A model generated the notes under the pieces. That model made no database searches. It was not told the DNA's origin and was given only the letters and a program-made list of their open reading frames with translations. Below, in pieces: positions 1 through 64,000 of a stretch of DNA of 64,000 nucleotides. The stretch lies in NCBI RefSeq assembly GCF_000178115.2, contig NC_014828.1, forward strand, positions 1,953,310-2,017,309. The letters run 5' to 3'. This DNA is from Ethanoligenens harbinense YUAN-3 (GTDB taxonomy: Bacteria > Bacillota > Clostridia > Oscillospirales > Ethanoligenentaceae). A program made the translations under genes and the position numbers. The first letter of the stretch is position 1. Each line of letters starts with the position of its first letter.

Positions 1-1828
1 ATGGCTTGACTTCCTTTTCGATGAATGCATCGATCCCACCATCGTAGTTGAACGGTATGTTTTCCGAGTCGCGGAGGTTCGGATCGGATTCGCCTTCAAC
101 CTCTTTTGCATGTGGATCAGTTTCCGTGATAAACGGACGGATCTTCTTGAGTTGCGTCTTTTTGAGCTTTGTCGCCTTGGCAAAAGCGTCCCAATCGTCC
201 AGTGGAGTTCCGACTGGAGCATTGGCAACCGCCTCACGAACAGAATCAAGCTCTGACTGCTTCTTGAATGTATCTTCCGGGATTTCTCGTTCCGGGAATA
301 CGCGCAGGCGCAGCGGGCGCTCGACAGTTACATTCCAGTAGCCGAACTCACTGTTATCGAATATCATGCTTACGTCGCTTTCCTCCATGTCGAGGAAGAT
401 GCGGACAATTTCCTTACGGATTTCCGGCGTGAATTCGCAGTTCTTATTGCCCATGTTCTTGCGCAGCGAGGACTTCATATTTGTCGCGTCGATGAGCTGA
501 ATCTTGCCTTTGCGGCGTTCTTCCTTCTTATTGGAAAGCACCCAAATGTATGTGCCAATGCCTGTGTTGTAGAACATGTTGTCAGGCAATGCGATGATGG
601 CCTCTACCAGATCACGCTCGATCATATACCGGCGGGCATTGCTCTCGCCGCTTCCTGCATCGCCCGTGAACAGGGATGAGCCGTTATGTACTTCGATGAT
701 ACGGCTACCGAGTTCCGTATCGGTTTTCATCTTGGATACATTGTTAAGCAGGAAGAGAAGCTGTCCGTCACTTGTGCGCGGGATCATCTTTAGCTCCTCA
801 CCGCCGGGAAGGTATGCATTGAAACGAGTGTCAAGGATTTCACTCTTGCCACCCATCTTGTCTGCATCTGTTTTCCAGCTTTTCCCATACGGTGGATTGG
901 AAAGCATGAAGTCGAACTGCCGCGACGGATTCCCATCCAGCGATAGCGTTGAGCCATAGAAGATGTGTTCGGCTTCCTCGCCATCGCCCTTGAGCAGCAT
1001 GTCTGCTTTGCAGATGGCGTATGTTTCCGGCTGAACCTCCTGACCAAACAGGTGAATAGAGACATTCTTTCCGCGACGACCCGCGAGTGTCAGGAGTCGT
1101 GCCTGAGCAACCGTAAGCATTCCTCCTGTGCCACAGGCACCGTCATAGCAGGAGTATGTTGCATCTTTGATCTGGTCTTCAACGGGATAGAAAGCAAGGT
1201 CAGCCATGAGCTCGACAACGTCCCTCGGTGTCCAGTGTTCTCCGGCTTCCTCATTGTTTTCTTCGTTAAATCGGCGGATTAACTCCTCGAAGATTGTTCC
1301 CATGCCGTGGTTATCGAGTCCCGGCAGCTTCACGATCTTTTTCTCCGCGTCCTTATAGACAGGATCCGGGCTGAGATTGATATCCGATGACGTGAACTTA
1401 TCGATGACCGCGCCAAGGATATCCGCATCGACCATAGTCTTGATCTGGTCGCGGAATTTGAACTTGTCGAGGATCTCCTGAACGTTCGGAGAGAAGCCGT
1501 CCAGGTATGCCTTGAAGTCGGCTTCAAGCGTCTGCTTCTTCGCGCGGCTCGTCAGATCCTTTAAAAGGAACGGCGAATCATTACAGAATGCTTGTCCAGC
1601 CGTATTGCAGAGCGCAGGCCACTGGTTATCGATCTTGGCGGCTTCCAGCTGCTTCTTCATGGTAAGGACGGCTTTCTTTGTTCCTTCAAGCATTGCATCA
1701 AGGCGGCGGATGACTGTCATCGGCAGAATAACGTCACGGTATTTACCACGGACATAGACGTCGCGCAGGCAGTCGTCTGCAATTCCCCATATAAAACTGA
1801 CTATCGAGTTGTACTCCTGATTGTCCAT
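1..1828 (-). CDS. hsdM: Type I restriction-modification DNA methyltransferase subunit HsdM (3' end beyond the window)
   Basis: N6-adenine methyltransferase subunit of a type I restriction-modification complex; it methylates DNA with HsdS and enables HsdR. The minus strand is open from an ATG at 1828 to the window edge, giving about 609 residues. An N-terminal HsdM helical domain is followed by the SAM-binding motif YDGACGTGG (near residue 228) and the catalytic NPPY motif (residues 311-314). A ribosome site (GGAGAAAG) precedes the ATG. It lies downstream of the HTH gene (1919-2134) and the NBR1-like gene (2127-2984), probably as one operon; hsdS and hsdR should follow outside the window. The C-terminus is missing only because the window ends. 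Family assignment is secure; target sequence is unknown. Confidence 0.95.
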   Translation of the reverse strand, partial: MDNQEYNSIVSFIWGIADDCLRDVYVRGKYRDVILPMTVIRRLDAMLEGTKKAVLTMKKQLEAAKIDNQWPALCNTAGQAFCNDSPFLLKDLTSRAKKQTLEADFKAYLDGFSPNVQEILDKFKFRDQIKTMVDADILGAVIDKFTSSDINLSPDPVYKDAEKKIVKLPGLDNHGMGTIFEELIRRFNEENNEEAGEHWTPRDVVELMADLAFYPVEDQIKDATYSCYDGACGTGGMLTVAQARLLTLAGRRGKNVSIHLFGQEVQPETYAICKADMLLKGDGEEAEHIFYGSTLSLDGNPSRQFDFMLSNPPYGKSWKTDADKMGGKSEILDTRFNAYLPGGEELKMIPRTSDGQLLFLLNNVSKMKTDTELGSRIIEVHNGSSLFTGDAGSGESNARRYMIERDLVEAIIALPDNMFYNTGIGTYIWVLSNKKEERRKGKIQLIDATNMKSSLRKNMGNKNCEFTPEIRKEIVRIFLDMEESDVSMIFDNSEFGYWNVTVERPLRLRVFPEREIPEDTFKKQSELDSVREAVANAPVGTPLDDWDAFAKATKLKKTQLKKIRPFITETDPHAKEVEGESDPNLRDSENIPFNYDGGIDAFIEKEVKP

Positions 1829-1918
1829 TGACTTTCTCCTTCGCACCGCTGTTTCTTCGCAGCGGCCTTTTTCATTTATTATGTATTACCGGCTGTCCAA
1901 TAGTCTGGACTTCGCCGA

Positions 1919-2134
1919 TCAGTTTTCCTTGTTTTCCTTTTCGCTGTTTTCTTCGGCAGCTCCGCCGGAGCGAATCCAGTCATCGACTTCGCTCAGTTTG
2001 AATTTCCAAAGTCGCCCGACTTTGTATGCAGGCATGTTGCGCTTGTTGATCCATTGCATGATGCTTTCGCGGCCTACCCCGAGGTATTCCTGCACTTCCT
2101 TCATCGTTGACCATTTTTCTATATTCTTATCCAC
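1919..2134 (-). CDS. Small helix-turn-helix (excisionase/MerR-like, HTH_17) DNA-binding protein
   Basis: 71-residue DNA-binding protein. Residues about 8-55 match the HTH_17 pattern: an N-terminal helix (MKEVQEYLGV), a recognition helix with R-x-S-I-M-Q-W, and the wing signature PAYKVGRLWKFKLSEVDDW. The C-terminal tail is acidic and low-complexity. The start overlaps the end of the upstream NBR1-like gene by 8 bases, so translation is probably coupled. HTH_17 proteins of this size often sit just ahead of hsdM and may tune expression of the operon. That role is inferred, and an excisionase-type function is the alternative. Confidence 0.85.
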   Translation of the reverse strand: MDKNIEKWSTMKEVQEYLGVGRESIMQWINKRNMPAYKVGRLWKFKLSEVDDWIRSGGAAEENSEKENKEN

Positions 2135-2984
2135 GCGTGTCTCCTTCGTCCGACGTATGGAACGTCACCTGAATCCTTATATTGAAATCCCACCGCTTAT
2201 TCGGAAAGCAGTTTTCTCCATCAGCATCCTGCATTTCCCACTTGCATTCGAAGTTTCCCTCGAAGCCACGGGCATCTATGTCTGTGGCTATTTTTGTAAA
2301 TTCGCCCGGTCTTGTATCCAGTACCGGAATAACTGTTTTTAGGGGCCGAGGATGTATTTCTGTCTGATTCACCAGAACCAGCTTCCGGTCATGCCATTTA
2401 CATGTTCCACGGTTCTGTAATTTCCATTCGTGGTGAATGATCTCATAGCAGTCCGCTTCATGACGCCTGCCGCCGAATTCAACCATAACATCATCGCCAG
2501 CATACCGAGGGCCGCTTATGTCATCTGCAGATATCGGTTGCCCTGCCAGAAGCGTCTGATACATCTCCCAGACTGCGTTGTCAACGTCGTCACCGGGAGT
2601 TGTCACGAACAGACTGAACTGTGCTGCAAGAGCATGAGCGAACTTGGCCTTGTCCAGTTGCGCTCCAGAAGGAATTCCGAACTCCGCCATGCAGGCTGCG
2701 AGCTTGTTGGCGGGCAGGTTCTTGTCAATGAATGCAGCAAGCCCATCCAGGTTAATCGGATTCGGGAACGACTCCTTTATTTCCGGGATGAGCGGTCTGT
2801 CCTTGGCATAATGCCTCTCGCCTTCAAGAGCTTCATTTGTCCTGTTCTTATATGCAAGAGGCATCACAAAATAATGGCTTCCAGCAGCATTGAAGAACTC
2901 GATGATATAGGTTCCTTGATTCCGCTGATTATCTAAAAAGCCATACAGCTTATTGAGAAATTCGTTGCTCTTAATACTGATCAC
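2127..2984 (-). CDS. Protein with a C-terminal NBR1-Ig-like (four-tryptophan) domain, first gene of the RM operon
   Basis: About 285 residues. The N-terminal 150 residues are helical and unrecognised. From about residue 175 there is an Ig-like pattern: W-K-L-x-N-R-G-T-C-x-W, then V-I-P-V-L-D-x-R-P-G, G-x-F-E-C-K-W-E-M-x-D and a final W-D-F. This ordered spacing resembles the NBR1 central (FW) domain, known in eukaryotic autophagy receptors and also in bacterial proteins. The start is unusual: the in-frame GTG at 2984 lies inside a perfect Shine-Dalgarno stretch (GAGGAGGTGATC). A rare ATT codon at 2975 sits 8 bases after GGAGG and may be the real start. It heads the operon with HTH and HsdM. 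Function unknown; the domain call is pattern-based. Confidence 0.75.
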   Translation of the reverse strand: MISIKSNEFLNKLYGFLDNQRNQGTYIIEFFNAAGSHYFVMPLAYKNRTNEALEGERHYAKDRPLIPEIKESFPNPINLDGLAAFIDKNLPANKLAACMAEFGIPSGAQLDKAKFAHALAAQFSLFVTTPGDDVDNAVWEMYQTLLAGQPISADDISGPRYAGDDVMVEFGGRRHEADCYEIIHHEWKLQNRGTCKWHDRKLVLVNQTEIHPRPLKTVIPVLDTRPGEFTKIATDIDARGFEGNFECKWEMQDADGENCFPNKRWDFNIRIQVTFHTSDEGDTRG

Positions 2985-2986
2985 CT

Positions 2987-3052
2987 CCTCAGGACCTGAT
3001 TCAGGACCTGCAAGACCTGATTTGCTGCGTGCCTCCCTTTTTCAGGACCTAA
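2987..3052. promoter_or_regulatory. Cluster of TCAGGACCTGA palindromic operators upstream of the RM operon
   Basis: The perfect 11-bp palindrome TCAGGACCTGA lies at 2989-2999. A near copy (TCAGGACCTGC) follows at 3001-3011, a half-like copy (AAGACCTGA) at 3012-3020 and another (TCAGGACCTAA) at 3042-3052. The first overlaps the Shine-Dalgarno of the NBR1-like gene on the minus strand. A cluster like this, between divergent genes, is typical of a repressor or controller binding region. The HTH protein at 1919-2134 is the obvious but untested ligand. The rest of the 239-base gap is AT-rich (3100-3210) and probably holds the divergent promoters. Confidence 0.6.
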
Positions 3053-3223
3053 CTGTCATTCGACAATAAGGTCAGTTGATCGAACGGGCCCTGAAGACAA
3101 CAAAAGACAGACCTCTGAAATTAATTATACGAGTTCTTTATAAACAAATCAACAGTATCAGATTTCAGAAGCGTCAAACACACATAAATCGACAAATACA
3201 GGCAAACAAATGGAGGTGAGACA

Positions 3224-3415
3224 GTGACTCACGACGATAGAGAAACGTGGCGCATCAATATCGAGAACGATGCTGACCAGGTCTGCTCCATCTACGGAGA
3301 GGCAGCTGTCGATGGCGTGTTTCAGCGCTACGACGCGACCTGCTTCGACGATCTCTGCCCTTCCTATTACGAGGAAGTGTTCGGCGATCTGGAGCTGATG
3401 ATTAACGACAACTGA
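3224..3415 (+). CDS. Small acidic hypothetical protein, first prophage gene
   Basis: 63 residues starting at GTG, preceded by a strong GGAGGTGA ribosome site 6 bases upstream. It is acidic and rich in Asp, Glu and Tyr, with no recognisable motif or membrane segment. It is the first plus-strand gene after the divergent promoter region, the position usual for small early phage genes. I do not recognise the family. Confidence 0.65.
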   Translation: MTHDDRETWRINIENDADQVCSIYGEAAVDGVFQRYDATCFDDLCPSYYEEVFGDLELMINDN

Positions 3416-3671
3416 GAATCTCCTATGAAACATATCGAAAAAGGGCTACAAAACAGCCCACAAAGCTCCATATGTTAGGAAGTTCGGATTTGCCCTGAAC
3501 AAGGCGTTAAAAGGTTCACCGCCATAGCCGTTCACCCCGGTGCACAGAGGTGGCTCGAGCGGGCCTAGCGGTCACAAGTGAACAAGAAACCAGTCTACGA
3601 GCGTGGCTGGCCGAACGAAACGAGTTGAATTCCCGTTCCGTCTGGCCTGTCACGCCTTCTTTTTTGTGCGG

Positions 3672-3699
3672 CCTCCGGTTCGGGAGAAGCGAACGGAGG
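3672..3699 (+). promoter_or_regulatory. Hairpin that pairs the ribosome site of the sigma-like gene
   Basis: CCTCCG at 3672-3677 can pair with CGGAGG at 3694-3699, and the adjacent TTC/GAA extends the stem around a one-base bulge. The 3' arm contains the GGAGG Shine-Dalgarno for the ATG at 3708, so in the folded RNA that site would be hidden. The 290 bases between 3416 and 3707 hold no other gene I can support. Confidence 0.5.
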
Positions 3700-3707
3700 T
3701 ATCGCAC

Positions 3708-4208
3708 ATGAAAAACAATGTCAACCAGAGTAAACGCATCTACGACAAGACCACCAAGCAGTGGTACGAGATCCCGGAGGACCAGTATCGCGAGTACGAC
3801 CGCTGGCGCACGGCGCTGAGGAAACGCATGCAGTATCGCGGCGAGTGCTTCTGCCCGCGCAGCAAATGGTGGCTGTGCGACGGCAACTGCCTCGACTGCG
3901 AATTCCACAACAACACGACCGTCTCTCTTGACGATCCACTGCCGGACGGCGAAGGAACGCTCGCCGATTACGTTCCGGACGACGCTCCTCTTATTGAAGA
4001 GGTGCTTTCCGAGAAGGCGGAGCTGGACCAGCTCTTCGAGCGTCTGCAGGAGCTCATGCCGGAGGCCAAGCGTATCGGAGAGCTCCGCGAGGAAGGCCTC
4101 TCCGACGAGGCCATCGCCGACACCATCGGCATCAAGCGCACGACGTTCCTGTCCCGCCTGAAGAAGGCCGAGGGGAAGCTGTCTCAGGAGTTCCCCGACT
4201 GGTTCTAA
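3708..4208 (+). CDS. Sigma-factor-like (region 4 HTH) regulatory protein
   Basis: 166 residues. The start ATG at 3708 has GGAGG nine bases upstream; an ORF extending to 3603 lacks a ribosome site. The middle has a Cys cluster (GECFCPRSKWWLCDGNCLDC) that could bind metal. The C-terminus (about residues 100-160) resembles sigma-70 region 4: L-F-E-R-L-Q-E-L-M-P-E-A-K-R-I, then a helix-turn-helix (LSDEAIADTIGIKRTTFLSRLKKAE). Proteins of this architecture open the early region of many clostridial prophages and probably direct phage-gene transcription. Regions 1-2 are absent, so it is not a complete sigma factor. Confidence 0.8.
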   Translation: MKNNVNQSKRIYDKTTKQWYEIPEDQYREYDRWRTALRKRMQYRGECFCPRSKWWLCDGNCLDCEFHNNTTVSLDDPLPDGEGTLADYVPDDAPLIEEVLSEKAELDQLFERLQELMPEAKRIGELREEGLSDEAIADTIGIKRTTFLSRLKKAEGKLSQEFPDWF

Positions 4209-4215
4209 TCATGCG

Positions 4216-4250
4216 GCTCCGGCTGCCCATCGTGGTGGCCGGAGCTTTTT
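4216..4250 (+). terminator. Rho-independent terminator after the sigma-like gene
   Basis: GCTCCGGC (4216-4223) pairs perfectly with GCCGGAGC (4238-4245), followed by five T residues, just after the stop at 4208. Confidence 0.85.
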
Positions 4251-4270
4251 CTGAAATTCTTCTTTTCCCT

Positions 4271-4308
4271 TCGTCAAAACGGCCCGCCCGCCTCCAGTGG
4301 GAAGTGTA
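4271..4308 (+). ncRNA. TTCGTCAAAA/CCTCCAGTGG element, copy 1
   Basis: Shares TTCGTCAAAA (4270-4279) and CCTCCAGTGGGAAGTG (4291-4306) with copies at 8811 and 38761. In this copy I do not see the clean flanking stem that the other two have, so it may be degenerate or fold differently. It lies 40 bases upstream of the small gene at 4349. CCTCC could pair with the downstream GGAGG. Confidence 0.5.
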
Positions 4309-4348
4309 AGGAGCACGAAAACAGATGCTCCGGATTGGAGGAAACGTG

Positions 4349-4555
4349 ATGAACAAGACACGCAACAGAAGTCCTGCGGACACCGAGGTTATCGCCGTTC
4401 TTATCGCGATAAGCCATGTATCCGCAAGACTGGCAAGGAACCTCTCGATCCTTGCCGCAGACAGACAACCATTGGAAGGAGGCAAAGAGAATGTCAAAAA
4501 TGGCAGAAATGGATCAGACCATCAAGGAACTGCGCGATGCCGCCGCTGCTATTAA
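4349..4555 (+). CDS. Small hypothetical phage protein
   Basis: 68 residues from ATG at 4349 (GGAGGAAACGTG ahead of it) to the stop at 4555. It overlaps the next gene (4491) by 65 bases in another frame. The N-terminal half has an amphipathic, Ala/Leu-rich helix (ADTEVIAVLIAISHVSARL), a pattern I associate with a short gene found at this position in related prophages. The C-terminal part, inside the overlap, may be poorly constrained. Function unknown. Confidence 0.5.
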   Translation: MNKTRNRSPADTEVIAVLIAISHVSARLARNLSILAADRQPLEGGKENVKNGRNGSDHQGTARCRRCY

Positions 4556-4823
4556 CAGCGCGGCCGACTGGCTCTACCAGCAGTTCTCCGGCAACGACGA
4601 GGAACCCGCTCCGCAGCCTGAAGAGACGCAGGCCGAGCCTGAGCCGAAGAAGGAGCTGAAGCTGGAGGATGTGAGGAAGGTTCTCGCCGAACGGTCGCGC
4701 GCAGGCTATACGGCGCAGATCCGCGAGCTGCTCCACAAGTACGGTGCGAGCAAGCTGTCGGCTGTCGATCCGAAGGACTACGAGGCCCTGCTCTTTGATG
4801 TGGAGGGACTCAATGAATTCTGA
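4491..4823 (+). CDS. Phage hypothetical protein of the type often labelled rRNA biogenesis protein rrp5
   Basis: 110 residues. The start at 4491 follows AAGGAGG; an upstream in-frame ATG at 4416 has no site. An N-terminal helix is followed by an acidic, Pro-rich linker (about residues 38-62, rich in PEP and EP) and a C-terminal helical domain with LEDVRKVLAERSRAGYTAQI and YGASKLSAVDP. That C-terminal domain recurs in clostridial prophages immediately before DUF2800 genes. It may be an accessory factor for the recombination pair that follows. It ends 11 bases inside the DUF2800 gene. Biochemical function is unknown. Confidence 0.8.
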   Translation: MSKMAEMDQTIKELRDAAAAINSAADWLYQQFSGNDEEPAPQPEETQAEPEPKKELKLEDVRKVLAERSRAGYTAQIRELLHKYGASKLSAVDPKDYEALLFDVEGLNEF

Positions 4824-5955
4824 AAGACAGCATGCGGTCCTCTCCGCATCAAGCTCCGACCGGTGGATTCACTGCCCGCCGTCGGTACGGCTTAGCGAGG
4901 GATTCGAGGACAAAGGAAGCGACTACGCACTGGAAGGCACCTGCGCTCACGCGCTCGCCGAATACAAGCTCCGCAAGGCGCTCGGCTACCCGGCACAGGA
5001 CCCGACCGAGGACCTCGCCTTCTACAACGAGGAGATGGAGGAAGCAACAGACGGCTATGTCAGCTACGTACTGGAAAAGGTCGAGGCCGCAAAAGAGGCC
5101 TGCTCTGATCCGGTTGTTCTGGTCGAGCAGCGCGTGGACTACTCCCGCTGGGTGAGACAGGGCTTCGGCACATCCGATGCGCTGATCATCGCGGACGGCA
5201 CGCTCCGGATCATCGATCTGAAGTACGGCACCGGCATCGCCGTGTCGGCGGAGGACAATCCGCAGCTCAAATGCTACTCGCTGGGTGCCTTGGAGCTGTT
5301 CGACGACATCTACGACATCGATTCGGTCGCCATGTCGATCTACCAGCCGAGACGGCAGAACGTCAGCGAATGGCAGATCAGCAAGAATGACCTGCTCGCA
5401 TGGGCGGACGAGGTTCTGAAGCCTACGGCGGAGCTGGCCTGGGACGGCAAGGGGGAATTCTCCTGCGGCCCGTGGTGCCGGTTCTGCAAGGCGAAGACCA
5501 TCTGCAGGAAACGGGCCGAGGAGAACCTGAAGCTCGCGCAGCATGAGTTCAGGCTGCCGCCGGAGCTCTCCGACGCGGAGATCGAGGTCATCCTTTCCCA
5601 GGTGGACGAGCTGGTCTCGTGGGCGTCCGACATCAAGGAGTACGCGCTCCAGCAGGCGCTTTCCGGCAAGGAGTGGCGCGGCTTCAAGCTCGTAGAGGGC
5701 AGGTCCGTCCGCAAGTACGCCAATGAAACCGCCGTCGCCAAGACGGTCGAAGACGCCGGATTCGACCCGTATGAGAAGAAGCTGCTCGGCATTACTGCCA
5801 TGCAGAAGCTCCTCGGAAAGAACCGGTTCAATGAACTCCTGTCAGGCTTCATCGAGAAGCCGCAGGGCAAACCAACACTCGTCCCGGACTCCGACAAGCG
5901 TCCGGCGATGAATACAGCAAAAAACGACTTCAAGGAGGTCAAAAATCATGAGTAA
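4813..5955 (+). CDS. DUF2800 family Cas4/RecB-like PD-(D/E)XK nuclease
   Basis: 380 residues. The ATG at 4813 follows GGAGGG and overlaps the previous stop, so the two genes are translationally coupled. Nuclease-like motifs appear in order: EGTCAHALAEYKL (RecB GTxxH-type motif, near residue 35), IIDLKYGTG (D-x-K active site, near residue 135), N-P-Q-L-K-C-Y (Q/Y motif), and a C-terminal cysteine group (CGPWCRFCKAKTIC) like the iron-sulfur cluster of Cas4-type enzymes. It pairs with the next gene, DUF2815. Together they probably form a phage recombination or replication-repair module acting on single-stranded ends. The functional role is inferred. Confidence 0.9.
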   Translation: MNSERQHAVLSASSSDRWIHCPPSVRLSEGFEDKGSDYALEGTCAHALAEYKLRKALGYPAQDPTEDLAFYNEEMEEATDGYVSYVLEKVEAAKEACSDPVVLVEQRVDYSRWVRQGFGTSDALIIADGTLRIIDLKYGTGIAVSAEDNPQLKCYSLGALELFDDIYDIDSVAMSIYQPRRQNVSEWQISKNDLLAWADEVLKPTAELAWDGKGEFSCGPWCRFCKAKTICRKRAEENLKLAQHEFRLPPELSDAEIEVILSQVDELVSWASDIKEYALQQALSGKEWRGFKLVEGRSVRKYANETAVAKTVEDAGFDPYEKKLLGITAMQKLLGKNRFNELLSGFIEKPQGKPTLVPDSDKRPAMNTAKNDFKEVKNHE

Positions 5956-6526
5956 GACAACTATGCACAATCCGATGAAGGTTATCACTGGCCCGAACAC
6001 CCGCTGGTCCTACGCGAACGTCTGGGAGCCGAAGTCCATCAACGGCGGAACGCCGAAATACAGCGTAAGCCTCATCATCCCGAAGTCCGACACCGTGACG
6101 GTCGCCAAGGTCAAGGCCGCCATCGAGGCTGCCTATAAGGAGGGCGAAGCCAAGCTCAAGGGCAACAGCAAGTCCGTTCCCGCGCTGTCCGTGATCAAGA
6201 CGCCGCTTCGTGACGGCGACGCGGAGCGTCCGGACGACGAGGCCTACCGCGGCTCCTACTTCGTGAATGCGAACGCAACGACCGCTCCGGGCATCGTGGA
6301 CGCGGACCTGAATCCGATTCTTTCCCGCAGCGAGGTGTACTCCGGCGTGTACGGCAGAGCCAGCATCACGTTCTACGCGTTCAACTCCTCCGGGAACCGC
6401 GGCATCGCCTGCGGCCTGAACAACCTGCAGAAGATCCGTGATGGCGAGCCGCTCGGCAGCAAGGCCAGCGCAGAATCCGACTTCGCGGATTTCACAACCG
6501 ACAACGACGACGATTTCCTGAACTAA
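5948..6526 (+). CDS. DUF2815 family protein, probable single-stranded-DNA-binding protein
   Basis: 192 residues; the ATG at 5948 overlaps the DUF2800 stop by 8 bases and follows AAGGAGG. The sequence fits DUF2815: N-terminal ITGPNTRWSYANVWEP, a central KYSVSLIIPKSD strand pair, and G-V-Y-x-R-A-S-I-x-F-Y-A-F near residue 140. The C-terminus is acidic (DNDDDFLN), as in bacterial and phage SSB proteins that recruit partners through an acidic tail. Its partner is probably the DUF2800 nuclease. The SSB function is known or inferred for the family, not shown here. Confidence 0.9.
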   Translation: MSKTTMHNPMKVITGPNTRWSYANVWEPKSINGGTPKYSVSLIIPKSDTVTVAKVKAAIEAAYKEGEAKLKGNSKSVPALSVIKTPLRDGDAERPDDEAYRGSYFVNANATTAPGIVDADLNPILSRSEVYSGVYGRASITFYAFNSSGNRGIACGLNNLQKIRDGEPLGSKASAESDFADFTTDNDDDFLN

Positions 6527-6538
6527 GGAGGCAAGCCA

Positions 6539-6736
6539 ATGGAAACCATCATGAACATGATTCTCTGCATCATCTACGACCTGCTCGGCCTCAGCGGCAT
6601 CGCGCTCCTGATCATCATCTCGGTCACGAGCGCCCGCTCCTACCGGGAGGACAAGGAACTCAGGCTCCATCAGGAGGAGCGCGACAAGGAGTACCACGAG
6701 CGCCGCATGAAGGAACTCGAAGCGCATCGCAGCTAA
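6539..6736 (+). CDS. Small single-pass membrane protein with charged cytoplasmic tail
   Basis: 65 residues with a good GGAGG site. Residues about 5-30 form one hydrophobic segment (LCIIYDLLGLSGIALLIIIS). The rest is a highly charged helix rich in Arg, Glu, Lys and His, likely coiled-coil. It sits between DUF2815 and the DNA polymerase. It could tether replication proteins to the membrane, but this is speculation; no family is recognised. Confidence 0.7.
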   Translation: METIMNMILCIIYDLLGLSGIALLIIISVTSARSYREDKELRLHQEERDKEYHERRMKELEAHRS

Positions 6737-6761
6737 TCCACAGAACATAAAGCTGTTGGCG

Positions 6762-6793
6762 GGCGGCAGGGACCTATCTCCCTGCCGCCTTAT
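6762..6793 (+). terminator. Strong hairpin before the DNA polymerase gene
   Basis: An 11-bp perfect stem, GGCGGCAGGGA (6762-6772) with TCCCTGCCGCC (6779-6789), followed by only a weak T tract (TTATTC). It could be a partial terminator or attenuator between the DUF2815 genes and the polymerase. Confidence 0.6.
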
Positions 6794-6814
6794 TCGTGAA
6801 TTGAGGTGAAAAAT

Positions 6815-8803
6815 GTGAAGACAATCAGCATAGATATCGAGACGTTCAGCGACGTCGATCTTGGCAAATGCGGCGTTTATCGCTATTGCAGTTCGCCTGC
6901 CTTCGAGATTCTCCTGTTCGGCTACAGCGTGGACGGAGGCCCGGTTAAAGTCGTCGACCTTGCCTGCGGTGAAAAGATCCCGGAGGACATCCTCGACGCG
7001 CTGACCGATGACACGGTTCTCAAATGGGCATTTAACGCAAACTTCGAACGCGTCTGCCTGTCGCGCTACCTGCGGGACATGGGCCGGGGCCTTGACCCGT
7101 TCCATGACAATCATCCGCTGTCATTGGAGCATGCCCGGTTCCTGAATCCGGAGGGCTGGCGCTGCTCGATGGTCTGGGCGGCGACAATGGGACTCCCTCT
7201 CAGCTTGAAAGGCGTCGGCGCAGTCCTGCAGCTTGCCGACCAGAAGATGGATGAAGGCAAGGCCCTCATCAAATACTTCTCCGTCCCCTGCGCACCCACC
7301 AAGGCGAACGGCGGACGCACTCGGAACCTGCCATCGGATGATCCCGGCAAATGGGCGACATTCAAGAAGTACAACCAGCGCGACGTCGAGGTCGAGATGA
7401 TGATCCAAAGGAAACTGCGGAGCTTCCCGGTGCCGGACTTCGTGTGGGACGAGTACCACATCGACCAGGAGATCAACGACCGAGGCGTGCGCATCGACAT
7501 GGATCTCGTGGAGAAGGCCATCGACATGGACACCCGCTCCCGCAGCGAGCTGACAGAGAAGATGCAGGCGATTACGAATCTGGAGAATCCGAACAGCGTC
7601 CAGCAGATGAAGCAGTGGCTCTCCGACAACGGCATGGAGGTCGACAGCCTCGGCAAAAAAGCAGTGACAGCCCTGCTCAAAACCGCGCCACCTGAACTCA
7701 CCGAAGTGCTGGAACTCCGGCAGCAGCTTGCGAAATCCAGCGTGAAGAAATACCAGACCATGCAGCGCGCCGTATGCTCCGATAGCCGTGCTCGCGGCAT
7801 GTTCATGTTCTACGGCGCGAATCGCACAGGCCGCTGGGCCGGACGGCTCATCCAGCTTCAGAATCTGCCGCAGAACCATCTGCCTGACCTGGATGCTGCA
7901 AGGGCGCTTGTGAAGTCCGGCGACTACGAGGCCGTGAAGATGATCTACGAGGATGTCCCGGACACACTCAGCCAGCTTATCCGCACTGCCTTCATTCCGA
8001 AGGACGGCTGCCGGTTCTACGTGGCGGACTTCTCCGCCATCGAGGCACGCGTCATCGCATGGTACGCAGGCGAAAAATGGAAGTCCGACGCGTTCGCGAA
8101 CGGCGAGGACATCTACTGCTCGACGGCAAGACGCATGTTCCACAAGCCGGTCGTCAAGCACGGCGTAAACGGCGAGCTTCGCGCCAAGGGCAAGATCGCT
8201 GAACTGGCGTGCGGCTACGGCGGCTCGACCGGCGCTTTGAAGGCGATGGGCGCACTCGAAATGGGCCTGTCGGAGGATGAGCTTCCGGACATCGTCTCCT
8301 CATGGCGTGACGCGAACCAGCAGATCGTGAAGTTCTGGTGGGACGTCGACAAGGCCGTCATGGCTGCCGTGAAAAACCACAAAACCACCCGGCTCGGCAG
8401 GCTCGCCTTCTTCTGGCAGGCGGGCATGCTGTTCATCACCCTGCCCTCCGGGCGGAACCTCGCCTATGTGAAGCCGAAGGTCGGCATGAACCGTTTCGGC
8501 GGCGAGTGCATCACCTATGAGGGCGTGGGCGGCACGAAGAAATGGGAACGCCTCGAATCGTACGGCCCGAAGTTCGTGGAGAACATCGTGCAGGCCACAA
8601 GCCGCGACATTCTGTGCAATTCGATGAAGATGCTCCGTCATTGCGACGTCTGCATGCATATCCACGACGAGCTGGTTATCGAAGCCGATCCGCGCGTATC
8701 GCTTGACACCTTGTGCGAGCAGATGGGACGCGTCCCTGCGTGGGCGGACGGTCTGGTGCTCCGCGCGGACGGTTACGTCTGCGATTTCTATAAGAAAGAC
8801 TGA
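6815..8803 (+). CDS. Phage family A DNA polymerase with 3'-5' exonuclease domain
   Basis: 662 residues, shorter than cellular Pol I because it lacks the 5' nuclease. The GTG at 6815 lies eight bases after GAGG and is preferred over GTG 6806, which touches that site. N-terminal proofreading exonuclease: ISIDIETFSDVDL (motif I D-x-E), KWAFNANFERVC, and Y-N-Q-R-D-V near residue 190. Polymerase motifs: NRTGRWAGRLIQLQNLP, motif A FYVADFSAIEARV, an O-helix-type region (KGKIAELACGYGGSTGALK), and motif C MHIHDELVIEAD. It replicates the phage genome with the primase-helicase downstream. Very secure. Confidence 0.97.
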   Translation: MKTISIDIETFSDVDLGKCGVYRYCSSPAFEILLFGYSVDGGPVKVVDLACGEKIPEDILDALTDDTVLKWAFNANFERVCLSRYLRDMGRGLDPFHDNHPLSLEHARFLNPEGWRCSMVWAATMGLPLSLKGVGAVLQLADQKMDEGKALIKYFSVPCAPTKANGGRTRNLPSDDPGKWATFKKYNQRDVEVEMMIQRKLRSFPVPDFVWDEYHIDQEINDRGVRIDMDLVEKAIDMDTRSRSELTEKMQAITNLENPNSVQQMKQWLSDNGMEVDSLGKKAVTALLKTAPPELTEVLELRQQLAKSSVKKYQTMQRAVCSDSRARGMFMFYGANRTGRWAGRLIQLQNLPQNHLPDLDAARALVKSGDYEAVKMIYEDVPDTLSQLIRTAFIPKDGCRFYVADFSAIEARVIAWYAGEKWKSDAFANGEDIYCSTARRMFHKPVVKHGVNGELRAKGKIAELACGYGGSTGALKAMGALEMGLSEDELPDIVSSWRDANQQIVKFWWDVDKAVMAAVKNHKTTRLGRLAFFWQAGMLFITLPSGRNLAYVKPKVGMNRFGGECITYEGVGGTKKWERLESYGPKFVENIVQATSRDILCNSMKMLRHCDVCMHIHDELVIEADPRVSLDTLCEQMGRVPAWADGLVLRADGYVCDFYKKD

Positions 8804-8810
8804 ATCTGTT

Positions 8811-8867
8811 TCGTCAAAAGCGGTCCGTCTCCTCCAGTGGGAAGTAGAGGCGGGCCGCTTTGTTTTG
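8811..8867 (+). ncRNA. TTCGTCAAAA/CCTCCAGTGG element, copy 2, with a 12-bp stem
   Basis: After TTCGTCAAAA, the arm at 8820-8831 (GCGGTCCGTCTC) pairs along all 12 positions, including two G-U pairs, with 8847-8858 (GAGGCGGGCCGC). The loop holds CTCCAGTGGGAAGTA. TTTGTTTTG follows, so it may act as a terminator or attenuator after the polymerase gene. The loop sequence is shared with copies at 4271 and 38761 while the stem sequence differs. Confidence 0.65.
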
Positions 8868-8899
8868 TCCGCCTGAATTTTTGAAAGGAGGATACCGGT

Positions 8900-9322
8900 T
8901 TGGATTACAGAAACTTTGAGGGCTATCCGGACCCGACATGCTGCGAGGCCTTGAGCCGCATCGAAATGGCGGAACGCAAGGCGCTCCGCGCGTTCCGGCC
9001 CATCATCTACGTCTGCTCGCCATACGCAGGAGACATCAAACACAACGTGGAGGCCGCACGCCGCTACTGCCGGTTCGCAGTCGAACAGGGATACATTCCG
9101 ATTGCGCCGCATCTGCTGTTTCCGCAGTTCCTTGACGACACCGATCCGACTGAGCGTGAGCTCGGATTGTTCTTCGGCAATGCGCTGATGAGCAAGTGTA
9201 CGGAGGTCTGGGTGTTCGGAAGACACATTTCTCGCGGCATGGCTGCGGAGATCCGGCGAGCCAGATGGAAAGGCCATCGCCTCCGCTACTTCACGGAGGA
9301 TCTGAAGGAGGTGTACGACTGA
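8900..9322 (+). CDS. DUF4406/nucleoside 2-deoxyribosyltransferase-like phage protein
   Basis: 140 residues from a TTG start, chosen because AAAGGAGG lies upstream and no ATG is better placed. The fold signature is a Rossmann-like start (FRPIIYVCSPYAGD) at about residues 34-46, then R-Y-C-R-F-A-V-E-Q-G-Y-I-P-I-A-P-H-L-L-F-P-Q, and a late W-V-F-G-R-H-I-S-R-G-M-A-A-E-I motif with the glutamate typical of this family. Members cleave or transfer nucleoside bases, or serve as nucleotide-binding proteins, in phage nucleotide metabolism. The stop overlaps the next start by one base. Confidence 0.8.
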   Translation: MDYRNFEGYPDPTCCEALSRIEMAERKALRAFRPIIYVCSPYAGDIKHNVEAARRYCRFAVEQGYIPIAPHLLFPQFLDDTDPTERELGLFFGNALMSKCTEVWVFGRHISRGMAAEIRRARWKGHRLRYFTEDLKEVYD

Positions 9323-11574
9323 TGTTCACCATCTATACGTCCGACGCCTACCAGCAGGAATCCAACTGCACCTACCCGCACCTAGTCCAGGTCACCGACG
9401 AGGCGAGCTTCAGGAAAGCCGTCTCGCACGACCACGTGTGCGCCAAGTACAGGAACAACTACCGCGGCAACGAGAACTTCATCTCCTCGGACTGCCTGCC
9501 GGTCGACTGCGACAACGACCACTCAGAGAACCCGGCGGACTGGAAGACGCCAAGGGATATCGAGGTGGCGCTGCCCGGCGTGTTCTTCGCCGTCCACTAC
9601 AGCCGCCACAACAACCGGCCCAAGGACGGCAAATCCGCAAGGCCGCGCTTCCACATCTTCTTCCAGATCGACCCGATCTCAAACTACGAAGCGTATGCCG
9701 CATTGAAGCAGCTCCTACACGACATATTCCCCTACTTGGACGGGAATGCGCTCGACGCGGCACGCTTCCTCTACGGGACAAGGAACCCGGAGGTCGAGTT
9801 CCATCCCGGAGGCAAGACGCTCACGGACTTCCTGTTCGGCGACGAGTTCGACAGGGACATGCCGGGCGGCTACGAGAAGCAGGCCACGATTCCGGAGGGC
9901 AGCCGGAACAACACGATGTTCCACTGGGCAGTACGCTCCATGAAACGCTATGGCGATTCAGAGGAATCCAAGAACGCGTATTTCACGGAAGCGGAGAAAT
10001 GCCAGCCGCCGCTCTCCACGGAGGAGCTGAACCACATCTGGAGAAGCGCACAGAAATACTATGCGAAGATCGCAAGCCAGCCCGGCTACGTGAACCCGCA
10101 GGAATACAACAATCCGAATCCCGGCTGGGACGAGCCGCTGCCGTTCTCACGGTACACGATGGCACCCTTCCCGGTCGACGCCCTGCCAGCTTCAATAGCC
10201 GACTACGTTCGCGCCGTCGCGGAAAGCACGCAGACCAGCGTCGACATGGCGGGCTCGATCGCAATATCCGTTCTCTCAACCTGTCTTCAGAAGAAGTACC
10301 GGATACAGGGCAAGTCCGACTGGATGGAACCCTTGAACACGTATGTGATCGTGATTGCGCCGCCTTCGGAGAGGAAGTCCTCGGTGCTGCATCTGATGCT
10401 GCAGCCTGTCAACGACTACGAGGTCGAATACAACAAGACCAATGCCGCGGCGGTCGAGGCCGGGCGCATGCAGAAGCGCGTACTGGAACGCAGGCAGAAG
10501 GCCCTCGAGGAGAAGGTCGCCAAGGGCAACGCCGATCCGGAGGAGCTTGAGCGCATCGCGCAGGAGGTCGCCGACTTCGAGGAAGTGAATCCGCTGCAAT
10601 TGTATGTGGATGATATTACGACCGAGAAGCTCGTCTCCGTCATCGCCAGCAACCACGGCCACGCCTCGCTGATCTCCAGTGAGGGCGGCATCTTCGACAC
10701 GCTCTCCGGCATCTACACGCGGAACGTGAACATCGACGTCATGCTCAAGGGCTACTCGGGAGACACGATCCGCGTCGACCGTATTGGCAGGGACAGCGAA
10801 AGCATCATGGACCCGGCGCTCACCATCCTCCTGATGGCGCAGCCGAACGTCGTATCCGCTGTCCTCAGCAACACGACCTTCCGCGGACGAGGCCTCACCG
10901 CAAGGTTCCTCTACAGCATGCCGGTCTCGAGTGTGGGAAGCCGCAGGTACCGGAGCGAGGCCGTGACCGACGGCATCTACCGTGCCTACGAGCGTCTGGT
11001 CGTAAACCTGCTGGACGACGAGTACCCGGCGAAGCCGCAGATTATAACGCTCTCGCCGGAAGCGGACTCTGAGCTTGAGTCGTTTGCGAACTGGCTGGAG
11101 CCCAAGCTTACGACCGATTATGCAGAGATGGCCGACTGGGCAGGAAAGCTCGTCGGCAACGTGCTGCGCATGTCCGGCCTCCTCTGCCGGGCTGGCACCT
11201 ACCAGAGCCACGACTTCCTTGACACCCACGGCGCGTTGACGGTCTCCGGCAAGACGATGGCGGACGCTATCCGGCTGGGCCGCTACTTCCTGAACCACGC
11301 GCAGGCCGCGTACTCCGTGCTGCCGGAGGATGCGATGTACCGGAATGCGGGCATGATCCTGCAGCGCATCAAGGAGCGGAAGCTCACCGCTTTCGACAGG
11401 CGTGCCGCGATGCGCATGTGCCGCACCTTCAAGACGGTCGACTCCATCCAGCCAGTGCTGGACTTCCTTGAGGACTACGGGTACATCGCGCAGAAGCCTC
11501 AGAAGTATTCCGGCACAGGCAGACCGCCGCTTCCCAAGTACGCCGTCAATCCGTGGCTGAAGGAGCACAAGTGA
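9322..11574 (+). CDS. Phage primase-helicase: AEP-type primase N-terminus, DUF3987 ATPase C-terminus
   Basis: 750 residues; the start is ATG at 9322, coupled as TGATG to the preceding gene. An archaeo-eukaryotic-type primase domain (residues about 1-200) shows the metal motif V-D-C-D-N near residue 61, the R-P-R-F-H-I-F-F motif and DAARFLYGTRNPEVEF. A primase C-terminal linker follows (SRNNTMFHWAVRSMKRYG). The DUF3987 helicase half has a Walker-A-like APPSERKSS near residue 346 and Walker-B region PLQLYVDDITTEKL. It would prime and unwind DNA at the phage origin, which probably lies just downstream (11576-11782). Family clear; exact catalytic assignment inferred. Confidence 0.92.
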   Translation: MFTIYTSDAYQQESNCTYPHLVQVTDEASFRKAVSHDHVCAKYRNNYRGNENFISSDCLPVDCDNDHSENPADWKTPRDIEVALPGVFFAVHYSRHNNRPKDGKSARPRFHIFFQIDPISNYEAYAALKQLLHDIFPYLDGNALDAARFLYGTRNPEVEFHPGGKTLTDFLFGDEFDRDMPGGYEKQATIPEGSRNNTMFHWAVRSMKRYGDSEESKNAYFTEAEKCQPPLSTEELNHIWRSAQKYYAKIASQPGYVNPQEYNNPNPGWDEPLPFSRYTMAPFPVDALPASIADYVRAVAESTQTSVDMAGSIAISVLSTCLQKKYRIQGKSDWMEPLNTYVIVIAPPSERKSSVLHLMLQPVNDYEVEYNKTNAAAVEAGRMQKRVLERRQKALEEKVAKGNADPEELERIAQEVADFEEVNPLQLYVDDITTEKLVSVIASNHGHASLISSEGGIFDTLSGIYTRNVNIDVMLKGYSGDTIRVDRIGRDSESIMDPALTILLMAQPNVVSAVLSNTTFRGRGLTARFLYSMPVSSVGSRRYRSEAVTDGIYRAYERLVVNLLDDEYPAKPQIITLSPEADSELESFANWLEPKLTTDYAEMADWAGKLVGNVLRMSGLLCRAGTYQSHDFLDTHGALTVSGKTMADAIRLGRYFLNHAQAAYSVLPEDAMYRNAGMILQRIKERKLTAFDRRAAMRMCRTFKTVDSIQPVLDFLEDYGYIAQKPQKYSGTGRPPLPKYAVNPWLKEHK

Positions 11575-11575
11575 G

Positions 11576-11782
11576 TTTTGTCATTTCGTCCTATGCCTGT
11601 CCTGACCTTCAGGACAGGTTCAGGGACACGAAAACATCAGCATCCATGCGGCTTTCAGGGTTTTGTCCCTTTTGTCCGAACCCCTATAAAAAGCAAAAAA
11701 GACTTATTTATTTATTATCAATTCTTCTACAAAACCATATGGAAATACGGATAGAGGGACAAAAGCGACAAAAGGGACAAAG
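11576..11782. other. Candidate phage replication origin: opposed 9-bp iterons flanking an AT-rich stretch
   Basis: Two tandem TTTTGTCC-type 9-mers (11661-11678) face three tandem GGGACAAAA-type 9-mers (11756-11782) across about 70 bases of very AT-rich DNA (11684-11745). Degenerate copies occur at 11576-11591, and an 8-bp hairpin CTGTCCTG/CAGGACAG lies near 11600. The spot is directly after the primase-helicase gene and holds no credible gene. Architecture resembles iteron plus DNA-unwinding element. Confidence 0.6.
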
Positions 11783-11818
11783 CCTCAAAAACGTTGAAAG
11801 CACGGAGGTTTTAACACC

Positions 11819-12376
11819 ATGAACAATTCAGGACAAGTCTTAGGCATTGACGGCCTAAAGGACAAAAGCTATCTCGCCCGCTGCCAGAAGACACTACGCA
11901 GCTGGGGAGCACCGTTCTCCGGATGGACATGCAAGGAGATCTACGACGTACGTGATGACGACTGGAACGCACCGCTCCACGCATGCGAGCTGTGCGGCTG
12001 CACCAAGGTCCGCTACGTTCACGTCATGACGCACCCGGACTACTTCGAGGATGTATCCGTCGGCTGCATCTGCGCCGGAATCATGGAAGGCGACATCCTC
12101 GCCGCCAAGGACCGCGAACGGCTGATGAGAAACCGCTCCAAGCGGAAACGCAGCTTCCCGAAACGCAAATGGACAAGGACGACAAACGGCTGGAGTCTCA
12201 CCTACCACGGAGAGCAGATCCTCATCGGGCGCAGCCGCCACAACCCGGAGCGCCTCGGCGTCAAATACAACGGCCAGTGCGTCTGGACATACAAGGGAAA
12301 GCCGATCACCGACTTCCTCTCCGCAGCCTACGCCGCATTCAACCTGGCCGACCCGGTTCCGGAGGCGAAACCATGA
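11819..12376 (+). CDS. Hypothetical phage protein with a zinc-ribbon-like motif
   Basis: 185 residues; ATG preceded by ACGGAGG. Residues about 55-85 contain CELCGCTKVRYVHVMTHPD and then V-G-C-I-C-A-G-I-M-E. The two CxxC/CxC clusters with conserved His suggest zinc binding. A basic stretch (RNRSKRKRSFPKRKWTR, about residues 100-118) suggests nucleic-acid contact. The C-terminal half has a repeated strand pattern. The gene follows the putative origin and overlaps the VRR-NUC gene by 4 bases, so a replication accessory role is plausible. No confident family name. Confidence 0.75.
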   Translation: MNNSGQVLGIDGLKDKSYLARCQKTLRSWGAPFSGWTCKEIYDVRDDDWNAPLHACELCGCTKVRYVHVMTHPDYFEDVSVGCICAGIMEGDILAAKDRERLMRNRSKRKRSFPKRKWTRTTNGWSLTYHGEQILIGRSRHNPERLGVKYNGQCVWTYKGKPITDFLSAAYAAFNLADPVPEAKP

Positions 12377-12660
12377 GAAGTGAAAAGCAGATCGAGCAGA
12401 AACTCGCCAGCGAGGTGAAGCGCCGCGGCGGCATCGCGCCGAAGTTCGTCTCACCCGGCTTCGACGGGATGCCGGACCGGATCATCCTGCTGCCCGGCGC
12501 ACGCATCGCCTTCGCAGAGCTCAAGGCACCCGGAAAGAAGCCAAGAAGACTGCAATATGCACGGCACCGACTCCTGCGGAAACTCGGATTCCGCGTCTAT
12601 GTCATCGACAATCCAGAACAGATCGGAGGTGTGATAGATGAAATTGAAAATAGTCTGTGA
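12373..12660 (+). CDS. VRR-NUC domain nuclease
   Basis: 95 residues, a minimal stand-alone VRR-NUC. The ATG at 12373 overlaps the preceding stop. Key residues of the PD-(D/E)XK core are visible: SEKQIEQKLASEVKRRGG, then G-F-D-G-M-P-D-R-I near residue 35, F-A-E-L-K-A-P-G-K-K-P (E-x-K) near residue 48, and Q-Y-A-R-H-R-L-L-R-K-L-G-F. Phage VRR-NUC proteins resolve branched DNA and normally precede the SNF2 helicase directly. Here an HNH gene separates them. Confidence 0.92.
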   Translation: MRSEKQIEQKLASEVKRRGGIAPKFVSPGFDGMPDRIILLPGARIAFAELKAPGKKPRRLQYARHRLLRKLGFRVYVIDNPEQIGGVIDEIENSL

Positions 12661-13150
12661 TTGGTGCGGACGTGAATTCTTCCGAGATTCAGCCCAGCTT
12701 AAAGGCAAGAAGCACCACTTCTGCAGCAGACAATGCCTCGCGGATTTCAGCAGCAAAGCGAAGAACCCAGACGGCTATGCCAGCCTCAAGGACTTCACTA
12801 ACATAAGCCAGCACATAACAAAGCTAAACGAGGAACTCAACCCGGATCGTATGACGCCTGAGACCAAGGAGAAACTCAGAGAATCCCGCCTCGGAAAAGG
12901 CAGATGCGACGGTTATTCCAAAATCCATGGACTCGCCGCACATCGCGTCGTAGCTGAACAGATGCTTGGAAGGTCATTGATGCCCGGAGAAGTCGTACAC
13001 CATCGTGACGGAAACCGATACAACAATTCTCCCGAGAATCTGGTCGTTTTTCCGTCGCAAAGTGCACACGCTCACCACCACAGCGAATTGAGATGGTTCA
13101 TCAAGCAGATAAAAGAAATGGAGGCCGAAGAAAATGCAAAAACTAAGTGA
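12638..13150 (+). CDS. HNH homing-type endonuclease with N-terminal zinc finger
   Basis: 170 residues. N-terminus: a Cys4 finger (CDWCGREF...FCSRQC). C-terminus: an HNH_3-type nuclease with H-R-V-V-A-E-Q-M-L-G-R-S-L, then E-V-V-H-H-R-D-G-N and N-S-P-E-N-L-V-V-F (about residues 108-145). It overlaps the VRR-NUC gene by 23 bases and the helicase gene by 17 in other frames, and it divides a pair that is usually adjacent. This suggests a free-standing homing endonuclease that inserted itself. Not essential for phage growth by inference. Confidence 0.9.
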   Translation: MKLKIVCDWCGREFFRDSAQLKGKKHHFCSRQCLADFSSKAKNPDGYASLKDFTNISQHITKLNEELNPDRMTPETKEKLRESRLGKGRCDGYSKIHGLAAHRVVAEQMLGRSLMPGEVVHHRDGNRYNNSPENLVVFPSQSAHAHHHSELRWFIKQIKEMEAEENAKTK

Positions 13151-14486
13151 CCTTCATTCCTACCAGAAATACTGCGTCTCCTATATCGAGACTCACAACA
13201 CAGCTGCCATCTTCCTTGATTGCGGTCTTGGGAAAACCATCATCACGCTGACTGCTGCCGTCGACCTTCTGTTTGACAGCTTCGAGGTCAGCCGGATTCT
13301 CGTAGTCGCGCCTCTTCGAGTGGCCCGCGACACCTGGCCCGCTGAAATCAGGAAATGGGAGCACCTCTCCGGTCTCACCTACGCCGTTGCAGTCGGAACC
13401 GCACGGGAACGCAAGGCGGCACTCATGCAACAGGCGGATATTACGATCATCAACCGGGAGAACCTTGGATGGCTGATCGACGACTCCGGCATTCCCTTCA
13501 CCTACGACATGGTGGTATTGGACGAGCTCTCCTCCTTCAAGAACCACAAGTCAAAGCGGTTCCGCGCCCTGATGAAGGTCAGGCCCAAGGTGAAGCGGAT
13601 CATCGGCCTCACCGGCACGCCATCAAGCAACGGATTGATGGATCTGTGGGCGGAGTTCAAGGTGCTGGACAAGGGAGAACGTCTCGGACGCTTCATCACC
13701 CAGTACCGGACGGCCTACTTCATGCCCGACAAGCGCAACGGCGAGATCATCTACTCCTACAAGCCGCTGCCGTATGCAGAGGACGCGATCTACCGGAAAA
13801 TCTCGGATATCACGATTTCCATGAAGTCGACCGATCATCTGAAGATGCCGGAGCTCATCTCCACGCAGTACGAGGTGCAGCTGTCCGCCGAGGAGCGCAA
13901 ACGGTACGAGGAGCTGAAGAACGATCTGGTGCTGGAACTTCACGGCGACGAGATCACCGCAGCGAACGCGGCAACGCTTACCGGGAAGCTCTCTCAGCTT
14001 GCAAACGGCGCGATCTACTCCGACGACGGGAAGATCATCGAATTCCATGACCGGAAGCTCGACGCCTTGGAGGACATCATCGAGGCCGCGAACGGGAAGC
14101 CGCTGCTTGTCGCCTACTGGTTCCGGCACGATCTGGAGAGAATCCGCAGACGGTTCGACGTCCGGGAGATCAAGTCGTCGCAGGACATCGATGACTGGAA
14201 TGCGGGCAATATTCCTGTAGCAGTCATCCACCCGGCCTCCGCCGGTCACGGGCTCAACCTGCAGTCCGGCGGATCGACGCTTGTCTGGTTCGGCCTCACG
14301 TGGTCATTGGAGCTCTACCAGCAGACGAACGCAAGGCTCTGGCGGCAAGGCCAGAAAAGCCGGACCGTCGTCATCCAGCACATCGTCACTGCGAGCACCA
14401 TTGACGGGCAGATCCTCAACGCCTTGAAACACAAGGACAAGACGCAGTCAGCGCTTATCGCTGCGGTGAAGGCGGTGATGCGATGA
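13134..14486 (+). CDS. SNF2-like DEAD/DEAH helicase
   Basis: 450 residues, the compact phage form of the SNF2 family. Motif Q/I: LHSYQKYCV and DCGLGKTIITL (Walker A). Motif Ia: ILVVAPLRVARDTWP. Motif II: MVVLDELSSFKNHKSKR (variant DEL-S in place of DEAH). Motif III: IIGLTGTPSSNGLMDLWAE. C-terminal helicase half with LVAYWFRHDLERI, HPASAGHGLNLQSGG and a final Q-T-N-A-R-L-W-R-Q-G-Q. It probably remodels replication or recombination intermediates with VRR-NUC. The start codon lies inside the HNH gene. Confidence 0.95.
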   Translation: MQKLSDLHSYQKYCVSYIETHNTAAIFLDCGLGKTIITLTAAVDLLFDSFEVSRILVVAPLRVARDTWPAEIRKWEHLSGLTYAVAVGTARERKAALMQQADITIINRENLGWLIDDSGIPFTYDMVVLDELSSFKNHKSKRFRALMKVRPKVKRIIGLTGTPSSNGLMDLWAEFKVLDKGERLGRFITQYRTAYFMPDKRNGEIIYSYKPLPYAEDAIYRKISDITISMKSTDHLKMPELISTQYEVQLSAEERKRYEELKNDLVLELHGDEITAANAATLTGKLSQLANGAIYSDDGKIIEFHDRKLDALEDIIEAANGKPLLVAYWFRHDLERIRRRFDVREIKSSQDIDDWNAGNIPVAVIHPASAGHGLNLQSGGSTLVWFGLTWSLELYQQTNARLWRQGQKSRTVVIQHIVTASTIDGQILNALKHKDKTQSALIAAVKAVMR

Positions 14487-14704
14487 ACGACCCCTACGAG
14501 AATCTCGCCAACGCCGTCATCCTGCAGGCTGTCCGCGACTACCGGACAGCACTGAAGGCCCTGCGCATGAACCCGCGGAACAAGGCCGCGCAAACGGAGA
14601 AGGAATCCGTCGAACGGTTCTTCCGGTCCCAGTGGTATCAGGCGCTGACGACGGTTGACGGCGAGATGCTGATAAAAAAGCTCAACGAGGAGGTGATGAG
14701 ATGA
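14483..14704 (+). CDS. Small hypothetical phage protein
   Basis: 73 residues, starting with an ATGA overlap on the helicase stop and ending with the same type of overlap on the next gene, so it is certainly translated in this operon. Largely helical, with a basic, aromatic centre (KESVERFFRSQWYQAL). Proteins of this size and composition are common between the helicase and DUF1492 genes of clostridial prophages. No function is known to me. Confidence 0.75.
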   Translation: MNDPYENLANAVILQAVRDYRTALKALRMNPRNKAAQTEKESVERFFRSQWYQALTTVDGEMLIKKLNEEVMR

Positions 14705-15114
14705 CTCCGAAGCAATATCTGAATCAGGCCAAGCACCTGGATGCGCTGATCCACTCGCGGCTCCGGGAGATCGACTACTGGAGGGAAATGTCCACCAGCG
14801 TCAGCGGCATGCGCTACGACGGCATGCCGAGGAACCCGAACACGCCAAGCGACGCGCACTTCGTCACCTGCCTCCACAAGATCGACGAGATACAGGCCGA
14901 CGTGGAGAAGAAGGTGGCGCAGCTCATTACGCTGCGGGACGAGATCAACGCGCGTATCGACCTGCTGGCTGATCCCGAGGAGCAGCTGGTTCTCCGCTAC
15001 CGGTACATCGACAACTGCACATGGGAGGAGATCGCCAGCATGCTGAACGTCAGCCTCCGCACCGTACACCGCATCCACGGATCGGCACTTCAGAACTTCA
15101 CAATGCCGGATTAG
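14701..15114 (+). CDS. DUF1492 (ArpU/RinA-like) late transcription regulator
   Basis: 137 residues. N-terminal half helical (MTPKQYLNQAKHLDALI) with coiled-coil character, then D-P-E-E-Q-L-V-L-R-Y-R-Y-I followed by a sigma-region-4-like HTH (WEEIASMLNVSLRTVHRIHG). DUF1492 and related ArpU/RinA proteins activate the packaging and structural genes of Gram-positive phages. It ends the early operon, five bases before four TGGCAC repeats that are its likely binding site. Confidence 0.9.
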   Translation: MTPKQYLNQAKHLDALIHSRLREIDYWREMSTSVSGMRYDGMPRNPNTPSDAHFVTCLHKIDEIQADVEKKVAQLITLRDEINARIDLLADPEEQLVLRYRYIDNCTWEEIASMLNVSLRTVHRIHGSALQNFTMPD

Positions 15115-15118
15115 AAAA

Positions 15119-15156
15119 GTTGGCACGGTTTGGCACACTTTGGCACAGAATGGCAG
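15119..15156 (+). promoter_or_regulatory. Four TGGCAC repeats at exact 10-bp spacing (late operator)
   Basis: TGGCAC begins at 15121, 15131 and 15141, with TGGCAG at 15151. Each is preceded by T or A, giving a fixed 10-bp helical period. The array follows the DUF1492 regulator and precedes the HNH-terminase region, so it is a good candidate activator site for late transcription. Confidence 0.7.
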
Positions 15157-15206
15157 ACGCCTTCTGTGTTATCCTTACAATAGCGAAAACCATAAGAAGA
15201 ACCACG

Positions 15207-15240
15207 AAGCCTTGCGAGCACCGCGCCCGCAGGGCTTTTC
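15207..15240 (+). terminator. Rho-independent terminator or attenuator
   Basis: AAGCCTTGCG (15207-15216) pairs with CGCAGGGCTT (15228-15237) over 10 bp with one G-U pair, followed by TTTTC. It stands between the TGGCAC array and the HNH gene and might be read through in late expression. Confidence 0.7.
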
Positions 15241-15268
15241 TTATGCCCGAAGGGAGGCGGCAAACGCT

Positions 15269-15622
15269 ATGCCAATGAAACCGAAACGGCCCTGCCGCTA
15301 TCAGGGCTGCCCGAACCTGTGCGAGGACGGCGAACAGTACTGCCCGGAGCACAAGGCTCTGATGGAGAAGCACTACGAGAAGTTCACGCGCGGCTACTCG
15401 ACCGGCAAACGATACGGACGCTCCTGGCAGCGCATCCGCACACGCTACGTCCACAAGCATCCTCTCTGCGAGATGTGCCTGAAGCAAGGACGTTACGTTG
15501 CGGTCGAGGAAGTCCACCACATTGTTCCCCTGTCGGAAGGCGGCACGAACGACGAGAGCAACCTCATGAGCCTGTGCAGGTCGTGTCACGAGAAGATACA
15601 TAAAGAGCGCGGCGACCGGTAG
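15269..15622 (+). CDS. HNH endonuclease next to the terminase genes
   Basis: 117 residues, starting at ATG 15269 after GGAGGCGG; an in-frame extension to 15140 has no ribosome site. N-terminal CRYQGCPNLC...YCPEH zinc ligands, a basic linker (GKRYGRSWQRIR), then the HNH core: P-L-C-E-M-C-L-K-Q-G, V-E-E-V-H-H-I-V-P-L, N-E-S-N-L-M-S-L-C-R-S-C-H (about residues 62-112). HNH proteins at this position work with terminase to cut cos ends in many cos-type phages. Probably a packaging component rather than a homing enzyme. Confidence 0.93.
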   Translation: MPMKPKRPCRYQGCPNLCEDGEQYCPEHKALMEKHYEKFTRGYSTGKRYGRSWQRIRTRYVHKHPLCEMCLKQGRYVAVEEVHHIVPLSEGGTNDESNLMSLCRSCHEKIHKERGDR

Positions 15623-15758
15623 GGGCGGTTGAAATCTCTACGAGGCGGCGCTGCGGAAAACGGCGCGGGGCTTTCTGTACGAAAAAAGCGAAATCAAACG
15701 GGTAATAACCCGGCTCCTTATCTATTACGCGCGTACATGCGAGAAAGGCGGTGACGAA
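15623..15758. other. Candidate cos region between HNH and small terminase genes
   Basis: 135 bases without a gene. They begin with a GC-rich block (GGGGCGGTTGAAATCTCTAC, then GCGGCGCTGCGG and GGCGCGGGG), followed by an AT-rich half with TATCTATTACGCGCG. In many 3'-cos siphophages of Gram-positive hosts the cohesive end lies between the HNH and terS genes. The exact nick positions cannot be told from sequence. Confidence 0.45.
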
Positions 15759-16310
15759 ATGCCTACAAAATCGAATAACACTGGCGGTCGCGGCGGCAGA
15801 CGTCCCGGCGCTGGCCGGAAGAAAACCGCCGTCAAGGAGAAATACGAAAACGGGAATCCGGGCGGACGAAAGCTCGAAGTGCTCGACATCCCAGACACCG
15901 AGGGCGAGGACATGCCGGAACCGCACGAGTTCCTCTCGGCTCGGCAGCATGACGGCTCCACTCTGGAGGCCGCCGACATCTACCGCGAGACTTGGGAATG
16001 GCTCGACAAGCTCGGCGTCGCAAAAGCCGTATCACCGCAGCTGCTGGAACGGTATGCGATGTGCTCCGCGAGATGGATTCAGTGCGAGGAAATGACGACC
16101 AAGCTCGGATATTTGAGCAAGCATCCGACGACCGGAAAGCCGATCCCGTCGCCGTTCATCAATATCGGCATCAACTACATGAATCAGGCGAACCGCCTGT
16201 GGGACGAGATCTTCCAGATCGTGAAGGAGAACTGCTCCACCGAGTATGGCGGCGCGAATCCGCAGGACGACGTGATGGAGAGACTGCTTCGTGCCAGAAA
16301 GGGAATGTAA
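15759..16310 (+). CDS. terS: Phage terminase small subunit (P27 family)
   Basis: 183 residues. N-terminal low-complexity basic segment rich in Gly and Arg (GRGGRRPGAGRKK), typical of P27-family small terminases, then a helical core: E-A-A-D-I-Y-R-E-T-W-E-W-L, SPQLLERYAMCSARWIQCEE, and PSPFINIGINYMNQANRLWD. It recognises the packaging site and regulates the large subunit. The gene is separated from the large subunit (20427) by about 4 kb holding a methylase, an interrupted HNH gene and five small genes. Confidence 0.92.
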   Translation: MPTKSNNTGGRGGRRPGAGRKKTAVKEKYENGNPGGRKLEVLDIPDTEGEDMPEPHEFLSARQHDGSTLEAADIYRETWEWLDKLGVAKAVSPQLLERYAMCSARWIQCEEMTTKLGYLSKHPTTGKPIPSPFINIGINYMNQANRLWDEIFQIVKENCSTEYGGANPQDDVMERLLRARKGM

Positions 16311-17573
16311 ATGAACACACAAAGACTTGAACAGGTACCGATTGACAATCTGGTGCCATATGCCCGGAACGCCCGGACACATAGTAAAGAACAGATCGCG
16401 CAGCTCCGCTCCTCCCTCCGGGAGTTCGGATTCGTAAGCCCTGCGGTCATCGATCAGGATTACAACATCCTCGTCGGCCACGGACGGATTGCTGCTGCAC
16501 GAGAGGAAGGGTACAAGACCGTCCCTTGCGTATTCGCCGAGGATCTGACCGACGCGCAGAAACGCGCCTACATACTCGCCGACAACCAGCTCGCGCTGAA
16601 CGCCGGATGGGACGAGGAAATGCTGTCCGTCGAATTAGCTGACCTGCAAGAGAACGCGTTCGACCTCTCCCTGCTCGGTTTCGACGACAAGGAGCTGGAG
16701 AAGCTGCTCGGCAGCGATACAGAGGCTGAGGAGGACGATTTCGATGTTGATGCGGAACTGGAAAAGCCGTGCTTCTCAAAACCCGGCGACCTCTGGCATA
16801 TCGGGAAGCATACGGTCGTCTGCGGAGACTCCACCGACCCGGAAACATTCGCGAAGCTGCTCGGCGACAAGAAGGTCAACCTCGTCTGCACCGACGCGCC
16901 GTACTTCGTCAACCTGGAGAATGCGTCCGGGAAGATTGCCAACGACGACCTCAAGGGAACGCAGGCTTATGACTTCCTGATGAAATGTTTCTCTAATTTC
17001 AAGAACGCTATGGCGGACGACGCTTCGATTTACGAGTTCTATGCGACCATGCAGGCGCGCGTGTTCTACGACGCCTTCGAGGACGCCGGATTCAAGGTCG
17101 GAGCCGGACTCATCTGGAAGAAGCCGCGCGCTCCGCTCATGCGCACCGACTGGAAGTTCAACATGGAGCCGATCATCTTCGGCTGGCGCAAGGACGGCAA
17201 GCACAAATGGTACGGCGACCAGAAGCAGAAAGCCGTATTCGAATTCGACGGCGTGAAGAACTCCAAAGAGGACGGCTTCGGACACCCTTCCAGCAAGCCC
17301 GTGCCGCTCATCGCCTACCTCATCGAACAGAGCACCGCGACAAACGGACTCGTGCTTGACGGGTTCCTCGGCTCCGCCTCAACGCTCATCGCCTGCGACC
17401 AGATCGGACGCATATGCTATGGCGTGGAGCTTGAACCCAAATATGTAGATGTAGCCGTCGTCCGTTACCTGCATTCACATAATGAAGATTCAAGCGATGT
17501 GAAGCTCGTCCGTGACGGGAAGGAATACACATACGAACAGGCGCTTGAAATGATGGAGGCTGTTGATGAGTAA
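16311..17573 (+). CDS. ParB-N/DNA methyltransferase fusion with altered catalytic motifs
   Basis: 420 residues. A ParB/sulfiredoxin-like domain (residues about 5-130; VPIDNLVPYARNARTHS, VGHGRIAAAREEGY) is fused to a beta-class amino-methyltransferase. The catalytic motif IV reads T-D-A-P-Y at residues 194-198, where the family has DPPY. The SAM motif reads G-F-L-G-S-A-S-T (351-358) in place of F-G-G-S-G-S-T. The target-recognition stretch (WKFNMEPIIFGWRKDGKHKW) and HPSSKPVPL are conserved. It normally protects phage DNA against restriction. Both substitutions make reduced or changed activity possible. Confidence 0.92.
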   Translation: MNTQRLEQVPIDNLVPYARNARTHSKEQIAQLRSSLREFGFVSPAVIDQDYNILVGHGRIAAAREEGYKTVPCVFAEDLTDAQKRAYILADNQLALNAGWDEEMLSVELADLQENAFDLSLLGFDDKELEKLLGSDTEAEEDDFDVDAELEKPCFSKPGDLWHIGKHTVVCGDSTDPETFAKLLGDKKVNLVCTDAPYFVNLENASGKIANDDLKGTQAYDFLMKCFSNFKNAMADDASIYEFYATMQARVFYDAFEDAGFKVGAGLIWKKPRAPLMRTDWKFNMEPIIFGWRKDGKHKWYGDQKQKAVFEFDGVKNSKEDGFGHPSSKPVPLIAYLIEQSTATNGLVLDGFLGSASTLIACDQIGRICYGVELEPKYVDVAVVRYLHSHNEDSSDVKLVRDGKEYTYEQALEMMEAVDE

Positions 17574-18177
17574 TGTGAAATACAACTTCTCGGATGATGG
17601 AACTACAGCTTATGGCGAATTGCCCAGCGGCGAAGTCTTTGTCCTCGACGCAGACATGCTTGCAGCAATCAATGGCATCAATTTCTATATAGGAAGCAAA
17701 GGACCACACTCTTCCGGTTTCTACGTAATTGACTGCAACGGACGCGCTCTCCACGATTACTTGTTCGAACATAGAGATGGATTTGAAATTGATCACATCA
17801 ATCTTGATACGCTCGATAATCGCAGATGCAACATCCGATATTGCACCCACCAACAGAATCAGATGAATCAACCGCTCCAGAAAAACAACACATCTGGAGT
17901 AAGCGGAGTCAGCTATTATCCTTCGCGGCACTAGTTCCGTGCAAGGATCAAAGTCAATCAGCATGAGATTCATCTGGGCTATTACGACACCTTCGAAGAT
18001 GCCGTCATGGCAAGGAATGTCGGAATGCTCTGTATGTTCGGGCAATATGGCCGTTATAACGATGTCGGGAGAACCCCAGAATGGATTAAAAACAATGTTG
18101 CAGATAGATGTGCGCGCTTTGAGGAGTTATCTCAGAGTAGCGCATTTTTTGATTTCTGGAGAGTCGACGAAGTCTGA
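17566..18177 (+). pseudogene. HNH homing endonuclease with AP2-like domain, interrupted by an in-frame TAG
   Basis: Begins at ATG 17566 (GGAGG site, overlapping the methylase stop). The HNH core is present (DGFEIDHINLDTLDNRRCNIR and C-T-H-Q-Q-N-Q-M-N). An AP2-type DNA-binding domain starts at GVSGVSYYPSRH. A TAG at 17932-17934 stops the frame exactly inside this domain. The same frame continues without further stops: FRARIKVNQHEIHLGYYDTF and onward to TGA at 18175. One substitution therefore separates it from a 203-residue intact enzyme. Recent inactivation, suppression, or a sequencing error are the options. Confidence 0.85.
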
Positions 18178-18252
18178 TTCCTTTGTGTACTAAGCACAGT
18201 TTCATGCCCTGATAATCGGCTTATTTTCTACCGGATAAATCTCGAAGATTCG

Positions 18253-18298
18253 CTTGCTATTACAGGCCTTCAGAGTGATGTATATACATGCCGAAAGG
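18253..18298 (+). promoter_or_regulatory. 46-bp conserved element, copy a
   Basis: Fits CTTGCTAT-N10-CAGAGTGAT-N11-CCGAAAGG with exactly the same spacing as copies at 19524 and 39394. It ends 42 bases before the gene at 18341. TTGCTA followed after 17 bases by GATGTA could be a promoter with an unusual -10. Confidence 0.7.
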
Positions 18299-18340
18299 CA
18301 CATGGCCTTCGGACAGACGCATACCAAGGAGGTTAACACA

Positions 18341-19072
18341 ATGCGAATCAACTACAACGTAACCGGAGCAAAGAGAAAAGAACTGGTGAAGGTCATCTCC
18401 GACACCACCGGAGCCAGGGCGGAATACAAATTCATGCCGACCTGCAACTACGAGATCGGCTTCTTCACCGTCACCAAGGACGGCGCGCTCGAGTTCGACG
18501 ACATGGCGGACAGCGAGGAGGTCGAGAAGGTTCTCGAAGCCATCGCAGCCGCAGGATTCGAGCCCGAGCCGCAGGAACCCACGGAACCGGAAGCCGCAGC
18601 CGAGTCGGAGGAAGACGCCGAGGAAGCGCCGGAAACCGAGGAGATGGGCCTGACAGTTGAGCTTCCGCTCGACAAGGTCGCGGTCGGAACGCTGACCAAC
18701 ATCCTCGAAGCCAAGGGAACGCTCATCAAGAAGGCGCTCGGCATAGACGACCTGCGGTTTGAAATCAAAGAGGGCCGCATCGCATTCCCATGGTTTCCGG
18801 AACTGCCGGAGCCGGACGAGGTCAAAGCCTACACCGAGTTCATTTCCCTGCTCTGCAAGCTCTCGAAGGAACTGAAGCGGGCAAGCTCCACGGAAACGCC
18901 GGTGACGAATGAGAAGTACGCATTCCGCTGCTTCCTGCTCCGCCTGGGATTCATCGGCAGCGAATACAAGAAGGAACGCAAGATTCTCCTGCAGAACCTC
19001 TCCGGCAACTCAAGCTGGAAAAACGGCGCTCCTGAAAAGAATACCAAGAACAGCGAGGAGGTGCAGGCATGA
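18341..19072 (+). CDS. Phage protein of the type annotated virulence-related protein
   Basis: 243 residues; the ATG at 18341 follows CAAGGAGG. N-terminal domain (residues about 1-75) MRINYNVTGAKRKELVKVIS with a DTTGARAEYKFMPTCNYEIG core; acidic Glu/Pro/Ala linker (about 78-110); C-terminal domain with LEAKGTLIKKALGIDDLRFE and IAFPWFPELPEPDEV, ending in a basic segment (GSEYKKERKILLQNL). This architecture recurs in clostridial prophages and conjugative elements under the label virulence-related, without proven function. A 46-bp conserved element stands upstream. Confidence 0.8.
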   Translation: MRINYNVTGAKRKELVKVISDTTGARAEYKFMPTCNYEIGFFTVTKDGALEFDDMADSEEVEKVLEAIAAAGFEPEPQEPTEPEAAAESEEDAEEAPETEEMGLTVELPLDKVAVGTLTNILEAKGTLIKKALGIDDLRFEIKEGRIAFPWFPELPEPDEVKAYTEFISLLCKLSKELKRASSTETPVTNEKYAFRCFLLRLGFIGSEYKKERKILLQNLSGNSSWKNGAPEKNTKNSEEVQA

Positions 19073-19293
19073 GGCTGATCAGACCAGAGGAGCTTGAACG
19101 GCTTCGCAAGACTTACCCGAACGGCACCCGCGTGGAGCTTATCAAAATGGATGATATCCAGGCTCCGCCCATCGGCACGAAAGGCACTGTTTACGGCATT
19201 GATGATACCGGAAGCCTGCTCGTCCACTGGGACAACGGCGGCGGACTGAACGTCATCTACGGCGAGGACATTGTGAGAAAGGCTGGTAACTGA
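19069..19293 (+). CDS. DUF4314 domain protein
   Basis: 74 residues; ATGA overlap with the preceding gene. The DUF4314 signature is plain: L-R-K-T-Y-P-N-G-T-R-V-E-L, then PPIGTKGTVYGIDDTGSLLVHWDNG and I-Y-G-E-D. It looks like a small SH3-like beta barrel. These proteins occur throughout clostridial phages and plasmids; role unknown. Confidence 0.88.
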   Translation: MRLIRPEELERLRKTYPNGTRVELIKMDDIQAPPIGTKGTVYGIDDTGSLLVHWDNGGGLNVIYGEDIVRKAGN

Positions 19294-19294
19294 T

Positions 19295-19480
19295 ATGGAT
19301 GAGAAAGTCAGAGAACAAATTATGGCCATCCGGGATACCGGCAAGGTCAACATGCTCTCAGTCATCGAGGTTCAGCGGCTGGCGTTCGATTCCGGATATT
19401 ACGAGCTGGTCCTCTACATTGAAGAACACCGCCGCGAATACTGGCACTTCATCATGACCGGCGAGACGGAAGAATCCTGA
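19295..19480 (+). CDS. DUF5049-type small protein
   Basis: 61 residues, starting one base after the previous stop. The pattern VREQIMAIRDTGKVNMLSV with Q-R-L-A-F-D-S-G-Y-Y-E-L-V matches DUF5049-type proteins that travel with DUF4314 genes. All helical, acidic. Function unknown. Confidence 0.8.
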   Translation: MDEKVREQIMAIRDTGKVNMLSVIEVQRLAFDSGYYELVLYIEEHRREYWHFIMTGETEES

Positions 19481-19523
19481 TTTTTAAGACACAGAAAGTT
19501 ATCAATTTATCTTGCAGAATTGA

Positions 19524-19569
19524 CTTGCTATATGTGCCAAACAGAGTGATATATGTACACACCGAAAGG
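19524..19569 (+). promoter_or_regulatory. 46-bp conserved element, copy b
   Basis: CTTGCTAT (19524-19531), CAGAGTGAT (19542-19550) and CCGAAAGG (19562-19569) at the same spacing as the other two copies. TTGACT overlaps the start of the element, and TTGCTA-17-GATATA could be -35 and -10. It lies 31 bases ahead of the gene at 19601. Confidence 0.75.
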
Positions 19570-19600
19570 GAAAACCACAGAAAATCAGGAGGAAAGCACG

Positions 19601-20077
19601 ATGACAGAGAACAGATTTTTCGAGGAAATGAGAGCCACAGCAATCGCCTACAACGAGGCGCAGGCCATCCGGAAGGAACAGCGCGACGCGATGATCGAGG
19701 CTGACGACTGGGACGGCGTGAAAGCCTTTGACGAGCGGGAAAAGAAAGAGTTCCCTTACCCTTTCACCTCCGGCGAGAACAAGGCGCTGGTACAGTACGA
19801 CAGATCCTTAAGGAACGGCGCAGACGCATTCGAGGTCGAGGACCTTCCCTGGGATTACGAGCTTGCAGACTTTGTCGAAACGCTCCGCAAGGCTGACATC
19901 GACAGGATCACGGTAACCGACCAGAGCACCGGCCTGATGGACGGCATCTACGGACTTACCGCCCTCGGCTGCAAAATGAGCGGACTCAAGACCGTCACCA
20001 GAGCCAACGACCACCGCTTCGGCAGCAAGGAGCCGGAACGCAAAAACGGCATCGAGTTCATCATCGAGGAGGCTTAA
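19601..20077 (+). CDS. Hypothetical phage protein (DUF7698-like)
   Basis: 158 residues from ATG 19601 with CAGGAGG upstream. N-terminal helix (MTENRFFEEMRATAIAYNEA), middle with D-W-D-G-V-K-A-F, then an alpha/beta C-terminal part (DYELADFVETLRKADIDRIT, TGLMDGIYGLTALGC) resembling a small Rossmann-like domain. It appears in clostridial mobile elements alongside DUF4314 genes. Biological role not known. Preceded by the 46-bp element. Confidence 0.75.
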   Translation: MTENRFFEEMRATAIAYNEAQAIRKEQRDAMIEADDWDGVKAFDEREKKEFPYPFTSGENKALVQYDRSLRNGADAFEVEDLPWDYELADFVETLRKADIDRITVTDQSTGLMDGIYGLTALGCKMSGLKTVTRANDHRFGSKEPERKNGIEFIIEEA

Positions 20078-20079
20078 CC

Positions 20080-20307
20080 ATGTGGGAAAAAGGATCACTG
20101 CTCATCGAAGGAACGGTCGTTAAATACTGGGTAAAGCACTACGAGGAGCCTTCCGAGGAATACGGAATCGAAGGCGGACGCATTTCCAAGATGGAGCTCA
20201 GAATTGGCGGCGAAGTCACGCTCAGCTACGAACGCGGCTGGGGCAAGGAACCCGAGGACGAAATAAGCCAGCTCGCTTACGCGATCCTCATGAAGAAATA
20301 CAACTAA
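20080..20307 (+). CDS. Hypothetical phage protein (DUF7678-like)
   Basis: 75 residues, two bases after the preceding stop. Mainly beta: EGTVVKYWVKHYEEPSEEYG, GGRISKMELRIGGEV, with a helical end (QLAYAILMKKYN). Frequently adjacent to the preceding gene type. Function unknown. Confidence 0.72.
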   Translation: MWEKGSLLIEGTVVKYWVKHYEEPSEEYGIEGGRISKMELRIGGEVTLSYERGWGKEPEDEISQLAYAILMKKYN

Positions 20308-20378
20308 AGAAACACCACTGAATTTGAATATTCCGAAAGCAGAGCCTGAGAACGGCTCTTGCTCTCGTACTGATAGAC

Positions 20379-20405
20379 AGATCGCTTCGGCGGTCTTTTA
20401 TTTTG
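20379..20405 (+). terminator. UUCG-loop terminator before terL
   Basis: AGATCGC (20379-20385), loop TTCG, GCGGTCT (20390-20396), then TTTATTTT. Stem allows one G-U pair. It separates the accessory small-gene block from the large terminase. Confidence 0.8.
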
Positions 20406-20426
20406 CCCTGAAAGGAGGTCTGGTCC

Positions 20427-22034
20427 GTGGCAGTAAGGAAACTGAAAAACTATAAGACGACGCGGTTCATGGAGCCCAGCTCCCACTACGACGAGAATCT
20501 CGCCGATTACGCCTGCCTCTTCATCGAGCAGCTCTGCCATACCAAAGGAACCTGGGCGGGTAAGCCGTTCGAGCTGATCGACTGGCAGGAGCAGATCGTC
20601 CGCGACCTGTTCGGCGTGATCAAGGAAAACGGCTACCGGCAGTTCAATACAGCCTATGTTGAGATACCCAAGAAGCAAGGCAAGTCAGAGCTTGCCGCCG
20701 CCATCGCGCTGCTCCTCACCTGCGGCGACAACGAGGAACGCGCCGAGGTGTACGGCTGCGCAGCCGACAGAAATCAGGCCAAGATCGTATTTGATGTCGC
20801 TGTCGATATGGTGCGGTTCTGCCCGGCACTCTCCAAGCGTGTGAAGATTCTGGAATCACAGAAGCGACTGGAGTACCTGCCGACGCACAGCTTTTATCAG
20901 GTGCTCTCCGCCGATGTCGCGAACAAGCACGGCTTCAATACCCACGGCGTTATCTTCGATGAGCTGCATACGCAGCCGAACCGGAAGCTGTTTGATGTTA
21001 TGACGAAGGGCTCCGGCGACGCGAGGATGCAGCCGCTGTTCTTCCTGATAACCACCGCCGGGAATGACACCCATTCCATCTGCTACGAACAGCACGAAAA
21101 AGCCCTCGATATCATGAGCGGACGAAAGCATGATCCGACATTCTATCCGGTCATCTTCGGCGCGGATGAATCCGAAGACTGGACTGACCCGCAGGTCTGG
21201 AAGAAAGCGAATCCTTCTCTTGGCATCACGGTCGGCATCGACAAGGTGAAAGCCGCCTGCGAGTCGGCAAAGCAGAATCCCGGCGAGGAGAACTCCTTCC
21301 GGCAGCTGAGACTCAACCAATGGGTGAAGCAGTCCGTCCGCTGGATGCCGATGGACAAATGGGACGCCTGCGCGTTCCCTGTCAATGAGGATGAGCTGGA
21401 AGGCCGCGTCTGCTATGGCGGTCTGGATCTGTCCTCCACCACTGACATCACGGCTTTCGTGCTTGTCTTTCCTCCGCTTGATGAGGACGACAAGTACATG
21501 ATCCTGCCGTACTTCTGGGTACCGGAAGAAACGCTCGACCTTCGTGTCCGGCGCGACCATGTTCCGTATGACCTGTGGAACCGTCAGGGAGTCCTCGAAA
21601 CGACCGAGGGAAATGTCATCCACTACGGATATATCGAGAAGTTTATTGAGAACCTCGGCGAACGGTTCAATATCCGCGAGATTGCCTTCGACCGCTGGGG
21701 AGCGGTTCAGATGGTGCAGAACCTTGAAGGCATGGGTTTCACAGTCATTCCCATCGGACAGGGCTTTAAAGACATGAGCCCGCCGACAAAAGAGCTGATG
21801 AAGCTCGTACTTGAGAAGAAAATCGCCCACGGCGGGCATCCGGTCCTCCGGTGGATGATGGACAACATCTACATCCGCACCGATCCGGCAGGCAATATCA
21901 AAGCCGATAAGGAAAAATCCACAGAAAAGATCGACGGCGCAATTGCGACCATCATGGCGCTCGACCGGGCGATCCGCTGCGGGAATGACAATGCTGCTTC
22001 TGTCTATGACAGCCGCGGCATTCTTTTTATCTGA
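20427..22034 (+). CDS. terL: Phage terminase large subunit
   Basis: 535 residues from GTG 20427 with AAAGGAGG upstream. ATPase half: Walker A-like EIPKKQGKSELAAAIA, Walker B HGVIFDELHTQPN, coupling motif LITTAGNDTHS. Nuclease half: Y-G-G-L-D-L-S-S-T-T-D-I-T near residue 330, and a late K-I-D-G-A-I-A-T-I-M-A-L-D-R-A. It powers DNA translocation into the prohead and makes the terminal cut with the small subunit and HNH protein. Length and motif order match the siphovirus family. Confidence 0.97.
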   Translation: MAVRKLKNYKTTRFMEPSSHYDENLADYACLFIEQLCHTKGTWAGKPFELIDWQEQIVRDLFGVIKENGYRQFNTAYVEIPKKQGKSELAAAIALLLTCGDNEERAEVYGCAADRNQAKIVFDVAVDMVRFCPALSKRVKILESQKRLEYLPTHSFYQVLSADVANKHGFNTHGVIFDELHTQPNRKLFDVMTKGSGDARMQPLFFLITTAGNDTHSICYEQHEKALDIMSGRKHDPTFYPVIFGADESEDWTDPQVWKKANPSLGITVGIDKVKAACESAKQNPGEENSFRQLRLNQWVKQSVRWMPMDKWDACAFPVNEDELEGRVCYGGLDLSSTTDITAFVLVFPPLDEDDKYMILPYFWVPEETLDLRVRRDHVPYDLWNRQGVLETTEGNVIHYGYIEKFIENLGERFNIREIAFDRWGAVQMVQNLEGMGFTVIPIGQGFKDMSPPTKELMKLVLEKKIAHGGHPVLRWMMDNIYIRTDPAGNIKADKEKSTEKIDGAIATIMALDRAIRCGNDNAASVYDSRGILFI

Positions 22035-22044
22035 GGAAAAACAA

Positions 22045-22116
22045 ATGATTCTGATTTCACTCTTGGGCTTCCTGATTATTAAGGAAGCCCTTAATCAAAT
22101 GGAGGTGTGGCAATGA
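22045..22116 (+). CDS. Tiny 23-residue hydrophobic peptide coupled to portal
   Basis: ATG 22045 has GAGG eight bases upstream, and the frame ends TGA at 22114-22116, overlapping the portal ATG (22113) as ATGA. The peptide is a single hydrophobic helix (ILISLLGFLIIKEAL) with a polar tail. A GGGCTTCCT/AGGAAGCCC stem (22065-22090) lies inside it. It may be a real membrane micropeptide or a translational coupling leader. Confidence 0.45.
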   Translation: MILISLLGFLIIKEALNQMEVWQ

Positions 22117-23459
22117 GCATATTTAACAGATGGTTCAGAGGGCGTGATGCTCCCAAGGACTCAACGACCGGCAGCAGCTATCGCTTCTTCTTCGGAGGCA
22201 CGACCTCCGGCAAGACGGTGACGGAACGCTCCGCCATGCAGATGACTGCGGTCTACTCATGCGTCCGAATTCTTTCCGAGGCTATTGCGGGCCTGCCGCT
22301 GCATTTATACAGATATACAGACACCGGCAGCAAGGAAAAAGCCATCGACCATCCTCTCTATACGCTTCTGCATGATGAACCGAATCCGGAGATGACGTCG
22401 TTCGTCTTCCGGGAGACGCTCATGACGCACCTGCTCCTGTGGGGAAACGCCTACGCGCAGATCATCCGCAACGGCAAAGGCGAGGTCGTGGCACTCTATC
22501 CGCTGATGCCGAACCGCATGACGGTCGACCGTGATGAGAACGGTCAGCTCTACTACGAATATCAGACCTCGCAGGATGAGGCGCACACGATGAAAGGCTC
22601 TCTTGTTAGATTGTCGCCGCACGATGTGCTGCATATTCCGGGACTCGGCTTTGATGGCCTAGTCGGCTACTCGCCCATCGCGATGGCCAAGAACTCTATC
22701 GGCATGGCGATTGCCTGCGAGGAATACGGCGCTAAGTTCTTTGCCAACGGCGCGACTCCCGGAGGAATCCTTGAGCATCCCGGCGTGGTAAAAGATCCGG
22801 AGCGCATCAGGGAATCGTGGAACTCAGCCTTCGGAGGCTCTGCCAATTCCAACAAGGTGGCCGTTCTCGAGGAAGGTCTTAAATATACGCCGATCTCTAT
22901 CAGCCCGGAACAGGCGCAGTTCCTCGAAACACGCAAGTTCCAGATAGATGAGATTGCGAGGATATTCCGTATCCCGCCGCACATGATCGGAGACCTTGAG
23001 AAGTCGAGCTTCTCGAACATCGAGCAGCAGTCTCTGGAATTTGTGAAGTACACGCTTGATCCGTGGGTATCGAGATGGGAACAGTCGATGAGACGCGCCC
23101 TGCTCCGCCCGGAGGAAAAAGCGGAATACTTCTTCAAGTTCAATGTGGACGGGCTGCTGCGAGGCGATTACCAGAGCCGCATGAACGGCTACGCCACCGC
23201 CCGTCAGAACGGGTGGATGTCAGCAAATGATATCCGCGAGCTTGAGAACCTCGACCGTATCCCGGAAGAATCCGGCGGCGACCTTTACCTTATCAACGGA
23301 AACATGACAAAACTTGAGGATGCCGGAATATTCGCGGCGTCCGCATCAACGCAGGAGGAGCAGCCTGATGAAGAACAGGAATCGACCGAGCAATCGGAAG
23401 AAGAATCACAGGAGCCGGAGCAATCCTCAAATCTCCGGGAAAGGAGGAAACCGCTATGA
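22113..23459 (+). CDS. HK97-family portal protein
   Basis: 448 residues. ATG 22113 is chosen (GGAGG seven bases upstream). Portal features: YSCVRILSEAIAGLPLHLYR near residue 50, MTHLLLWGNAYAQIIR, LPNRM-type PLMPNRMTVDRDENG, F-F-A-N-G-A-T-P-G-G-I, and the long stem helices FSNIEQQSLEFVKYTLDPW. The C-terminal tail is very acidic and low-complexity (Glu, Gln, Ser). It forms the dodecameric DNA channel at one capsid vertex. Stop overlaps the protease start by 4 bases. Confidence 0.96.
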   Translation: MSIFNRWFRGRDAPKDSTTGSSYRFFFGGTTSGKTVTERSAMQMTAVYSCVRILSEAIAGLPLHLYRYTDTGSKEKAIDHPLYTLLHDEPNPEMTSFVFRETLMTHLLLWGNAYAQIIRNGKGEVVALYPLMPNRMTVDRDENGQLYYEYQTSQDEAHTMKGSLVRLSPHDVLHIPGLGFDGLVGYSPIAMAKNSIGMAIACEEYGAKFFANGATPGGILEHPGVVKDPERIRESWNSAFGGSANSNKVAVLEEGLKYTPISISPEQAQFLETRKFQIDEIARIFRIPPHMIGDLEKSSFSNIEQQSLEFVKYTLDPWVSRWEQSMRRALLRPEEKAEYFFKFNVDGLLRGDYQSRMNGYATARQNGWMSANDIRELENLDRIPEESGGDLYLINGNMTKLEDAGIFAASASTQEEQPDEEQESTEQSEEESQEPEQSSNLRERRKPL

Positions 23460-24202
23460 CCAGAAAATTCTGGAGGTGGGCGCGAAACGAAGCGCCGGAC
23501 AGTTTTGGCAGCGACCGAACGCTTTACCTCGACGGGGAAATATCCGATGAGACCTGGTACGGCGATGAAGTCACACCGCAGGTTTTCAAGGATGAGCTGA
23601 ACTCCGGCAAAGGCAACATTACGCTTTGGATCAACTCGCCCGGCGGAGACGTATTCGCGGCTGCCCAGATCTACAACATGCTAATGGACTATCCCTATGA
23701 CGTGACCGTCAAGATTGACGCTCTCGCGGCATCTGCTGCAAGCGTCATTGCGATGGCAGGCACGAAGGTGTGCATGAGCCCGGTTGCGATGCTGATGGTG
23801 CATAATCCCGCGACTATCGCTATCGGCGACAGCGAGGAAATGCAGAAAGCCATCGACATGCTCTCCGAGGTGAAGGAATCCATCATGAACGCCTACGAGA
23901 TCAAGTCCGGCCTGTCCCGGAACAAAATCTCGAAGCTCATGGACGCCGAGACCTGGATGAACGCCAAGGAAGCCAAGAAGCTGGGATTTGCTGATGAGAT
24001 TCTCTTTGCGGACGGTACAGAGCCTTCCGGGGACAATGACAGCACAGAGCATGATGACGGCGAGATCGAGATGCTTTTCTCCCGGAAAGCCGTCACGGAC
24101 TCACTGCTTTCGAAGCTGATACCAAAACGAAAACCTGAAATAAAGACACAGACCATTAAGGTCGCAGATCTTGAGAAGCGGCTCTCGCTTCTCAGCCACT
24201 AA
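23456..24202 (+). CDS. ClpP-type prohead protease
   Basis: 248 residues. Serine-protease fold of the Clp class: NITLWINSPGGDVFAAAQIY, the nucleophile region DALAASAASVIAMAGTKV, and the histidine in M-L-M-V-H-N-P-A. Later the E-T-W-M-N-A-K-E-A-K-K-L-G-F-A-D region closes the domain. It processes the capsid scaffold during head maturation. Its order between portal and capsid is standard. The C-terminal acidic tail probably acts as scaffold. Confidence 0.95.
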   Translation: MTRKFWRWARNEAPDSFGSDRTLYLDGEISDETWYGDEVTPQVFKDELNSGKGNITLWINSPGGDVFAAAQIYNMLMDYPYDVTVKIDALAASAASVIAMAGTKVCMSPVAMLMVHNPATIAIGDSEEMQKAIDMLSEVKESIMNAYEIKSGLSRNKISKLMDAETWMNAKEAKKLGFADEILFADGTEPSGDNDSTEHDDGEIEMLFSRKAVTDSLLSKLIPKRKPEIKTQTIKVADLEKRLSLLSH

Positions 24203-24221
24203 TGAATGGAGGATAACAATT

Positions 24222-25427
24222 ATGACCAAGATTATGGAACTTATGGAGCGCAGAGCTAAGGCGTGGGACGCGGCGAAGAACTTTCTCGATACCCATTCCG
24301 ATAACGGCGGCAATGTATCCGCGGAGGACGCTGCCACCTATGACAAGATGGAAAAGGAAGTGACCGACCTCACTCATGACATCGAACGCCTGCAGAGGCA
24401 GGAGCAGATCGACAAGATGATGAGTCAGCCGACTTCTTCTCCGCTTACCACAAAGCCGGGAGCCAAGGATGAGCCTGACGACAAGCCGGGTATCGCGTCC
24501 AAGGCGTACAAGACCGCCTTCTGGGATTCTATCCGCAAGAGGAACTGGTACGACGTTCAGAACGTTCTGGAAGTCGGCACTGACGCCAACGGCGGCTATC
24601 TCGTGCCGGATGAATACGAGCACCAGCTGATTCAGGCTCTGACCGATGAGAACTTCTTCAGAAGTCTTGCGCATGTGATTCAGACCGATTCCGGCACTCA
24701 CACCATCCCGATTGTCGCTTCTCACGGCACTGCTTCGTGGATGGAGGAAAACGGGCTGTATCCGGAGTCTGACGACACCTTCGATCAGATCACGCTTTCG
24801 GCGTATAAGCTCGGAACCGCGATCAAGGTATCCGAGGAACTGATGAACGATTCTGTTTTCGATCTCGAGTCCTACATCTCCACGGAGTTCGCAAGACGTA
24901 TCGGCGCTGCCGAGGAGGAGGCTTTCCTTGTGGGCGACGGTCAGAAGAAGCCGGAAGGCGTCTTTACCAAGGTCGCTGCGACCGAGGGAGCGACTACGGA
25001 GATTGCCAATACCACGCTGACCTTCGACTCCATCATGGATGTATTCCACAGCCTGAGAAGCGTGTACAGGAACCGCGCTGTGTGGATTCTGAACGACAGC
25101 ACCGTCAAGGCTCTCCGCAAGATCAAGGACGGAAACAACAATTACATCTGGCAGCCCTCTGTTGTGGCTGGCCAGCCGGATACGATTCTGAACCGTCCGT
25201 ACAAGACGAGCATTTACGCTCCGGAGCTTGCGGCGGGCAACGTGCCGCTCCTGTTCGGAGACTTCTCCTACTACTGGATTGCCGACCGTCAGGGACGCAG
25301 CTTCAAGAGGCTCTCTGAGCTTTACGCTGCAAACGGTCAGATCGGGTTCCTCGCTTCCGAGCGTGTGGACGGCAAGCTGATCCTGCCGGAGGCTGTGCGC
25401 GGTCTTTCCGTCAAGGCTGCTGGCTGA
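24222..25427 (+). CDS. HK97-fold major capsid protein
   Basis: 401 residues from ATG 24222 (GGAGGATAACAATT ahead). N-terminal coiled-coil delta domain (MELMERRAKAW to about residue 75), a likely protease-removed segment, then the HK97 body: GGYLVPDEYEHQLIQAL, TIPIVASHGTASWMEENG, a long spine helix (LESYISTEFARRIGAAEEEA), LVGDGQKKPEGV and W-I-L-N-D-S-T-V-K-A-L-R. Forms the icosahedral shell. Confidence 0.97.
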   Translation: MTKIMELMERRAKAWDAAKNFLDTHSDNGGNVSAEDAATYDKMEKEVTDLTHDIERLQRQEQIDKMMSQPTSSPLTTKPGAKDEPDDKPGIASKAYKTAFWDSIRKRNWYDVQNVLEVGTDANGGYLVPDEYEHQLIQALTDENFFRSLAHVIQTDSGTHTIPIVASHGTASWMEENGLYPESDDTFDQITLSAYKLGTAIKVSEELMNDSVFDLESYISTEFARRIGAAEEEAFLVGDGQKKPEGVFTKVAATEGATTEIANTTLTFDSIMDVFHSLRSVYRNRAVWILNDSTVKALRKIKDGNNNYIWQPSVVAGQPDTILNRPYKTSIYAPELAAGNVPLLFGDFSYYWIADRQGRSFKRLSELYAANGQIGFLASERVDGKLILPEAVRGLSVKAAG

Positions 25428-25449
25428 TTTACGCAGTAATCATCGAATG

Positions 25450-25482
25450 GCCGCTCTCACTATGAGGGCGGCTGTTCCTTTT
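25450..25482 (+). terminator. Hairpin after the capsid gene
   Basis: GCCGCTCTCA (25450-25459) pairs with TGAGGGCGGC (25463-25472), then CTGTTCCTTTT. Such hairpins after capsid genes usually trim the transcript and keep capsid message in excess. Confidence 0.75.
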
Positions 25483-25495
25483 ATGGAGGTATCTC

Positions 25496-25774
25496 ATGGA
25501 AGTAACGCTTGATGAAGCAAAAACATATCTGAGAGTCGCATCGATCGATGAGGATGAGCTGATCACAAGCATTATCGGCTCTGCCACAAAGCTCGTGCAG
25601 GATGTGTCAAGGATATCTGATGAGGATTGGGAAACCGCCGACTCTGCGGTTATCCGCATAGCGATCCTCTACACCATCGCCTATCTCTATGAACACCGTG
25701 AGGAAGCTGATCATAGCCAGCTGAACCTGACGCTTAGGGCGCTGCTCTTCGGCGTTCGTGAGGAGGGATTCTGA
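25496..25774 (+). CDS. Head-tail connector (gp6-like) protein
   Basis: 92 residues. All-helical gp6-like pattern: M-E-V-T-L-D-E-A-K-T-Y-L-R-V, then D-E-L-I-T-S-I-I-G-S-A-T-K-L-V-Q-D-V, and a closing helix AVIRIAILYTIAYLYEHRE. Such proteins form a ring below the portal. Stop/start overlap with the next gene. Confidence 0.9.
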   Translation: MEVTLDEAKTYLRVASIDEDELITSIIGSATKLVQDVSRISDEDWETADSAVIRIAILYTIAYLYEHREEADHSQLNLTLRALLFGVREEGF

Positions 25775-26106
25775 TGAATATCGCGGCAATGAGAGTCCCA
25801 GTGACCTTTCAGAAGAATACGGTCGCCACGGACAAGTACGGCAACCACACGGCTTCATGGACGGACTACTTCAAATGCTGGGCGACCATCGGAACACAGA
25901 GCGGATCGGAGTCAAACGGCGAGGTGATAAACCCGGAGGAATCTCTCGATTTCACCTGCCGATGGTGCTCAGAGCTTGCGGCTGTGGAATCCACAAAGTA
26001 CCGGATTCTCGCCGAGGGCAAGACCTACAACATCACCTATGTGAATCCGATGGGCTATAAACGCAACAGCATCAAATTCAACTGCAAGCTGGAGAAAAGC
26101 TCATGA
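25774..26106 (+). CDS. Phage head closure protein (SPP1 gp16/head-tail adaptor type)
   Basis: 110 residues, mainly beta: VPVTFQKNTVATDKYGNHTASW, DYFKCWATIG with the W-A-x-I motif of head-tail adaptors, and KYRILAEGKTYNITYVNPMG. It plugs the portal channel until the tail joins. Linked by overlaps to both neighbours. Confidence 0.9.
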   Translation: MNIAAMRVPVTFQKNTVATDKYGNHTASWTDYFKCWATIGTQSGSESNGEVINPEESLDFTCRWCSELAAVESTKYRILAEGKTYNITYVNPMGYKRNSIKFNCKLEKSS

Positions 26107-26483
26107 GCAATACCGTATCAATAGACCAGATGGATTCAGCCATCATGGACGAGCTGACGAAATACGCCGGACTTGCGGCGGACGACCTCAAGGATGCCGT
26201 AAAGGATACAGCGAAATCTGTACGCAAGGACATCATGGACAACGCTCCCGTGGATACGGGCAAATACAAGAAGTCGTGGTCCGTAAAAAATGTGCATGAG
26301 GACGCGGAATCTATCGACCTTGTCGTGCATTCGAGGAACCGCTATCAGATAGCGCACCTTCTGGAGCATGGCCATGCCAAGCGAGGCGGAGGCAGAGTCG
26401 CCGCCCGTCCGCACATCGCCGCTGCTGAGGAACGCGGAAACGAAAAGCTCGTGCAGACATTGGAGGAGAAACTGAAAGGATGA
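26103..26483 (+). CDS. HK97 gp10-family protein
   Basis: 126 residues. Characteristic N-A-P-V-D-T-G-K-Y-K-K-S-W and H-L-L-E-H-G-H-A-K-R-G-G-G-R-V-x-x-x-P-H-I motifs, with a helical N-terminus. Family members join head completion and tail. Overlaps the next start by 4 bases. Confidence 0.93.
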   Translation: MSNTVSIDQMDSAIMDELTKYAGLAADDLKDAVKDTAKSVRKDIMDNAPVDTGKYKKSWSVKNVHEDAESIDLVVHSRNRYQIAHLLEHGHAKRGGGRVAARPHIAAAEERGNEKLVQTLEEKLKG

Positions 26484-26806
26484 CTTACGACGAAATAGTA
26501 ACCATGCTCGAAGAATCCGGCCTGCCGACAGCCTACGACCACTTTGCCGAGGGCGAGTCTCCCGATCCGCCCTTCACCTGCTTCCTCTTTCCGGGAAGCG
26601 ACAATGTTTTCGCGGACAACGTGGTCTGGCAGAAAATCGATGAACTGAATATCGAGCTTTACACAGACAAGAAGGACCCTGACATCGAATCGAAAATCGA
26701 GGATATCCTGACCGCTCACGAGCTTCCCTATGAGAAGTCCGAGGTCTGGATTGAGGACGAAAAGATGTACGAGGTTCTTTATCAAACTGAGATTATTGGA
26801 GGTTAA
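26480..26806 (+). CDS. Tail-terminator-position phage protein
   Basis: 108 residues, acidic. Pattern FTCFLFPGSDNVFADNVVW, ELNIELYTDKKDPD, VEDILT-type helix and MYEVLYQTEIIG, fitting the small alpha/beta tail-terminator (DUF3168-like) proteins that follow gp10 homologues. It would cap the tail tube and join it to the head. Assignment by position plus fold pattern. Confidence 0.8.
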   Translation: MTYDEIVTMLEESGLPTAYDHFAEGESPDPPFTCFLFPGSDNVFADNVVWQKIDELNIELYTDKKDPDIESKIEDILTAHELPYEKSEVWIEDEKMYEVLYQTEIIGG

Positions 26807-26811
26807 CGATT

Positions 26812-27408
26812 ATGGCTAACACAAAGAACAAGGTCAAGTTCGGCCTGAAGAACTGCCACTACGCCATTGCGACGCTTGCCGAGGATGGCACCGTGACATT
26901 TGCGACACCTGTGGCTATGCCAGGAGCGGTCAGCCTGTCCCTCGATGCTGAGGGCGACAACGATCCGTTCTATGCGGATGATTCTGTTTACTACATGGTA
27001 TCGAACAATAACGGATATTCCGGCGACTTCGAGCTCGCGCTGATTCCGGAGAGTTTCCTCACGGACGTCATGCATGAGACTGAGGACGCGAATGGCGTGA
27101 TTGTCGAGAACAAGGATGTCGAGCCGGAGCATTTCGCTCTGCTTTTCGAGTTTTCCGGAGATCAGCGGAAGATCCGCCACTGCATGTATTACTGCTCTGC
27201 GACAAGACCTTCTGTTTCCGGTCAGACCAAGGAGGACTCCACAGAAGTCCAGACCGAAACGCTGTCGCTGACTGTTTCTCCGCTGCCTTCCGGACTCGTG
27301 AAGGTCAAGACCGGCACGAATACCACGGACGCTGTTTACAACGCCTGGTACGACAAGGTCTACGAGCCGAGCGCGAGCGCGACAACGAGCGGCTCTACTA
27401 CTGAGTGA
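26812..27408 (+). CDS. Major tail tube protein
   Basis: 198 residues with a clear GGAGG site. Beta-rich tube fold: KVKFGLKNCHYAIATLAEDG, P-V-A-M-P-G-A-V-S-L-S-L-D-A-E-G, Y-S-G-D-F-E-L-A-L-I-P, and EHFALLFEFSGDQRKIRH. The C-terminus is Ser/Thr/Ala-rich (SATTSGSTTE). It polymerises around the tape measure. Confidence 0.93.
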   Translation: MANTKNKVKFGLKNCHYAIATLAEDGTVTFATPVAMPGAVSLSLDAEGDNDPFYADDSVYYMVSNNNGYSGDFELALIPESFLTDVMHETEDANGVIVENKDVEPEHFALLFEFSGDQRKIRHCMYYCSATRPSVSGQTKEDSTEVQTETLSLTVSPLPSGLVKVKTGTNTTDAVYNAWYDKVYEPSASATTSGSTTE

Positions 27409-27419
27409 GGTGACGAGAT

Positions 27420-27797
27420 ATGGCAGTAACAAAAACTATCACGATTGACGGTCAGGAGGTCACATTCCGTGCCTCCGCCGCTATTCCGCGGCTTTACAGA
27501 AATAAGTTTCACCGGGATATCTACCGGGACTTAAACGAGCTGCAGAAAGGCATCGATGAGAGCAACGCCGAGAATTCAAATCTCGACACCTTCTCTCTGG
27601 AGCTTTTCGAGAACATCGCATGGCTCATGGCAAAGCATGCGGATTCATCTGTTCCCGATACGCCGGAGGAATGGCTCGACGCATTCAATACTTTCTCGAT
27701 TTACGAGATACTCCCGCAGATTATCGAGCTGTGGGGACTGAATACCGAACAGCAGGTCAGTTCTAAAAAAAACATCGCCAGACAGAGCGGGAAATGA
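27420..27797 (+). CDS. Tail assembly chaperone, upstream frame (G-type)
   Basis: 125 residues. N-terminal AVTKTITIDGQEVTFRASAA strand pair followed by LYRNKFHRDIYRDL and a helical body ending in E-I-L-P-Q-I-I-E-L-W-G-L-N. The A AAA AAC heptamer at 27767-27773 lies 24 bases before the stop and directs a -1 shift into the frame of 27794. Binds tape measure during tail assembly. Confidence 0.92.
   Translation: MAVTKTITIDGQEVTFRASAAIPRLYRNKFHRDIYRDLNELQKGIDESNAENSNLDTFSLELFENIAWLMAKHADSSVPDTPEEWLDAFNTFSIYEILPQIIELWGLNTEQQVSSKKNIARQSGK
27767..27773 (+). other. Programmed -1 ribosomal frameshift site A AAA AAC
   Basis: In the frame of the upstream chaperone the heptamer reads A-AAA-AAC within TCT AAA AAA AAC. 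A -1 shift puts ribosomes into the reading frame of the 27794 gene with no intervening stop, making a G-T-type fusion. This fits the conserved frameshifted chaperone pair of long-tailed phages. Confidence 0.85.
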
Positions 27798-27958
27798 CGA
27801 CTCCGCTCTTTTTGCTGCGGTGTGTGCAGATCGGATTGAGTATCTCTGAACTTGACCTGCTCACCATCGGCACGGTCAACGATATGTATGCCGAAATGAG
27901 CAACGACGACTGGGATTACCCGGAAATCGCGACACAGGAAATGATGGACAGATTCTAA
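27794..27958 (+). CDS. Tail assembly chaperone, downstream (T-type) frame
   Basis: 54 residues if started at ATG 27794 (ATGA overlap with the upstream stop), but the product is probably made mostly as a fusion after the -1 shift at 27767, since GGAGG is absent. It contains L-R-C-V-Q-I-G-L-S-I-S-E-L-D-L-L-T-I-G and DDWDYPEIATQEMMDRF, the classic T-frame pattern (short helical segment, acidic Asp-Asp-Trp). Immediately precedes the tape measure. Confidence 0.88.
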   Translation: MTTPLFLLRCVQIGLSISELDLLTIGTVNDMYAEMSNDDWDYPEIATQEMMDRF

Positions 27959-27973
27959 CGAGAGGAGGTCTGT

Positions 27974-30688
27974 ATGGCTGACAGAATTAAAGGCATAACT
28001 GTTGAAATTGGCGGCGATACGACCGGCCTCTCGAAGGCTCTGTCTGGCGTCAACAAGGAAATCAAAAGCACCCAGACACAGCTGAAGGATGTGAATAAGC
28101 TCCTGAAGCTCGATCCGACCAACACCACTCTGCTCGAGCAGAAGCAGAAGCTCCTGCAGACCGCTATCACGGAAACAAAGGATAAGCTCTCCCAGCTCAA
28201 ATCCGTCCAGGACCAGATGGATGAAGGCCTGAAAAACGGCACCGTCACGCAACAGCAGTATGACGCGTGGCAGCGGGAAATCATCGAAACCGAGAACGAG
28301 CTGAAGAACCTCGAGAAGGAAGTCAAGAATACCGACTCCTCTATCGAGGCGACGCTCAAAGAAACCGGCTCCAAGATGCAGGAGGTCGGCGGGAAAATAT
28401 CCGGCGTGGGCGAATCTCTCTCCAAAGGCGTGACGGCTCCGATTGCTGCTATCGGCGCGGCTTCTCTCGCGGCGTTCAGCGAGGTGGATTCCGGGCTTGA
28501 TATCGTCGAACAGAAAACCGGCGCTACCGGAGATGCCCTCGAGGAAATGAACCAGATCGTAAAGGACCTGGCTACAGAAATCCCGACTGATTTTGAAACC
28601 GCTGGCTCCGCAGTCGGCGAGGTCAATACCCGTTTCGGACTTACCGGGCAGGCCCTTGACGACCTTTCAGCGAAGTTTATCAAATTCGCATCTCTGAACG
28701 ATACGGATGTTTCGACCTCTGTCGATAACGTCTCCTCGGTTCTAAACGCCTTCGGCCAGTCAACAAACGATGCCGGGAACCTCCTCGATGCTCTGAACGC
28801 CACAGGTCAGGCGACCGGTATCTCAATGGATACGCTTGCCAACGACCTCTCCCAGAACGCGGCGCAGTTCAAGGAAATGGGACTGACCGCGCAGGAGGCT
28901 GCCGGATTCATGGGCATGGTCGAGATGTCAGGTCTTGATACCTCCACTGCTATGGCAGGTCTTAAGAAAGCCATGAAGAACGCCGCCGATGACGGCATCT
29001 CCCTTGACGATGCGATGAAGAATTTTTCGGAGACGATGAATTCCAATGCATCCGATACTGATAAGCTATCCGCCGCCTATGACCTATTCGGCAGCAAGGC
29101 AGGTGCGGCAATCTACAATGCCGTGCAGACCGGGAAGCTGAACCTTGATGATTTATCCGGCTCTCTCGGCGACTTTGCGGGAAGCGTCGACAACACATTT
29201 AATGAAACCCTCGATCCTATCGACCAGTTTCAGATGACGCTGAACTCGCTGAAGGAAGTCGGCGCGGATATCGGAAACAGCCTCGCGACCGTCCTTCAGC
29301 CGGTGCTGCAGGATATCTCGGCTGCCCTCCAGCGGTTTGCAGATGTGTGGAATTCCATCCCCGCTCCCGTTCAGGAGACCATTGTAAAGATCGCCCTTGT
29401 CGCGGCTGCAGTCGGACCTGTGCTGATTGTAGTCGGCAAGCTCATCACATCGGTCGGTACGATTCTCACGATCATCCCGAAGATATCCTCGGCGATGGCT
29501 GTGGTGAAAACCGGCATGGCCGCGTTAAACGGCGTAATGGCAGCGAATCCTATCGGGCTGATTATCACAGCAATCGGACTGCTGGTAGCCGCATTTATTT
29601 ATCTCTGGAACAACTGTGAGAGCTTCCGGAACTTCTGGATAAATCTCTGGGACAACATCAAGGAAGTCGCAGTCACTGTGTTTACGGCGCTGAAGGACTT
29701 CTTCGTCACAATATGGGAGGCAATCAAGAATGTATTCACATCGGCTGTAAACGGAATCAGCAGCTTTCTGTCCGGTGCGTGGAATGGAATAAAAACTGTC
29801 GCAACAACCGTGATGAATGCCATCAGCACGGTGATCCAGACGGTCTGGAATGGCATCAAGACATTCTTCACCACAATATTTTCTGCAATACAGACTGTCG
29901 TGACGACTTATTTCAATATCTATAAAACTGTGATAACCACGGTGCTGAACGCGATAAAAACCGTGGTTACGACCGTATGGAACGCCATAAAGACAGCCAT
30001 CACGACTGTGGTCAATGCCATAAAGACTGTGGTTACTACGGCTTGGAATGGGATAAAGACGGTCACCTCAACGGTTTTCAATGCCGTGAAATCCGTAGCA
30101 ACTTCCGTCTGGAACGGCATCAAGTCCGCTGTGATGAATGCCGTGAACACGATGAAATCCGGAATCAGCTCCGCCTTCAACGCGATCAAGAGCACGATCA
30201 GCGGAATCCTGAACGGCATCAAGAGTACCTTCAGTTCCGTATTCAACGGCATCTGGAGCTTTGTCTCCGGCATCGTGAGCAAGCTGAAATCGGTATTCAA
30301 CTTCAGCTGGAGCCTGCCGAAAATCAAGCTCCCACATTTCTCTATCACAGGCAGTTTCAGTCTGAACCCGCCAAGCATACCGCACTTTTCCGTCTCCTGG
30401 TACAAGAAAGCGATGGACGGCGGCATGATTTTGAAAGACGCGACCATCTTCGGACAGTCCGGCAATACGCTCCTTGGCGGAGGCGAGGCTGGCGCAGAAG
30501 CTGTGGTCGGCGTGAACTCCCTGCGGAACATGATAAAGGACGCGGTCAGCGAGAACATCGGAAACAGCGGTCCGGTTATCAATATTGAAACCATGAGCGT
30601 CCGCAGTGACGACGACATACGGAAAATCTCTCAGCAGCTCAACAACCTGCTGGTGGCAAGCAGACGCGCGAAAGGATCGGTGATCTGA
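27974..30688 (+). CDS. Tail tape measure protein
   Basis: 904 residues. N-terminal TMP core (GDTTGLSKALSGVNKEIKS) with long coiled coil (residues about 25-130), TP901-type domain (VDSGLDIVEQKTGATGDAL, AAGFMGMVEMSGL, FGSKAGAAIYNAVQTGK), hydrophobic segments (IVKIALVAAAVGPVLIVVGK; ANPIGLIITAIGLLVAAFIY), then sixteen 11-residue repeats (residues 603-778), and a C-terminal FGQSGNTLLGGGEAGAEAVV. It sets tail length and probably helps DNA cross the membrane. Confidence 0.96.
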   Translation: MADRIKGITVEIGGDTTGLSKALSGVNKEIKSTQTQLKDVNKLLKLDPTNTTLLEQKQKLLQTAITETKDKLSQLKSVQDQMDEGLKNGTVTQQQYDAWQREIIETENELKNLEKEVKNTDSSIEATLKETGSKMQEVGGKISGVGESLSKGVTAPIAAIGAASLAAFSEVDSGLDIVEQKTGATGDALEEMNQIVKDLATEIPTDFETAGSAVGEVNTRFGLTGQALDDLSAKFIKFASLNDTDVSTSVDNVSSVLNAFGQSTNDAGNLLDALNATGQATGISMDTLANDLSQNAAQFKEMGLTAQEAAGFMGMVEMSGLDTSTAMAGLKKAMKNAADDGISLDDAMKNFSETMNSNASDTDKLSAAYDLFGSKAGAAIYNAVQTGKLNLDDLSGSLGDFAGSVDNTFNETLDPIDQFQMTLNSLKEVGADIGNSLATVLQPVLQDISAALQRFADVWNSIPAPVQETIVKIALVAAAVGPVLIVVGKLITSVGTILTIIPKISSAMAVVKTGMAALNGVMAANPIGLIITAIGLLVAAFIYLWNNCESFRNFWINLWDNIKEVAVTVFTALKDFFVTIWEAIKNVFTSAVNGISSFLSGAWNGIKTVATTVMNAISTVIQTVWNGIKTFFTTIFSAIQTVVTTYFNIYKTVITTVLNAIKTVVTTVWNAIKTAITTVVNAIKTVVTTAWNGIKTVTSTVFNAVKSVATSVWNGIKSAVMNAVNTMKSGISSAFNAIKSTISGILNGIKSTFSSVFNGIWSFVSGIVSKLKSVFNFSWSLPKIKLPHFSITGSFSLNPPSIPHFSVSWYKKAMDGGMILKDATIFGQSGNTLLGGGEAGAEAVVGVNSLRNMIKDAVSENIGNSGPVINIETMSVRSDDDIRKISQQLNNLLVASRRAKGSVI
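29780..30307 (+). repeat. Sixteen imperfect 33-bp (11-residue) repeats in the tape measure gene
   Basis: Each unit encodes an aromatic or aliphatic residue followed by N-x-I-K-T-V-x-T-T-V or a close variant (W-N-G-I-K, L-N-A-I-K, F-N-A-V-K). The 11-residue period is the known signature of phage tape measure helices. Copies near 29930-30060 are nearly identical at DNA level, suggesting recent unit duplication. Confidence 0.85.
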
Positions 30689-32592
30689 TGGGCTTTAAAT
30701 TCAACGGCATAACTTCCCAGTCGATGGAACTTGCTACCCGGCAGACTGCCGAGAACCGCATGCCGGACTTTACAAACAATACGATCACCGTTCCCGGACG
30801 CGAGGGCGTATTCGACTTTGGAGAAACCATCGGCGAACGCAAGATAGAAATATCCTGCTTTATACCGCCGGGCAAGTCTGACGAGGACTTTCTCGCCCGG
30901 AAGGATGAGATCATCGCGTGGCTTAATCCCGACATCGGACTATGCCCGCTCATCCTCGACAAGGAGCCGGGACGGGTGTATCAGGCAAGGCTTGAGGGCG
31001 GATTTTCCTTCGACAAGGCCGTGCGGAACTCCTGCACCTTCGACCTGACATTTTTATGCCCTGATCCGTATGCGTATGCGGAGAATGATGAAACCTACGA
31101 GATAACAGATACCGGCGAGCATACAGTCAGCCGTTCCCTCGGTAACGCCGACTCCCTTCCGGTCTATTCCGTTGTAGCCGACCTTGCCAAGGGAAAGAGC
31201 ACCATCATCACCACGAACGGCAGCAGCCTGCAGATAAACGGCGTGCTTACGGAAAGCGAGATTCTTGTAATCGACTCCTCGCTTATGACTGCGAAGGTCA
31301 CGGACGCTGACGGCAATACGCTCCGAAACGGCCTGCCGCTTCTGGAGAGCTTAAACTTCCCGGCGCTCAAGGTCGACGATAATACGGTAAAGGTTGAAGC
31401 GGACAGCACCACGCAGGTAACGGTACAGACATTAAATTCGCAGGACAAGTTCACCGGTCAGGTTCCTTCTTCATGGGGAGCGGACGGCCTGTGGCGGTTC
31501 AACGAGTCAGCGCCAGATTCCGAGTATTATCTCGCTGATTCATCCGGAAATGACCGCAAGGCATATATCAATAACTGGAGCGGCACGACAGCGTCACTTC
31601 AGACCGGACACCTCGGTCGCTCCTTCCGCATGAACATCAATAATCCGTCCACAGAGCAGTCCTATCTCAAGGTCAGCAATGACGGCACGATCTTTGCAAA
31701 TATCGGCAAGACGCTCGTTGTCGGCGGATGGTTCATGCCTACGACCTATTCCGTCGGAAATACCTTTTGCCCACTGCTCAATACCCGGTACGGCTCCGGC
31801 AATCCGATATTCTACCTGTCGCTGCATTCCGGGAAGCCGAGACTGATGCTGTACAACTCATCCGGGACGCTGATCCTCGACAAGGACTACACGCCGAGCA
31901 TCACGCTGACAAACGGACAGTGGTATTTCCTTGCCGCTGTCATACGACCGGACGACAAGGTGGCGCAGTATGTCCTTGGCAGCCGCTCATCAGGAGAAGT
32001 TTGGATATCTGATGAGACGAGTTATTCCGGCGAGCTGAACCGCTCCTGCACGGCTGACCTCATCTGGGGAATGCATGCCGATTCCTACTGGTTCGCTGGA
32101 AACTTTGACGACTGGTTCTTAGACTGCGACTCCTCACTGACGGCGGACGATATCGCTCTGTGGTTTCAGGAATCGCTTTCGGCAAACGCGGCGGATTCTA
32201 CGGCGGATGTGGACGGGCTTACGGCCTCGGATACGGTGACGCTCAAAGCGACTGATTCTGTCTACGCGACGAGCGGCTATCTTACGACCGCCGCTGTGGA
32301 ATATGGCATCACTGGGAAATGCTATGCTGCGGTTTCCGCTGATACTCCGACAGGAACATCTGTCGTTTTGGAAACATCCACATCGGATGATCTTTCCACC
32401 TGGAGTGACTGGGCAACGCCGGATTCAGTCGGTCTGATCCAGTCTGATTCGGCAAAGTACATCAGGTTCCGTGTGACGCTTGCGACGACGGATTCATCGG
32501 TAACACCAACGGTAAGAAATATTACGATCTCTACGCCCGGAGAGTCGGCTTTTAAGAAATTAACGATACAGGCACGGAGCAGATGGAGATGA
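30688..32592 (+). CDS. Distal tail protein with inserted LamG-like lectin domain
   Basis: 634 residues; Sipho_tail N-terminus (MGFKFNGITSQSMELATR, FTNNTITVPGREGVFDFGE, DLTFLCPDPYAYAE). From about residue 261 to 499 there is a concanavalin/LamG-like module (GLWRFNESAPDS, YLADSSGND, GRSFRMNI, VGGWFMPTT, DDWFLDCDSSLTADDI). The C-terminal part (LSTWSDWATPDSVGL, SAKYIRFRVTLATTD) is another beta-sandwich. It forms the tail-tip hub, the lectin-like domain probably touching cell-surface sugars. Confidence 0.92.
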   Translation: MGFKFNGITSQSMELATRQTAENRMPDFTNNTITVPGREGVFDFGETIGERKIEISCFIPPGKSDEDFLARKDEIIAWLNPDIGLCPLILDKEPGRVYQARLEGGFSFDKAVRNSCTFDLTFLCPDPYAYAENDETYEITDTGEHTVSRSLGNADSLPVYSVVADLAKGKSTIITTNGSSLQINGVLTESEILVIDSSLMTAKVTDADGNTLRNGLPLLESLNFPALKVDDNTVKVEADSTTQVTVQTLNSQDKFTGQVPSSWGADGLWRFNESAPDSEYYLADSSGNDRKAYINNWSGTTASLQTGHLGRSFRMNINNPSTEQSYLKVSNDGTIFANIGKTLVVGGWFMPTTYSVGNTFCPLLNTRYGSGNPIFYLSLHSGKPRLMLYNSSGTLILDKDYTPSITLTNGQWYFLAAVIRPDDKVAQYVLGSRSSGEVWISDETSYSGELNRSCTADLIWGMHADSYWFAGNFDDWFLDCDSSLTADDIALWFQESLSANAADSTADVDGLTASDTVTLKATDSVYATSGYLTTAAVEYGITGKCYAAVSADTPTGTSVVLETSTSDDLSTWSDWATPDSVGLIQSDSAKYIRFRVTLATTDSSVTPTVRNITISTPGESAFKKLTIQARSRWR

Positions 32593-33968
32593 CGGCTGTG
32601 GCTGATACAAAACTTGTGGTCCTCGACCAGAACGGCAGTCAGGAAGCCGTCCTCGACAACGCCTACGACATCATCATTACCGGCGAGATAAACGGCATCG
32701 ACACGCTGGAATTTAACCTGCCCTTCCGGGATGAGAAAAGGAAATATCTCGAAAACGAGAAACAGGTCAAGGTCGGCGATGATGCCTACCGCATAAGGAC
32801 TCTGACCGATGAGAAAAATGAACAAGGCACAACGATCACCTCTGTGTATGCCGAGGCAGCATTCTACGACCTCGGCTTTTCTGTCAAGAAGGCAGAGACC
32901 ACATTCAATGCCGATACCGCTGATGTGCCGATTGAATATGCCCTGAAGGACACGGACTGGACGCTCGGTACGGTTACCACCCGCACGAAGCGCACATGGA
33001 CCTGTCAGGAGAAAAACGCGCTGGCTATCCTCCGTCAGGTGCAGAACCTTCACGGCGGCGATCTGATTTTCGATAATGCCAACAAGACCGTGAGCCTGCT
33101 GACCTTCAGCGGGACGGACTCCGGAGCACTGTTCTGTTACAAGAAGAACATGAAGTCGATAAAGCGCGTCATCGATACGCAGAGCCTGATCACCCGGCTG
33201 TACGCTTATGGCAAGGACGGTATGACCTTCGCAAGTATCAATGACGGCAAGGAATATGTCGAGGACACGACTTATACAAACGAAATCCGGGTATCAACGC
33301 TCGACTGCTCCAGCTTCACAAATCCTTATCAGATGCTGGAATACGCCGAGATGAGACTGGCAGATTACGCCGCACCGAGGATTTCCTATGTTCTGAACGC
33401 GATGGATTTATCTGTTCTTACCGGCTACGAGCATGAAGCGTGGAAGCTCGGCGACATCGTGACGGTCAAGGACGACGAGCTGAATCTTTCCATCAAAACG
33501 AGAATCGTCCGCAGAGAATATAACCTACGGGAACCGTGGAACACGGTTCTGGAGCTTTCCACCACGCTCCGGGAACTTGGCGATTCGTCCTCGCAGTGGG
33601 ACGCCGCCGCGGATATGCTCTCCGGCGCTGACCTCGTGGACAGCCAGGAAATGAAGGACCTTGTACCGTTCAACCATCTGAAAAATTCCAGAGCGGATTC
33701 CGGCTTAAATTACTGGGAGAACTCCGGCTTTGAGGTGGATTCAGAGAACGGTGTGTCCGGCACGGCGTCCTTCAAATGCGAAGGTGCTCTCAATACGACA
33801 AAGAGCCTGACGCAGACCGTCACTCCGGCAAACCGCGACAGCTATACCTTCTCCTGCCAGATCGCGTCCGAGGATTTATCTATGGGCGACAACGGCCAGG
33901 TCGGTATCGAGGTGACATTCGAATATGAGGATGGTACGACCGAGACTCGGTTCATTGACCTGATTTGA
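32583..33968 (+). CDS. Phage tail protein (tail-associated lysin/hub family)
   Basis: 461 residues. ATG 32583, ATG 32589 and GTG 32598 are possible starts; GTG 32598 has GGAG at the right distance. N-terminal hub domain typical of prophage tail-endopeptidase proteins (KLVVLDQNGSQEAVLDNAYD, GIDTLEFNLPFRDEKR), then the A-I-L-R-Q-V-Q-N-L-H-G-G-D-L-x-F-D-N core. The C-terminus (GVSGTASFKCEG, DSYTFSCQIASEDLSM) is a carbohydrate-binding-like beta-sandwich. No peptidase motif is seen. Confidence 0.9.
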   Translation: MEMTAVADTKLVVLDQNGSQEAVLDNAYDIIITGEINGIDTLEFNLPFRDEKRKYLENEKQVKVGDDAYRIRTLTDEKNEQGTTITSVYAEAAFYDLGFSVKKAETTFNADTADVPIEYALKDTDWTLGTVTTRTKRTWTCQEKNALAILRQVQNLHGGDLIFDNANKTVSLLTFSGTDSGALFCYKKNMKSIKRVIDTQSLITRLYAYGKDGMTFASINDGKEYVEDTTYTNEIRVSTLDCSSFTNPYQMLEYAEMRLADYAAPRISYVLNAMDLSVLTGYEHEAWKLGDIVTVKDDELNLSIKTRIVRREYNLREPWNTVLELSTTLRELGDSSSQWDAAADMLSGADLVDSQEMKDLVPFNHLKNSRADSGLNYWENSGFEVDSENGVSGTASFKCEGALNTTKSLTQTVTPANRDSYTFSCQIASEDLSMGDNGQVGIEVTFEYEDGTTETRFIDLI

Positions 33969-33980
33969 GGAGGTATTCAG

Positions 33981-34175
33981 ATGGCTTCTTTTAATCATAT
34001 GGCGCAAGCGGTTTCTCCGCAAAATGGACGCGTGAAGAAAATCCGCATCCGCGTCTGCGTGACGGACTGCACCGGCACAATTTACATCACGGATATGTTC
34101 CTGCAGGGCGGCTCTATCGCGACCGGCTGGGTGGGACATGTCAGCGAGATTCAGTGGACGCAGGACGGTGACTGA
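33981..34175 (+). CDS. Small baseplate-associated protein sharing a motif with its neighbour
   Basis: 64 residues with AGGAGG upstream. Contains V-T-D-C-T-G-T-I-Y-I-T-D-M-F-L-Q-G-G followed by W-V-G-H-V. The same motif (V-T-D-C-T-G-T-F-W-F-T-D-L-M-L-Q-E-G) recurs in the next protein, so the two probably share a fold and act together in the tail tip. No named family. Confidence 0.8.
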   Translation: MASFNHMAQAVSPQNGRVKKIRIRVCVTDCTGTIYITDMFLQGGSIATGWVGHVSEIQWTQDGD

Positions 34176-34177
34176 TT

Positions 34178-34759
34178 ATGCCGATATTCACAAGATTCAC
34201 GGAGACAATCGATAAGAAAGAGGATAAGCGGATCGTGAGCGTCACCGTAAAGCCTGTGGTCACCGACTGCACCGGGACATTCTGGTTTACAGACCTCATG
34301 CTGCAGGAAGGCGCGATGCTTTCCGGGTATGTCATCAATACCGAGACCTTGCAAAAGAAGTATGCGACCGGCGATGAATACGCTGTTTCCGGGAAGCGGT
34401 TCTTCAACGGTATCGTCAGAGGGAGCGCCACCTGCATTATTTTTAATCTCGGCAAGACCTCGACCGGACTTGACTGGAAAATCTATCCAAACCAGAACAT
34501 GGCTGCCGGGAGCATTTCTCTCGGACTCGGTGCGGGAGCGCATAAGGCGACCTTCACGAAAGCGGCAAGTGCTGGTGATGAACTCTCGCTCCTTGCCTCA
34601 ACAAGAGAATGCCTGAAAAACGGATCAGCGACAGACAAGGACGGCTTCTTTCAGTACTCCGCCGCCGGAGACAGCAAGCATCCGGTTACGGTTGAGGAGA
34701 AGAAGTCGGCAAGGCTGTATGTGGAGTTTCAGGAGATGGAGGACGGTGATGTGATATGA
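34178..34759 (+). CDS. Tail-tip protein
   Basis: 193 residues. N-terminal DCTGTFWFTDLMLQEGAML motif as in the 64-residue protein upstream, then a beta-rich body (YAVSGKRFFNGIVRGSATCI, GAGAHKATFTKAASAGDEL) and a late R-L-Y-V-E-F-Q-E-M-E-D. Coupled by ATGA overlap to the GH18 gene. Likely a baseplate component. Confidence 0.8.
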   Translation: MPIFTRFTETIDKKEDKRIVSVTVKPVVTDCTGTFWFTDLMLQEGAMLSGYVINTETLQKKYATGDEYAVSGKRFFNGIVRGSATCIIFNLGKTSTGLDWKIYPNQNMAAGSISLGLGAGAHKATFTKAASAGDELSLLASTRECLKNGSATDKDGFFQYSAAGDSKHPVTVEEKKSARLYVEFQEMEDGDVI

Positions 34760-37236
34760 GTCTGGATATCTTAAAAGGCCGCAAATGCATGGTCTGGACG
34801 TTCATGGGAAACGCCCGGATGTACACTGCTCTTAAGAATTACGGAGACCGCCTCTCGCAGGTAGGTCTCTTTTCTTTTAAGGTGGACGCTACAGGGACGA
34901 TTACCGAGAGCGGTGTAGCCATATCCGACATGCTGACGTACATCAATAAATATCCGCATATCACATGGCTGCTGACCGTCCGCAATGACGGCGTGGCGAG
35001 TGTGTTCACCTCTCTCCGGGATAATACCGATGGAGCGCAGGACACCTTTCTCTCAGAGCTTGTGCGGATCATGGAGAAATATCCGTGGTGCGACGGCGTG
35101 GATATCGACCTCGAGCGCGGCGGCGATTATTCCACGGCGGCAGCTTCAACCACTATGTTCCGTAATATCTGGAACACGGTAAAGAGCTACGATTCCTCGA
35201 AGCTCGTCAATATCTGCCTTCCGGGCATGGATTCCATAAACGGCTCGGTCGGCGGCGAGAACTGGTGCGTGTATGCTGACCTCAATCCGTACTGCGACAC
35301 AGCGGCCATCATGAGCTACGGCATGGCGTGGGCAGGCTCCGCTCCCGGGCCGGTCTCTCCAAAGGACTGGCTTGACGGCATCTACGATTACGCCGTGACA
35401 GCTATGACGCCGGACAAGGTATTCATGGGACTTCCGGCTTACGGATGGAACTGGCAGATTTATGATCTTCCGGAAAACCTCGGAAAGACCTACCGCGGCA
35501 CATCCAACACCTACTATGCCGCCAAGAACTGGATGACCGGCAAATACAACTTCACGGACGACGCTGCTCCGCAGCCGTTCATTCCGATCCTCGCCTACTG
35601 GGACGACTACAACAAGGTGCCGTATGCCTTCCCGCAGGTCTACGACTTCATGGAAGGTCAGGACGCTGCAAGCTATGAATATCCTCTGATGAGTGGAACC
35701 TACAACCGCAGGCGGTACCTTACTGCCTACAGCAAGCAGCAAAGTGTGTCATTCGGTACGATAACCGTCGACCGTGACGGAACGCCTGACAGTTACTCGG
35801 GCATCGTATCCTATGATAACGGCATCGCTGTCCTCGGCGACGAGGGCGAAGCAACATATACCTTCAACATCTCGTCTGCCGGAACATATGACATCGCCGT
35901 TCGGCTTTGCTATCCGTTCTGGGATAAGAACGGGATCTATGTGAGCATTGACGGAACGCAGACGCACTTCACCGAGTCGAGGCTCTGGTGGCCGTACTGG
36001 AGAAGTACCTTCTGGGCATCGCTTGAGGACGGCATCACGCTTTCCGCCGGAACGCATACCATTACAGTTTCAGTCGACGTGAAAGGCGTGCAGTTCTACG
36101 GCTTTCGTGTCTGCTCTGATTTCTCGGAGAAGCCGACCGCAGGAAGCGCGTCATTTACGCTGTCTCCACGGCATTTCATCGATGTGGACGGCAACGAATG
36201 TCAGCCGGACAAGGGCTTCAAGCTGACGACTGAGGTCCTCCGAAGGAAACCGGACTCGGCACTCATCTGGTATGAGGATTTCGAGGACTACGGTATTCTC
36301 GACACCGCTTATTGGAATATTATCAGCGGTTCATGGAAGGTCTGGCGGTCGGATGAATATTCCGAGAGCCGTGTTTATTCGCAGCTTGACGGCAGCGGAC
36401 AGTTTGCGTGGAACTATGACGGATTTAAGGACATCCACCTGCGGGCGAGATTGGCGTTCCCGGCAGGAAGCACTGGCAAGGCTGGTATCTTCTGCGGCAG
36501 TCTTTTCTGCTGCCTGAACTACAACAGTCAGGCCGTAGAGCTGTGGAACGGAAGCACCAAGCTCGGCAGCTACTCGCAGTCGATCCAGCAAACACCATCG
36601 TCAGACCTGCGAACTGATCCGACAACCTACACCATCGAGATGCGGATCAGAGGCAGCACGGTGCGCGTCTATTCCGGCGCGTCAAACACGCTGCGGTTCA
36701 CGGCTACGGTCAACGGATTCTCAGGAGGAACCGCCGGATACCAATCAGACCAGAGAACAGTCTGCGAACTGCTCCGCATGGGCGACTCTTGGACGTATGA
36801 GCCTTATGAGCAGTTCGACGTCACCTTCCCAGATGGCTCGGTCACGCAGTACGGCAGAATCAGCCGGAGCAACTGCACCTGGGACGAGGAGTTTCAGGTA
36901 TTCACGCTGACATCGGATATTGAGGAATCGGCAACACGGTCTGAATCCATCTCAATGGACTACGAGTTCTACCACTCTGGACAGCTCAACCTCGAATGCG
37001 GGAAGGACTACACGGTGACGATCACGCCGAAGGACATCGACATCTGGATCTCGCGGCTTTTCCTCGGAGACGCGGACGGATTTTCCATCCTCTATTATCA
37101 GGACGTGGATTCGCTCGTCTACTGGGCGAATCAGGCGGCGTACCACTGGGGACTTCGCGGCATCGCGATCTGGTCGCTCGGGCAGGAGGATTTAAGGCTC
37201 TGGGAGGCATTGCCGAAACAGACCGACACCTCATAA
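34756..37236 (+). CDS. Tail-associated GH18-family glycoside hydrolase
   Basis: 826 residues. N-terminal TIM barrel of family 18: the catalytic D-G-V-D-I-D-L-E (residues 113-120, Glu120 the acid), the AIMSYGMAWAGSAPGPVSP strand and LPAYGWNWQIYD. A CBM6-like beta-sandwich follows (ISSAGTYDIAVRLCYPF, HTITVSVDVKGVQFYGFRV), then a LamG-like region (FEDYGILDTAYWNIISGSW). It probably degrades cell-wall or capsule N-acetylglucosaminides during adsorption. No signal peptide, consistent with virion incorporation. Confidence 0.92.
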   Translation: MSLDILKGRKCMVWTFMGNARMYTALKNYGDRLSQVGLFSFKVDATGTITESGVAISDMLTYINKYPHITWLLTVRNDGVASVFTSLRDNTDGAQDTFLSELVRIMEKYPWCDGVDIDLERGGDYSTAAASTTMFRNIWNTVKSYDSSKLVNICLPGMDSINGSVGGENWCVYADLNPYCDTAAIMSYGMAWAGSAPGPVSPKDWLDGIYDYAVTAMTPDKVFMGLPAYGWNWQIYDLPENLGKTYRGTSNTYYAAKNWMTGKYNFTDDAAPQPFIPILAYWDDYNKVPYAFPQVYDFMEGQDAASYEYPLMSGTYNRRRYLTAYSKQQSVSFGTITVDRDGTPDSYSGIVSYDNGIAVLGDEGEATYTFNISSAGTYDIAVRLCYPFWDKNGIYVSIDGTQTHFTESRLWWPYWRSTFWASLEDGITLSAGTHTITVSVDVKGVQFYGFRVCSDFSEKPTAGSASFTLSPRHFIDVDGNECQPDKGFKLTTEVLRRKPDSALIWYEDFEDYGILDTAYWNIISGSWKVWRSDEYSESRVYSQLDGSGQFAWNYDGFKDIHLRARLAFPAGSTGKAGIFCGSLFCCLNYNSQAVELWNGSTKLGSYSQSIQQTPSSDLRTDPTTYTIEMRIRGSTVRVYSGASNTLRFTATVNGFSGGTAGYQSDQRTVCELLRMGDSWTYEPYEQFDVTFPDGSVTQYGRISRSNCTWDEEFQVFTLTSDIEESATRSESISMDYEFYHSGQLNLECGKDYTVTITPKDIDIWISRLFLGDADGFSILYYQDVDSLVYWANQAAYHWGLRGIAIWSLGQEDLRLWEALPKQTDTS

Positions 37237-37260
37237 CTTCATAAATCACAGAGTTTTTTC

Positions 37261-37296
37261 AAGGCTGTCAGCGTACCACTGGCGGCCTTTCATTTT
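37261..37296 (+). terminator. Terminator after the tail genes
   Basis: AAGGCTGTCAG (37261-37271) pairs with CTGGCGGCCTT (37279-37289) over 11 positions with G-U pairs, then TCATTTT. It separates tail and lysis genes. Confidence 0.75.
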
Positions 37297-37323
37297 GCTC
37301 AAAATCAAAGGAGGGACATTTTG

Positions 37324-37737
37324 ATGAAGGAATTCTGGAACACCATACAGCTCATTTTCGCGGCCATCGGAGGATGGCTCGGCTACTTTCTCGGAGGATG
37401 CGACGGGCTTCTTATCGCGCTGATCATCTTCGTGGTCTGCGACTACATTACCGGCGTGCTCTGCGCCATCGCGGACAAGAAGCTCTCGTCTGCAGTTGGA
37501 TTCAAAGGAATCTGCAGGAAAGTCTTGATCTTCATTCTGGTCGGCATCGCCAACATCCTCGACATCCACGTGCTCGGACATGAGGGCGTGCTGAGAACCG
37601 CAATCATATTCTTCTACATTTCGAATGAAGGTCTTTCTCTCACTGAGAACGCCGCACATCTCGGACTTCCGATTCCCGGCAAGCTCAAGGATGTGCTTGA
37701 ACAGCTTCACGACAGAAACGACAAGGAGGAACAGTAA
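37324..37737 (+). CDS. Phage holin (Bhl/holin_4 family)
   Basis: 137 residues from ATG 37324 (GGAGGG upstream). Hydrophobic segments at about residues 10-28 and 30-50 ([21 protein letters not shown]), then [12 protein letters not shown], the holin family signature, and [20 protein letters not shown]. It permeabilises the membrane so the endolysin encoded next reaches the cell wall. Confidence 0.95.
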
Positions 37738-37739
37738 TT

Positions 37740-38690
37740 ATGGCTATCAAGGGAATAGACGTATCGGTCTGGCAGGGAAACATCGACTTTGGCAAGGTCA
37801 AAGTGTCAGGCATCAATTTTGTGATTATCCGCGCCGGATACGGCAACGGGAACAAGGACAAATGGTTCGATGAGAACTACCGGAAAGCAAAAGCAGCCGG
37901 GCTCCACATCGGCGCATACTGGTATTCATACGCCACATCCGCTGACGGTGCGAAGCAGGAAGCGCAGTCCTGCGCCAAGGTGCTCTCAGGCAAGCAGCTT
38001 GATTACCCGGTCTACTTCGACATCGAGGAGAAGTCCCAGCTTTCGCGCGGGAAGGATTTCTGCTCATCGCTCATCACGGCGTTCTGCACCGAGCTGGAGA
38101 ATCATGGCTACTACGCAGGCTTTTATACTTCACTTTCCAGCCTGAACTCTGTGGTATCGGATGCCGTAAAGAAGCGCTTCACCGTCTGGGTGGCGCAGTG
38201 GTCGGGCAAATGCTCGTACTCCGGCGCTTACGGCGTCTGGCAGTATTCGTCCAAAGGCAAGGTCAGCGGCATCGGCGGGAACGTCGACATGGACTACTCC
38301 TACATCGACTTTCCAACCACGATCAGAAACGGCGGATTCAACGGCTACGGCAAAGGCGCTGCATCCACCAGCACGACAACCGTGAAGAAGTCCGTTGACG
38401 AGATTGCTTCAGAGGTCATTGCCGGGAAATGGGGCAACGGCTCCGACCGCAAGAACCGTCTGACGGCCGCTGGGTTTGACTACAACGCCGTGCAGGCAAA
38501 GGTCAACGAGAAACTCGGCGCTTCCCAGAAGAAATCGGCCGCCACCTACTACACGGTTCAGCGCGGAGACACACTTTCCGGCATCGCCAAGAAGTACGGC
38601 ACGACCGTATCCGCAATCCAGAAGTTGAACAGTACGCTCATCAAGAACGTGAATCTCATCCAGGTCGGATGGCGGATTCGCGTGAAATAG
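37740..38690 (+). CDS. GH25 endolysin with Cpl-7 and LysM wall-binding modules
   Basis: 316 residues. GH25 lysozyme catalytic domain: [46 protein letters not shown] and Y-F-D-I-E-E with acidic catalytic pair. A Cpl-7 (CW_7) repeat follows ([34 protein letters not shown]), then a LysM module ([18 protein letters not shown]) to the C-terminus. Cleaves peptidoglycan glycan chains. Multi-module wall binding is typical of Clostridia phages. Confidence 0.97.
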
Positions 38691-38705
38691 CTGCATCACA
38701 TCTCA

Positions 38706-38750
38706 GGCCCACTGGCTATTCCTTATCGGAATTGTCGGTGGGCCTTTTTT
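38706..38750 (+). terminator. Terminator after the endolysin
   Basis: GGCCCAC (38706-38712) pairs with GTGGGCC (38738-38744) around an inner ATTCC/GGAAT stem, followed by six T. Confidence 0.88.
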
Positions 38751-38760
38751 CGTTTCTGCT

Positions 38761-38807
38761 TCGTCAAAACAGGCCTCCAGCCTCCAGTGGAAAGTGACTG
38801 GAGGTTT
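38761..38807 (+). ncRNA. TTCGTCAAAA/CCTCCAGTGG element, copy 3, hiding a ribosome site
   Basis: TTCGTCAAAA, then the arm 38771-38780 (AGGCCTCCAG) pairing with 38798-38807 (CTGGAGGTTT). The loop carries CCTCCAGTGGAAAGTGA. The 3' arm is the GGAGG of the gene at 38812, so folding would block its translation. CCTCCAG is present twice in tandem, giving two alternative pairings. Confidence 0.65.
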
Positions 38808-38811
38808 TCTC

Positions 38812-39234
38812 ATGAATAAAGAACAGAAGCAGCAGATCCGCAAGCTGCGCGGTGACGGCCACGGGTACGCTGCGATTGCCAATGCGCTGGGACTCACGAA
38901 GAATCAGGTATCAGCCTTTTGCCGCAGGAACAACCTCACCGGAAAGATTGCCGACACAGGCGACGAGAATACGCCGGATGGCTCCTACTGCCAGTACTGC
39001 GGAAAGCCAATAAAACAAATTCCCGGTCGAAAGGAAGTCCGGTTCTGCTCGGACGCCTGCCGACTCAGCTGGTGGAACGCCCACCCGGAACAGATCAACC
39101 GGAAAGCCGTCTACACATTCAACTGCGCCCACTGCGGAAAACGGTTCTCGGCCTATGGAAACCGGCACCGTAAGTACTGCTCGCACGCCTGCTATATCGC
39201 AGACCGTTTCAAAGGCGGTGACGGCCATGAGTGA
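38812..39234 (+). CDS. HTH plus zinc-finger DNA-binding protein
   Basis: 140 residues, ATG 38812. N-terminal HTH (KLRGDGHGYAAIANALGLTK then QVSAFCRRNNL), two Cys-type fingers: CQYCGKPI...R-F-C-S-D-A-C and CAHCGKRF...K-Y-C-S-H-A-C. Such proteins stand before the recombinase in clostridial prophages and may regulate excision or bind att DNA. Exact role unknown. Its translation probably depends on the preceding hairpin. Confidence 0.82.
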   Translation: MNKEQKQQIRKLRGDGHGYAAIANALGLTKNQVSAFCRRNNLTGKIADTGDENTPDGSYCQYCGKPIKQIPGRKEVRFCSDACRLSWWNAHPEQINRKAVYTFNCAHCGKRFSAYGNRHRKYCSHACYIADRFKGGDGHE

Positions 39235-39391
39235 TGAGCAGTTCGAGCGGGAGAAACTTTACCAGGCGAGCATGGAAATGTTCAAAAGGATGCTGGATCA
39301 GGGCCTTATCACCGAGGATGAATACGCGGTCATAGACACCAAAATGAAGGAGAAATACAGCCCGATAATCGGCACATTATTATCCCCGTAA
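39227..39391 (+). CDS. Small SHOCT-domain protein
   Basis: 54 residues; ATG 39227 overlaps the preceding gene's end. Helical with the SHOCT-type sequence MFKRMLDQGLITEDEYAVID and K-M-K-E-K-Y. SHOCT proteins accompany recombinases or phage-lysogeny genes; role unproven. Confidence 0.8.
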   Translation: MSDEQFEREKLYQASMEMFKRMLDQGLITEDEYAVIDTKMKEKYSPIIGTLLSP

Positions 39392-39393
39392 CG

Positions 39394-39439
39394 CTTGCTA
39401 TGTGTCTGAAACAGAGTGATAGATAGACAAGACGAAAGG
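39394..39439 (+). promoter_or_regulatory. 46-bp conserved element, copy c, just ahead of the recombinase
   Basis: CTTGCTAT, CAGAGTGAT and CGAAAGG at the same intervals as copies a and b. Here CGAAAGG runs into the ribosome site AAAGGAG of the recombinase (ATG 39449), so the conserved block reaches into the 5' untranslated region. Confidence 0.75.
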
Positions 39440-39448
39440 AGTGATACA

Positions 39449-41242
39449 ATGCCGAAAATCACGAAAATTGAGCCTAAAATCAAGGCTCTACCACAGCGGA
39501 AGAAGGTGGCGGCATACGCGCGTGTGTCGATGGAGACCGAGCGCCTGCACCATTCCCTCTCCGCACAGGTCAGCTACTACTCGGAGCTGATCCAGAAGAA
39601 TCCGGAATGGCAGTATGCAGGTGTCTACGCGGACGAAGGCATCACCGGTACAAGCACCATGAAACGGCCTGAGTTCCAGCGTATGCTCGCTGACTGCGAA
39701 GCCGGGAAGATAGACATCATCCTCACCAAGAGCATCAGCAGGTTCGCGCGGAACACGGTCGACCTGCTGGAGACCGTCCGGCATCTCAAGGAGCTGGGCA
39801 TTGAGGTGCGGTTCGAAAAGGAGCACATAAACTCGCTTTCCGGTGACGGCGAGGTCATGCTCACCTTGCTCGCCTCATTTGCACAGTCTGAAACCGAAAG
39901 CATCTCCAACAATGTGAAGTGGGGAATCCGCAAAAGGATGCAGGCCGGACTGCCTTATGCAAACGGTCACATGAACGTCTACGGGTACCGCTGGGAAAGT
40001 GACGAGATGGTCATCGTCCCGGAGGAGGCCGCCATCGTACGCCGCATCTACCAGAACTTCCTTGACGGGAAATCCCGGCAGGAAACCGAGAAGGAATTCG
40101 CCGCCGAAGGCATCAAGACGCGTGCCGGAGCGCCGTGGGTGGATTCCAATCTGAAGGTGATCCTCACGAACGTTACCTACACAGGCAACATGCTCTACCA
40201 AAAGGAATACATCGCTGATCCGATCACGAAGAAGGTCAAGAAGAACCGCGGCGAGCTGCCGCAATACTATGTGGAGAACACGCATCCGGCCATCATCAGC
40301 AAGGAAACATTCGACTACGTGCAGGCCGAAATGGCGCGGCGCAGGGAGCTTGGCTGCTTTGGCAACAAGGCGCTCACCCTGAACTGCTTCTCCACGAAAA
40401 TCAAATGCGGACAATGCGGCAGAAGTTTCGTCCGCTCCACACGGAGGAACCGAGCAAAGATGAGCAGGCTCGGAGAGAAATACACCTTCTGGGCCTGCAC
40501 CTCACACAAGAAAACAAACTGCTCGTCCTGCAGCAGCGGAACGATCCGCGAAAGCGTCCTCAAAGAGGAATGCGCCAAGGTGCTCGGCATCCCGGAATTT
40601 GACGAGGACATCTTCTCTGAGCGTGTCGAACGGATTACGGTTCCTGAGTCCGGGACGATGATCTTCGAATTCACGGACGGCACCACGCTTGAACACCACT
40701 GGTACCGGAATGCGAAAAAGGAATCGTGGACTGAGGAGAATCGGAAGCGTGCATCTCAGTACCGCAGACGGCACCCGGTCACCCGTGACGATATCACCTG
40801 CTTCACCACGAAGATCCGCTGCGAGGAATGCGGCTGCAACTACCGCAAGCAGACATGCGTCATGGCCGACGGCCACCAGAACGCCTATTGGAAGTGCGCC
40901 GACAAGAAAAACCATCCCGGCAAAAGCCTGCGCGAGGATCACCTGAAGGAAATCATCAACGAGGTCCTCGGGCTCGACGAATTCGACGAGCAGGTCTTCC
41001 TCGAACGGATAGACCACATCAGCGTCCGGAACCTGACACACCTGACCTTCCACTTCACCGACGGCAGCACAGCCGAACGAGACTACGAATACTCGAAGGA
41101 AGGCGTCCCGTGGACAGATGAGCGCCGGGAAAAACAGACTGAGGCTATCAGGGATAGCTTCACGCCGGAGCGCAGGAAGAAAATCAGCGAAAACATGAAG
41201 AGAATAAGGAGTGAGAAACATTGGAGCAGCAAAAGAAAGTAA
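39449..41242 (+). CDS. Large serine recombinase 1
   Basis: 597 residues, start ATG 39449 with AAAGGAG. N-terminal resolvase catalytic domain with Ser27 in AAYARVS, then I-L-T-K-S-I-S-R-F-A-R-N-T-V-D-L-L and ASFAQSETESISNNVKWGIR. Central recombinase domain to about residue 290. Two C-terminal zinc ribbons (CGQCGRSF...; CEECGCNY...C) and a basic tail. Catalyses site-specific integration or excision with the second recombinase. Confidence 0.96.
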   Translation: MPKITKIEPKIKALPQRKKVAAYARVSMETERLHHSLSAQVSYYSELIQKNPEWQYAGVYADEGITGTSTMKRPEFQRMLADCEAGKIDIILTKSISRFARNTVDLLETVRHLKELGIEVRFEKEHINSLSGDGEVMLTLLASFAQSETESISNNVKWGIRKRMQAGLPYANGHMNVYGYRWESDEMVIVPEEAAIVRRIYQNFLDGKSRQETEKEFAAEGIKTRAGAPWVDSNLKVILTNVTYTGNMLYQKEYIADPITKKVKKNRGELPQYYVENTHPAIISKETFDYVQAEMARRRELGCFGNKALTLNCFSTKIKCGQCGRSFVRSTRRNRAKMSRLGEKYTFWACTSHKKTNCSSCSSGTIRESVLKEECAKVLGIPEFDEDIFSERVERITVPESGTMIFEFTDGTTLEHHWYRNAKKESWTEENRKRASQYRRRHPVTRDDITCFTTKIRCEECGCNYRKQTCVMADGHQNAYWKCADKKNHPGKSLREDHLKEIINEVLGLDEFDEQVFLERIDHISVRNLTHLTFHFTDGSTAERDYEYSKEGVPWTDERREKQTEAIRDSFTPERRKKISENMKRIRSEKHWSSKRK

Positions 41243-42804
41243 CCACTATCCCGGCGTCCCGGACGCGCTTTTCCTCCACTCCTATCACAGAGAAAAAGAA
41301 ACGCAAGGTCGCCGGATACGCCCGCGTCTCAACAGACCATGACGACCAGTTCACGAGCTACGAGGCGCAGATCGATTATTACACCAACTACATCAAGGGC
41401 CGCGACGACTGGGAATTCGTGAACGTCTACACGGACGAAGGAATCAGCGGAACCGGCATCAAGAAGAGAATTGGATTCCAGAACATGATCGAGGACGCGC
41501 TCGCTGGGAAGATCGACCTGATCGTCACCAAGAGCGTCAGCCGCTTCGCCCGGAACACCGTCGACAGCCTGACAACCATCCGGAAACTCAAGGAAAACGG
41601 CGTCGAATGCTACTTTGAAAAAGAGAACATCTGGACCTTCGACGGAAAAGGTGAATTGCTGATCACCATCATGTCGAGCCTTGCGCAGGAGGAATCCCGT
41701 AGCATTTCCGAGAACTGCACCTGGGGACAACGTAAGCGATTCGCAGACGGCAAGGTGACGGTTCCGTTCCACCGGTTTCTCGGCTACGACCGCGGTCCGA
41801 ATGGCGAGCTCATCGTCAACCCAGAGGAGGCAGAAACCGTCCGCCGCATCTACCGGCTCTTCCTGCAGGGCCTGACCTACAACGGCATCGCCAAGCAGCT
41901 TACCAATGACGGCATCAAGACACCCGGCGGCAAGGATCACTGGAGCATCAGTACCGTCAAGTCCATCCTCGGAAACGAGAAATACAAGGGCGACGCCCTG
42001 CTGCAGAAATCCTACACAGTCGACTACCTCACGAAAAAGACGAAGGTCAACGAGGGCGAAATCCCGCAGTACTACGTGGAAGGCGACCATGAAGCGATCA
42101 TCGCACCGGAGACCTTCGACCTGGTCCAGCGCGAGATGAAGAAGCGCGGCAACGGCATCATGTACCACAGCGGCGTACACGTCTTCTCCAGCAAAATCCG
42201 CTGCGGGCAGTGCGGCTCCTTCTACGGCTCCAAGGTCTGGCATTCCAACAGCAAATATCGGAAAACTATCTGGCGCTGTAACCATAAATACGATGGCTGC
42301 AAGAAATGCACCACGCCAGCCATAGACGACAGCGAAGTGAAAACCGCGTTCCTCTCGGCGGTGAACAAGCTGCTTGAAACAAAAGCCGAGGTCATCGCCA
42401 ACGGCAAAGAGATGCTACCGTTCCTCTTCAAGACCGACGAACTGGAAGCCGAGCGCGACCGGCTCCTGGATGAGGCACAGATGGTGGCGGACGCAGTGCA
42501 GCAAAACATCGTGGAGAACGCCCGGACGGCTCTCGACCAGAACGCCTATAAGAAGCACTACGACGACCTTGCCGACCGGTACGATAAGCTCAAGACCCGC
42601 ATCGAAGAGCTCACCGCAAAAATCGAAGAAACTCAATCCCGGAAAGCCGGGTACGAGGACTTCCTCAAGGCATTCGAAAACACGCCCGAGAGCCTGACGG
42701 AATTCTCCCTCGATGCCTTCAACGGACTCGTCGATCACCTGACGATCTACGCCAATGACGACATCCGCTTCACCTTCCGCAATGGACAGGAAATCAAAGC
42801 CTAA
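41221..42804 (+). CDS. Large serine recombinase 2
   Basis: 527 residues from TTG 41221, overlapping recombinase 1 by 22 bases. Catalytic Ser37 in AGYARVS, I-V-T-K-S-V-S-R-F-A-R-N-T-V-D-S-L, A-Q-E-E-S-R-S-I-S-E-N. One zinc ribbon (CGQCGSFYG...W-R-C-N-H) and a coiled coil (residues about 405-475). Tandem serine recombinases in one operon suggest the two proteins act together or on different sites of the element. Confidence 0.96.
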   Translation: MEQQKKVTTIPASRTRFSSTPITEKKKRKVAGYARVSTDHDDQFTSYEAQIDYYTNYIKGRDDWEFVNVYTDEGISGTGIKKRIGFQNMIEDALAGKIDLIVTKSVSRFARNTVDSLTTIRKLKENGVECYFEKENIWTFDGKGELLITIMSSLAQEESRSISENCTWGQRKRFADGKVTVPFHRFLGYDRGPNGELIVNPEEAETVRRIYRLFLQGLTYNGIAKQLTNDGIKTPGGKDHWSISTVKSILGNEKYKGDALLQKSYTVDYLTKKTKVNEGEIPQYYVEGDHEAIIAPETFDLVQREMKKRGNGIMYHSGVHVFSSKIRCGQCGSFYGSKVWHSNSKYRKTIWRCNHKYDGCKKCTTPAIDDSEVKTAFLSAVNKLLETKAEVIANGKEMLPFLFKTDELEAERDRLLDEAQMVADAVQQNIVENARTALDQNAYKKHYDDLADRYDKLKTRIEELTAKIEETQSRKAGYEDFLKAFENTPESLTEFSLDAFNGLVDHLTIYANDDIRFTFRNGQEIKA

Positions 42805-42809
42805 AGAAG

Positions 42810-42846
42810 GCCTGACTGCCGACGAAGTGCTGGTGGTCAGGCTTTC
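42810..42846 (+). terminator. Terminator after the recombinases
   Basis: GCCTGAC (42810-42816) pairs with GTCAGGC (42836-42842) followed by TTTCTCTC. Convergent to the small minus-strand gene ending at 42849. Confidence 0.75.
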
Positions 42847-42848
42847 TC

Positions 42849-43175
42849 TCATGCGATTAAACGCTGTACATTTTTTACAATAGCAGGACCACCTGTTGCT
42901 AACCCGACAACTCCAAGACTCATCGCTCCAAAAATGATAACTCCTTGCCAAACTTCCTGTGCATGACGATCATAGTTCTGATCAAGTGCCTCAAGTTTTT
43001 CCTTTGTAGTCATATCTTTGGCTTCCTCAATCAGCTTTGCCTTCTGATCATACTTACTCTTAGATACTGCATAAAGGCTACTCCCAGCCTTATGAATCTG
43101 ATTCTGTATAACCTGAGCGTTGAATTCATATGCATCGAATTCTGAATCATTCTGAATTACATCATATTCTGTCAT
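42849..43175 (-). CDS. Small protein with amphipathic coiled segment and C-terminal membrane helix
   Basis: 108 residues, ATG on the minus strand at 43175 with GGAGG about 9 bases upstream. Residues 25-65 are helical and charged (KAKLIEEAKDMTTKEKLEAL). A hydrophobic, glycine-rich segment (GVIIFGAMSLGVVGLATGG) at about residues 77-96 should span the membrane. The family is not recognised. It diverges from the HTH regulator, sharing the palindromic operator region, and may be regulated by it. AT-rich unlike the phage genes. Confidence 0.7.
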   Translation of the reverse strand: MTEYDVIQNDSEFDAYEFNAQVIQNQIHKAGSSLYAVSKSKYDQKAKLIEEAKDMTTKEKLEALDQNYDRHAQEVWQGVIIFGAMSLGVVGLATGGPAIVKNVQRLIA

Positions 43176-43248
43176 AAATACATCCTCCGTTTTTTTATTA
43201 CGCAGGTATCATCATTGATATCTGCTCTTGTTTCTGTTATCATGTTAC

Positions 43249-43296
43249 CAGACAATAATGTCTGTTACAACTGACAAAAAAGGTCAATAATGTCCG
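43249..43296. promoter_or_regulatory. Two palindromic operators in the divergent promoter
   Basis: CAGACAATAATGTCTG at 43249-43264 is a perfect 6+4+6 palindrome. A related site GGTCAATAATGTCC lies at 43282-43295, sharing the central CAATAATG, and is placed against the ribosome site of the HTH gene. Spacing between centres is 32 bases, near three helical turns. Likely binding sites for the 43305 regulator. Confidence 0.65.
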
Positions 43297-43304
43297 GAGG
43301 AATT

Positions 43305-43868
43305 ATGGCTAACAAAAAATCAGAAAAAGTACCAATCAGCAGAGACTGCTTTTTAAGAATAATCCATGAAAAGGGATATACTGTAGAAGAACTTGGTGAA
43401 CAGCCCCAAATTGATCGCAGCGGAAAAACAATTCAAAGAAGTCTCAGTGCCGGAGAAATGAGTCCGGAACTACTTGACCGCATCGGGAAATTTCTTAATG
43501 TTGATCCTACTTATCTTGCTGGGGAATATGATAGAAAATTTGAAGAAATGAAAGACTCTCTTCCTTCTCCTGACTTGACTCATTACCTGTGGACAAGAAC
43601 AGACCGTTTCCCTTATTCCAAACACGAGACCGAAAACATCGATTATAAGGAATATTTACTGGACACGCTATTAATTAACAACATCTCTAAAGAACAATTT
43701 TTTGCTTTGGAGCCGCAAAAGAAGAGATCCTTTCAGTTTGATCTTGGTCTTGCCCTTCATAATGTAATAAAACAATATTTTGATGTGGATTCACAAGGCA
43801 AAAATGTAGAAGAATTTGGAATGATTTCTGAAGGTTTGACCATGCTTATGGGAGATTGGATCAAATAA
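43305..43868 (+). CDS. HTH (XRE-like) regulator
   Basis: 187 residues from ATG 43305; the in-frame ATG 43290 lies upstream of the GGAGG and is rejected. N-terminal HTH-like region: DCFLRIIHEKGYTVEELGEQ, then G-K-T-I-Q-R-S-L-S-A-G-E-M-S and I-G-K-F-L-N-V-D-P-T-Y-L-A-G, the usual XRE end. C-terminal 110 residues are helical with no known domain. Probably autoregulates through the palindromes upstream and controls the minus-strand membrane gene. Confidence 0.8.
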   Translation: MANKKSEKVPISRDCFLRIIHEKGYTVEELGEQPQIDRSGKTIQRSLSAGEMSPELLDRIGKFLNVDPTYLAGEYDRKFEEMKDSLPSPDLTHYLWTRTDRFPYSKHETENIDYKEYLLDTLLINNISKEQFFALEPQKKRSFQFDLGLALHNVIKQYFDVDSQGKNVEEFGMISEGLTMLMGDWIK

Positions 43869-43892
43869 TCTCCAAAACAATATCAATTCAAA

Positions 43893-43936
43893 AAGTGCCT
43901 GACTGTCTGAGCTAAACCCGTGGCCAGGCGTTTCAC
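43893..43936. terminator. Convergent terminator candidate
   Basis: GCCTG (43897-43901) and CAGGC (43925-43929) with flanking AAAGTG/CACTTT allow a hairpin between the converging regulator and 459-residue genes; short stem, moderate support. Confidence 0.45.
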
Positions 43937-43937
43937 T

Positions 43938-45317
43938 TTATTCAAAAACAACTATGTAATCAGCGGAAACATCATCAAATGTCTTATCCACTGATTCAAT
44001 AACTTCTCTAAGTTCCTCGTCGATAATCCCACGTACATAGGCATCTCGTGCATTCGGTTTCTCCAGAATCACCCATTTTAATTGCTGGTACGAGTATTTT
44101 GCAAAGGCTATCCACTGCGGATAATTGATGGCCATAGGATTCTTGGTGAAGAAAACTTTTCCTGCATTTACAGCAGTAGCGGCTGAATGCCCGATAAACA
44201 ACATCGTCGTCAGTTTTGGATTCTTGTCTCGATTTGTAGAAAACGGAATAGATTCTTTTACGCTATGTCCCTCCTTGATCCGTTTAATCGAGTACCCAAT
44301 TCGCGTCACAACCTCGACAATCATCACTGGAATTGAAAGCGTACAGAAATGGATGAAGTCATAACCCTCATAATACATTCCCTGTACAATCTCTGCGATG
44401 GTCTGCTCCTCCTCGCTAATTGATCCAAACTGCATCAAATTGAACAATGCCATCATTGGTGCCGGTAATCCCATTGATGTTATTATGTCAGACTTGTAAT
44501 GAATGATCTGCTTTGCAATAGCCGCGAATATGTCGCTTTCCTTGCGATCAGCGTAGTTCTCCATGACCTGCGAGACGATCTTACCCGTCCTGCCAATCGT
44601 GGTCATTCTCCCGGTAAGAATATCCGACACTCCAAAGATTAATCCCAGCAGAGGATCATGCCCCAAGGACATCAGCCTGTGATAGTAAGCCGATAATCCA
44701 TCAACGTATATCTTCGTGTTCCGGTTATCCTGGGCATCATAAGGAACTTTGCTGACCTTGGAATTGGCAAGCTTCTCCATTTCTTCTTCCGGGAACTTCT
44801 TGTCAAATTGATCGCGGATAAAGTTGGCAAGAGTACCGCCCTTGAGACCTTCCGGTGTTTTCTGCGGTATTCCAATGAGAAGTATGTCTGCAGCAGCACC
44901 GAGCAGACCAGCTGCCACACATATGGCAATGTCGTATTTATCCAGATGATACAACTGATTGTATTCGTAATTCAGCTGATGACCTGCCCACTCATTACTC
45001 AAAAGCTCCTCTGGCGTGAATAGTTCCTCCAGATCATGTCCTGTGCCGACATGCGCCTCGGCTTCTTTGCATAAGTTCTCCCAAGAAGGAACCACCATAA
45101 CCTTGTGTGGTTGTTCGGCAGGAACTTGCAGACCGGATGTCCTTAAAGAAGCAAGTTGATCCCCGTATTCAAGATTTTTTAAAAGCTCTTCGCTCTCAGA
45201 TATTCGGGCGTCAATTTCGGAATGATCTGGTCGATTAATCTCGCGGAGCTCTTTATCCTGATGAGCCAGTACAGTATTTATCTGCCGCTCAATTTCTGAA
45301 TATTCAAATTTACTCAT
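43938..45317 (-). CDS. 459-residue membrane protein of unknown family
   Basis: ATG at 45317 overlaps the 184-residue gene's stop as ATGA, so the two are coupled. N-terminal 75 residues are charged helix (EYSEIERQINTVLAHQ, EIDARISESEELLKNL). Hydrophobic stretches near residue 133 (AICVAAGLLGAAADILLIGI) and near 315 (IHFCTLSIPVMIVEVV) suggest membrane spans. No signal peptide or catalytic motif is recognised. The partner is the Gly/Ala-rich 184-residue protein. With the HTH-regulated gene pair it may be a defence or toxin cargo module; function not known. Confidence 0.75.
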   Translation of the reverse strand: MSKFEYSEIERQINTVLAHQDKELREINRPDHSEIDARISESEELLKNLEYGDQLASLRTSGLQVPAEQPHKVMVVPSWENLCKEAEAHVGTGHDLEELFTPEELLSNEWAGHQLNYEYNQLYHLDKYDIAICVAAGLLGAAADILLIGIPQKTPEGLKGGTLANFIRDQFDKKFPEEEMEKLANSKVSKVPYDAQDNRNTKIYVDGLSAYYHRLMSLGHDPLLGLIFGVSDILTGRMTTIGRTGKIVSQVMENYADRKESDIFAAIAKQIIHYKSDIITSMGLPAPMMALFNLMQFGSISEEEQTIAEIVQGMYYEGYDFIHFCTLSIPVMIVEVVTRIGYSIKRIKEGHSVKESIPFSTNRDKNPKLTTMLFIGHSAATAVNAGKVFFTKNPMAINYPQWIAFAKYSYQQLKWVILEKPNARDAYVRGIIDEELREVIESVDKTFDDVSADYIVVFE

Positions 45318-45868
45318 GAAGCTATACCAAGATCCGCACGAAGATCATTAATCGCGCGTTGAAGCATAATATTCAAACTTTGAAGATAATCCATTCTCTC
45401 CTTATCGGCATGTGCTTCTTTTTTCATTTCCCTGATGATTGCTTCATGTTTAGCGAGCGCCTCTTTGTACAGACGCTCCTTTTCCTGTCTCAGCTGCTTA
45501 TTTTTAAGCGCAGAAGCAACTCCAACACCGACAGCAGCAAGTCCTGCAACCGGAGCAGCGAGGACAAAAACGCCAGCAACCATTCCACCGCCGACAACTG
45601 CTCCTGCTGCTGCAAGCCCAGAAGTGATGCCCGCAGCAGACAGACCAACTACACCAAGACCATAAAGAGCGGCAAAGGAACCGACACCACCTATCCCGGC
45701 ACCAAGTGCTCCCGCCAGAACCTCAGGAATTGCGCTTTCTCTTATAGTACGATTTTTATCGTTTAAAGCCGCTGCTGCTTCATTGACGACATTCACGACT
45801 CCCTGCATCGACTCAACGCTTTGGAAGTTCATTTTCTTTTTATCTTTTACATAAGTGTCCTTGGCCAT
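45314..45868 (-). CDS. Gly/Ala-rich membrane protein with C-terminal coiled coil
   Basis: 184 residues starting at ATG 45868 (GGAGG five bases upstream). Central residues about 50-115 are a very long Gly/Ala/Val hydrophobic tract (LGAGIGGVGSFAALYGLG, VVGLSAAGITSGLAAAG, AVVGGGMVAGVFVLAAPVAG), easily two or three membrane helices. From about residue 120 it is a charged coiled coil (NKQLRQEKERLYKEALAKHE). Loosely reminiscent of pore-forming or ISG12-type Gly-rich hairpins, but no homology claim is made. First gene of the pair with 43938. Confidence 0.72.
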   Translation of the reverse strand: MAKDTYVKDKKKMNFQSVESMQGVVNVVNEAAAALNDKNRTIRESAIPEVLAGALGAGIGGVGSFAALYGLGVVGLSAAGITSGLAAAGAVVGGGMVAGVFVLAAPVAGLAAVGVGVASALKNKQLRQEKERLYKEALAKHEAIIREMKKEAHADKERMDYLQSLNIMLQRAINDLRADLGIAS

Positions 45869-45925
45869 GCCATCCTCCAATACTATGTGGCGTTTTCCTT
45901 TACTCCTATACCTCTCCTGTAAAAC

Positions 45926-45955
45926 CGACACCCCTAAACCTCAAGCGACACCCCT
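45926..45955. repeat. Direct repeats of CGACACCCCT near the hsdM truncation
   Basis: CGACACCCCT occurs at 45926-45935 and 45946-45955, exactly two helical turns apart, with further similarity ahead (ACC/AGC). It lies where the hsdM fragment ends and the membrane module begins. It could be an att arm site, an operator, or chance. Confidence 0.4.
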
Positions 45956-46636
45956 CAGAGGGCAATCGTTGAATTGTATCAAATTTTGCGTCTTGTTTTC
46001 GTACAGCTTCGCCATGAACCCTGGTTCGGTGATAAGGCGCATATCCGGATCAAACAGCATGGCGACCATCAAACGAATGACCTCACGCGGGGTGAAGTGT
46101 TCGCCGGCGGTCTCGTTGGACATTTCGGAGAACTTGCGGATAAGTTCCTCGAAGATGTATCCCATCTCGTTGTTGGAAACGCGGTCGGGGTGCAAGTCTA
46201 TATCGTCCACGAATCTGGTCACAACAAGATAGAGCAAGTTTGCCTTGTCCAAGCGGGCAATCTGCGAATATATGTCAAAGGACTCCAAAATCATGCGCGC
46301 GTTCTCGGAGAAGCCTTTTATGTAGTCGGTCAGGTTGTCGGCGATGTTTGCAGCATCGTCCTTTAGCTTGGCGAAGGTAAATTCACTGATGTTGTAAAAC
46401 TTCAGACCGCCTGTAATGCTCTTGAACCCCGCCAACTTTGCGTACTCCGTCTTGAACATTCCTTGCCTATGAATCTCCATGACGCGCTCCTTGGTAGGGG
46501 CGAGGACGCTATCCAGACGACACAGCACGGTAAACGGCAGTATGACGTCGCCATACTCGCTCTGCTTGAAGTCGCCGCGCAGGATGTCGGCTATCTTCCA
46601 TATGAAGTTGGATTTCTCCGAAATGTTAATACTCAT
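45941..46636 (-). pseudogene. hsdM: Truncated hsdM (N-terminal domain only)
   Basis: 231 codons from ATG 46636 (AAGGAGTCGATATCA upstream). The N-terminal HsdM domain is well preserved (FIWKIADILRGDF, DVILPFTVLCRLDSVL, GYIFEELIRKFSEMSNETAG, EHFTPREVIRLMVAML). The reading frame diverges after L-I-T-E-P-G and stops at 45941, before the SAM motif and NPPY that follow in intact proteins. It is a different HsdM subfamily from the one at 1-1828. Truncation coincides with the change to the cargo module. Confidence 0.88.
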
Positions 46637-46844
46637 TGATATCGACTCCTTTCTCGCATAGGCGCAGATAGCGTTCATAGGACATCACTACCGCTATGGG
46701 TTTGCCGTTCTTCTGAATGTAGGCTGTTTTGTCTGCGGCGGCCAGTTCCTTTAGCAAACGCGAGGACTGTCCTCGGTTGAATTCGGCTATGTTCAAGTGC
46801 TCCATTATCGGCACCTTGGGGGGCGAGGTTTTCTTGTCCGGCAT
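46626..46844 (-). CDS. Phd/YefM-type antitoxin-like protein
   Basis: 72 residues, start ATG 46844 with GAGGAGG. Phd/YefM pattern: NIAEFNRGQSSRLLKELAA, then Q-K-N-G-K-P-I-A-V-V-M-S-Y-E-R-Y-L-R-L. No toxin gene follows; instead it overlaps hsdM fragment start, so it may be a regulator of that operon, as seen for small Phd proteins before type I methylases. Probably orphaned after truncation. Confidence 0.8.
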   Translation of the reverse strand: MPDKKTSPPKVPIMEHLNIAEFNRGQSSRLLKELAAADKTAYIQKNGKPIAVVMSYERYLRLCEKGVDINEY

Positions 46845-47075
46845 TACACTTCCTCCTCTGGACACGACATGCTCATACTACCTTCTGTTTTAACACAAAT
46901 AGATTGTAATTACAAATTTTATTGTAAAATCATTTCAAATGATTTTTACTGTTGGAAAAGTAATTACTTTTTGGGTGTAAATGCCTACTCCTAATCTCCT
47001 TTAAGAGCCGTCATTCAAGCGGAGGGACCGGTCGGAAGCAGCTTGCCCTGCTGCTGAATTGCGTCGAAGATTATA

Positions 47076-47279
47076 TTGGGGGAGAACCAATCCGGTGCGC
47101 GTAAAAAGGTATCATGGCGCGCATTATTTCCTCTGCAGGGCGAGGAAAAAGCCACGGCGGAACTGGGGCTGAGCTTTCTTGCGTATAATCTGAAACGCGC
47201 GATCCATCTGGTCGGCGTAAGGAATCTGGTTGCTACGATGCAGGGACGGACCCCTTGTTTTTATCAAAGTGGGGAATAA
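47076..47279 (+). pseudogene. C-terminal remnant of a DDE transposase (IS1182-like)
   Basis: The decayed reading frame ends with L-F-P-L-Q-G-E-E-K-A-T-A-E-L-G-L-S-F-L-A-Y-N-L-K-R-A-I, the well-known tail of IS1182-type transposases. The frame has no catalytic domain. The DNA before it (46870-47075) contains no recognisable gene. Confidence 0.6.
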
Positions 47280-47342
47280 ACGTTAAAAATGGGCATAAAA
47301 AATCTGAAAAGCCTGATAAAATCAGACTTTTCAGACGAATTG

Positions 47343-47418
47343 TGGTGGAGATGAGGAGGATCGAACTCCTGACCTTACGGATGCGAACCGTACGCTCTCC
47401 CAGCTGAGCTACACCCCC
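47343..47418 (-). tRNA. tRNA-Ala (anticodon CGC)
   Basis: Read on the minus strand, the 76 nucleotides fold into a complete cloverleaf: acceptor GGGGGTG/CATCTCC (with G-U pairs), D arm GCTCAGCTGGGAGAGC, anticodon stem TACGG/CCGTA with loop TTCGCAT (anticodon CGC), T arm AGGAG-TTCGATC-CTCCT, and encoded CCA. A partial copy of its anticodon arm is found 200 bases away. Confidence 0.95.
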
Positions 47419-47584
47419 ATATGAAATTGTGAGGAACTGTGCTATATTTTCAAACCACCCTGGGGGGATGGCGAAAACCCAAATAAAATCTGTGACTTCG
47501 AAACCAAGGGGAATTTGTATGTGGTGAGACAGGTTACCGTGGAAGTTTCGCTCAAGTCCGCTTTGTGGTTTTACAACCACCTCT

Positions 47585-47614
47585 TGACCTTACGGATGCG
47601 AACCGTACGCTCTC
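47585..47614 (-). repeat. Duplicated anticodon arm of tRNA-Ala, possible att remnant
   Basis: Thirty bases identical to 47370-47399 (tRNA nucleotides 20-49), with near identity for a few more bases on one side. The copy lacks both acceptor ends. Tyrosine integrases often use an anticodon-arm core, so this could be an attachment-site remnant. No integrase is nearby. Confidence 0.6.
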
Positions 47615-47698
47615 GCGCAGTGTTCAGTTTTCGTTAAAAATCTTATACGAATATTGAACAGTACAGCGGGATCGCCTGCAATATTTTGTGTAACTTTT

Positions 47699-47737
47699 AC
47701 AGTCAAATGCAAAAAATGCGTTTGGCTGTTTCTTTTT
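47699..47737 (+). terminator. Stem-loop terminator
   Basis: ACAGTCAAA (47699-47707) pairs with TTTGGCTGT (47721-47729), followed by TTCTTTTT. The surrounding 47420-47912 holds no gene I can support. Confidence 0.7.
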
Positions 47738-47912
47738 GTCCCGGATTTCACCGCGCCATTCCAGAGAACTGCCTCACCGAAAAAACGCACACTCTGGAAA
47801 AACAATATGCATAAAAATGTATACGGCGTGGGGTGTAGCCACATCGACCGCGAAGGGTTCGCCTCCCACATAAATTCAGATGCCCTCTGACTGTAAATGG
47901 AGGGATCATTTT

Positions 47913-48269
47913 ATGAAGGAAAAACCGATTCAAAGCAAGGCCTCCCCTGCCCCTTTGATTGACACAGGGCAACTGGTTTTGACCGCCAATGCAGTCGTGC
48001 AGCCATTTGTGGAAACCGTGTGGGAGATCGCGCAAGACGATGAAGAACTGATTAACCGACTCCGTTCCCTGTTTTCGTTTCTGGATGAGGAAAAACGATA
48101 CGCAGAGATGTTCGGCGTATTGCAGATTTTATATCGTCAAATCGGCCTTGAATTCACCAGCAAATTGAAAACTGAATTTCAAAACGACGCAGCTTTTGCG
48201 TATTTTATGCATGTTTATGCACTGGATTTCAACGAAACAATGGAGGATTTCATAGCCGGGGTACGGTAA
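47913..48269 (+). CDS. Hypothetical 118-residue protein
   Basis: Start ATG 47913 with GGAGGG nine bases upstream. Helical, acidic: GQLVLTANAVVQPFVETV, EIAQDDEELINRLRSLF, and F-Q-N-D-A-A-F-A-Y-F-M-H-V-Y-A-L-D-F. No motif recognised. It is followed by two terminator hairpins and a convergent toxin-antitoxin pair, consistent with a small accessory locus at the edge of the right-hand element. Confidence 0.65.
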   Translation: MKEKPIQSKASPAPLIDTGQLVLTANAVVQPFVETVWEIAQDDEELINRLRSLFSFLDEEKRYAEMFGVLQILYRQIGLEFTSKLKTEFQNDAAFAYFMHVYALDFNETMEDFIAGVR

Positions 48270-48342
48270 ATCCGGCTTTTTATAAGAGCAATATAAAATA
48301 TCCGATCCCGTTCGCATTTCAAACGAACCGGATCGGATATTT
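48254..48342. terminator. Two hairpins between convergent genes
   Basis: AGCCGG (48254-48259)/CCGGCT (48272-48277) followed by TTTTTAT ends the 118-residue gene. A second long stem, 48296-48314 with 48323-48342 (about 17 bp, ATCCGATCC/GGATCGGAT), with A-rich and T-rich flanks can act in both directions before the toxin gene. Confidence 0.8.
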
Positions 48343-48367
48343 ATGCAGGTCGTTCCACACAGCAAAG

Positions 48368-48685
48368 TTACTTCAACCAACCATAATCCTGCCTGCAATC
48401 CACCACATAATCAATGTAAACGGAATCCGACCGGACTTGATAAAGCATCAGCAGCCATTTTCCCAATGGGAGCTTCCGATATTTCCTTTCCGGCAGATTC
48501 GGATCATCTGCCCAGGGATTACGTCCGGGAAAAGATTCGAGGGATGTTGCTTTTTCAGTAAATTCGGCAATCAGGTCGTTAGCTGCTTTTTCGCTGACTT
48601 TTGCCAAAAAACGCGCATGCGTGACGAGCATCTGTGTCGCGCCGTCTGATACGATCACCTTGTATTTTTTATTGTCGGCTTCCAT
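48368..48685 (-). CDS. RelE/ParE-family toxin
   Basis: 105 residues. ParE-like fold: YKVIVSDGATQMLVTHARFL, A-N-D-L-I-A-E-F-T-E-K-A-T-S-L-E-S-F-P, R-K-L-P-L-G-K-W-L-L-M-L-Y-Q-V, Y-I-D-Y-V-V-D-C-R-Q-D. Its start overlaps the antitoxin stop. Probably an mRNA interferase or gyrase poison neutralised by the upstream gene product. Confidence 0.88.
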   Translation of the reverse strand: MEADNKKYKVIVSDGATQMLVTHARFLAKVSEKAANDLIAEFTEKATSLESFPGRNPWADDPNLPERKYRKLPLGKWLLMLYQVRSDSVYIDYVVDCRQDYGWLK

Positions 48686-48953
48686 GCAATGTCTCCTGAA
48701 CGGCTTTTTGCATCAAAGCGGCAACATCCTTGATAGAATGGCCCGCATTGCCATTCAGTCGGCTTTCTTCGGCTTCCACAAGGCGCTCCCGTAGGCGGAG
48801 CATGCTTTCCCGTCTGGCAAACGTCTCAATGTCCATCACGACGAGATCGCCTTCCCCGTTTCGGGTCAGGTAGATCGGTTCGCCGGAAGTTTTGCAGAGT
48901 TCCGCAATTTCATTGTAATTTTTACGAATTGCCGCCGATGGCTTGATCGTCAT
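48669..48953 (-). CDS. Phd/RelB-like antitoxin
   Basis: 94 residues, ATG 48953 with GGAGG. Phd-like pattern: K-P-S-A-A-I-R-K-N-Y-N-E-I, then PIYLTRNGEGDLVVMDIETF, and a C-terminal charged helix (LRERLVEAEESRLN) that would bind the toxin. Transcribed leftward with the toxin; the AT-rich region 48960-49010 holds its promoter. Confidence 0.88.
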   Translation of the reverse strand: MTIKPSAAIRKNYNEIAELCKTSGEPIYLTRNGEGDLVVMDIETFARRESMLRLRERLVEAEESRLNGNAGHSIKDVAALMQKAVQETLHGSRQ

Positions 48954-49056
48954 AGCTGCACCTCCACTTGTATCATCATTGTATGCTTATAATACCCTTA
49001 TTATACTATGCGCGGCATTCGGTGTAAAGCAGTTTGAATGTCAAAAGGAGGGCCAA

Positions 49057-49272
49057 TTGCCCGGCGTTAACAAGGAACAGATTGCCCGCGCCAAAGAATG
49101 GGACTTGCTTTCCTATATGCAGCGATACGAGCCGGACGAGCTGGTACGCACCGGCCCCCATGAATACAGCACGACCACGCACGGCAGTCTCAAAATCAGC
49201 AACGGTTTCTGGCATTGGTTCAAGGGAAATATGGGCGGAAAGGATGCACTTTCGTACTGTCAGCGCCAGTGA
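49057..49272 (+). pseudogene. N-terminal remnant of a DUF3991/TOPRIM mobilisation protein
   Basis: 71 codons from TTG 49057 (GGAGGG site). The start VNKEQIARAKEWDLLSYMQR, G-P-H-E-Y-S-T-T-T-H-G-S-L-K-I-S-N-G-F-W and G-K-D-A-L-S-Y are typical of DUF3991/TOPRIM proteins of Tn1549-like conjugative elements, normally about 300 residues or more. The gene ends 30 bases before the IS21 end, and its TOPRIM half is missing on the other side of the IS, so a deletion accompanied or followed insertion. Confidence 0.85.
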
Positions 49273-49380
49273 TAAAATGAAGAAAAACGCCGGTCAAAAA
49301 ATGTAGGTTTGCAGCGGAAAGGGATGCAATATGGTACACTCAAATCTGTCTGTTAAGCAGCAGGCGGAAAGGGTGTCAAA

Positions 49381-50600
49381 ATGGAAGGAGCAAACCGGAT
49401 GGATATCCGAAGCGACCGGCAAAAAGGACTGAGCTACACAGAGATAGCGCGCAAGTACAACATTGACCCGAGGACGGCGAAGAAATACGCCGAGAGCGAG
49501 GCGCGACCGGTATACAGCCTGAGCGCAACGAAGCCGTCGAAGCTGGACCCCTACAAGGAGCAGATAACGGTATGGCTGGAGGAAGCGCCGTACTCAGCGG
49601 AGCGGATACTGGAGAAAATTCAGGAGCAGGGCTTCGAGGGTGGGCACAGCATCGTGCGGGAATACGTGCGAAACAAGAAGGAACAGTTGGACGAGAAAGC
49701 AACGGTGCGGTTTGAAACGATGCCGGGACTTCAAGGGCAGATGGACTGGGCGTTTTTTGAGGATCACACCGTGCCGGAGGATGGGAAGCTGAAAAAGCTG
49801 TACTGTTTTCTGTTCATTTTGGGGTACTCGCGGACACGGTACATAGAGTTTGTGACCGACATGAGTACCAACACTCTGATCCGCTGCCATGCCAACGCGT
49901 TCCGGTATTTAGGCGGTTACCCGGAGGAAATTCTGTATGACAACATGAAGCAGGTCGTCATCAAACGGCTGCTGAAGCAGGAAGACAGTACCCTCAACCG
50001 GCAGTTTGAGGATTTCGCCGGATTCTATGGGTTCAAGCCATGTGCTGTGCCGGCCATACCGAGGCCAGACAAAGGGTAAAATAGAGCGCACGGTACAGTT
50101 CGTACGGGATAATTTCATGATTGGCATCAAGTACTCTTCACTTGACGACCTCAATGGCCAGGCCCTCGCATGGTGTAATAAGGTCAATGGGAAAGTCCAC
50201 GCCACAACAAATGAAATTCCCTTCGAGAGACTAAAAAAGAGGGCCTTAACCCTCTTAAACGTGAATATATCATCGACAAAATCAATCTGCGCCGGGTACA
50301 AAAAGACTGCCTCATCTCGTACGGCGGTAATCAGTATTCCGTGCCATCGGAATACGCCGGCGAAGATGTGGCAGTCGTAGCATTGGACAACGTGCTTGCT
50401 GTCTACTATGAAGGAAAGCAAATTGCCCTGCACCGAATATCCTACCAGAAAAAGACATGGTCGTCAATGCCCATCATTATCGCAGGCTGACCGTCAAGCA
50501 ATCCTTTGATACAGAAAACACCCTGCTGGACGGCGACAGTGTCATCGACCTTCCTATCCAACAACACGATTTGAACCGGTATGACGAGGTGCTGCTATGA
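49381..50600 (+). pseudogene. istA: IS21 transposase IstA with three frameshifts
   Basis: The first 220 residues are good IstA: an HTH (LSYTEIARKYNIDPRTAKKY), then the integrase core (GLQGQMDWAFFEDHTV, the D-x-N-type YDNMKQVVIKR). An extra base near 50042 changes frame before the catalytic glutamate region (CRPYRGQTKGKIERTV). A-run length changes at 50233-50238 (six A, seven expected) and 50455-50459 (five A, six expected) shift it again; read across, the tail ends QHDLNRYDEVLL. Either decayed or affected by homopolymer sequencing error. Confidence 0.85.
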
Positions 50601-51394
50601 CGGAACTGACGATGGAACGTCTCAGGGAAAACCTCGAAAGCCTTAAGATGAAAAACACGCTGGAGATATTGGACAATTATCTTGAAAGAGCTGTAAAGGA
50701 CGAACTTAACGTTGTAGATGTGCTCGACCATATCTTTGCCGAGGAAGCATTGTCAAAACGGCGACGCGCCTATGAAAAGCAGGTGCAAATGTCCGGATTT
50801 CCCATCAAAAAAACGTTGGAGGATTTTGATTTCAGTTTCCAGCCCTCCATTGACAAGCGCCAGATTGAAGAACTGGCTACCATGCGTTTCCTTGAAAACG
50901 GAGAGAATATCGTCTTCCTCGGCCCGCCCGGTGTGGGCAAGACCCATCTGGCCTCAGCACTGGGGCTGGTTGCCGCCAAGCATCGATTCTCCACCTATTA
51001 CATCAACTGCCACACCCTAATTGAGCAGCTCAAAAAGGCTCATTTTGAGAATAGACTACCGGACAAGCTCAAAACTCTGGGCAAGTACAAAATGCTCATC
51101 ATTGACGAAATTGGCTATCTCCCGATGGATATTCAGGGGGCGAATCTGTTTTTTCAACTGATTGCGAGACGTTATGAGAGAGTCTCCACGATCTTTACCT
51201 CCAATAAGACCTTTTCCCAATGGAATGAGATCTTCGCCGACGTCACTATCGCCTTTGCAATCCTAGACCGTGTTTTGCACCACTGCACCGTTGTCAATAT
51301 CAAGGGTGAGAGCTATCGCCTTAAAGAGCGAAAGGAGTACATGAAGCAGAAGCAGCACATCGTCAACACCCTTTTCGAGCAGGGCCAAAACTAA
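50597..51394 (+). CDS. istB: IS21 helper ATPase IstB
   Basis: 265 residues, intact. AAA+ ATPase: Walker A G-P-P-G-V-G-K-T-H-L near residue 112, Walker B M-L-I-I-D-E-I-G-Y, sensor region F-T-S-N-K-T-F-S-Q-W-N-E. ATGA overlap with istA. IstB helps the transposase select target DNA. With istA broken, the copy may be immobile. Confidence 0.97.
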   Translation: MTELTMERLRENLESLKMKNTLEILDNYLERAVKDELNVVDVLDHIFAEEALSKRRRAYEKQVQMSGFPIKKTLEDFDFSFQPSIDKRQIEELATMRFLENGENIVFLGPPGVGKTHLASALGLVAAKHRFSTYYINCHTLIEQLKKAHFENRLPDKLKTLGKYKMLIIDEIGYLPMDIQGANLFFQLIARRYERVSTIFTSNKTFSQWNEIFADVTIAFAILDRVLHHCTVVNIKGESYRLKERKEYMKQKQHIVNTLFEQGQN

Positions 51395-51603
51395 TTTTTC
51401 AACATTTCCTTACCGCTGTTTTCATGCATTTTTTAACTGGCGAAAACCTGCAAATTCAAATCGGCGTTGACACAACGTGGATCAAATTTTGCGGGTAGAT
51501 CTGCCGGACAGGCAGCGTGAACAGGAACGGGGAAAACAGTGAGAAATGCGTTTGATTTCATGGCGCAAAAGCGCACCTCATGGCGTCCGCGAGGATGCAC
51601 AGC

Positions 51604-51707
51604 CGCCCCTGAAAGGGGCGTTCGCAAAAATGGCCGCGAGGCCCATTTTTGCCAGGGGGATGGGGGGCGGGATGCCCTCAACAAGCAGCCTTCGGGTACC
51701 CGAAGGC
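51604..51707. other. Palindrome cluster, possible oriT-type region
   Basis: Three strong inverted repeats in about 100 bases: CGCCCCT/AGGGGCG (51604-51620), GCAAAAATGG/CCATTTTTGC (51624-51652) and a perfect 20-bp palindrome (51688-51707, centre GGGTACCC). A short GCGC-AAAA-GCGC lies near 51561. The stretch 51453-51748 carries no supported gene. Confidence 0.55.
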
Positions 51708-51748
51708 ATTGCTTGCGCGCGCGGGCACACACGGGTTAGTTCAGTTAT

Positions 51749-51778
51749 TTGCACATGCAGAAGATATTGTGATATGCT
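51749..51778 (+). promoter_or_regulatory. Promoter of the two-component operon
   Basis: TTGCAC (51749-51754), 18-base spacer, TATGCT (51773-51778), about 60 bases ahead of the response-regulator ATG. Good match to housekeeping sigma-70 promoters. Confidence 0.55.
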
Positions 51779-51839
51779 ATGACCATAAAAATACTTTTGT
51801 TATTTTATCAGAAATTTATATGGAAGGATAATCAAAAAT

Positions 51840-52517
51840 ATGGACTACATATTGTTGATAGAAGATGATACTGATCTGGCAGCCGGTTTGCTTTTTACCT
51901 TTCAAGAAGAAGGTTTTAAAACGTTGCATGCCGCTTGTGCCGCCGAAGCCAGAGCCAGTTTCAAGAACAAATTTGATTTGGTGGTGCTCGACATCATGCT
52001 TCCGGACGGTAATGGATACGACCTCTGCAAAGAGATCCGCGCATTTTCGGATGTTCCCATCTTATTTTTAACATCCTGTGATGATGAGGCGAATACTATT
52101 ACGGCGCTTGACGGTGGCGGCGACGACTATGTGACCAAACCGTTTAAGCTGGATGTTCTGCTTTCCCGCATCCGGGCGCATCTGCGCCGCCGGAACACAC
52201 AGCCGCCTCAAGCACCATTTTGTGGAGGTGTGCGTCTGGATGACGCACAGGGGCGCGCTTTTGCGGCAGAGCAGGATCTGCGTCTGACGTTGACGGAATA
52301 CCGTCTGCTTTCCTTGCTGACGCGTAACGCGGGACTGATTCTGAAACGCGGCCAGCTCTTAGACGCTTTATGGGACGGCAAGGGCGATTTCGTGGATGAC
52401 AACACACTTTCCGTTCATATCCGGCACCTGCGGGAGAAACTCAGTACGGCAGGCAGCGGGGTTTCCATCCGCACCGTGCGCGGGCTGGGTTATCGGTTAG
52501 AGGAGCATGCGACATGA
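51840..52517 (+). CDS. OmpR-family response regulator
   Basis: 225 residues. Receiver: acidic pair at residues 9-10 (LLIEDDTD), phospho-acceptor Asp51 (VVLDIMLPDGNGYD), T/S switch (ILFLTSCDD) and Lys (YVTKPFKLD). Winged-helix output: LRLTLTEYRLLSLLTRNAG, LLDALWDGKGDFVDDNTLSV, H-I-R-H-L-R-E-K-L. Coupled to its kinase by a 4-base overlap. Likely activates the downstream ABC genes by binding the repeats at 53759-53780. Confidence 0.96.
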   Translation: MDYILLIEDDTDLAAGLLFTFQEEGFKTLHAACAAEARASFKNKFDLVVLDIMLPDGNGYDLCKEIRAFSDVPILFLTSCDDEANTITALDGGGDDYVTKPFKLDVLLSRIRAHLRRRNTQPPQAPFCGGVRLDDAQGRAFAAEQDLRLTLTEYRLLSLLTRNAGLILKRGQLLDALWDGKGDFVDDNTLSVHIRHLREKLSTAGSGVSIRTVRGLGYRLEEHAT

Positions 52518-53752
52518 ATCTTTGGAGAAGCAAAGGATTTCGACGTACATTTTTGCTGTTCTTGTCTCTGTTTGCCGTGCTAACGATGACCGCTCTCATG
52601 GTTTTGTGGCAAAACGGACAGGCCATGACGGCGGCGCTCGTGCGGCAGGATATCGCACTGGCGGGCGGCATGGCGCGCGGCCAACCGACAAAATCGCTCT
52701 CTATCCTCACCGGGGAAACGACGTCGGCGGACTTGGACGCTGGTCAAAATCTGCTTGCACCTTACAGTTACAATCAAGAGCTGCCGCTTGCTGCCAGCCG
52801 CACCTACCAGCAGATTTTTGACCGGCAGATACTCACGTTTGCCGCGTGCGCCGTCGCTTTGTTTTTGGCCGCTCTTGCGGTGTTTGGAGGCTATGCTGTC
52901 CGCATGAACCGCAAGTTCCGCGGCTTGTCGCAGAAGATCGCTTCGGGTGAGTTTTCTGATGCCGAATCCAACCGGGAGGATGGGGATTACGCTGCTTTAG
53001 AAGAAGCGGTTTCCGCTCTGGCACGCCGCGCGGATTTTCATGTGCAGGCGCTTCAAAAAGACAAGAACTTTTTGAAAAACCTGCTCTCGGACATTTCTCA
53101 TCAGATCAAAACGCCCTTGGCGGGCTTGCGGATGTACTGTGACATCCTGCTTTCAAAGCCTGACTTATCGACTGAACAGCGCGTGGACTTTTTGCAGCGC
53201 AGCAAACGGCAGATCGAGCGCACGGACTGGCTGGTACAGGGTTTGCTGAAAATGGCGCGCGTGGAAGCGGGGGCAATACGGATGAACCTACGCGATGCCT
53301 ATCTGGTGGACACAGTCGAGGAGACCGTCGAGCCCTTTACCGAATGGGCACAGCGGCAACAGATTCGTCTGGACGCACAGGTTTCCCCTGATCTGCATTT
53401 CAGGCACGATACGGAATGGGTGGCTGAAGCACTGGCCAATTTGATTAAAAACGCGCTGGAGCACACGCCCGCAGGCGGCACGGTCATGATCCGCGCGGAA
53501 GAAACGCCGCTAACGGTATCGGTGCACGTGAAGGATAACGGCGAAGGCATCACGCCGGAGGAAATCCCGCACATCTTCGAGCGATTCTACCGCAAAGGCG
53601 GCGCGCATACGCAAAATGCCGGAATCGGACTTTCTCTTGCCAAAGAACTGATCGAAAAAAACGGCGGTGAGATTTTCGCGGACAGCACGCCGGGACAAGG
53701 CAGCGCCTTTATTGTGACTTTCCTTAAACAGCTTCCTCCGTCCCAATCTTAA
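52514..53752 (+). CDS. Membrane sensor histidine kinase
   Basis: 412 residues. Two membrane segments (about residues 12-32, 113-135) around an 80-residue extracellular loop. HAMP-like linker, then H-box DISHQIKTPLAG with His196, N-box ALANLIKNALEHTPAGG, G1 VKDNGEGI, F-box IFERFYRKGG, G2 GIGLSLAKEL. It resembles VncS/VanS-type kinases that sense cell-wall or peptide stress. Partner of the preceding regulator. Confidence 0.96.
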   Translation: MNLWRSKGFRRTFLLFLSLFAVLTMTALMVLWQNGQAMTAALVRQDIALAGGMARGQPTKSLSILTGETTSADLDAGQNLLAPYSYNQELPLAASRTYQQIFDRQILTFAACAVALFLAALAVFGGYAVRMNRKFRGLSQKIASGEFSDAESNREDGDYAALEEAVSALARRADFHVQALQKDKNFLKNLLSDISHQIKTPLAGLRMYCDILLSKPDLSTEQRVDFLQRSKRQIERTDWLVQGLLKMARVEAGAIRMNLRDAYLVDTVEETVEPFTEWAQRQQIRLDAQVSPDLHFRHDTEWVAEALANLIKNALEHTPAGGTVMIRAEETPLTVSVHVKDNGEGITPEEIPHIFERFYRKGGAHTQNAGIGLSLAKELIEKNGGEIFADSTPGQGSAFIVTFLKQLPPSQS

Positions 53753-53758
53753 GAAATC

Positions 53759-53787
53759 TTCACCTGAAATTCACTTTAAAATAAGAT
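53759..53787 (+). promoter_or_regulatory. Tandem 11-bp repeats and -10 box ahead of the ABC operon
   Basis: TTCACCTGAAA (53759-53769) is followed directly by TTCACTTTAAA (53770-53780), then TAAGAT (53782-53787) as possible -10. OmpR-type regulators bind tandem half-sites at about 11-bp spacing in the -35 region. This suggests activation by the 51840 regulator. Confidence 0.65.
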
Positions 53788-53848
53788 AAGCGCGTCAAAA
53801 TGGAGGTGCGGGCAAGAAAATAGGATCAGGAGAAGGGGCGAATTGCAG

Positions 53849-54529
53849 ATGCGTATTGTCATGACAAAGGATTTGTGCAAGGTGTACGGCAAGGGGGAGA
53901 CCGCCGTACAGGCACTGAAAAGCGTGAATATCGAGGTGGAACAGGGTGAATTTGTCGCCATCGCGGGCGCTTCCGGCAGCGGCAAGTCTACTTTGCTGCA
54001 CATGTTGGGCGCAGTGGATCTGCCCACCTCCGGCAAAGTGTTGATTGAAAACCGAGACATCTACAAAGAAAGCGAAAAAGGGCTTTCCGTCTTCCGAAGG
54101 CGAAAGATCGGCTTTGTTTTTCAGTTTTACAACCTCATCCCGGTGTTGACAGCGGAAGAAAACATCAAGGTGCCGCTTTCGCTGGATGGCAAAGAGCCGG
54201 ACCCGGCATTTTTGAACGAACTGATCGACACGCTGGGGCTGACCGAGCGGCGAAATCATCTGCCCAACCAGCTTTCGGGCGGGCAGCAGCAGCGCGTCGC
54301 CATCGGGCGTGCCATCATCCACAAACCCGCCATCGTGCTTGCGGACGAACCGACCGGCAACCTTGACACGCAAAATGGGCGCGAGATCATCACGCTGCTC
54401 AAAAACTCCGTGCGCAAATTCGGACAGACGCTCATCCTTATCACGCATGATCCTGCCATCGCCGCGCAGGCCGACCGCGTCATCCGCATGCAGGATGGGC
54501 AGGTGGTGGAAGGGAGGGCGCGGGCGTGA
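53849..54529 (+). CDS. ABC transporter ATP-binding protein (MacB/LolD-like)
   Basis: 226 residues from ATG 53849; TTG 53843 is a less likely start. Walker A GASGSGKST (residues 40-48), Q-loop FVFQFYNLIPVLTAEEN, signature LSGGQQQRVAIGRA, Walker B AIVLADEPTGNLD, H-loop LILITHD. MacB-type exporters act in antimicrobial-peptide and lipoprotein handling. The partner permease is encoded next with ATGA overlap. Confidence 0.97.
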   Translation: MRIVMTKDLCKVYGKGETAVQALKSVNIEVEQGEFVAIAGASGSGKSTLLHMLGAVDLPTSGKVLIENRDIYKESEKGLSVFRRRKIGFVFQFYNLIPVLTAEENIKVPLSLDGKEPDPAFLNELIDTLGLTERRNHLPNQLSGGQQQRVAIGRAIIHKPAIVLADEPTGNLDTQNGREIITLLKNSVRKFGQTLILITHDPAIAAQADRVIRMQDGQVVEGRARA

Positions 54530-57138
54530 ACATGTTTGGCCTCAGCCTGCGCTACATGCGCATGCAGAAAAAGCGTTCCATCCTCACCGCAATCGGCATC
54601 ACGCTGGCGGTCGCGCTGGTGGCGGGCACCGGCATGCTCATCTCCAGCTTTCAGAACATGCAGATTCAGAGCGCGACGGCAAGCACCGGAAGCTGGCATT
54701 ATCAGATCACAGGCATCCAGACAGAGGCGCAGGCGCAGACGTTGGCACACAACGTCTTGTTTCAAAGGGCAGGTATTACGGCGGAGGATACCGCCCTATT
54801 TTTAGAAGACAAACTGCGCAACACAGCGGTGCAGGCAAAGCCGTATTTAACCCTTCGGGAAACGGATGCGGCGGCGCGTTCTATGCTGCCCTTTACGCTC
54901 ACCAAGGGCCGCATGCCCAAAAGCAGCGGCGAAATTGCGCTCAGTACCGGAGCACTTTCTCTATTTGCATCCGCACCCGCAATGGGAGACAGCGTTACCC
55001 TTCCGGTGGGAACATACGCCTACGCGGAGTCTGCCAATGGATCTGGCCAGAAGTTTGATAAGACGTTTACACAAACCGGCACGCGCACCTTTACCGTGGT
55101 CGGCTTTTACCGTGTGGGTTCCGCACAATGGCAGTGGAGCGCGGCGCAGGAGGCGGTTACGACACTGCCGTCCGGTGGCGGCCATACTTATTCCGCTTAT
55201 GTGCAGATCAAGTCGGGGCTGCCCTTTTATGATTCCGTCGTGAAAGCGGTGCTGGCGGCGGGGATTTCCAAAGACAACATCCATGAAAATGGTCTGGTAG
55301 ACTGGCTGGGGCAATCCAGCAACACCCGTATCCGGACGATTTTCATCTCTGTTTTTCTGATTTTGGCGATTGTCATTCTTTTGGTGGCGTCGTTGGTGAT
55401 CCGCAATGCATTTGCCATGTCGGTTTCGGAAAAGATCGGGCAGATCGGCACGCTGCGGTGTTTGGGCGCGTCGCCGCGTCAGGTACGCCATTTGGTGCTT
55501 TCCGAGGCGCTCATTCTTTGGGGCATTTCGCTGCCAGTTGGGTTTGGCGGCGGCGCGCTGGCCATCGGTATCGTCACCTATGCCATCCGCAGCATAGACC
55601 CAAATGAATTCGGCCATTTTGCGTTGGCGGTGTCCGCGTGGCCTTTCGGGGCTGCCGCTGCTTTGAGCCTGCTCACCGTGCTGCTTTCCGCTGCCGGACC
55701 CATCCGCACCGGCACACGCGTCTCTTTGGTGGAGGCGGTGCGCGGCGGAGCAACCTATCGGGATGATCGTATTCGGCACAACAGGCGTGGCCGTGTGTTG
55801 GGCAAACTGTTCGGTTTTCCCGCCCTGCTGGCGGCCAAAAACATCCGGCGTAACCCCAAGCGGTTTCGCACGACGCTATTGTCCGTCATCGTCAGCGTGG
55901 TGCTGTTCTTTGCGGTGGGCGGATTCACCATCGGCATCGGCGCGTCCATTCAGAATGTTGTCAACGGGATGAGCTGCGATTACCAGTTTTTTTTGGACGA
56001 CATCAGACAGCCACAGTCCACCACGGCGCTGAACACCTTGGAAAGCGAGGCGGCAAAGAGCCCATATGTGGCCGCCGTCCAGCGAACATTCGAATCGACC
56101 TTTTCCATGCAAATACCGATCAAGAGGGTTCCGTCCGGATACTTGGAGGCTTATAAAGCGTTTACAGGAACGAGCCGCGTGGACAAATCGCAAAGTGACA
56201 CCCTGCTGGCCGGGGTCAATATTTTGAGCATCAACCGGCAAAATTACAAAACTTTAAAGTTTACGGGAAAAGCGCCCACTTATGACGAATTGCTTGCCAT
56301 GCCAAACGGCGTGCTCTTTTGCCAGACAGAAACGCTGACTTCGGGCCGAGGCCGCATTACGACGCTGCGCTTTGCCGATTATCAGGTGGGTGACACGCTT
56401 CAGTTTAATCTTTCACAGCACCGGATGAGCACACCGCTCCTCTCACGAGATTTTATTGTAAAAATCGCGGGCGTTCTGGCGGAAAAGCCGTGGTATGCAT
56501 ATAACGCCGAAGGCTACATTCTTGTGCCGCAGGAGCGGGCGGCACAGTATGACCCATATGAGTGGACTTCTTCTTCCGAAACGGCCGATTTGTCGCTGCG
56601 TATTCGATATGTCAAAGGAGCCGAAGACAAAGCCGATGCCCAAATGCAGAATCTGGCACAGACGGTTGCCAGACCGGCTGGGCTTGGCTATTCCTCAGAC
56701 TACCAAAGCTCCAAAACCAGCCGAAATATGTTTCTCATCATGCAGATTTTCGTCTATGGGTTTGCGGGGGTCATTATCCTGATCTGCTGCATCAATATTT
56801 TCAACACGGTGCACGCCAACCTGCAAGGGCGTAAGCGGGAGATCGCCATGTCCCGCGCGGTGGGTATGGACAAAGGGCAGCTTCTGCGCATGCTGCTGCT
56901 GGAATGCGGCCTGTATGGACTGATTGGTTCCATATGGGGCGGCATTATCGGTTATCCCATCCAGCTTTTGCTGTTAAAACAATTTGGGTACATTATCTCC
57001 GCAGATGCACAATCGCCGGCGATTTTTCTGCTTCTGTCATTCCTCTTCTCCATTGGACTGGGCCTGCTCGCCGGGTATTCCTCTATCCGCGAGATGTTGC
57101 GCGCGCCAATCGTCGATGAGATTCGGGCGCAGGAGTAA
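54526..57138 (+). CDS. ABC transporter permease (double FtsX/MacB type)
   Basis: 870 residues. Membrane helices at residue about 18-40, then a large extracellular domain to about 260. A first FtsX module follows (FISVFLILAIVILLVASLVI, KIGQIGTLRCLGASPRQVR). A second helix pair lies near 440-460 (LSVIVSVVLFFAVGGFTIGI), with another extracellular domain and a C-terminal FtsX module (AGVIILICCINIFNTVHANL, SRAVGMDKGQLLRMLLL). This resembles Vex- or peptide-resistance-type exporters. Substrate unknown. Confidence 0.95.
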   Translation: MNMFGLSLRYMRMQKKRSILTAIGITLAVALVAGTGMLISSFQNMQIQSATASTGSWHYQITGIQTEAQAQTLAHNVLFQRAGITAEDTALFLEDKLRNTAVQAKPYLTLRETDAAARSMLPFTLTKGRMPKSSGEIALSTGALSLFASAPAMGDSVTLPVGTYAYAESANGSGQKFDKTFTQTGTRTFTVVGFYRVGSAQWQWSAAQEAVTTLPSGGGHTYSAYVQIKSGLPFYDSVVKAVLAAGISKDNIHENGLVDWLGQSSNTRIRTIFISVFLILAIVILLVASLVIRNAFAMSVSEKIGQIGTLRCLGASPRQVRHLVLSEALILWGISLPVGFGGGALAIGIVTYAIRSIDPNEFGHFALAVSAWPFGAAAALSLLTVLLSAAGPIRTGTRVSLVEAVRGGATYRDDRIRHNRRGRVLGKLFGFPALLAAKNIRRNPKRFRTTLLSVIVSVVLFFAVGGFTIGIGASIQNVVNGMSCDYQFFLDDIRQPQSTTALNTLESEAAKSPYVAAVQRTFESTFSMQIPIKRVPSGYLEAYKAFTGTSRVDKSQSDTLLAGVNILSINRQNYKTLKFTGKAPTYDELLAMPNGVLFCQTETLTSGRGRITTLRFADYQVGDTLQFNLSQHRMSTPLLSRDFIVKIAGVLAEKPWYAYNAEGYILVPQERAAQYDPYEWTSSSETADLSLRIRYVKGAEDKADAQMQNLAQTVARPAGLGYSSDYQSSKTSRNMFLIMQIFVYGFAGVIILICCINIFNTVHANLQGRKREIAMSRAVGMDKGQLLRMLLLECGLYGLIGSIWGGIIGYPIQLLLLKQFGYIISADAQSPAIFLLLSFLFSIGLGLLAGYSSIREMLRAPIVDEIRAQE

Positions 57139-57143
57139 CCGTG

Positions 57144-57590
57144 ATGGAAGATATCTGTGAGGCGTTCCATATTGACAAAAAACTTTCCGTTCCGCTTTTC
57201 AAACAGATCATTGTGCAGATTGAGCATTTCATCTTATTGGATATTTGGAAGACCGATACGGTATTACCGTCTTTGCGCACATTGGCGTCTCACTTGAATA
57301 TAAACGTGAACACCGTGCAAAAATCGTATACTATTCTGAAAGATCAGAATATAATCTATGTATACCACAGTGAGAAGTGGTTGATCTCTGAAAATGCAAA
57401 GCACATTTTGCAGTTGGAGTACGAAAAAAGACTTGATGAGTTGTATGAAATTGCTTTTGAGCTATACTTAATGCATGTGGATCAGGCGGAAGTGATTTTT
57501 CGCATCCGGCAGGCTTATTTTGATGTTGAAACTTATAAAAAGCATTTAATGGAGAAATGCGGTTCGACATATCTCTCGTCAACCACATAA
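57144..57590 (+). CDS. GntR-family (YtrA-type) regulator
   Basis: 148 residues from ATG 57144 with AGGAG. Winged HTH: SVPLFKQIIVQIEHFILLD, then T-V-L-P-S-L-R-T-L-A-S-H-L-N-I-N-V-N-T-V-Q-K-S-Y, and a helical C-terminus without a ligand-binding domain, as in the YtrA subfamily. Directly after the permease stop, so it is in the ABC operon and probably feeds back on it. Confidence 0.92.
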   Translation: MEDICEAFHIDKKLSVPLFKQIIVQIEHFILLDIWKTDTVLPSLRTLASHLNINVNTVQKSYTILKDQNIIYVYHSEKWLISENAKHILQLEYEKRLDELYEIAFELYLMHVDQAEVIFRIRQAYFDVETYKKHLMEKCGSTYLSSTT

Positions 57591-57790
57591 CACAATCAGG
57601 TAATAACAACGTGAAAACCAACTTAGCCTATAATACACCATTTTACAAAAACAATGTAAGTTTGAAGGGCTTGGGAAATCAGGCCATTGTGCAAAGAAAC
57701 TAAGCGACGCTCCGTATGGAACTAAATGCAAAATGACAATCTGAAACTTGATGTGGTTTACCTGCTTTTTTAAATGAAACTCCTGTATAG

Positions 57791-57830
57791 AGCGAGGCTA
57801 AGGTGCTATGCGCTTTAGCCTCGCTTTAAT
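57791..57830 (+). terminator. Terminator of the ABC operon
   Basis: AGCGAGGCTAA (57791-57801) pairs perfectly with TTAGCCTCGCT (57815-57825), followed by TTAATATT. The 57591-57790 region holds no other feature I can support. Confidence 0.82.
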
Positions 57831-58050
57831 ATTGGGCAAACAGTTGGTTCAATTATGACATGCATGTCGGTTCCCGGCGTGTCGCTATAAGTGGCATTTG
57901 GGGGGCGGTTTTGTGAGCAAGTTGTTTCAGTGGTTAATTAAAATGACTGCTTTGGTAGAAAATTGTCTTTATTCCAAAGAATCTGAAGCATCATCAAATA
58001 AAATTATAATTAATTTTTCAATCAGCATTCAGCTCCTGATAGTGTCGAAA

Positions 58051-58095
58051 AATGTCGAGCAGCAAGTCGTAAACTTGCTGTCCGGCATTTTTTAT
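58051..58095 (+). terminator. Long-stem terminator
   Basis: AATGTCGAGCAGCAAGT (58051-58067) pairs with ACTTGCTGTCCGGCATT (58073-58089) with one mismatch, then TTTTTATT. A short ORF before it (57898-58107) runs through the hairpin and is not supported as a gene. Confidence 0.82.
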
Positions 58096-58200
58096 TGTCC
58101 ATTTTGATCAACGCGAAATAACAGGACATCCGGGTTGCCGATCACCGCCTTCTCTGTTTTGGTTTGTTCCCACCCAGAACATCAAAACGGAGAAATCAAA

Positions 58201-58626
58201 ATGACAACCATTAATCTTCGGGATTATTACCCTTCTCTTTATGCAACCGACAGTTTCATCGAAGTCTCGGACGAGGTGGCAGATGCTTTTATCGCGTCGG
58301 AGCAGAATGAGAGAGCTTACCAGCGTCGCAGATTCTACAATAAGGCGCAATATTCCCTTGACCAAGACGACGGCATTGAGGAGGCCATATTACACAAGGA
58401 GCCGTCTGTCGAATATGTTTTTGATCGTGAATCAACGGTCACACATATCCTTGCGATCCTGGAAACCTTGCCGAAGAAGCAGGCTCGGCGTATTTACACC
58501 CTCTACTTTTTGGGTGTCGGCAAATCGACGATTGCGAAGGAGGCGGGCATCACGAAGCGTGCTCTCAATATCAGTATCCAGTGCGGTCTGCGGTACATCA
58601 GAAAGGAATTGCTGAAATTTCTATAA
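58201..58626 (+). CDS. Sigma-70-family-like regulator of the conjugative element
   Basis: 141 residues from ATG 58201. N-terminal region (NLRDYYPSLYATDSFIEVSD) with R-R-R-F-Y-N-K-A-Q-Y-S-L-D as linker, and a C-terminal sigma region 4: I-L-E-T-L-P-K-K-Q-A-R-R-I-Y, followed by HTH G-K-S-T-I-A-K-E-A-G-I-T-K-R-A. Proteins of this kind are standard in Tn916/Tn1549-type elements and control transfer or excision genes. Confidence 0.9.
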   Translation: MTTINLRDYYPSLYATDSFIEVSDEVADAFIASEQNERAYQRRRFYNKAQYSLDQDDGIEEAILHKEPSVEYVFDRESTVTHILAILETLPKKQARRIYTLYFLGVGKSTIAKEAGITKRALNISIQCGLRYIRKELLKFL

Positions 58627-59218
58627 AAAGTTTTTCCCGATTTGCCGATTTTTCTCATGGTATATAGAGGGACGTTTTTTCAGCCCCTCGCCCAGCACCT
58701 TGAAAATAGAATATCCAGTATTCAGGCTTTCCTTCCGCTGTGTGCCGCTGTTGCGGCGAAGCGACGCGGGATAAACGCCATGACTGCTTGCGGGCTTGCC
58801 AGAGAGGCCCGTCAACACAGATCGCATCTAAGGCACGAGCGACACATTTGTTCCCGCATGCCGGTGCGGTTCGCCGGTTGCCATGACCCGCAGCGAAAAG
58901 GATACCGTCCATTCGCCCCTTGGCGGGGGGATACCGCGAACAAGGCGTGGGCAGCTCGCAACTGCCAAACCACCTGTCGGCAGTATCACGGATACCGGGG
59001 CGCTTCAAGCGCCACAAGCCACCGATAAGCCTGAATGCTCCCCCATACCGGGGGAGAGCTGAGGGGAGGCCCAGCGCCGCCCTGAGAATACGGTATGATG
59101 TTCGTAAATACGATTTGCGCTTTCATCTCGAAGATGGAAGACTTGTCGCCACAAGCCGGTTGCCGCGCTTGTGGCGCATGGTGTTCCATCTTCCAAGTCC
59201 CGAAAGGAGTGTATTTTC
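58627..59218 (+). other. 592-base region without a supported gene, with long hairpin
   Basis: GC-rich and full of inverted repeats. Motif CACCTTGAAAATAGAA near 58697 resembles TACCTTGAAAAAAGAA at 59471. At 59130-59193 there is a two-tier stem: GAAGATGGAA with TTCCATCTTC, and CGCCACAAGC (59147-59156) with GCTTGTGGCG (59167-59176). The ribosome site of the next gene follows 13 bases later. Reading frames on both strands lack ribosome sites and family patterns; an RNA role is more likely. Confidence 0.55.
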
Positions 59219-59410
59219 ATGCGCTTTTCCAAAGAACTGCATCTGGTAAATCTGCCTGCTGGCTCCAATCTTTCTGCGCCGGAAATTTTACAAACTGAAA
59301 TTGACGGCTGTTCCGTCACGATGCACTTTGCCGCCGCCTCGAACGATACCGCGATGAAGCAGGTGCGGGAAACGCTCAAAGGTGCCTATCTGCGCTCCAT
59401 TTCTGAATAA
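59219..59410 (+). CDS. Small element-encoded protein (possibly TnpW-like)
   Basis: 63 residues with AAAGGAG upstream. Central strand pair T-E-I-D-G-C-S-V-T-M-H-F and C-terminal helix VRETLKGAYLRS; this pattern is like small proteins labelled TnpW in conjugative elements. It follows the long hairpin, which could control it. Function not known. Confidence 0.65.
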   Translation: MRFSKELHLVNLPAGSNLSAPEILQTEIDGCSVTMHFAAASNDTAMKQVRETLKGAYLRSISE

Positions 59411-59518
59411 AGGCCTCCCCCGACACATTTGCATTTCGTTGTCCGCTATGGGATAATTTCCATAGAGCCTGTACCTTGAAAAAAGAACATTGAACATGCG
59501 TTATTCGGGAAGGTGAAA

Positions 59519-59611
59519 ATGAAGAAGCAAAAGCTCAGTATTCATGCGGGTTTGCGGCGAAGTGGCTCTCGGCCAAACCCTCTCTCAAACCTGAAAAACC
59601 CGGCTGAATGA
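59519..59611 (+). CDS. Possible 30-residue basic peptide
   Basis: ATG 59519 with GAAGGTG upstream. The peptide is very basic (K-K-Q-K-L, G-L-R-R-S-G-S-R-P-N). It lies in the 276-base gap between 59410 and 59687 ahead of a terminator. Only the ribosome site and position support it. Confidence 0.3.
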   Translation: MKKQKLSIHAGLRRSGSRPNPLSNLKNPAE

Positions 59612-59629
59612 CGAATTGCATATCATTTT

Positions 59630-59662
59630 AGGACGTTCCTGCTTATGGAACGTCCTTTTTTA
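59630..59662 (+). terminator. Terminator before parA
   Basis: AGGACGTTCC (59630-59639) pairs with GGAACGTCCT (59647-59656), then six T. Confidence 0.85.
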
Positions 59663-59686
59663 TTTCAGCGGGAGGTGAAAAGTCGA

Positions 59687-60505
59687 ATGACAAACGTAAT
59701 TGCCGTTGCCAACCAAAAGGGCGGCGTCGGCAAGACCACGACCTGCGCCAACCTCGGCATCGGGCTGGCGCAGGAAGGGAAAAAGGTGCTGTTGGTGGAC
59801 AGCGATCCGCAAGGTTCCCTGACCATCAGTTTGGGCAATTCCCAGCCCGACCAACTGTCTGTGACGCTGGCGACGGTGATGGGTAAGGTGCTGACGGATG
59901 AAGCCATAGACCCAAGGGAGGGACTTCTGCATCATGACGAGGGCGTCGATCTCATGCCCGCCAACATCGAACTTTCCGGAATGGAGGTTTCGCTCGTCAA
60001 CGCCATGAGCCGCGAGAAGGTCCTGAAGCAATATTTGGACGGCGTGAAGCGCCAATACGACTACGTGCTTCTGGATTGTCCCCCAACGCTGGGGATGCTG
60101 ACCGTCAACGCGCTGGCCGCAGCCGACAGCGTTCTTATTCCCGTTCAGGCGCAGTATCTACCGGCCAAGGGCCTCGAACAGCTTTTGCAGACAATCAACA
60201 AGGTGCGGCGGCAGATCAATCCGAAGCTCAAAATTGACGGCATTCTGCTGACAATGGTGGACAGCCGTACCAACTACGCCAAAGAAATCAGCGCCCTGCT
60301 GCGTGATACCTACGGCTCAAAGCTGAAAGTATTTGATGTGGAAATTCCCCATTCCGTCCGCGCCGCCGAAATCAGCGCGGAGGGCAGGAGTATTTTCGCT
60401 CACGACCCGAAGGGCAAGGTCGCCGAAGCGTACCGGGAGTTGACGAAGGAGGTGTTGAAGATTGAAAAGCAGCGCCAAAAACATAAGTCTGAACAGCTAC
60501 GATGA
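59687..60505 (+). CDS. parA: ParA/Soj-family partition ATPase
   Basis: 272 residues; ATG 59687 with GGAGGTG. Deviant Walker A K-G-G-V-G-K-T-T at residues 11-18, Walker A' V-D-S-D-P-Q-G, Walker B DYVLLDCPPTLGMLT, and late IPHSVRAAEISAEG as in Soj. It overlaps parB by 44 bases. With ParB it likely stabilises the element while circular. Confidence 0.97.
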   Translation: MTNVIAVANQKGGVGKTTTCANLGIGLAQEGKKVLLVDSDPQGSLTISLGNSQPDQLSVTLATVMGKVLTDEAIDPREGLLHHDEGVDLMPANIELSGMEVSLVNAMSREKVLKQYLDGVKRQYDYVLLDCPPTLGMLTVNALAAADSVLIPVQAQYLPAKGLEQLLQTINKVRRQINPKLKIDGILLTMVDSRTNYAKEISALLRDTYGSKLKVFDVEIPHSVRAAEISAEGRSIFAHDPKGKVAEAYRELTKEVLKIEKQRQKHKSEQLR

Positions 60506-61391
60506 TATTTTCTCCACGGAGGAAACCCGCGAGGACGCCAAGCGGGAAAAGGTCACGGATATGCCGCTTTCGGAGCTGCACCCGTTCCCCGACCATCCGT
60601 TTCAGGTACGGGACGATGATTCCATGAAAGAAACCGTGGAAAGTATCAAGGAATACGGCGTATTGGTTCCCGCCATCGTCCGTTCCCGCGCGGACGGCGG
60701 CTATGAGCTGATTTCCGGCCACCGGCGCAAACACGCCTGCGAACTAGCGGGGCTTCCCACCATGCCGGTGATCGTCCGCGATCTGGACGATGACGCCGCG
60801 ACCATTATCATGGTTGACAGCAACATCCAGCGTGAAAATATCCTGCCGAGCGAACGGGCCAAGGCGTACAAAATGAAGCTGGAGGCCATACGGCGGCAGG
60901 CTGGACGACCATCCAAAGAAAATGTGCCGCAAGTTGCGGCTAATTTCCGTAGTGATGATGAAATAGCGAAAGGAGCCAATATCAGTGGCGATACTGTGCG
61001 CCGATATATCCGGCTGAACGAGCTGTCGCCGGAACTTCAACAGATGGTGGACGATAAAAAAATCGCCATGACCCCCGCCGTGGAGCTGTCGTACCTCAAG
61101 CCGGAGGAACAGACGCTTTTACTGGACACCATCGAAAGCGAACAGGCCACCCCCTCGCTCTCGCAGGCCCAGCGGCTGAAAAAATTCAGTCAGGAGGGGC
61201 ATCTCAACGAGGACAGTATGCTTGCCATCATGTCGGAGGAGAAGAAGCCGGAGAAAAACGACCTGACCATTAAGGCGGATAAGCTCCAAAAATATTTCCC
61301 AAAATCGTATACCCCGCAGCAGATGGAGCAGGTCATTATCCGGCTGCTGGACGGATGGCAGAAAAGACGGCAGCGGGATCAGGAGAGATAA
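60462..61391 (+). CDS. parB: ParB/RepB/Spo0J-family protein
   Basis: 309 residues from TTG 60462 with GGAGG nine bases upstream. ParB N-terminal domain: PLSELHPFPDHPFQVRDDDS, ELISGHRRKHACELAGL, IMVDSNIQRENILPSERA. HTH: AKGANISGDTVRRYIRLNEL and AMTPAVELSYL. C-terminal helix with W-Q-K-R-R-Q-R-D-Q. Reads and binds parS-type sites, which I did not locate. Confidence 0.96.
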   Translation: MKSSAKNISLNSYDDIFSTEETREDAKREKVTDMPLSELHPFPDHPFQVRDDDSMKETVESIKEYGVLVPAIVRSRADGGYELISGHRRKHACELAGLPTMPVIVRDLDDDAATIIMVDSNIQRENILPSERAKAYKMKLEAIRRQAGRPSKENVPQVAANFRSDDEIAKGANISGDTVRRYIRLNELSPELQQMVDDKKIAMTPAVELSYLKPEEQTLLLDTIESEQATPSLSQAQRLKKFSQEGHLNEDSMLAIMSEEKKPEKNDLTIKADKLQKYFPKSYTPQQMEQVIIRLLDGWQKRRQRDQER

Positions 61392-61404
61392 TACACGACG
61401 TTTC

Positions 61405-61432
61405 AGGCGTTCCGAAAGGAGCGCCTTTTTTT
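61405..61432 (+). terminator. Terminator after parB
   Basis: AGGCGTTC (61405-61412) and GAGCGCCT (61419-61426) pair with one G-U, then a T run. Confidence 0.85.
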
Positions 61433-61458
61433 ATGTCTGAATGAATGGAGGAAACCGC

Positions 61459-62052
61459 ATGACAACTGAACAAGTCAACGAAAGTAAAGGTAAAAAGGAG
61501 GATAAAAAGCGAAAGCGCAAATGGCCGTACATTCTTGCGATTCTTCTGCTGTTGCTGCTTCTCCTGCTGCTCTTGCTGCGAAGCTGCGGAAATCAGCATC
61601 CCTATCCCTGCCCGTGCCCGTCGCCATCCAGTTCCGCTTCTTCATCGTCCGTTCGGTCTCTGGACGATACCGGGAGCGCGGAGCCGGGAAGCGGCAGCAC
61701 CCCGTCACGGCAGGAAATCCTGTCCCGGCTTCAAAAGCAGGAAGTCACCGTCACCGACAAGGTAAGCGCGCAGGCTTCCTTTTCCAGCGGTGCGAAAGGC
61801 AGCACCGGTACATGGGAAGTGGAGAATCCCTCCTCCAACACCGTCATTATGCAGTGTGAAATCGTGTTGAACGGCGAAACCGTGGCGAAATCCGCGCCGA
61901 TCTATCCGGGGCAGCACATCGACGGGCTTACCCTGTCCCGTCAGGTTTCATCCGGGAATTACAGCGTGATGGCGACGATTCGGTATTACAACAAGGATAC
62001 CAAGGCTTACCTCGGAATGGCCGACTACAAAATCCGTCTTTCCGTTTCGTAA
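61459..62052 (+). CDS. Membrane-anchored protein with extracytoplasmic beta domain
   Basis: 197 residues from ATG 61459 (GGAGG). Lys-rich cytoplasmic start, one transmembrane helix with twelve consecutive leucines, a Pro/Cys/Ser linker (about residues 55-80), then a C-terminal beta-sandwich (TGTWEVENPSSNTVIMQCEI, YPGQHIDGLTLSRQVSSGNY). Unrecognised family; common position after parB in conjugative elements. Probably part of the transfer or surface apparatus. Confidence 0.8.
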   Translation: MTTEQVNESKGKKEDKKRKRKWPYILAILLLLLLLLLLLLRSCGNQHPYPCPCPSPSSSASSSSVRSLDDTGSAEPGSGSTPSRQEILSRLQKQEVTVTDKVSAQASFSSGAKGSTGTWEVENPSSNTVIMQCEIVLNGETVAKSAPIYPGQHIDGLTLSRQVSSGNYSVMATIRYYNKDTKAYLGMADYKIRLSVS

Positions 62053-62072
62053 TCAACCGCTTTTGCGGTTGA
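62053..62072 (+). other. Hairpin between surface-protein genes
   Basis: TCAACCGC (62053-62060), loop TTTT, GCGGTTGA (62065-62072). A weak T tract follows, so it may be a processing stem rather than a terminator. Confidence 0.6.
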
Positions 62073-62095
62073 AATAAAAGTATGGAGGTTTTCAA

Positions 62096-62686
62096 ATGAA
62101 AAACAGATTCAAAAGAGTTCTCGCGGGCATCGTCACCTTTGCCGTGCTCGGCATGACGGCGGCAGTCCCGGCGTTCGCCGCCGACAAGACCGACACCGGT
62201 ACGGGCAGCGTCACGGGCAACGTGACGATCAACGGCTCCATCTCGCCGCTGACCATTTCCGTCACCCACCCGATCAACGTGGCCTACGCCATCAGCCCGG
62301 ACGCCGAAACTTTTACCGCGCCGGACATTACCGTGACCAACAACACCAAAGTTGCGGTGATCGCCACGGTGGAATCCCTGAAAGCCGCGTCGGGCGGCTC
62401 TCTTACCTTTACCGACGTTGATCCGTCCGCAAAAGCGTGGCGTTCGCTCAACCTCGGGGATTCCAAAAAGTACATCGCGCTCGGCGTTGCGGCCAAAGGC
62501 AACTCCGGCTGGAACAGCGGCTACAGCACTTCCACCCATTGGGCGGTGAACGATTCGCCGTTACAGGTTGGGACGCTGAATCCGAGCACTTCCGGCGCGT
62601 TGTTCCTGACAGCAGATTACGGCCTCGCCTTCGACGGGGCGTACACGGCCAACCATCAGCTTGTTTTTCAGTTCCAGCTCGCATAA
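62096..62686 (+). CDS. Secreted pilin-like beta-sandwich protein
   Basis: 196 residues with TGGAGG upstream. Signal peptide with basic start, hydrophobic core (VLAGIVTFAVLGMTAAVP) and cleavage near A-F-A-A-D. Mature part is beta-rich: TGSVTGNVTINGSISPLTIS, E-T-F-T-A-P-D-I-T-V-T-N-N-T-K, ending D-G-A-Y-T-A-N-H-Q-L-V-F-Q-F-Q-L, like subunits of WxL- or camelysin-type surface proteins. No sortase motif. Confidence 0.82.
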   Translation: MKNRFKRVLAGIVTFAVLGMTAAVPAFAADKTDTGTGSVTGNVTINGSISPLTISVTHPINVAYAISPDAETFTAPDITVTNNTKVAVIATVESLKAASGGSLTFTDVDPSAKAWRSLNLGDSKKYIALGVAAKGNSGWNSGYSTSTHWAVNDSPLQVGTLNPSTSGALFLTADYGLAFDGAYTANHQLVFQFQLA

Positions 62687-62701
62687 AGGCACAAGTGGGA
62701 A

Positions 62702-62724
62702 TCGGCCGGGATTTTCCCGGCCGA
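62702..62724 (+). terminator. GC-rich hairpin
   Basis: TCGGCCGGG (62702-62710) pairs perfectly with CCCGGCCGA (62716-62724), followed by CCTTTC. Attenuator or weak terminator before the large surface-protein gene. Confidence 0.6.
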
Positions 62725-62752
62725 CCTTTCACGCCGAAAGGGGGATTTTTAT

Positions 62753-64000
62753 TTGAAACAATCATTCAGGCGGCTTTTTCTCGCGCCTCTGCTTGCCGCC
62801 GGGATTCTGCTGTCCGGTGCTTCACCCGCATTTGCGGCCTCCGCCGCATCGGTTCTGACACTGACCGCGACGCCGAACCCGTCCGGGAACTTTGTGGCGC
62901 TGAACTGGACAAACAGCGACAAAAGCCAGCCGTACAGCTACATGCTCTATTCCAAATCCGCGCATGAATCAACCTTTCAGAGCATTCCCGCCAAAGACAA
63001 CGCGAAGGTTCTGAACATCTATCCCGTTGTCGCGCCGACTGTTTCCTTTACGACATGGAAGGGTAAAAGTTACACCCTGCCAAAGTCGGCGTCCCTCAAA
63101 ATGTGGATGGAAACGCCGAACGAATACGATTCCAAGGGATACGGCAAGGGCCTCATTTCCGTGGACGCCGTGTCGATTTCCGATTTCAACGCGAACCCGG
63201 ACGCTTATCTGAAAAACGCAGACGGCAGTTACAAATACGACGTGCTGTATTTCGGAGCATGGGACGCTTTCGCCAGTCAGGATTTGTCCGCCGTAGCGGA
63301 AACCAAGACCGACGCTTTTATCAAAACCGGGCGCGGCGTTCTGTTCGGGCATGACACGATGGTGGACAATGATACAATCTCCATGCCGAATTTCTTCAAA
63401 CTCGCGCACTACTGCGATATTCAGACCATCCCGCACTATACGGTGCTCGGCAGTTCGCAGATTAAGATTTCCAAGAAGGGCCTGCTTACCAATTACCCTT
63501 GGAAAATCGGGGACGTGGGTACAGTTTTGAATGTTCCGATGTCCCATTCCAACCAGCTTGCTTTCGGGGATGTCTGGATGACCTATCAGCAGCCCTACAC
63601 CTATAGCGGCAGCGCGGAAGCAACCGGACAGAATGGCCAAGGTACGAATACGTTTTATCTGACGAGCTGGTCAAACTGCGCCATGATTCAGACCGGCCAT
63701 TCCAACGGCGAGGCGACGCCGGACGAGCAGCGTGTTACGGCAAACACCCTGTTTTACCTTGCGCAGATCACGACCGACACAAGCTGGAACGACCACAAGG
63801 GGCAGGATTTGGATGCGCCGGACGAACCGGTAATTTCCGGCGTCACGCACAATCCCGGCCGGACGCAGTACACCGTCAACTATTCTTCGCAGGACAACGC
63901 GACCGGCTATCAATATTATGTGGAGGCCACCGGCCAGAACGACGGCGCGAAATACGATTCCCCGGTTATATCGACATCCCTAAAAACAGGGATGAAAGGT
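62753..64000 (+). CDS. Large secreted surface protein (DUF5057-like), cut by the window edge
   Basis: 416 codons visible from TTG 62753 (GGGGG site), open to the end. Signal peptide (LFLAPLLAAGILLSGASPAF, cleavage near AFAA). A fibronectin-like start (SVLTLTATPNPSGNFVALNW) precedes a domain with YDVLYFGAWDAFASQDLSA, T-G-R-G-V-L-F-G-H-D-T-M and N-V-P-M-S-H-S-N, as seen in DUF5057 surface proteins of Clostridia. Probably an element-encoded adhesin or mating-surface protein. Full length unknown. Confidence 0.8.
   Translation, partial: MKQSFRRLFLAPLLAAGILLSGASPAFAASAASVLTLTATPNPSGNFVALNWTNSDKSQPYSYMLYSKSAHESTFQSIPAKDNAKVLNIYPVVAPTVSFTTWKGKSYTLPKSASLKMWMETPNEYDSKGYGKGLISVDAVSISDFNANPDAYLKNADGSYKYDVLYFGAWDAFASQDLSAVAETKTDAFIKTGRGVLFGHDTMVDNDTISMPNFFKLAHYCDIQTIPHYTVLGSSQIKISKKGLLTNYPWKIGDVGTVLNVPMSHSNQLAFGDVWMTYQQPYTYSGSAEATGQNGQGTNTFYLTSWSNCAMIQTGHSNGEATPDEQRVTANTLFYLAQITTDTSWNDHKGQDLDAPDEPVISGVTHNPGRTQYTVNYSSQDNATGYQYYVEATGQNDGAKYDSPVISTSLKTGMKG

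Follow-up and report, generated by a model that had tools for sequence, protein, structure and literature searches.

A repeated element at three operons of an Ethanoligenens harbinense prophage: a candidate phage-specific transcription site with a predicted Shine-Dalgarno-masking arm

The element and its three copies

We analysed a 64,000-nucleotide stretch of Ethanoligenens harbinense YUAN-3 (NC_014828.1, positions 1,953,310 to 2,017,309; "the window" below), whose relevant features are collected in Table 1. The recombinase operon of the prophage in this window opens with the gene of P0001. A reading made earlier from the sequence alone had taken its product for an HTH plus zinc-finger protein encoded just before the recombinases, and this was borne out: the HTH and zinc-knuckle protein P0001 is followed by a SHOCT_2 protein and two recombinases.

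The Shine-Dalgarno (SD) sequence of the P0001 gene lies in a predicted hairpin, the core of which is formed by eight perfect Watson-Crick pairs between CCTCCAGT (38781-38788) and ACTGGAGG (38797-38804) around the loop GGAAAGTG (38789-38796), extended by G38780.T38805 and A38779-T38806. The GGAGG at 38800-38804, 7 nt 5' of ATG 38812, is part of the 3' arm, as the sequence-only reading had it, with the arm itself at 38797-38806 and not one base further at 38798-38807. The stability of the hairpin is ordinary (z -1.17, a stability matched by 27 of 200 shuffles; z -1.49 and 14 of 200 in a second run), and 98 perfect hairpins of at least 8 bp are listed for the window if nested entries and both strands are counted. 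No Rfam match at the gathering score was found in the window or in 17 relative loci; further scans gave only weak matches at chance level. A metabolite riboswitch or another known RNA family was dropped as an explanation of the c3 leader, being without Rfam support.

The hairpin by itself is unexceptional; the three-copy repeat to which it belongs is not a product of chance. Two further copies of the c3 element surfaced when the window was compared with itself, at 4270-4306 and 8810-8846, and the earlier description of the c3 element as a third copy is therefore correct. The element consists of an 8-9 nt box, TTCGTCAAAA, followed after 12-13 nt by CTCCAGTGGRAAGTG. When aligned, the copies read TTCGTCAAAA, an 11-nt gap and CCTCCAGTGGRAAGTR, starting at 4270 (c1), 8810 (c2) and 38760 (c3), all of them intergenic and on the + strand. 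With up to three mismatches allowed, GCCTCCAGTGGRAAGTG has 3 matches, compared to a shuffle mean of 0.22, and none of 100 shuffles reached 3. In the 3,008,576-base host genome, the bipartite pattern occurs exactly three times, always in the window and on one strand; the reversed pattern, used as a control, is absent. A covariance model run on the host genome returned only c3 and c1 at E < 0.01, because it does not catch c2. The exact pattern (the box of the window plus CCAGTGG) has no match in 97 other genomes of the order; in IMG/VR it occurs in 29 stretches, none of them with the CTCCAGTGGGAAGTG context, and these were judged to be chance matches.

The operons headed by the three copies are the replication genes (c1), a gene after the DNA polymerase that is presumably DUF4406-like (c2) and the HTH-Zn/SHOCT/recombinase genes (c3). 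At c2, the conserved loop is enclosed by a terminator-like stem (8818-8831/8847-8860).

Elsewhere in the window, a tRNA gene (47346-47418, - strand) has a 34-nt near-copy (97%) of part of its sequence 215 nt away, at 47581-47614, as left by an integration event near the prophage. Downstream of the prophage lies an IS21-type transposase-like reading frame (49381-50079), which we take to belong to the IS21 family.

Table 1. Positions of the features discussed, in window coordinates
Feature	Position	Strand	Basis or remark
P0005, sigma-region-4-like protein, proposed box reader	3708..4208	+	conserved Cys47, 49, 57, 61, 64
Terminator before c1	4215..4246	+	scan
Site c1	4270..4341	+	box 4270-4279, CTCC 4292-4295, inner hairpin, GGAGG 4337-4341, before ATG 4349
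Small gene behind c1 (68 aa), opening the replication genes	4349..4555	+	
Site c2	8810..8891	+	box 8810-8819, GGAGG 8887-8891, before TTG 8900
First gene after c2, 140 aa	8900..9322	+	NatCom_35866 orthologue annotated as nucleoside 2-deoxyribosyltransferase
Intrinsic terminator	38707..38752	+	after the lysin gene, directly 5' of c3; hairpin -29.0 kcal/mol, T run about 15 nt before the box
c3 box TTCGTCAAAA, -35-like candidate recognition site	38760..38769	+	pattern scans, box/helix association
First CCTCCAG copy, alternative partner in the earlier reading	38774..38780	+	sequence; not conserved
SD-masking hairpin	38779..38806	+	arms 38779-38788 and 38797-38806, loop 38789-38796; predicted fold
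GGAGG, SD of ATG 38812	38800..38804	+	sequence
P0001, HTH and zinc-knuckle protein, 140 aa, phrog_2308 (unknown function)	38812..39234	+	
SHOCT_2 protein	39227..39391	+	same kind as the first c3 gene in 8 other phages
Large serine recombinase 1	39449..41242	+	
Large serine recombinase 2	41221..42804	+	

Leaders of related phages and predicted masking of the ribosome site

A tblastn search with P0001 yielded 142 phage records, the closest of which are labelled Ca. Heliusvirales, and the same element is present in leaders of P0001 relatives from both IMG/VR and genomes. A covariance model built from six leaders gave 31 matches in 86 sources (several near-duplicates and the training sequences included) and 10 matches in 80 genome loci, all on the + strand. 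Of the 31, 26 end on the start codon of the P0001 relative, and of the 10, 8 end on a start codon; the other ends number 5 of 31 (one only 2 nt short) and 2 of 10. At E <= 0.01, a second model matched 29 of the 80 viral loci and 12 of the 80 genome loci of P0001 relatives, leaving 51 and 68 without a match. Hence, many relatives either have no element or one that has diverged too far. This model missed c2 in several phages and produced chance matches in coding sequence near E 0.1-1. In divergent phages the distance from box to arm is nearly constant (L118 and L173 had no anchored arm). Where the leader is tandem, as in L044, L055 and W01, the second copy carries a different box.

The sequence-only reading had proposed that tandem CCTCCAG segments offer the SD two alternative partners in a translational switch. 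Both copies are found in the window and in two relatives (L040, L041), whereas three close relatives (L042, L043 and L120) are missing the first copy and keep the second. The two-state tandem design is therefore unsupported, the comparison having largely refuted it, and we regard it as highly improbable. What survives of the translational switch is the masking of the SD, predicted both here and in relatives. The accompanying suggestion that the element could gate excision is plausible, because the masked operon contains both large serine recombinases.

In predicted folds of full c3 leaders, the SD had a median unpaired probability of 0.00, with values below 0.2 in 13 of 14 leaders and in all 22 further c3 leaders. 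The median was 0.01 at c1 (below 0.2 in 10 of 14) and 0.26 at c2 (below 0.2 in 1 of 11, since 11 of the 14 c2 sites were included). When the leaders were cut 33 nt after the start of the box, the medians recovered to 0.48-0.65, or about 0.5. These predictions suggest that a helix sequesters the SD in upstream-initiated RNA, in the manner of certain T4 leaders discussed below. The masking hairpin is retained at c3 both in leaders of P0001 and in leaders of other genes.

In an alignment of 26 distinct rows, which was itself fitted to the structure, 94.4% of the cells pair and 7 of 9 pairs vary on both sides. Covariation scored 0.263 there, compared to 0.172 ± 0.019 in shuffles (0 of 500 as high); a sliding partner for the hairpin gave 37-50% pairing in the same alignment. 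We also used a structure-free anchored test, in which 48 rows were merged to 31 and L105, L109 and the c1 leader of W04 were left out on account of misplaced anchors. Here, 132 of 186 cells were paired against 121.5 in shuffles (2 of 5000), an excess carried by one column pair. In short leaders this pair reached 12 of 12 against 6.8 (4 of 5000), and in leaders with an inner hairpin or insert the difference was not significant (58 of 90 against 55.2).

It is conceivable that the element is a DNA binding site only and that the CTCC/GGAGG complementarity is incidental, since the conserved CTCC could base-pair with nearly every SD. Such a reading is consistent with the retention of CTCC at c2 despite the weak masking there, with the loss of the complement to the SD at distant c1 sites and with a hairpin in the window that is not unusually stable. 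Against it, the SD was less accessible than in the leader's own mononucleotide-shuffled controls in 61 of 61 leaders, and a T precedes GGAG in 22 of 27 c1/c3 leaders compared to 15 of 51 SD-like sites in the prophage. We consider incidental complementarity unlikely.

Several leaders deserve separate mention. In L038, L068 and L069, the first of two tandem elements retains a TGTCC/GGACA stem though no start codon follows, and this stem may have a role beyond SD masking. In c3 leaders of the TTCGGCC class (L037, L039, L054, L056, L058), the loop pairs with the region of the start codon instead of the SD (GTCATTG with CAATGAC; GGTCAAGTGAG with CTCACTATGACC). Pairing of the box with the start codon was dropped as a general feature, being present in some folds only. 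In six further leaders (L064, L070, L071, L073, L129, L132), the P0001 relative directly follows the DNA polymerase and no box was seen; these have a terminator-like hairpin before the gene and share the loop CTCCAC, TTTT, CAACG and AAGGGG.

A box shared within phages and associated with the P0005 helix

All three sites are present in 14 phages: the one in the window, W01 (NatCom_35866), G098, G109, G112, G103 and eight more (G117, G119, G120, G126, G128, G129, G130, G132). In these phages, c1 precedes a conserved gene of 68-69 aa that heads the replication genes, c2 follows the DNA polymerase gene and precedes the next one, and the recombinase genes begin behind c3. The first c3 gene of the eight later phages encodes, by resemblance, a SHOCT-type small protein and not P0001, and therefore the site is a property of the operon rather than of P0001. 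In 12 of the 14 phages, the conserved loop of c2 is surrounded by a hairpin of <= -19 kcal/mol, in most of them with a T-rich stretch behind it. An att site or a mobile repeat was rejected because the copies occupy orthologous places in the 14 phages.

The box is shared within a phage. Its identity is 0.958 between sites of the same phage and 0.720 when one site is compared across phages, a difference reached in 0 of 20000 permutations; for 7 lineages the values are 0.947 and 0.681 (0 of 20000); with 4 lineages the sharing was equalled in 42 of 20000 permutations. An initial four-lineage test gave 35 of 5000 for the box and 8 of 5000 for the loop, whereas the downstream part was not shared (500 of 5000); the spacer also passed (8 of 5000), though at low identities of 0.50 versus 0.48. 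A common trans-acting factor is the simplest reading of these sequence comparisons.

P0001 was rejected as the reader of the box, as near-identical P0001 proteins stand behind different boxes (L050 and L052; L044 and L045). The box type tracks the recognition helix of P0005, the gene of which lies immediately 5' of c1, and not the HTH of P0001. Among P0005 relatives with a c1 site on the same piece of DNA, gathered from two scans, the helix RTT[FY][LR]SR goes with the box CGTCAAA, [PK]Q[KR]TFAD[QE] with CGCTCAAA, PQRTFAHQ with GGCTCAA, RNT[FY]VYR with CGGCCAAA, GRKT[FY][AV]YR with TTTCC[ACG]AAA or TTCCAAA, PRKTFTDR with CCGCCAAA, and TMFYR with TTTGAAA, the expressions for the boxes having been drawn up after inspection of the sequences. 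For 42 representatives of 81 sequences (L262, L320, L282 and L283, which had no usable box or were fragments, were left out), box and helix were correlated at 0.71 in a partial Mantel test that controlled for the N-terminal rest of P0005 (0 of 5000); box and N-terminal rest, with the helix controlled for, gave 0.13 (67 of 5000). The association is confined largely to the box (0.74, compared to -0.03 at 9 nt before it and 0.19 at 9 nt after it), but it climbs again to 0.48 at CAGTGG. Linkage may add to this association because c1 adjoins the P0005 gene; however, c2 and c3 carry the same box from about 4.5 and 34 kb away.

The nature of P0005 was approached by family models and by structure. The protein matches TIGR02937 at E 1.9e-6, below the cut-off of 42.9 bits; phrog_351 (sigma factor) matches 23 of the 35 members of its family; and its best PDB sequence matches are sigma factors (6pfj, E 0.0027). 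In a Foldseek search with the AlphaFold model (pLDDT 81.8, pTM 0.38), nearly all matches were sigma subunits, none of them at 1e-3; about 157 columns were aligned to sigma-A with a TM of about 0.42. VIA-align, whose rows span residues 72-166 only, superposed residues 91-166 with sigma region 4. Among its matches were the -35-binding domain of SigD, with Z 6.6 over 62 residues of a 63-residue chain at 2.5 Å, and sigma-E region 4 on its -35 DNA (2h27), with Z 6.1, both Z values being middling. In sequence and in predicted structure, P0005 thus appears to resemble sigma region 4, all matches being moderate. Separately, the SD of the P0005 gene itself (window 3655-3710) is predicted to be masked by a CCTCCGGTTCG/CGAACGGAGG hairpin with GTGCG/CGCAC flanks (-26.3 kcal/mol), and there is no box at this place.

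Terminators, the proposed circuit and known systems

A terminator-like hairpin (<= -12 kcal/mol plus a T run) immediately precedes 42 of the 44 c1 sites and 31 of the 35 c3 sites, compared to 0 and 0 in shuffles; c2 overlaps a terminator rather than following one. Between terminator and SD, the genes behind c1 and c3 need a new transcription start. No conserved sequence other than the element lies in that interval, which is why we read it as a transcription site. A scan for sigma-70-type promoters found none around c3 (38600-38900) and five matches in 1-20000, not above shuffles and all away from c1 and c2. The 17 nt from GTCAAA to AGTGGR are a promoter-like spacing; AGTGGR is not a known -10, and the stretch 3' of the box is G+C-rich and resembles no known -10 element. 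Pairing of the upstream terminator with the loop as an antiterminator was seen by eye in the window only and dropped, and a general antitermination element would fit c2 only.

We propose that the element is a phage-specific transcription site read by P0005 and that the 5' RNA arm of the element masks the SD in read-through RNA, and we put the chances of this explanation at about even. P0005, through its C-terminus resembling the -35-binding domain, would recognise the box as DNA at all three sites and let RNA polymerase start just 3' of it, probably between the CTCC arm and the SD; in short leaders, this confines the proposed start to about 10-14 nt. RNA coming from upstream would be halted by the terminator, which overlaps c2 and immediately precedes c1 and c3. 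Any read-through RNA would carry the CTCC arm, which would fold onto GGAGG and cause poor translation, and RNA initiated at the site, without the CTCC arm, would be translated. The direction of regulation and the biological role that we infer are that expression of the replication and recombinase genes would depend on P0005 and be shielded from transcription nearby.

The masking hairpin could also serve as an RNA operator, with a phage protein, perhaps P0005, binding the transcribed box and loop and opening or stabilising the hairpin, so that control is translational and acts on read-through transcripts. The retention of the c3 hairpin in front of different genes, the pair changes on both sides, the conserved loop and the precedent of Com acting on mom in phage Mu, described in PMC6483171, all fit this. 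However, a strong terminator stands just before nearly every c1 and c3, and c2 is masked weakly; furthermore, the box lies outside the hairpin at a nearly fixed distance from the arm, and its sequence changes with a sigma-4-like helix, whose fold is ordinarily a DNA-binding one. We judge an RNA operator to be a less probable explanation, to be taken seriously at perhaps half the weight of the promoter-like reading.

Another alternative is that P0005 is an activator of the Ltr or MotA kind, or a repressor, acting on host polymerase with a host sigma factor, the SD mask being secondary insulation. The similarity demonstrated for P0005 is limited to region 4, and small late regulators of Gram-positive phages act at such sites, according to PMC13123087. 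Nevertheless, c3 lacks a host-type -10, as do the surroundings of c1 and c2, and we find this alternative rather improbable.

The proposed transcription site may be part of something wider. Tentatively, and with more doubt than confidence, we suggest that phages of the Heliusvirales type encode their own divergent sigma-type factor (phrog_13787) and that its -35-like site has diversified into at least 7 recognition types across lineages while the three-operon circuit was kept, each site lying in RNA that terminates or masks read-through. Mutually orthogonal promoter sets for replication and excision, and a natural code between region 4 and the -35 site, would be the result. If this is true, each phage couples the expression of its replication and recombinase genes through a single small protein with a recognition sequence of its own. 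A function would then be suggested for phrog_13787, and its sites could be predicted by a rule open to testing; some 40 natural combinations of a sigma-like helix with its box would be available for work on -35 recognition, and orthogonal promoters for use in anaerobic gut Clostridia could follow.

According to the Heliusviridae paper (PMC9226167), the lineage of the closest phages is widespread in the human gut and has DUF2800, DUF2815, DNA polymerase, VRR-NUC and SNF2 helicase among its core genes. Genes of this kind stand behind c1 and c2. In the same paper, the word "promoter" occurs 0 times and "sigma" once, as the name of a supplier. A literature search that covered few subscription papers, on Heliusvirales/Heliusviridae, DUF2800 RNA, prophage sigma or region 4 and phage-encoded sigma factors, gave no description of the circuit.

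What emerges beyond the hairpin is a phage regulon whose recognition box is lineage-specific and whose candidate reader is sigma-4-like. Phage-encoded sigma factors are exemplified by T4 gp55 and SPO1 gp28. P0005 is like them in its similarity to the sigma family, which concerns region 4, and in having a common set of phage-specific promoter-like sites. The Ltr regulators have a sigma-4-like HTH, and no Ltr model was named among the family-model matches of P0005. According to PMC13123087, the Ltr regulators of Gram-positive phages (RinA, ArpU, LtrC) are likewise small, phage-encoded and active at phage promoters. Unlike them, P0005 has conserved cysteines and is encoded before the replication genes, whereas an Ltr regulator would be expected before the terminase genes, and its sites head replication and recombinase genes. 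The Mu Com/mom system is similar in that a masked start region 5' of a phage gene is combined with a phage-encoded trans-factor; it differs in that Com (PMC6483171) is an RNA-binding zinc-finger protein, whereas here the box varies with a sigma-4-like helix.

A likeness in layout is offered by phage T4. PMC3014915 describes long transcripts of gene e in which the ribosome site is masked and transcripts from late promoters, located in the 5' strand of the hairpin, in which it is unmasked; in the leaders of e, soc, 49 and I-TevI alike, the SD lies in a hairpin of upstream-initiated RNA and the promoter in the region of the 5' strand. The T4 leaders use the late promoters TATAAATA, whereas the prophage has a G+C-rich bipartite site with a phage-specific box, a putative promoter, at three operons. 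With this difference, the T4 precedent appears to fit the proposed arrangement in detail.
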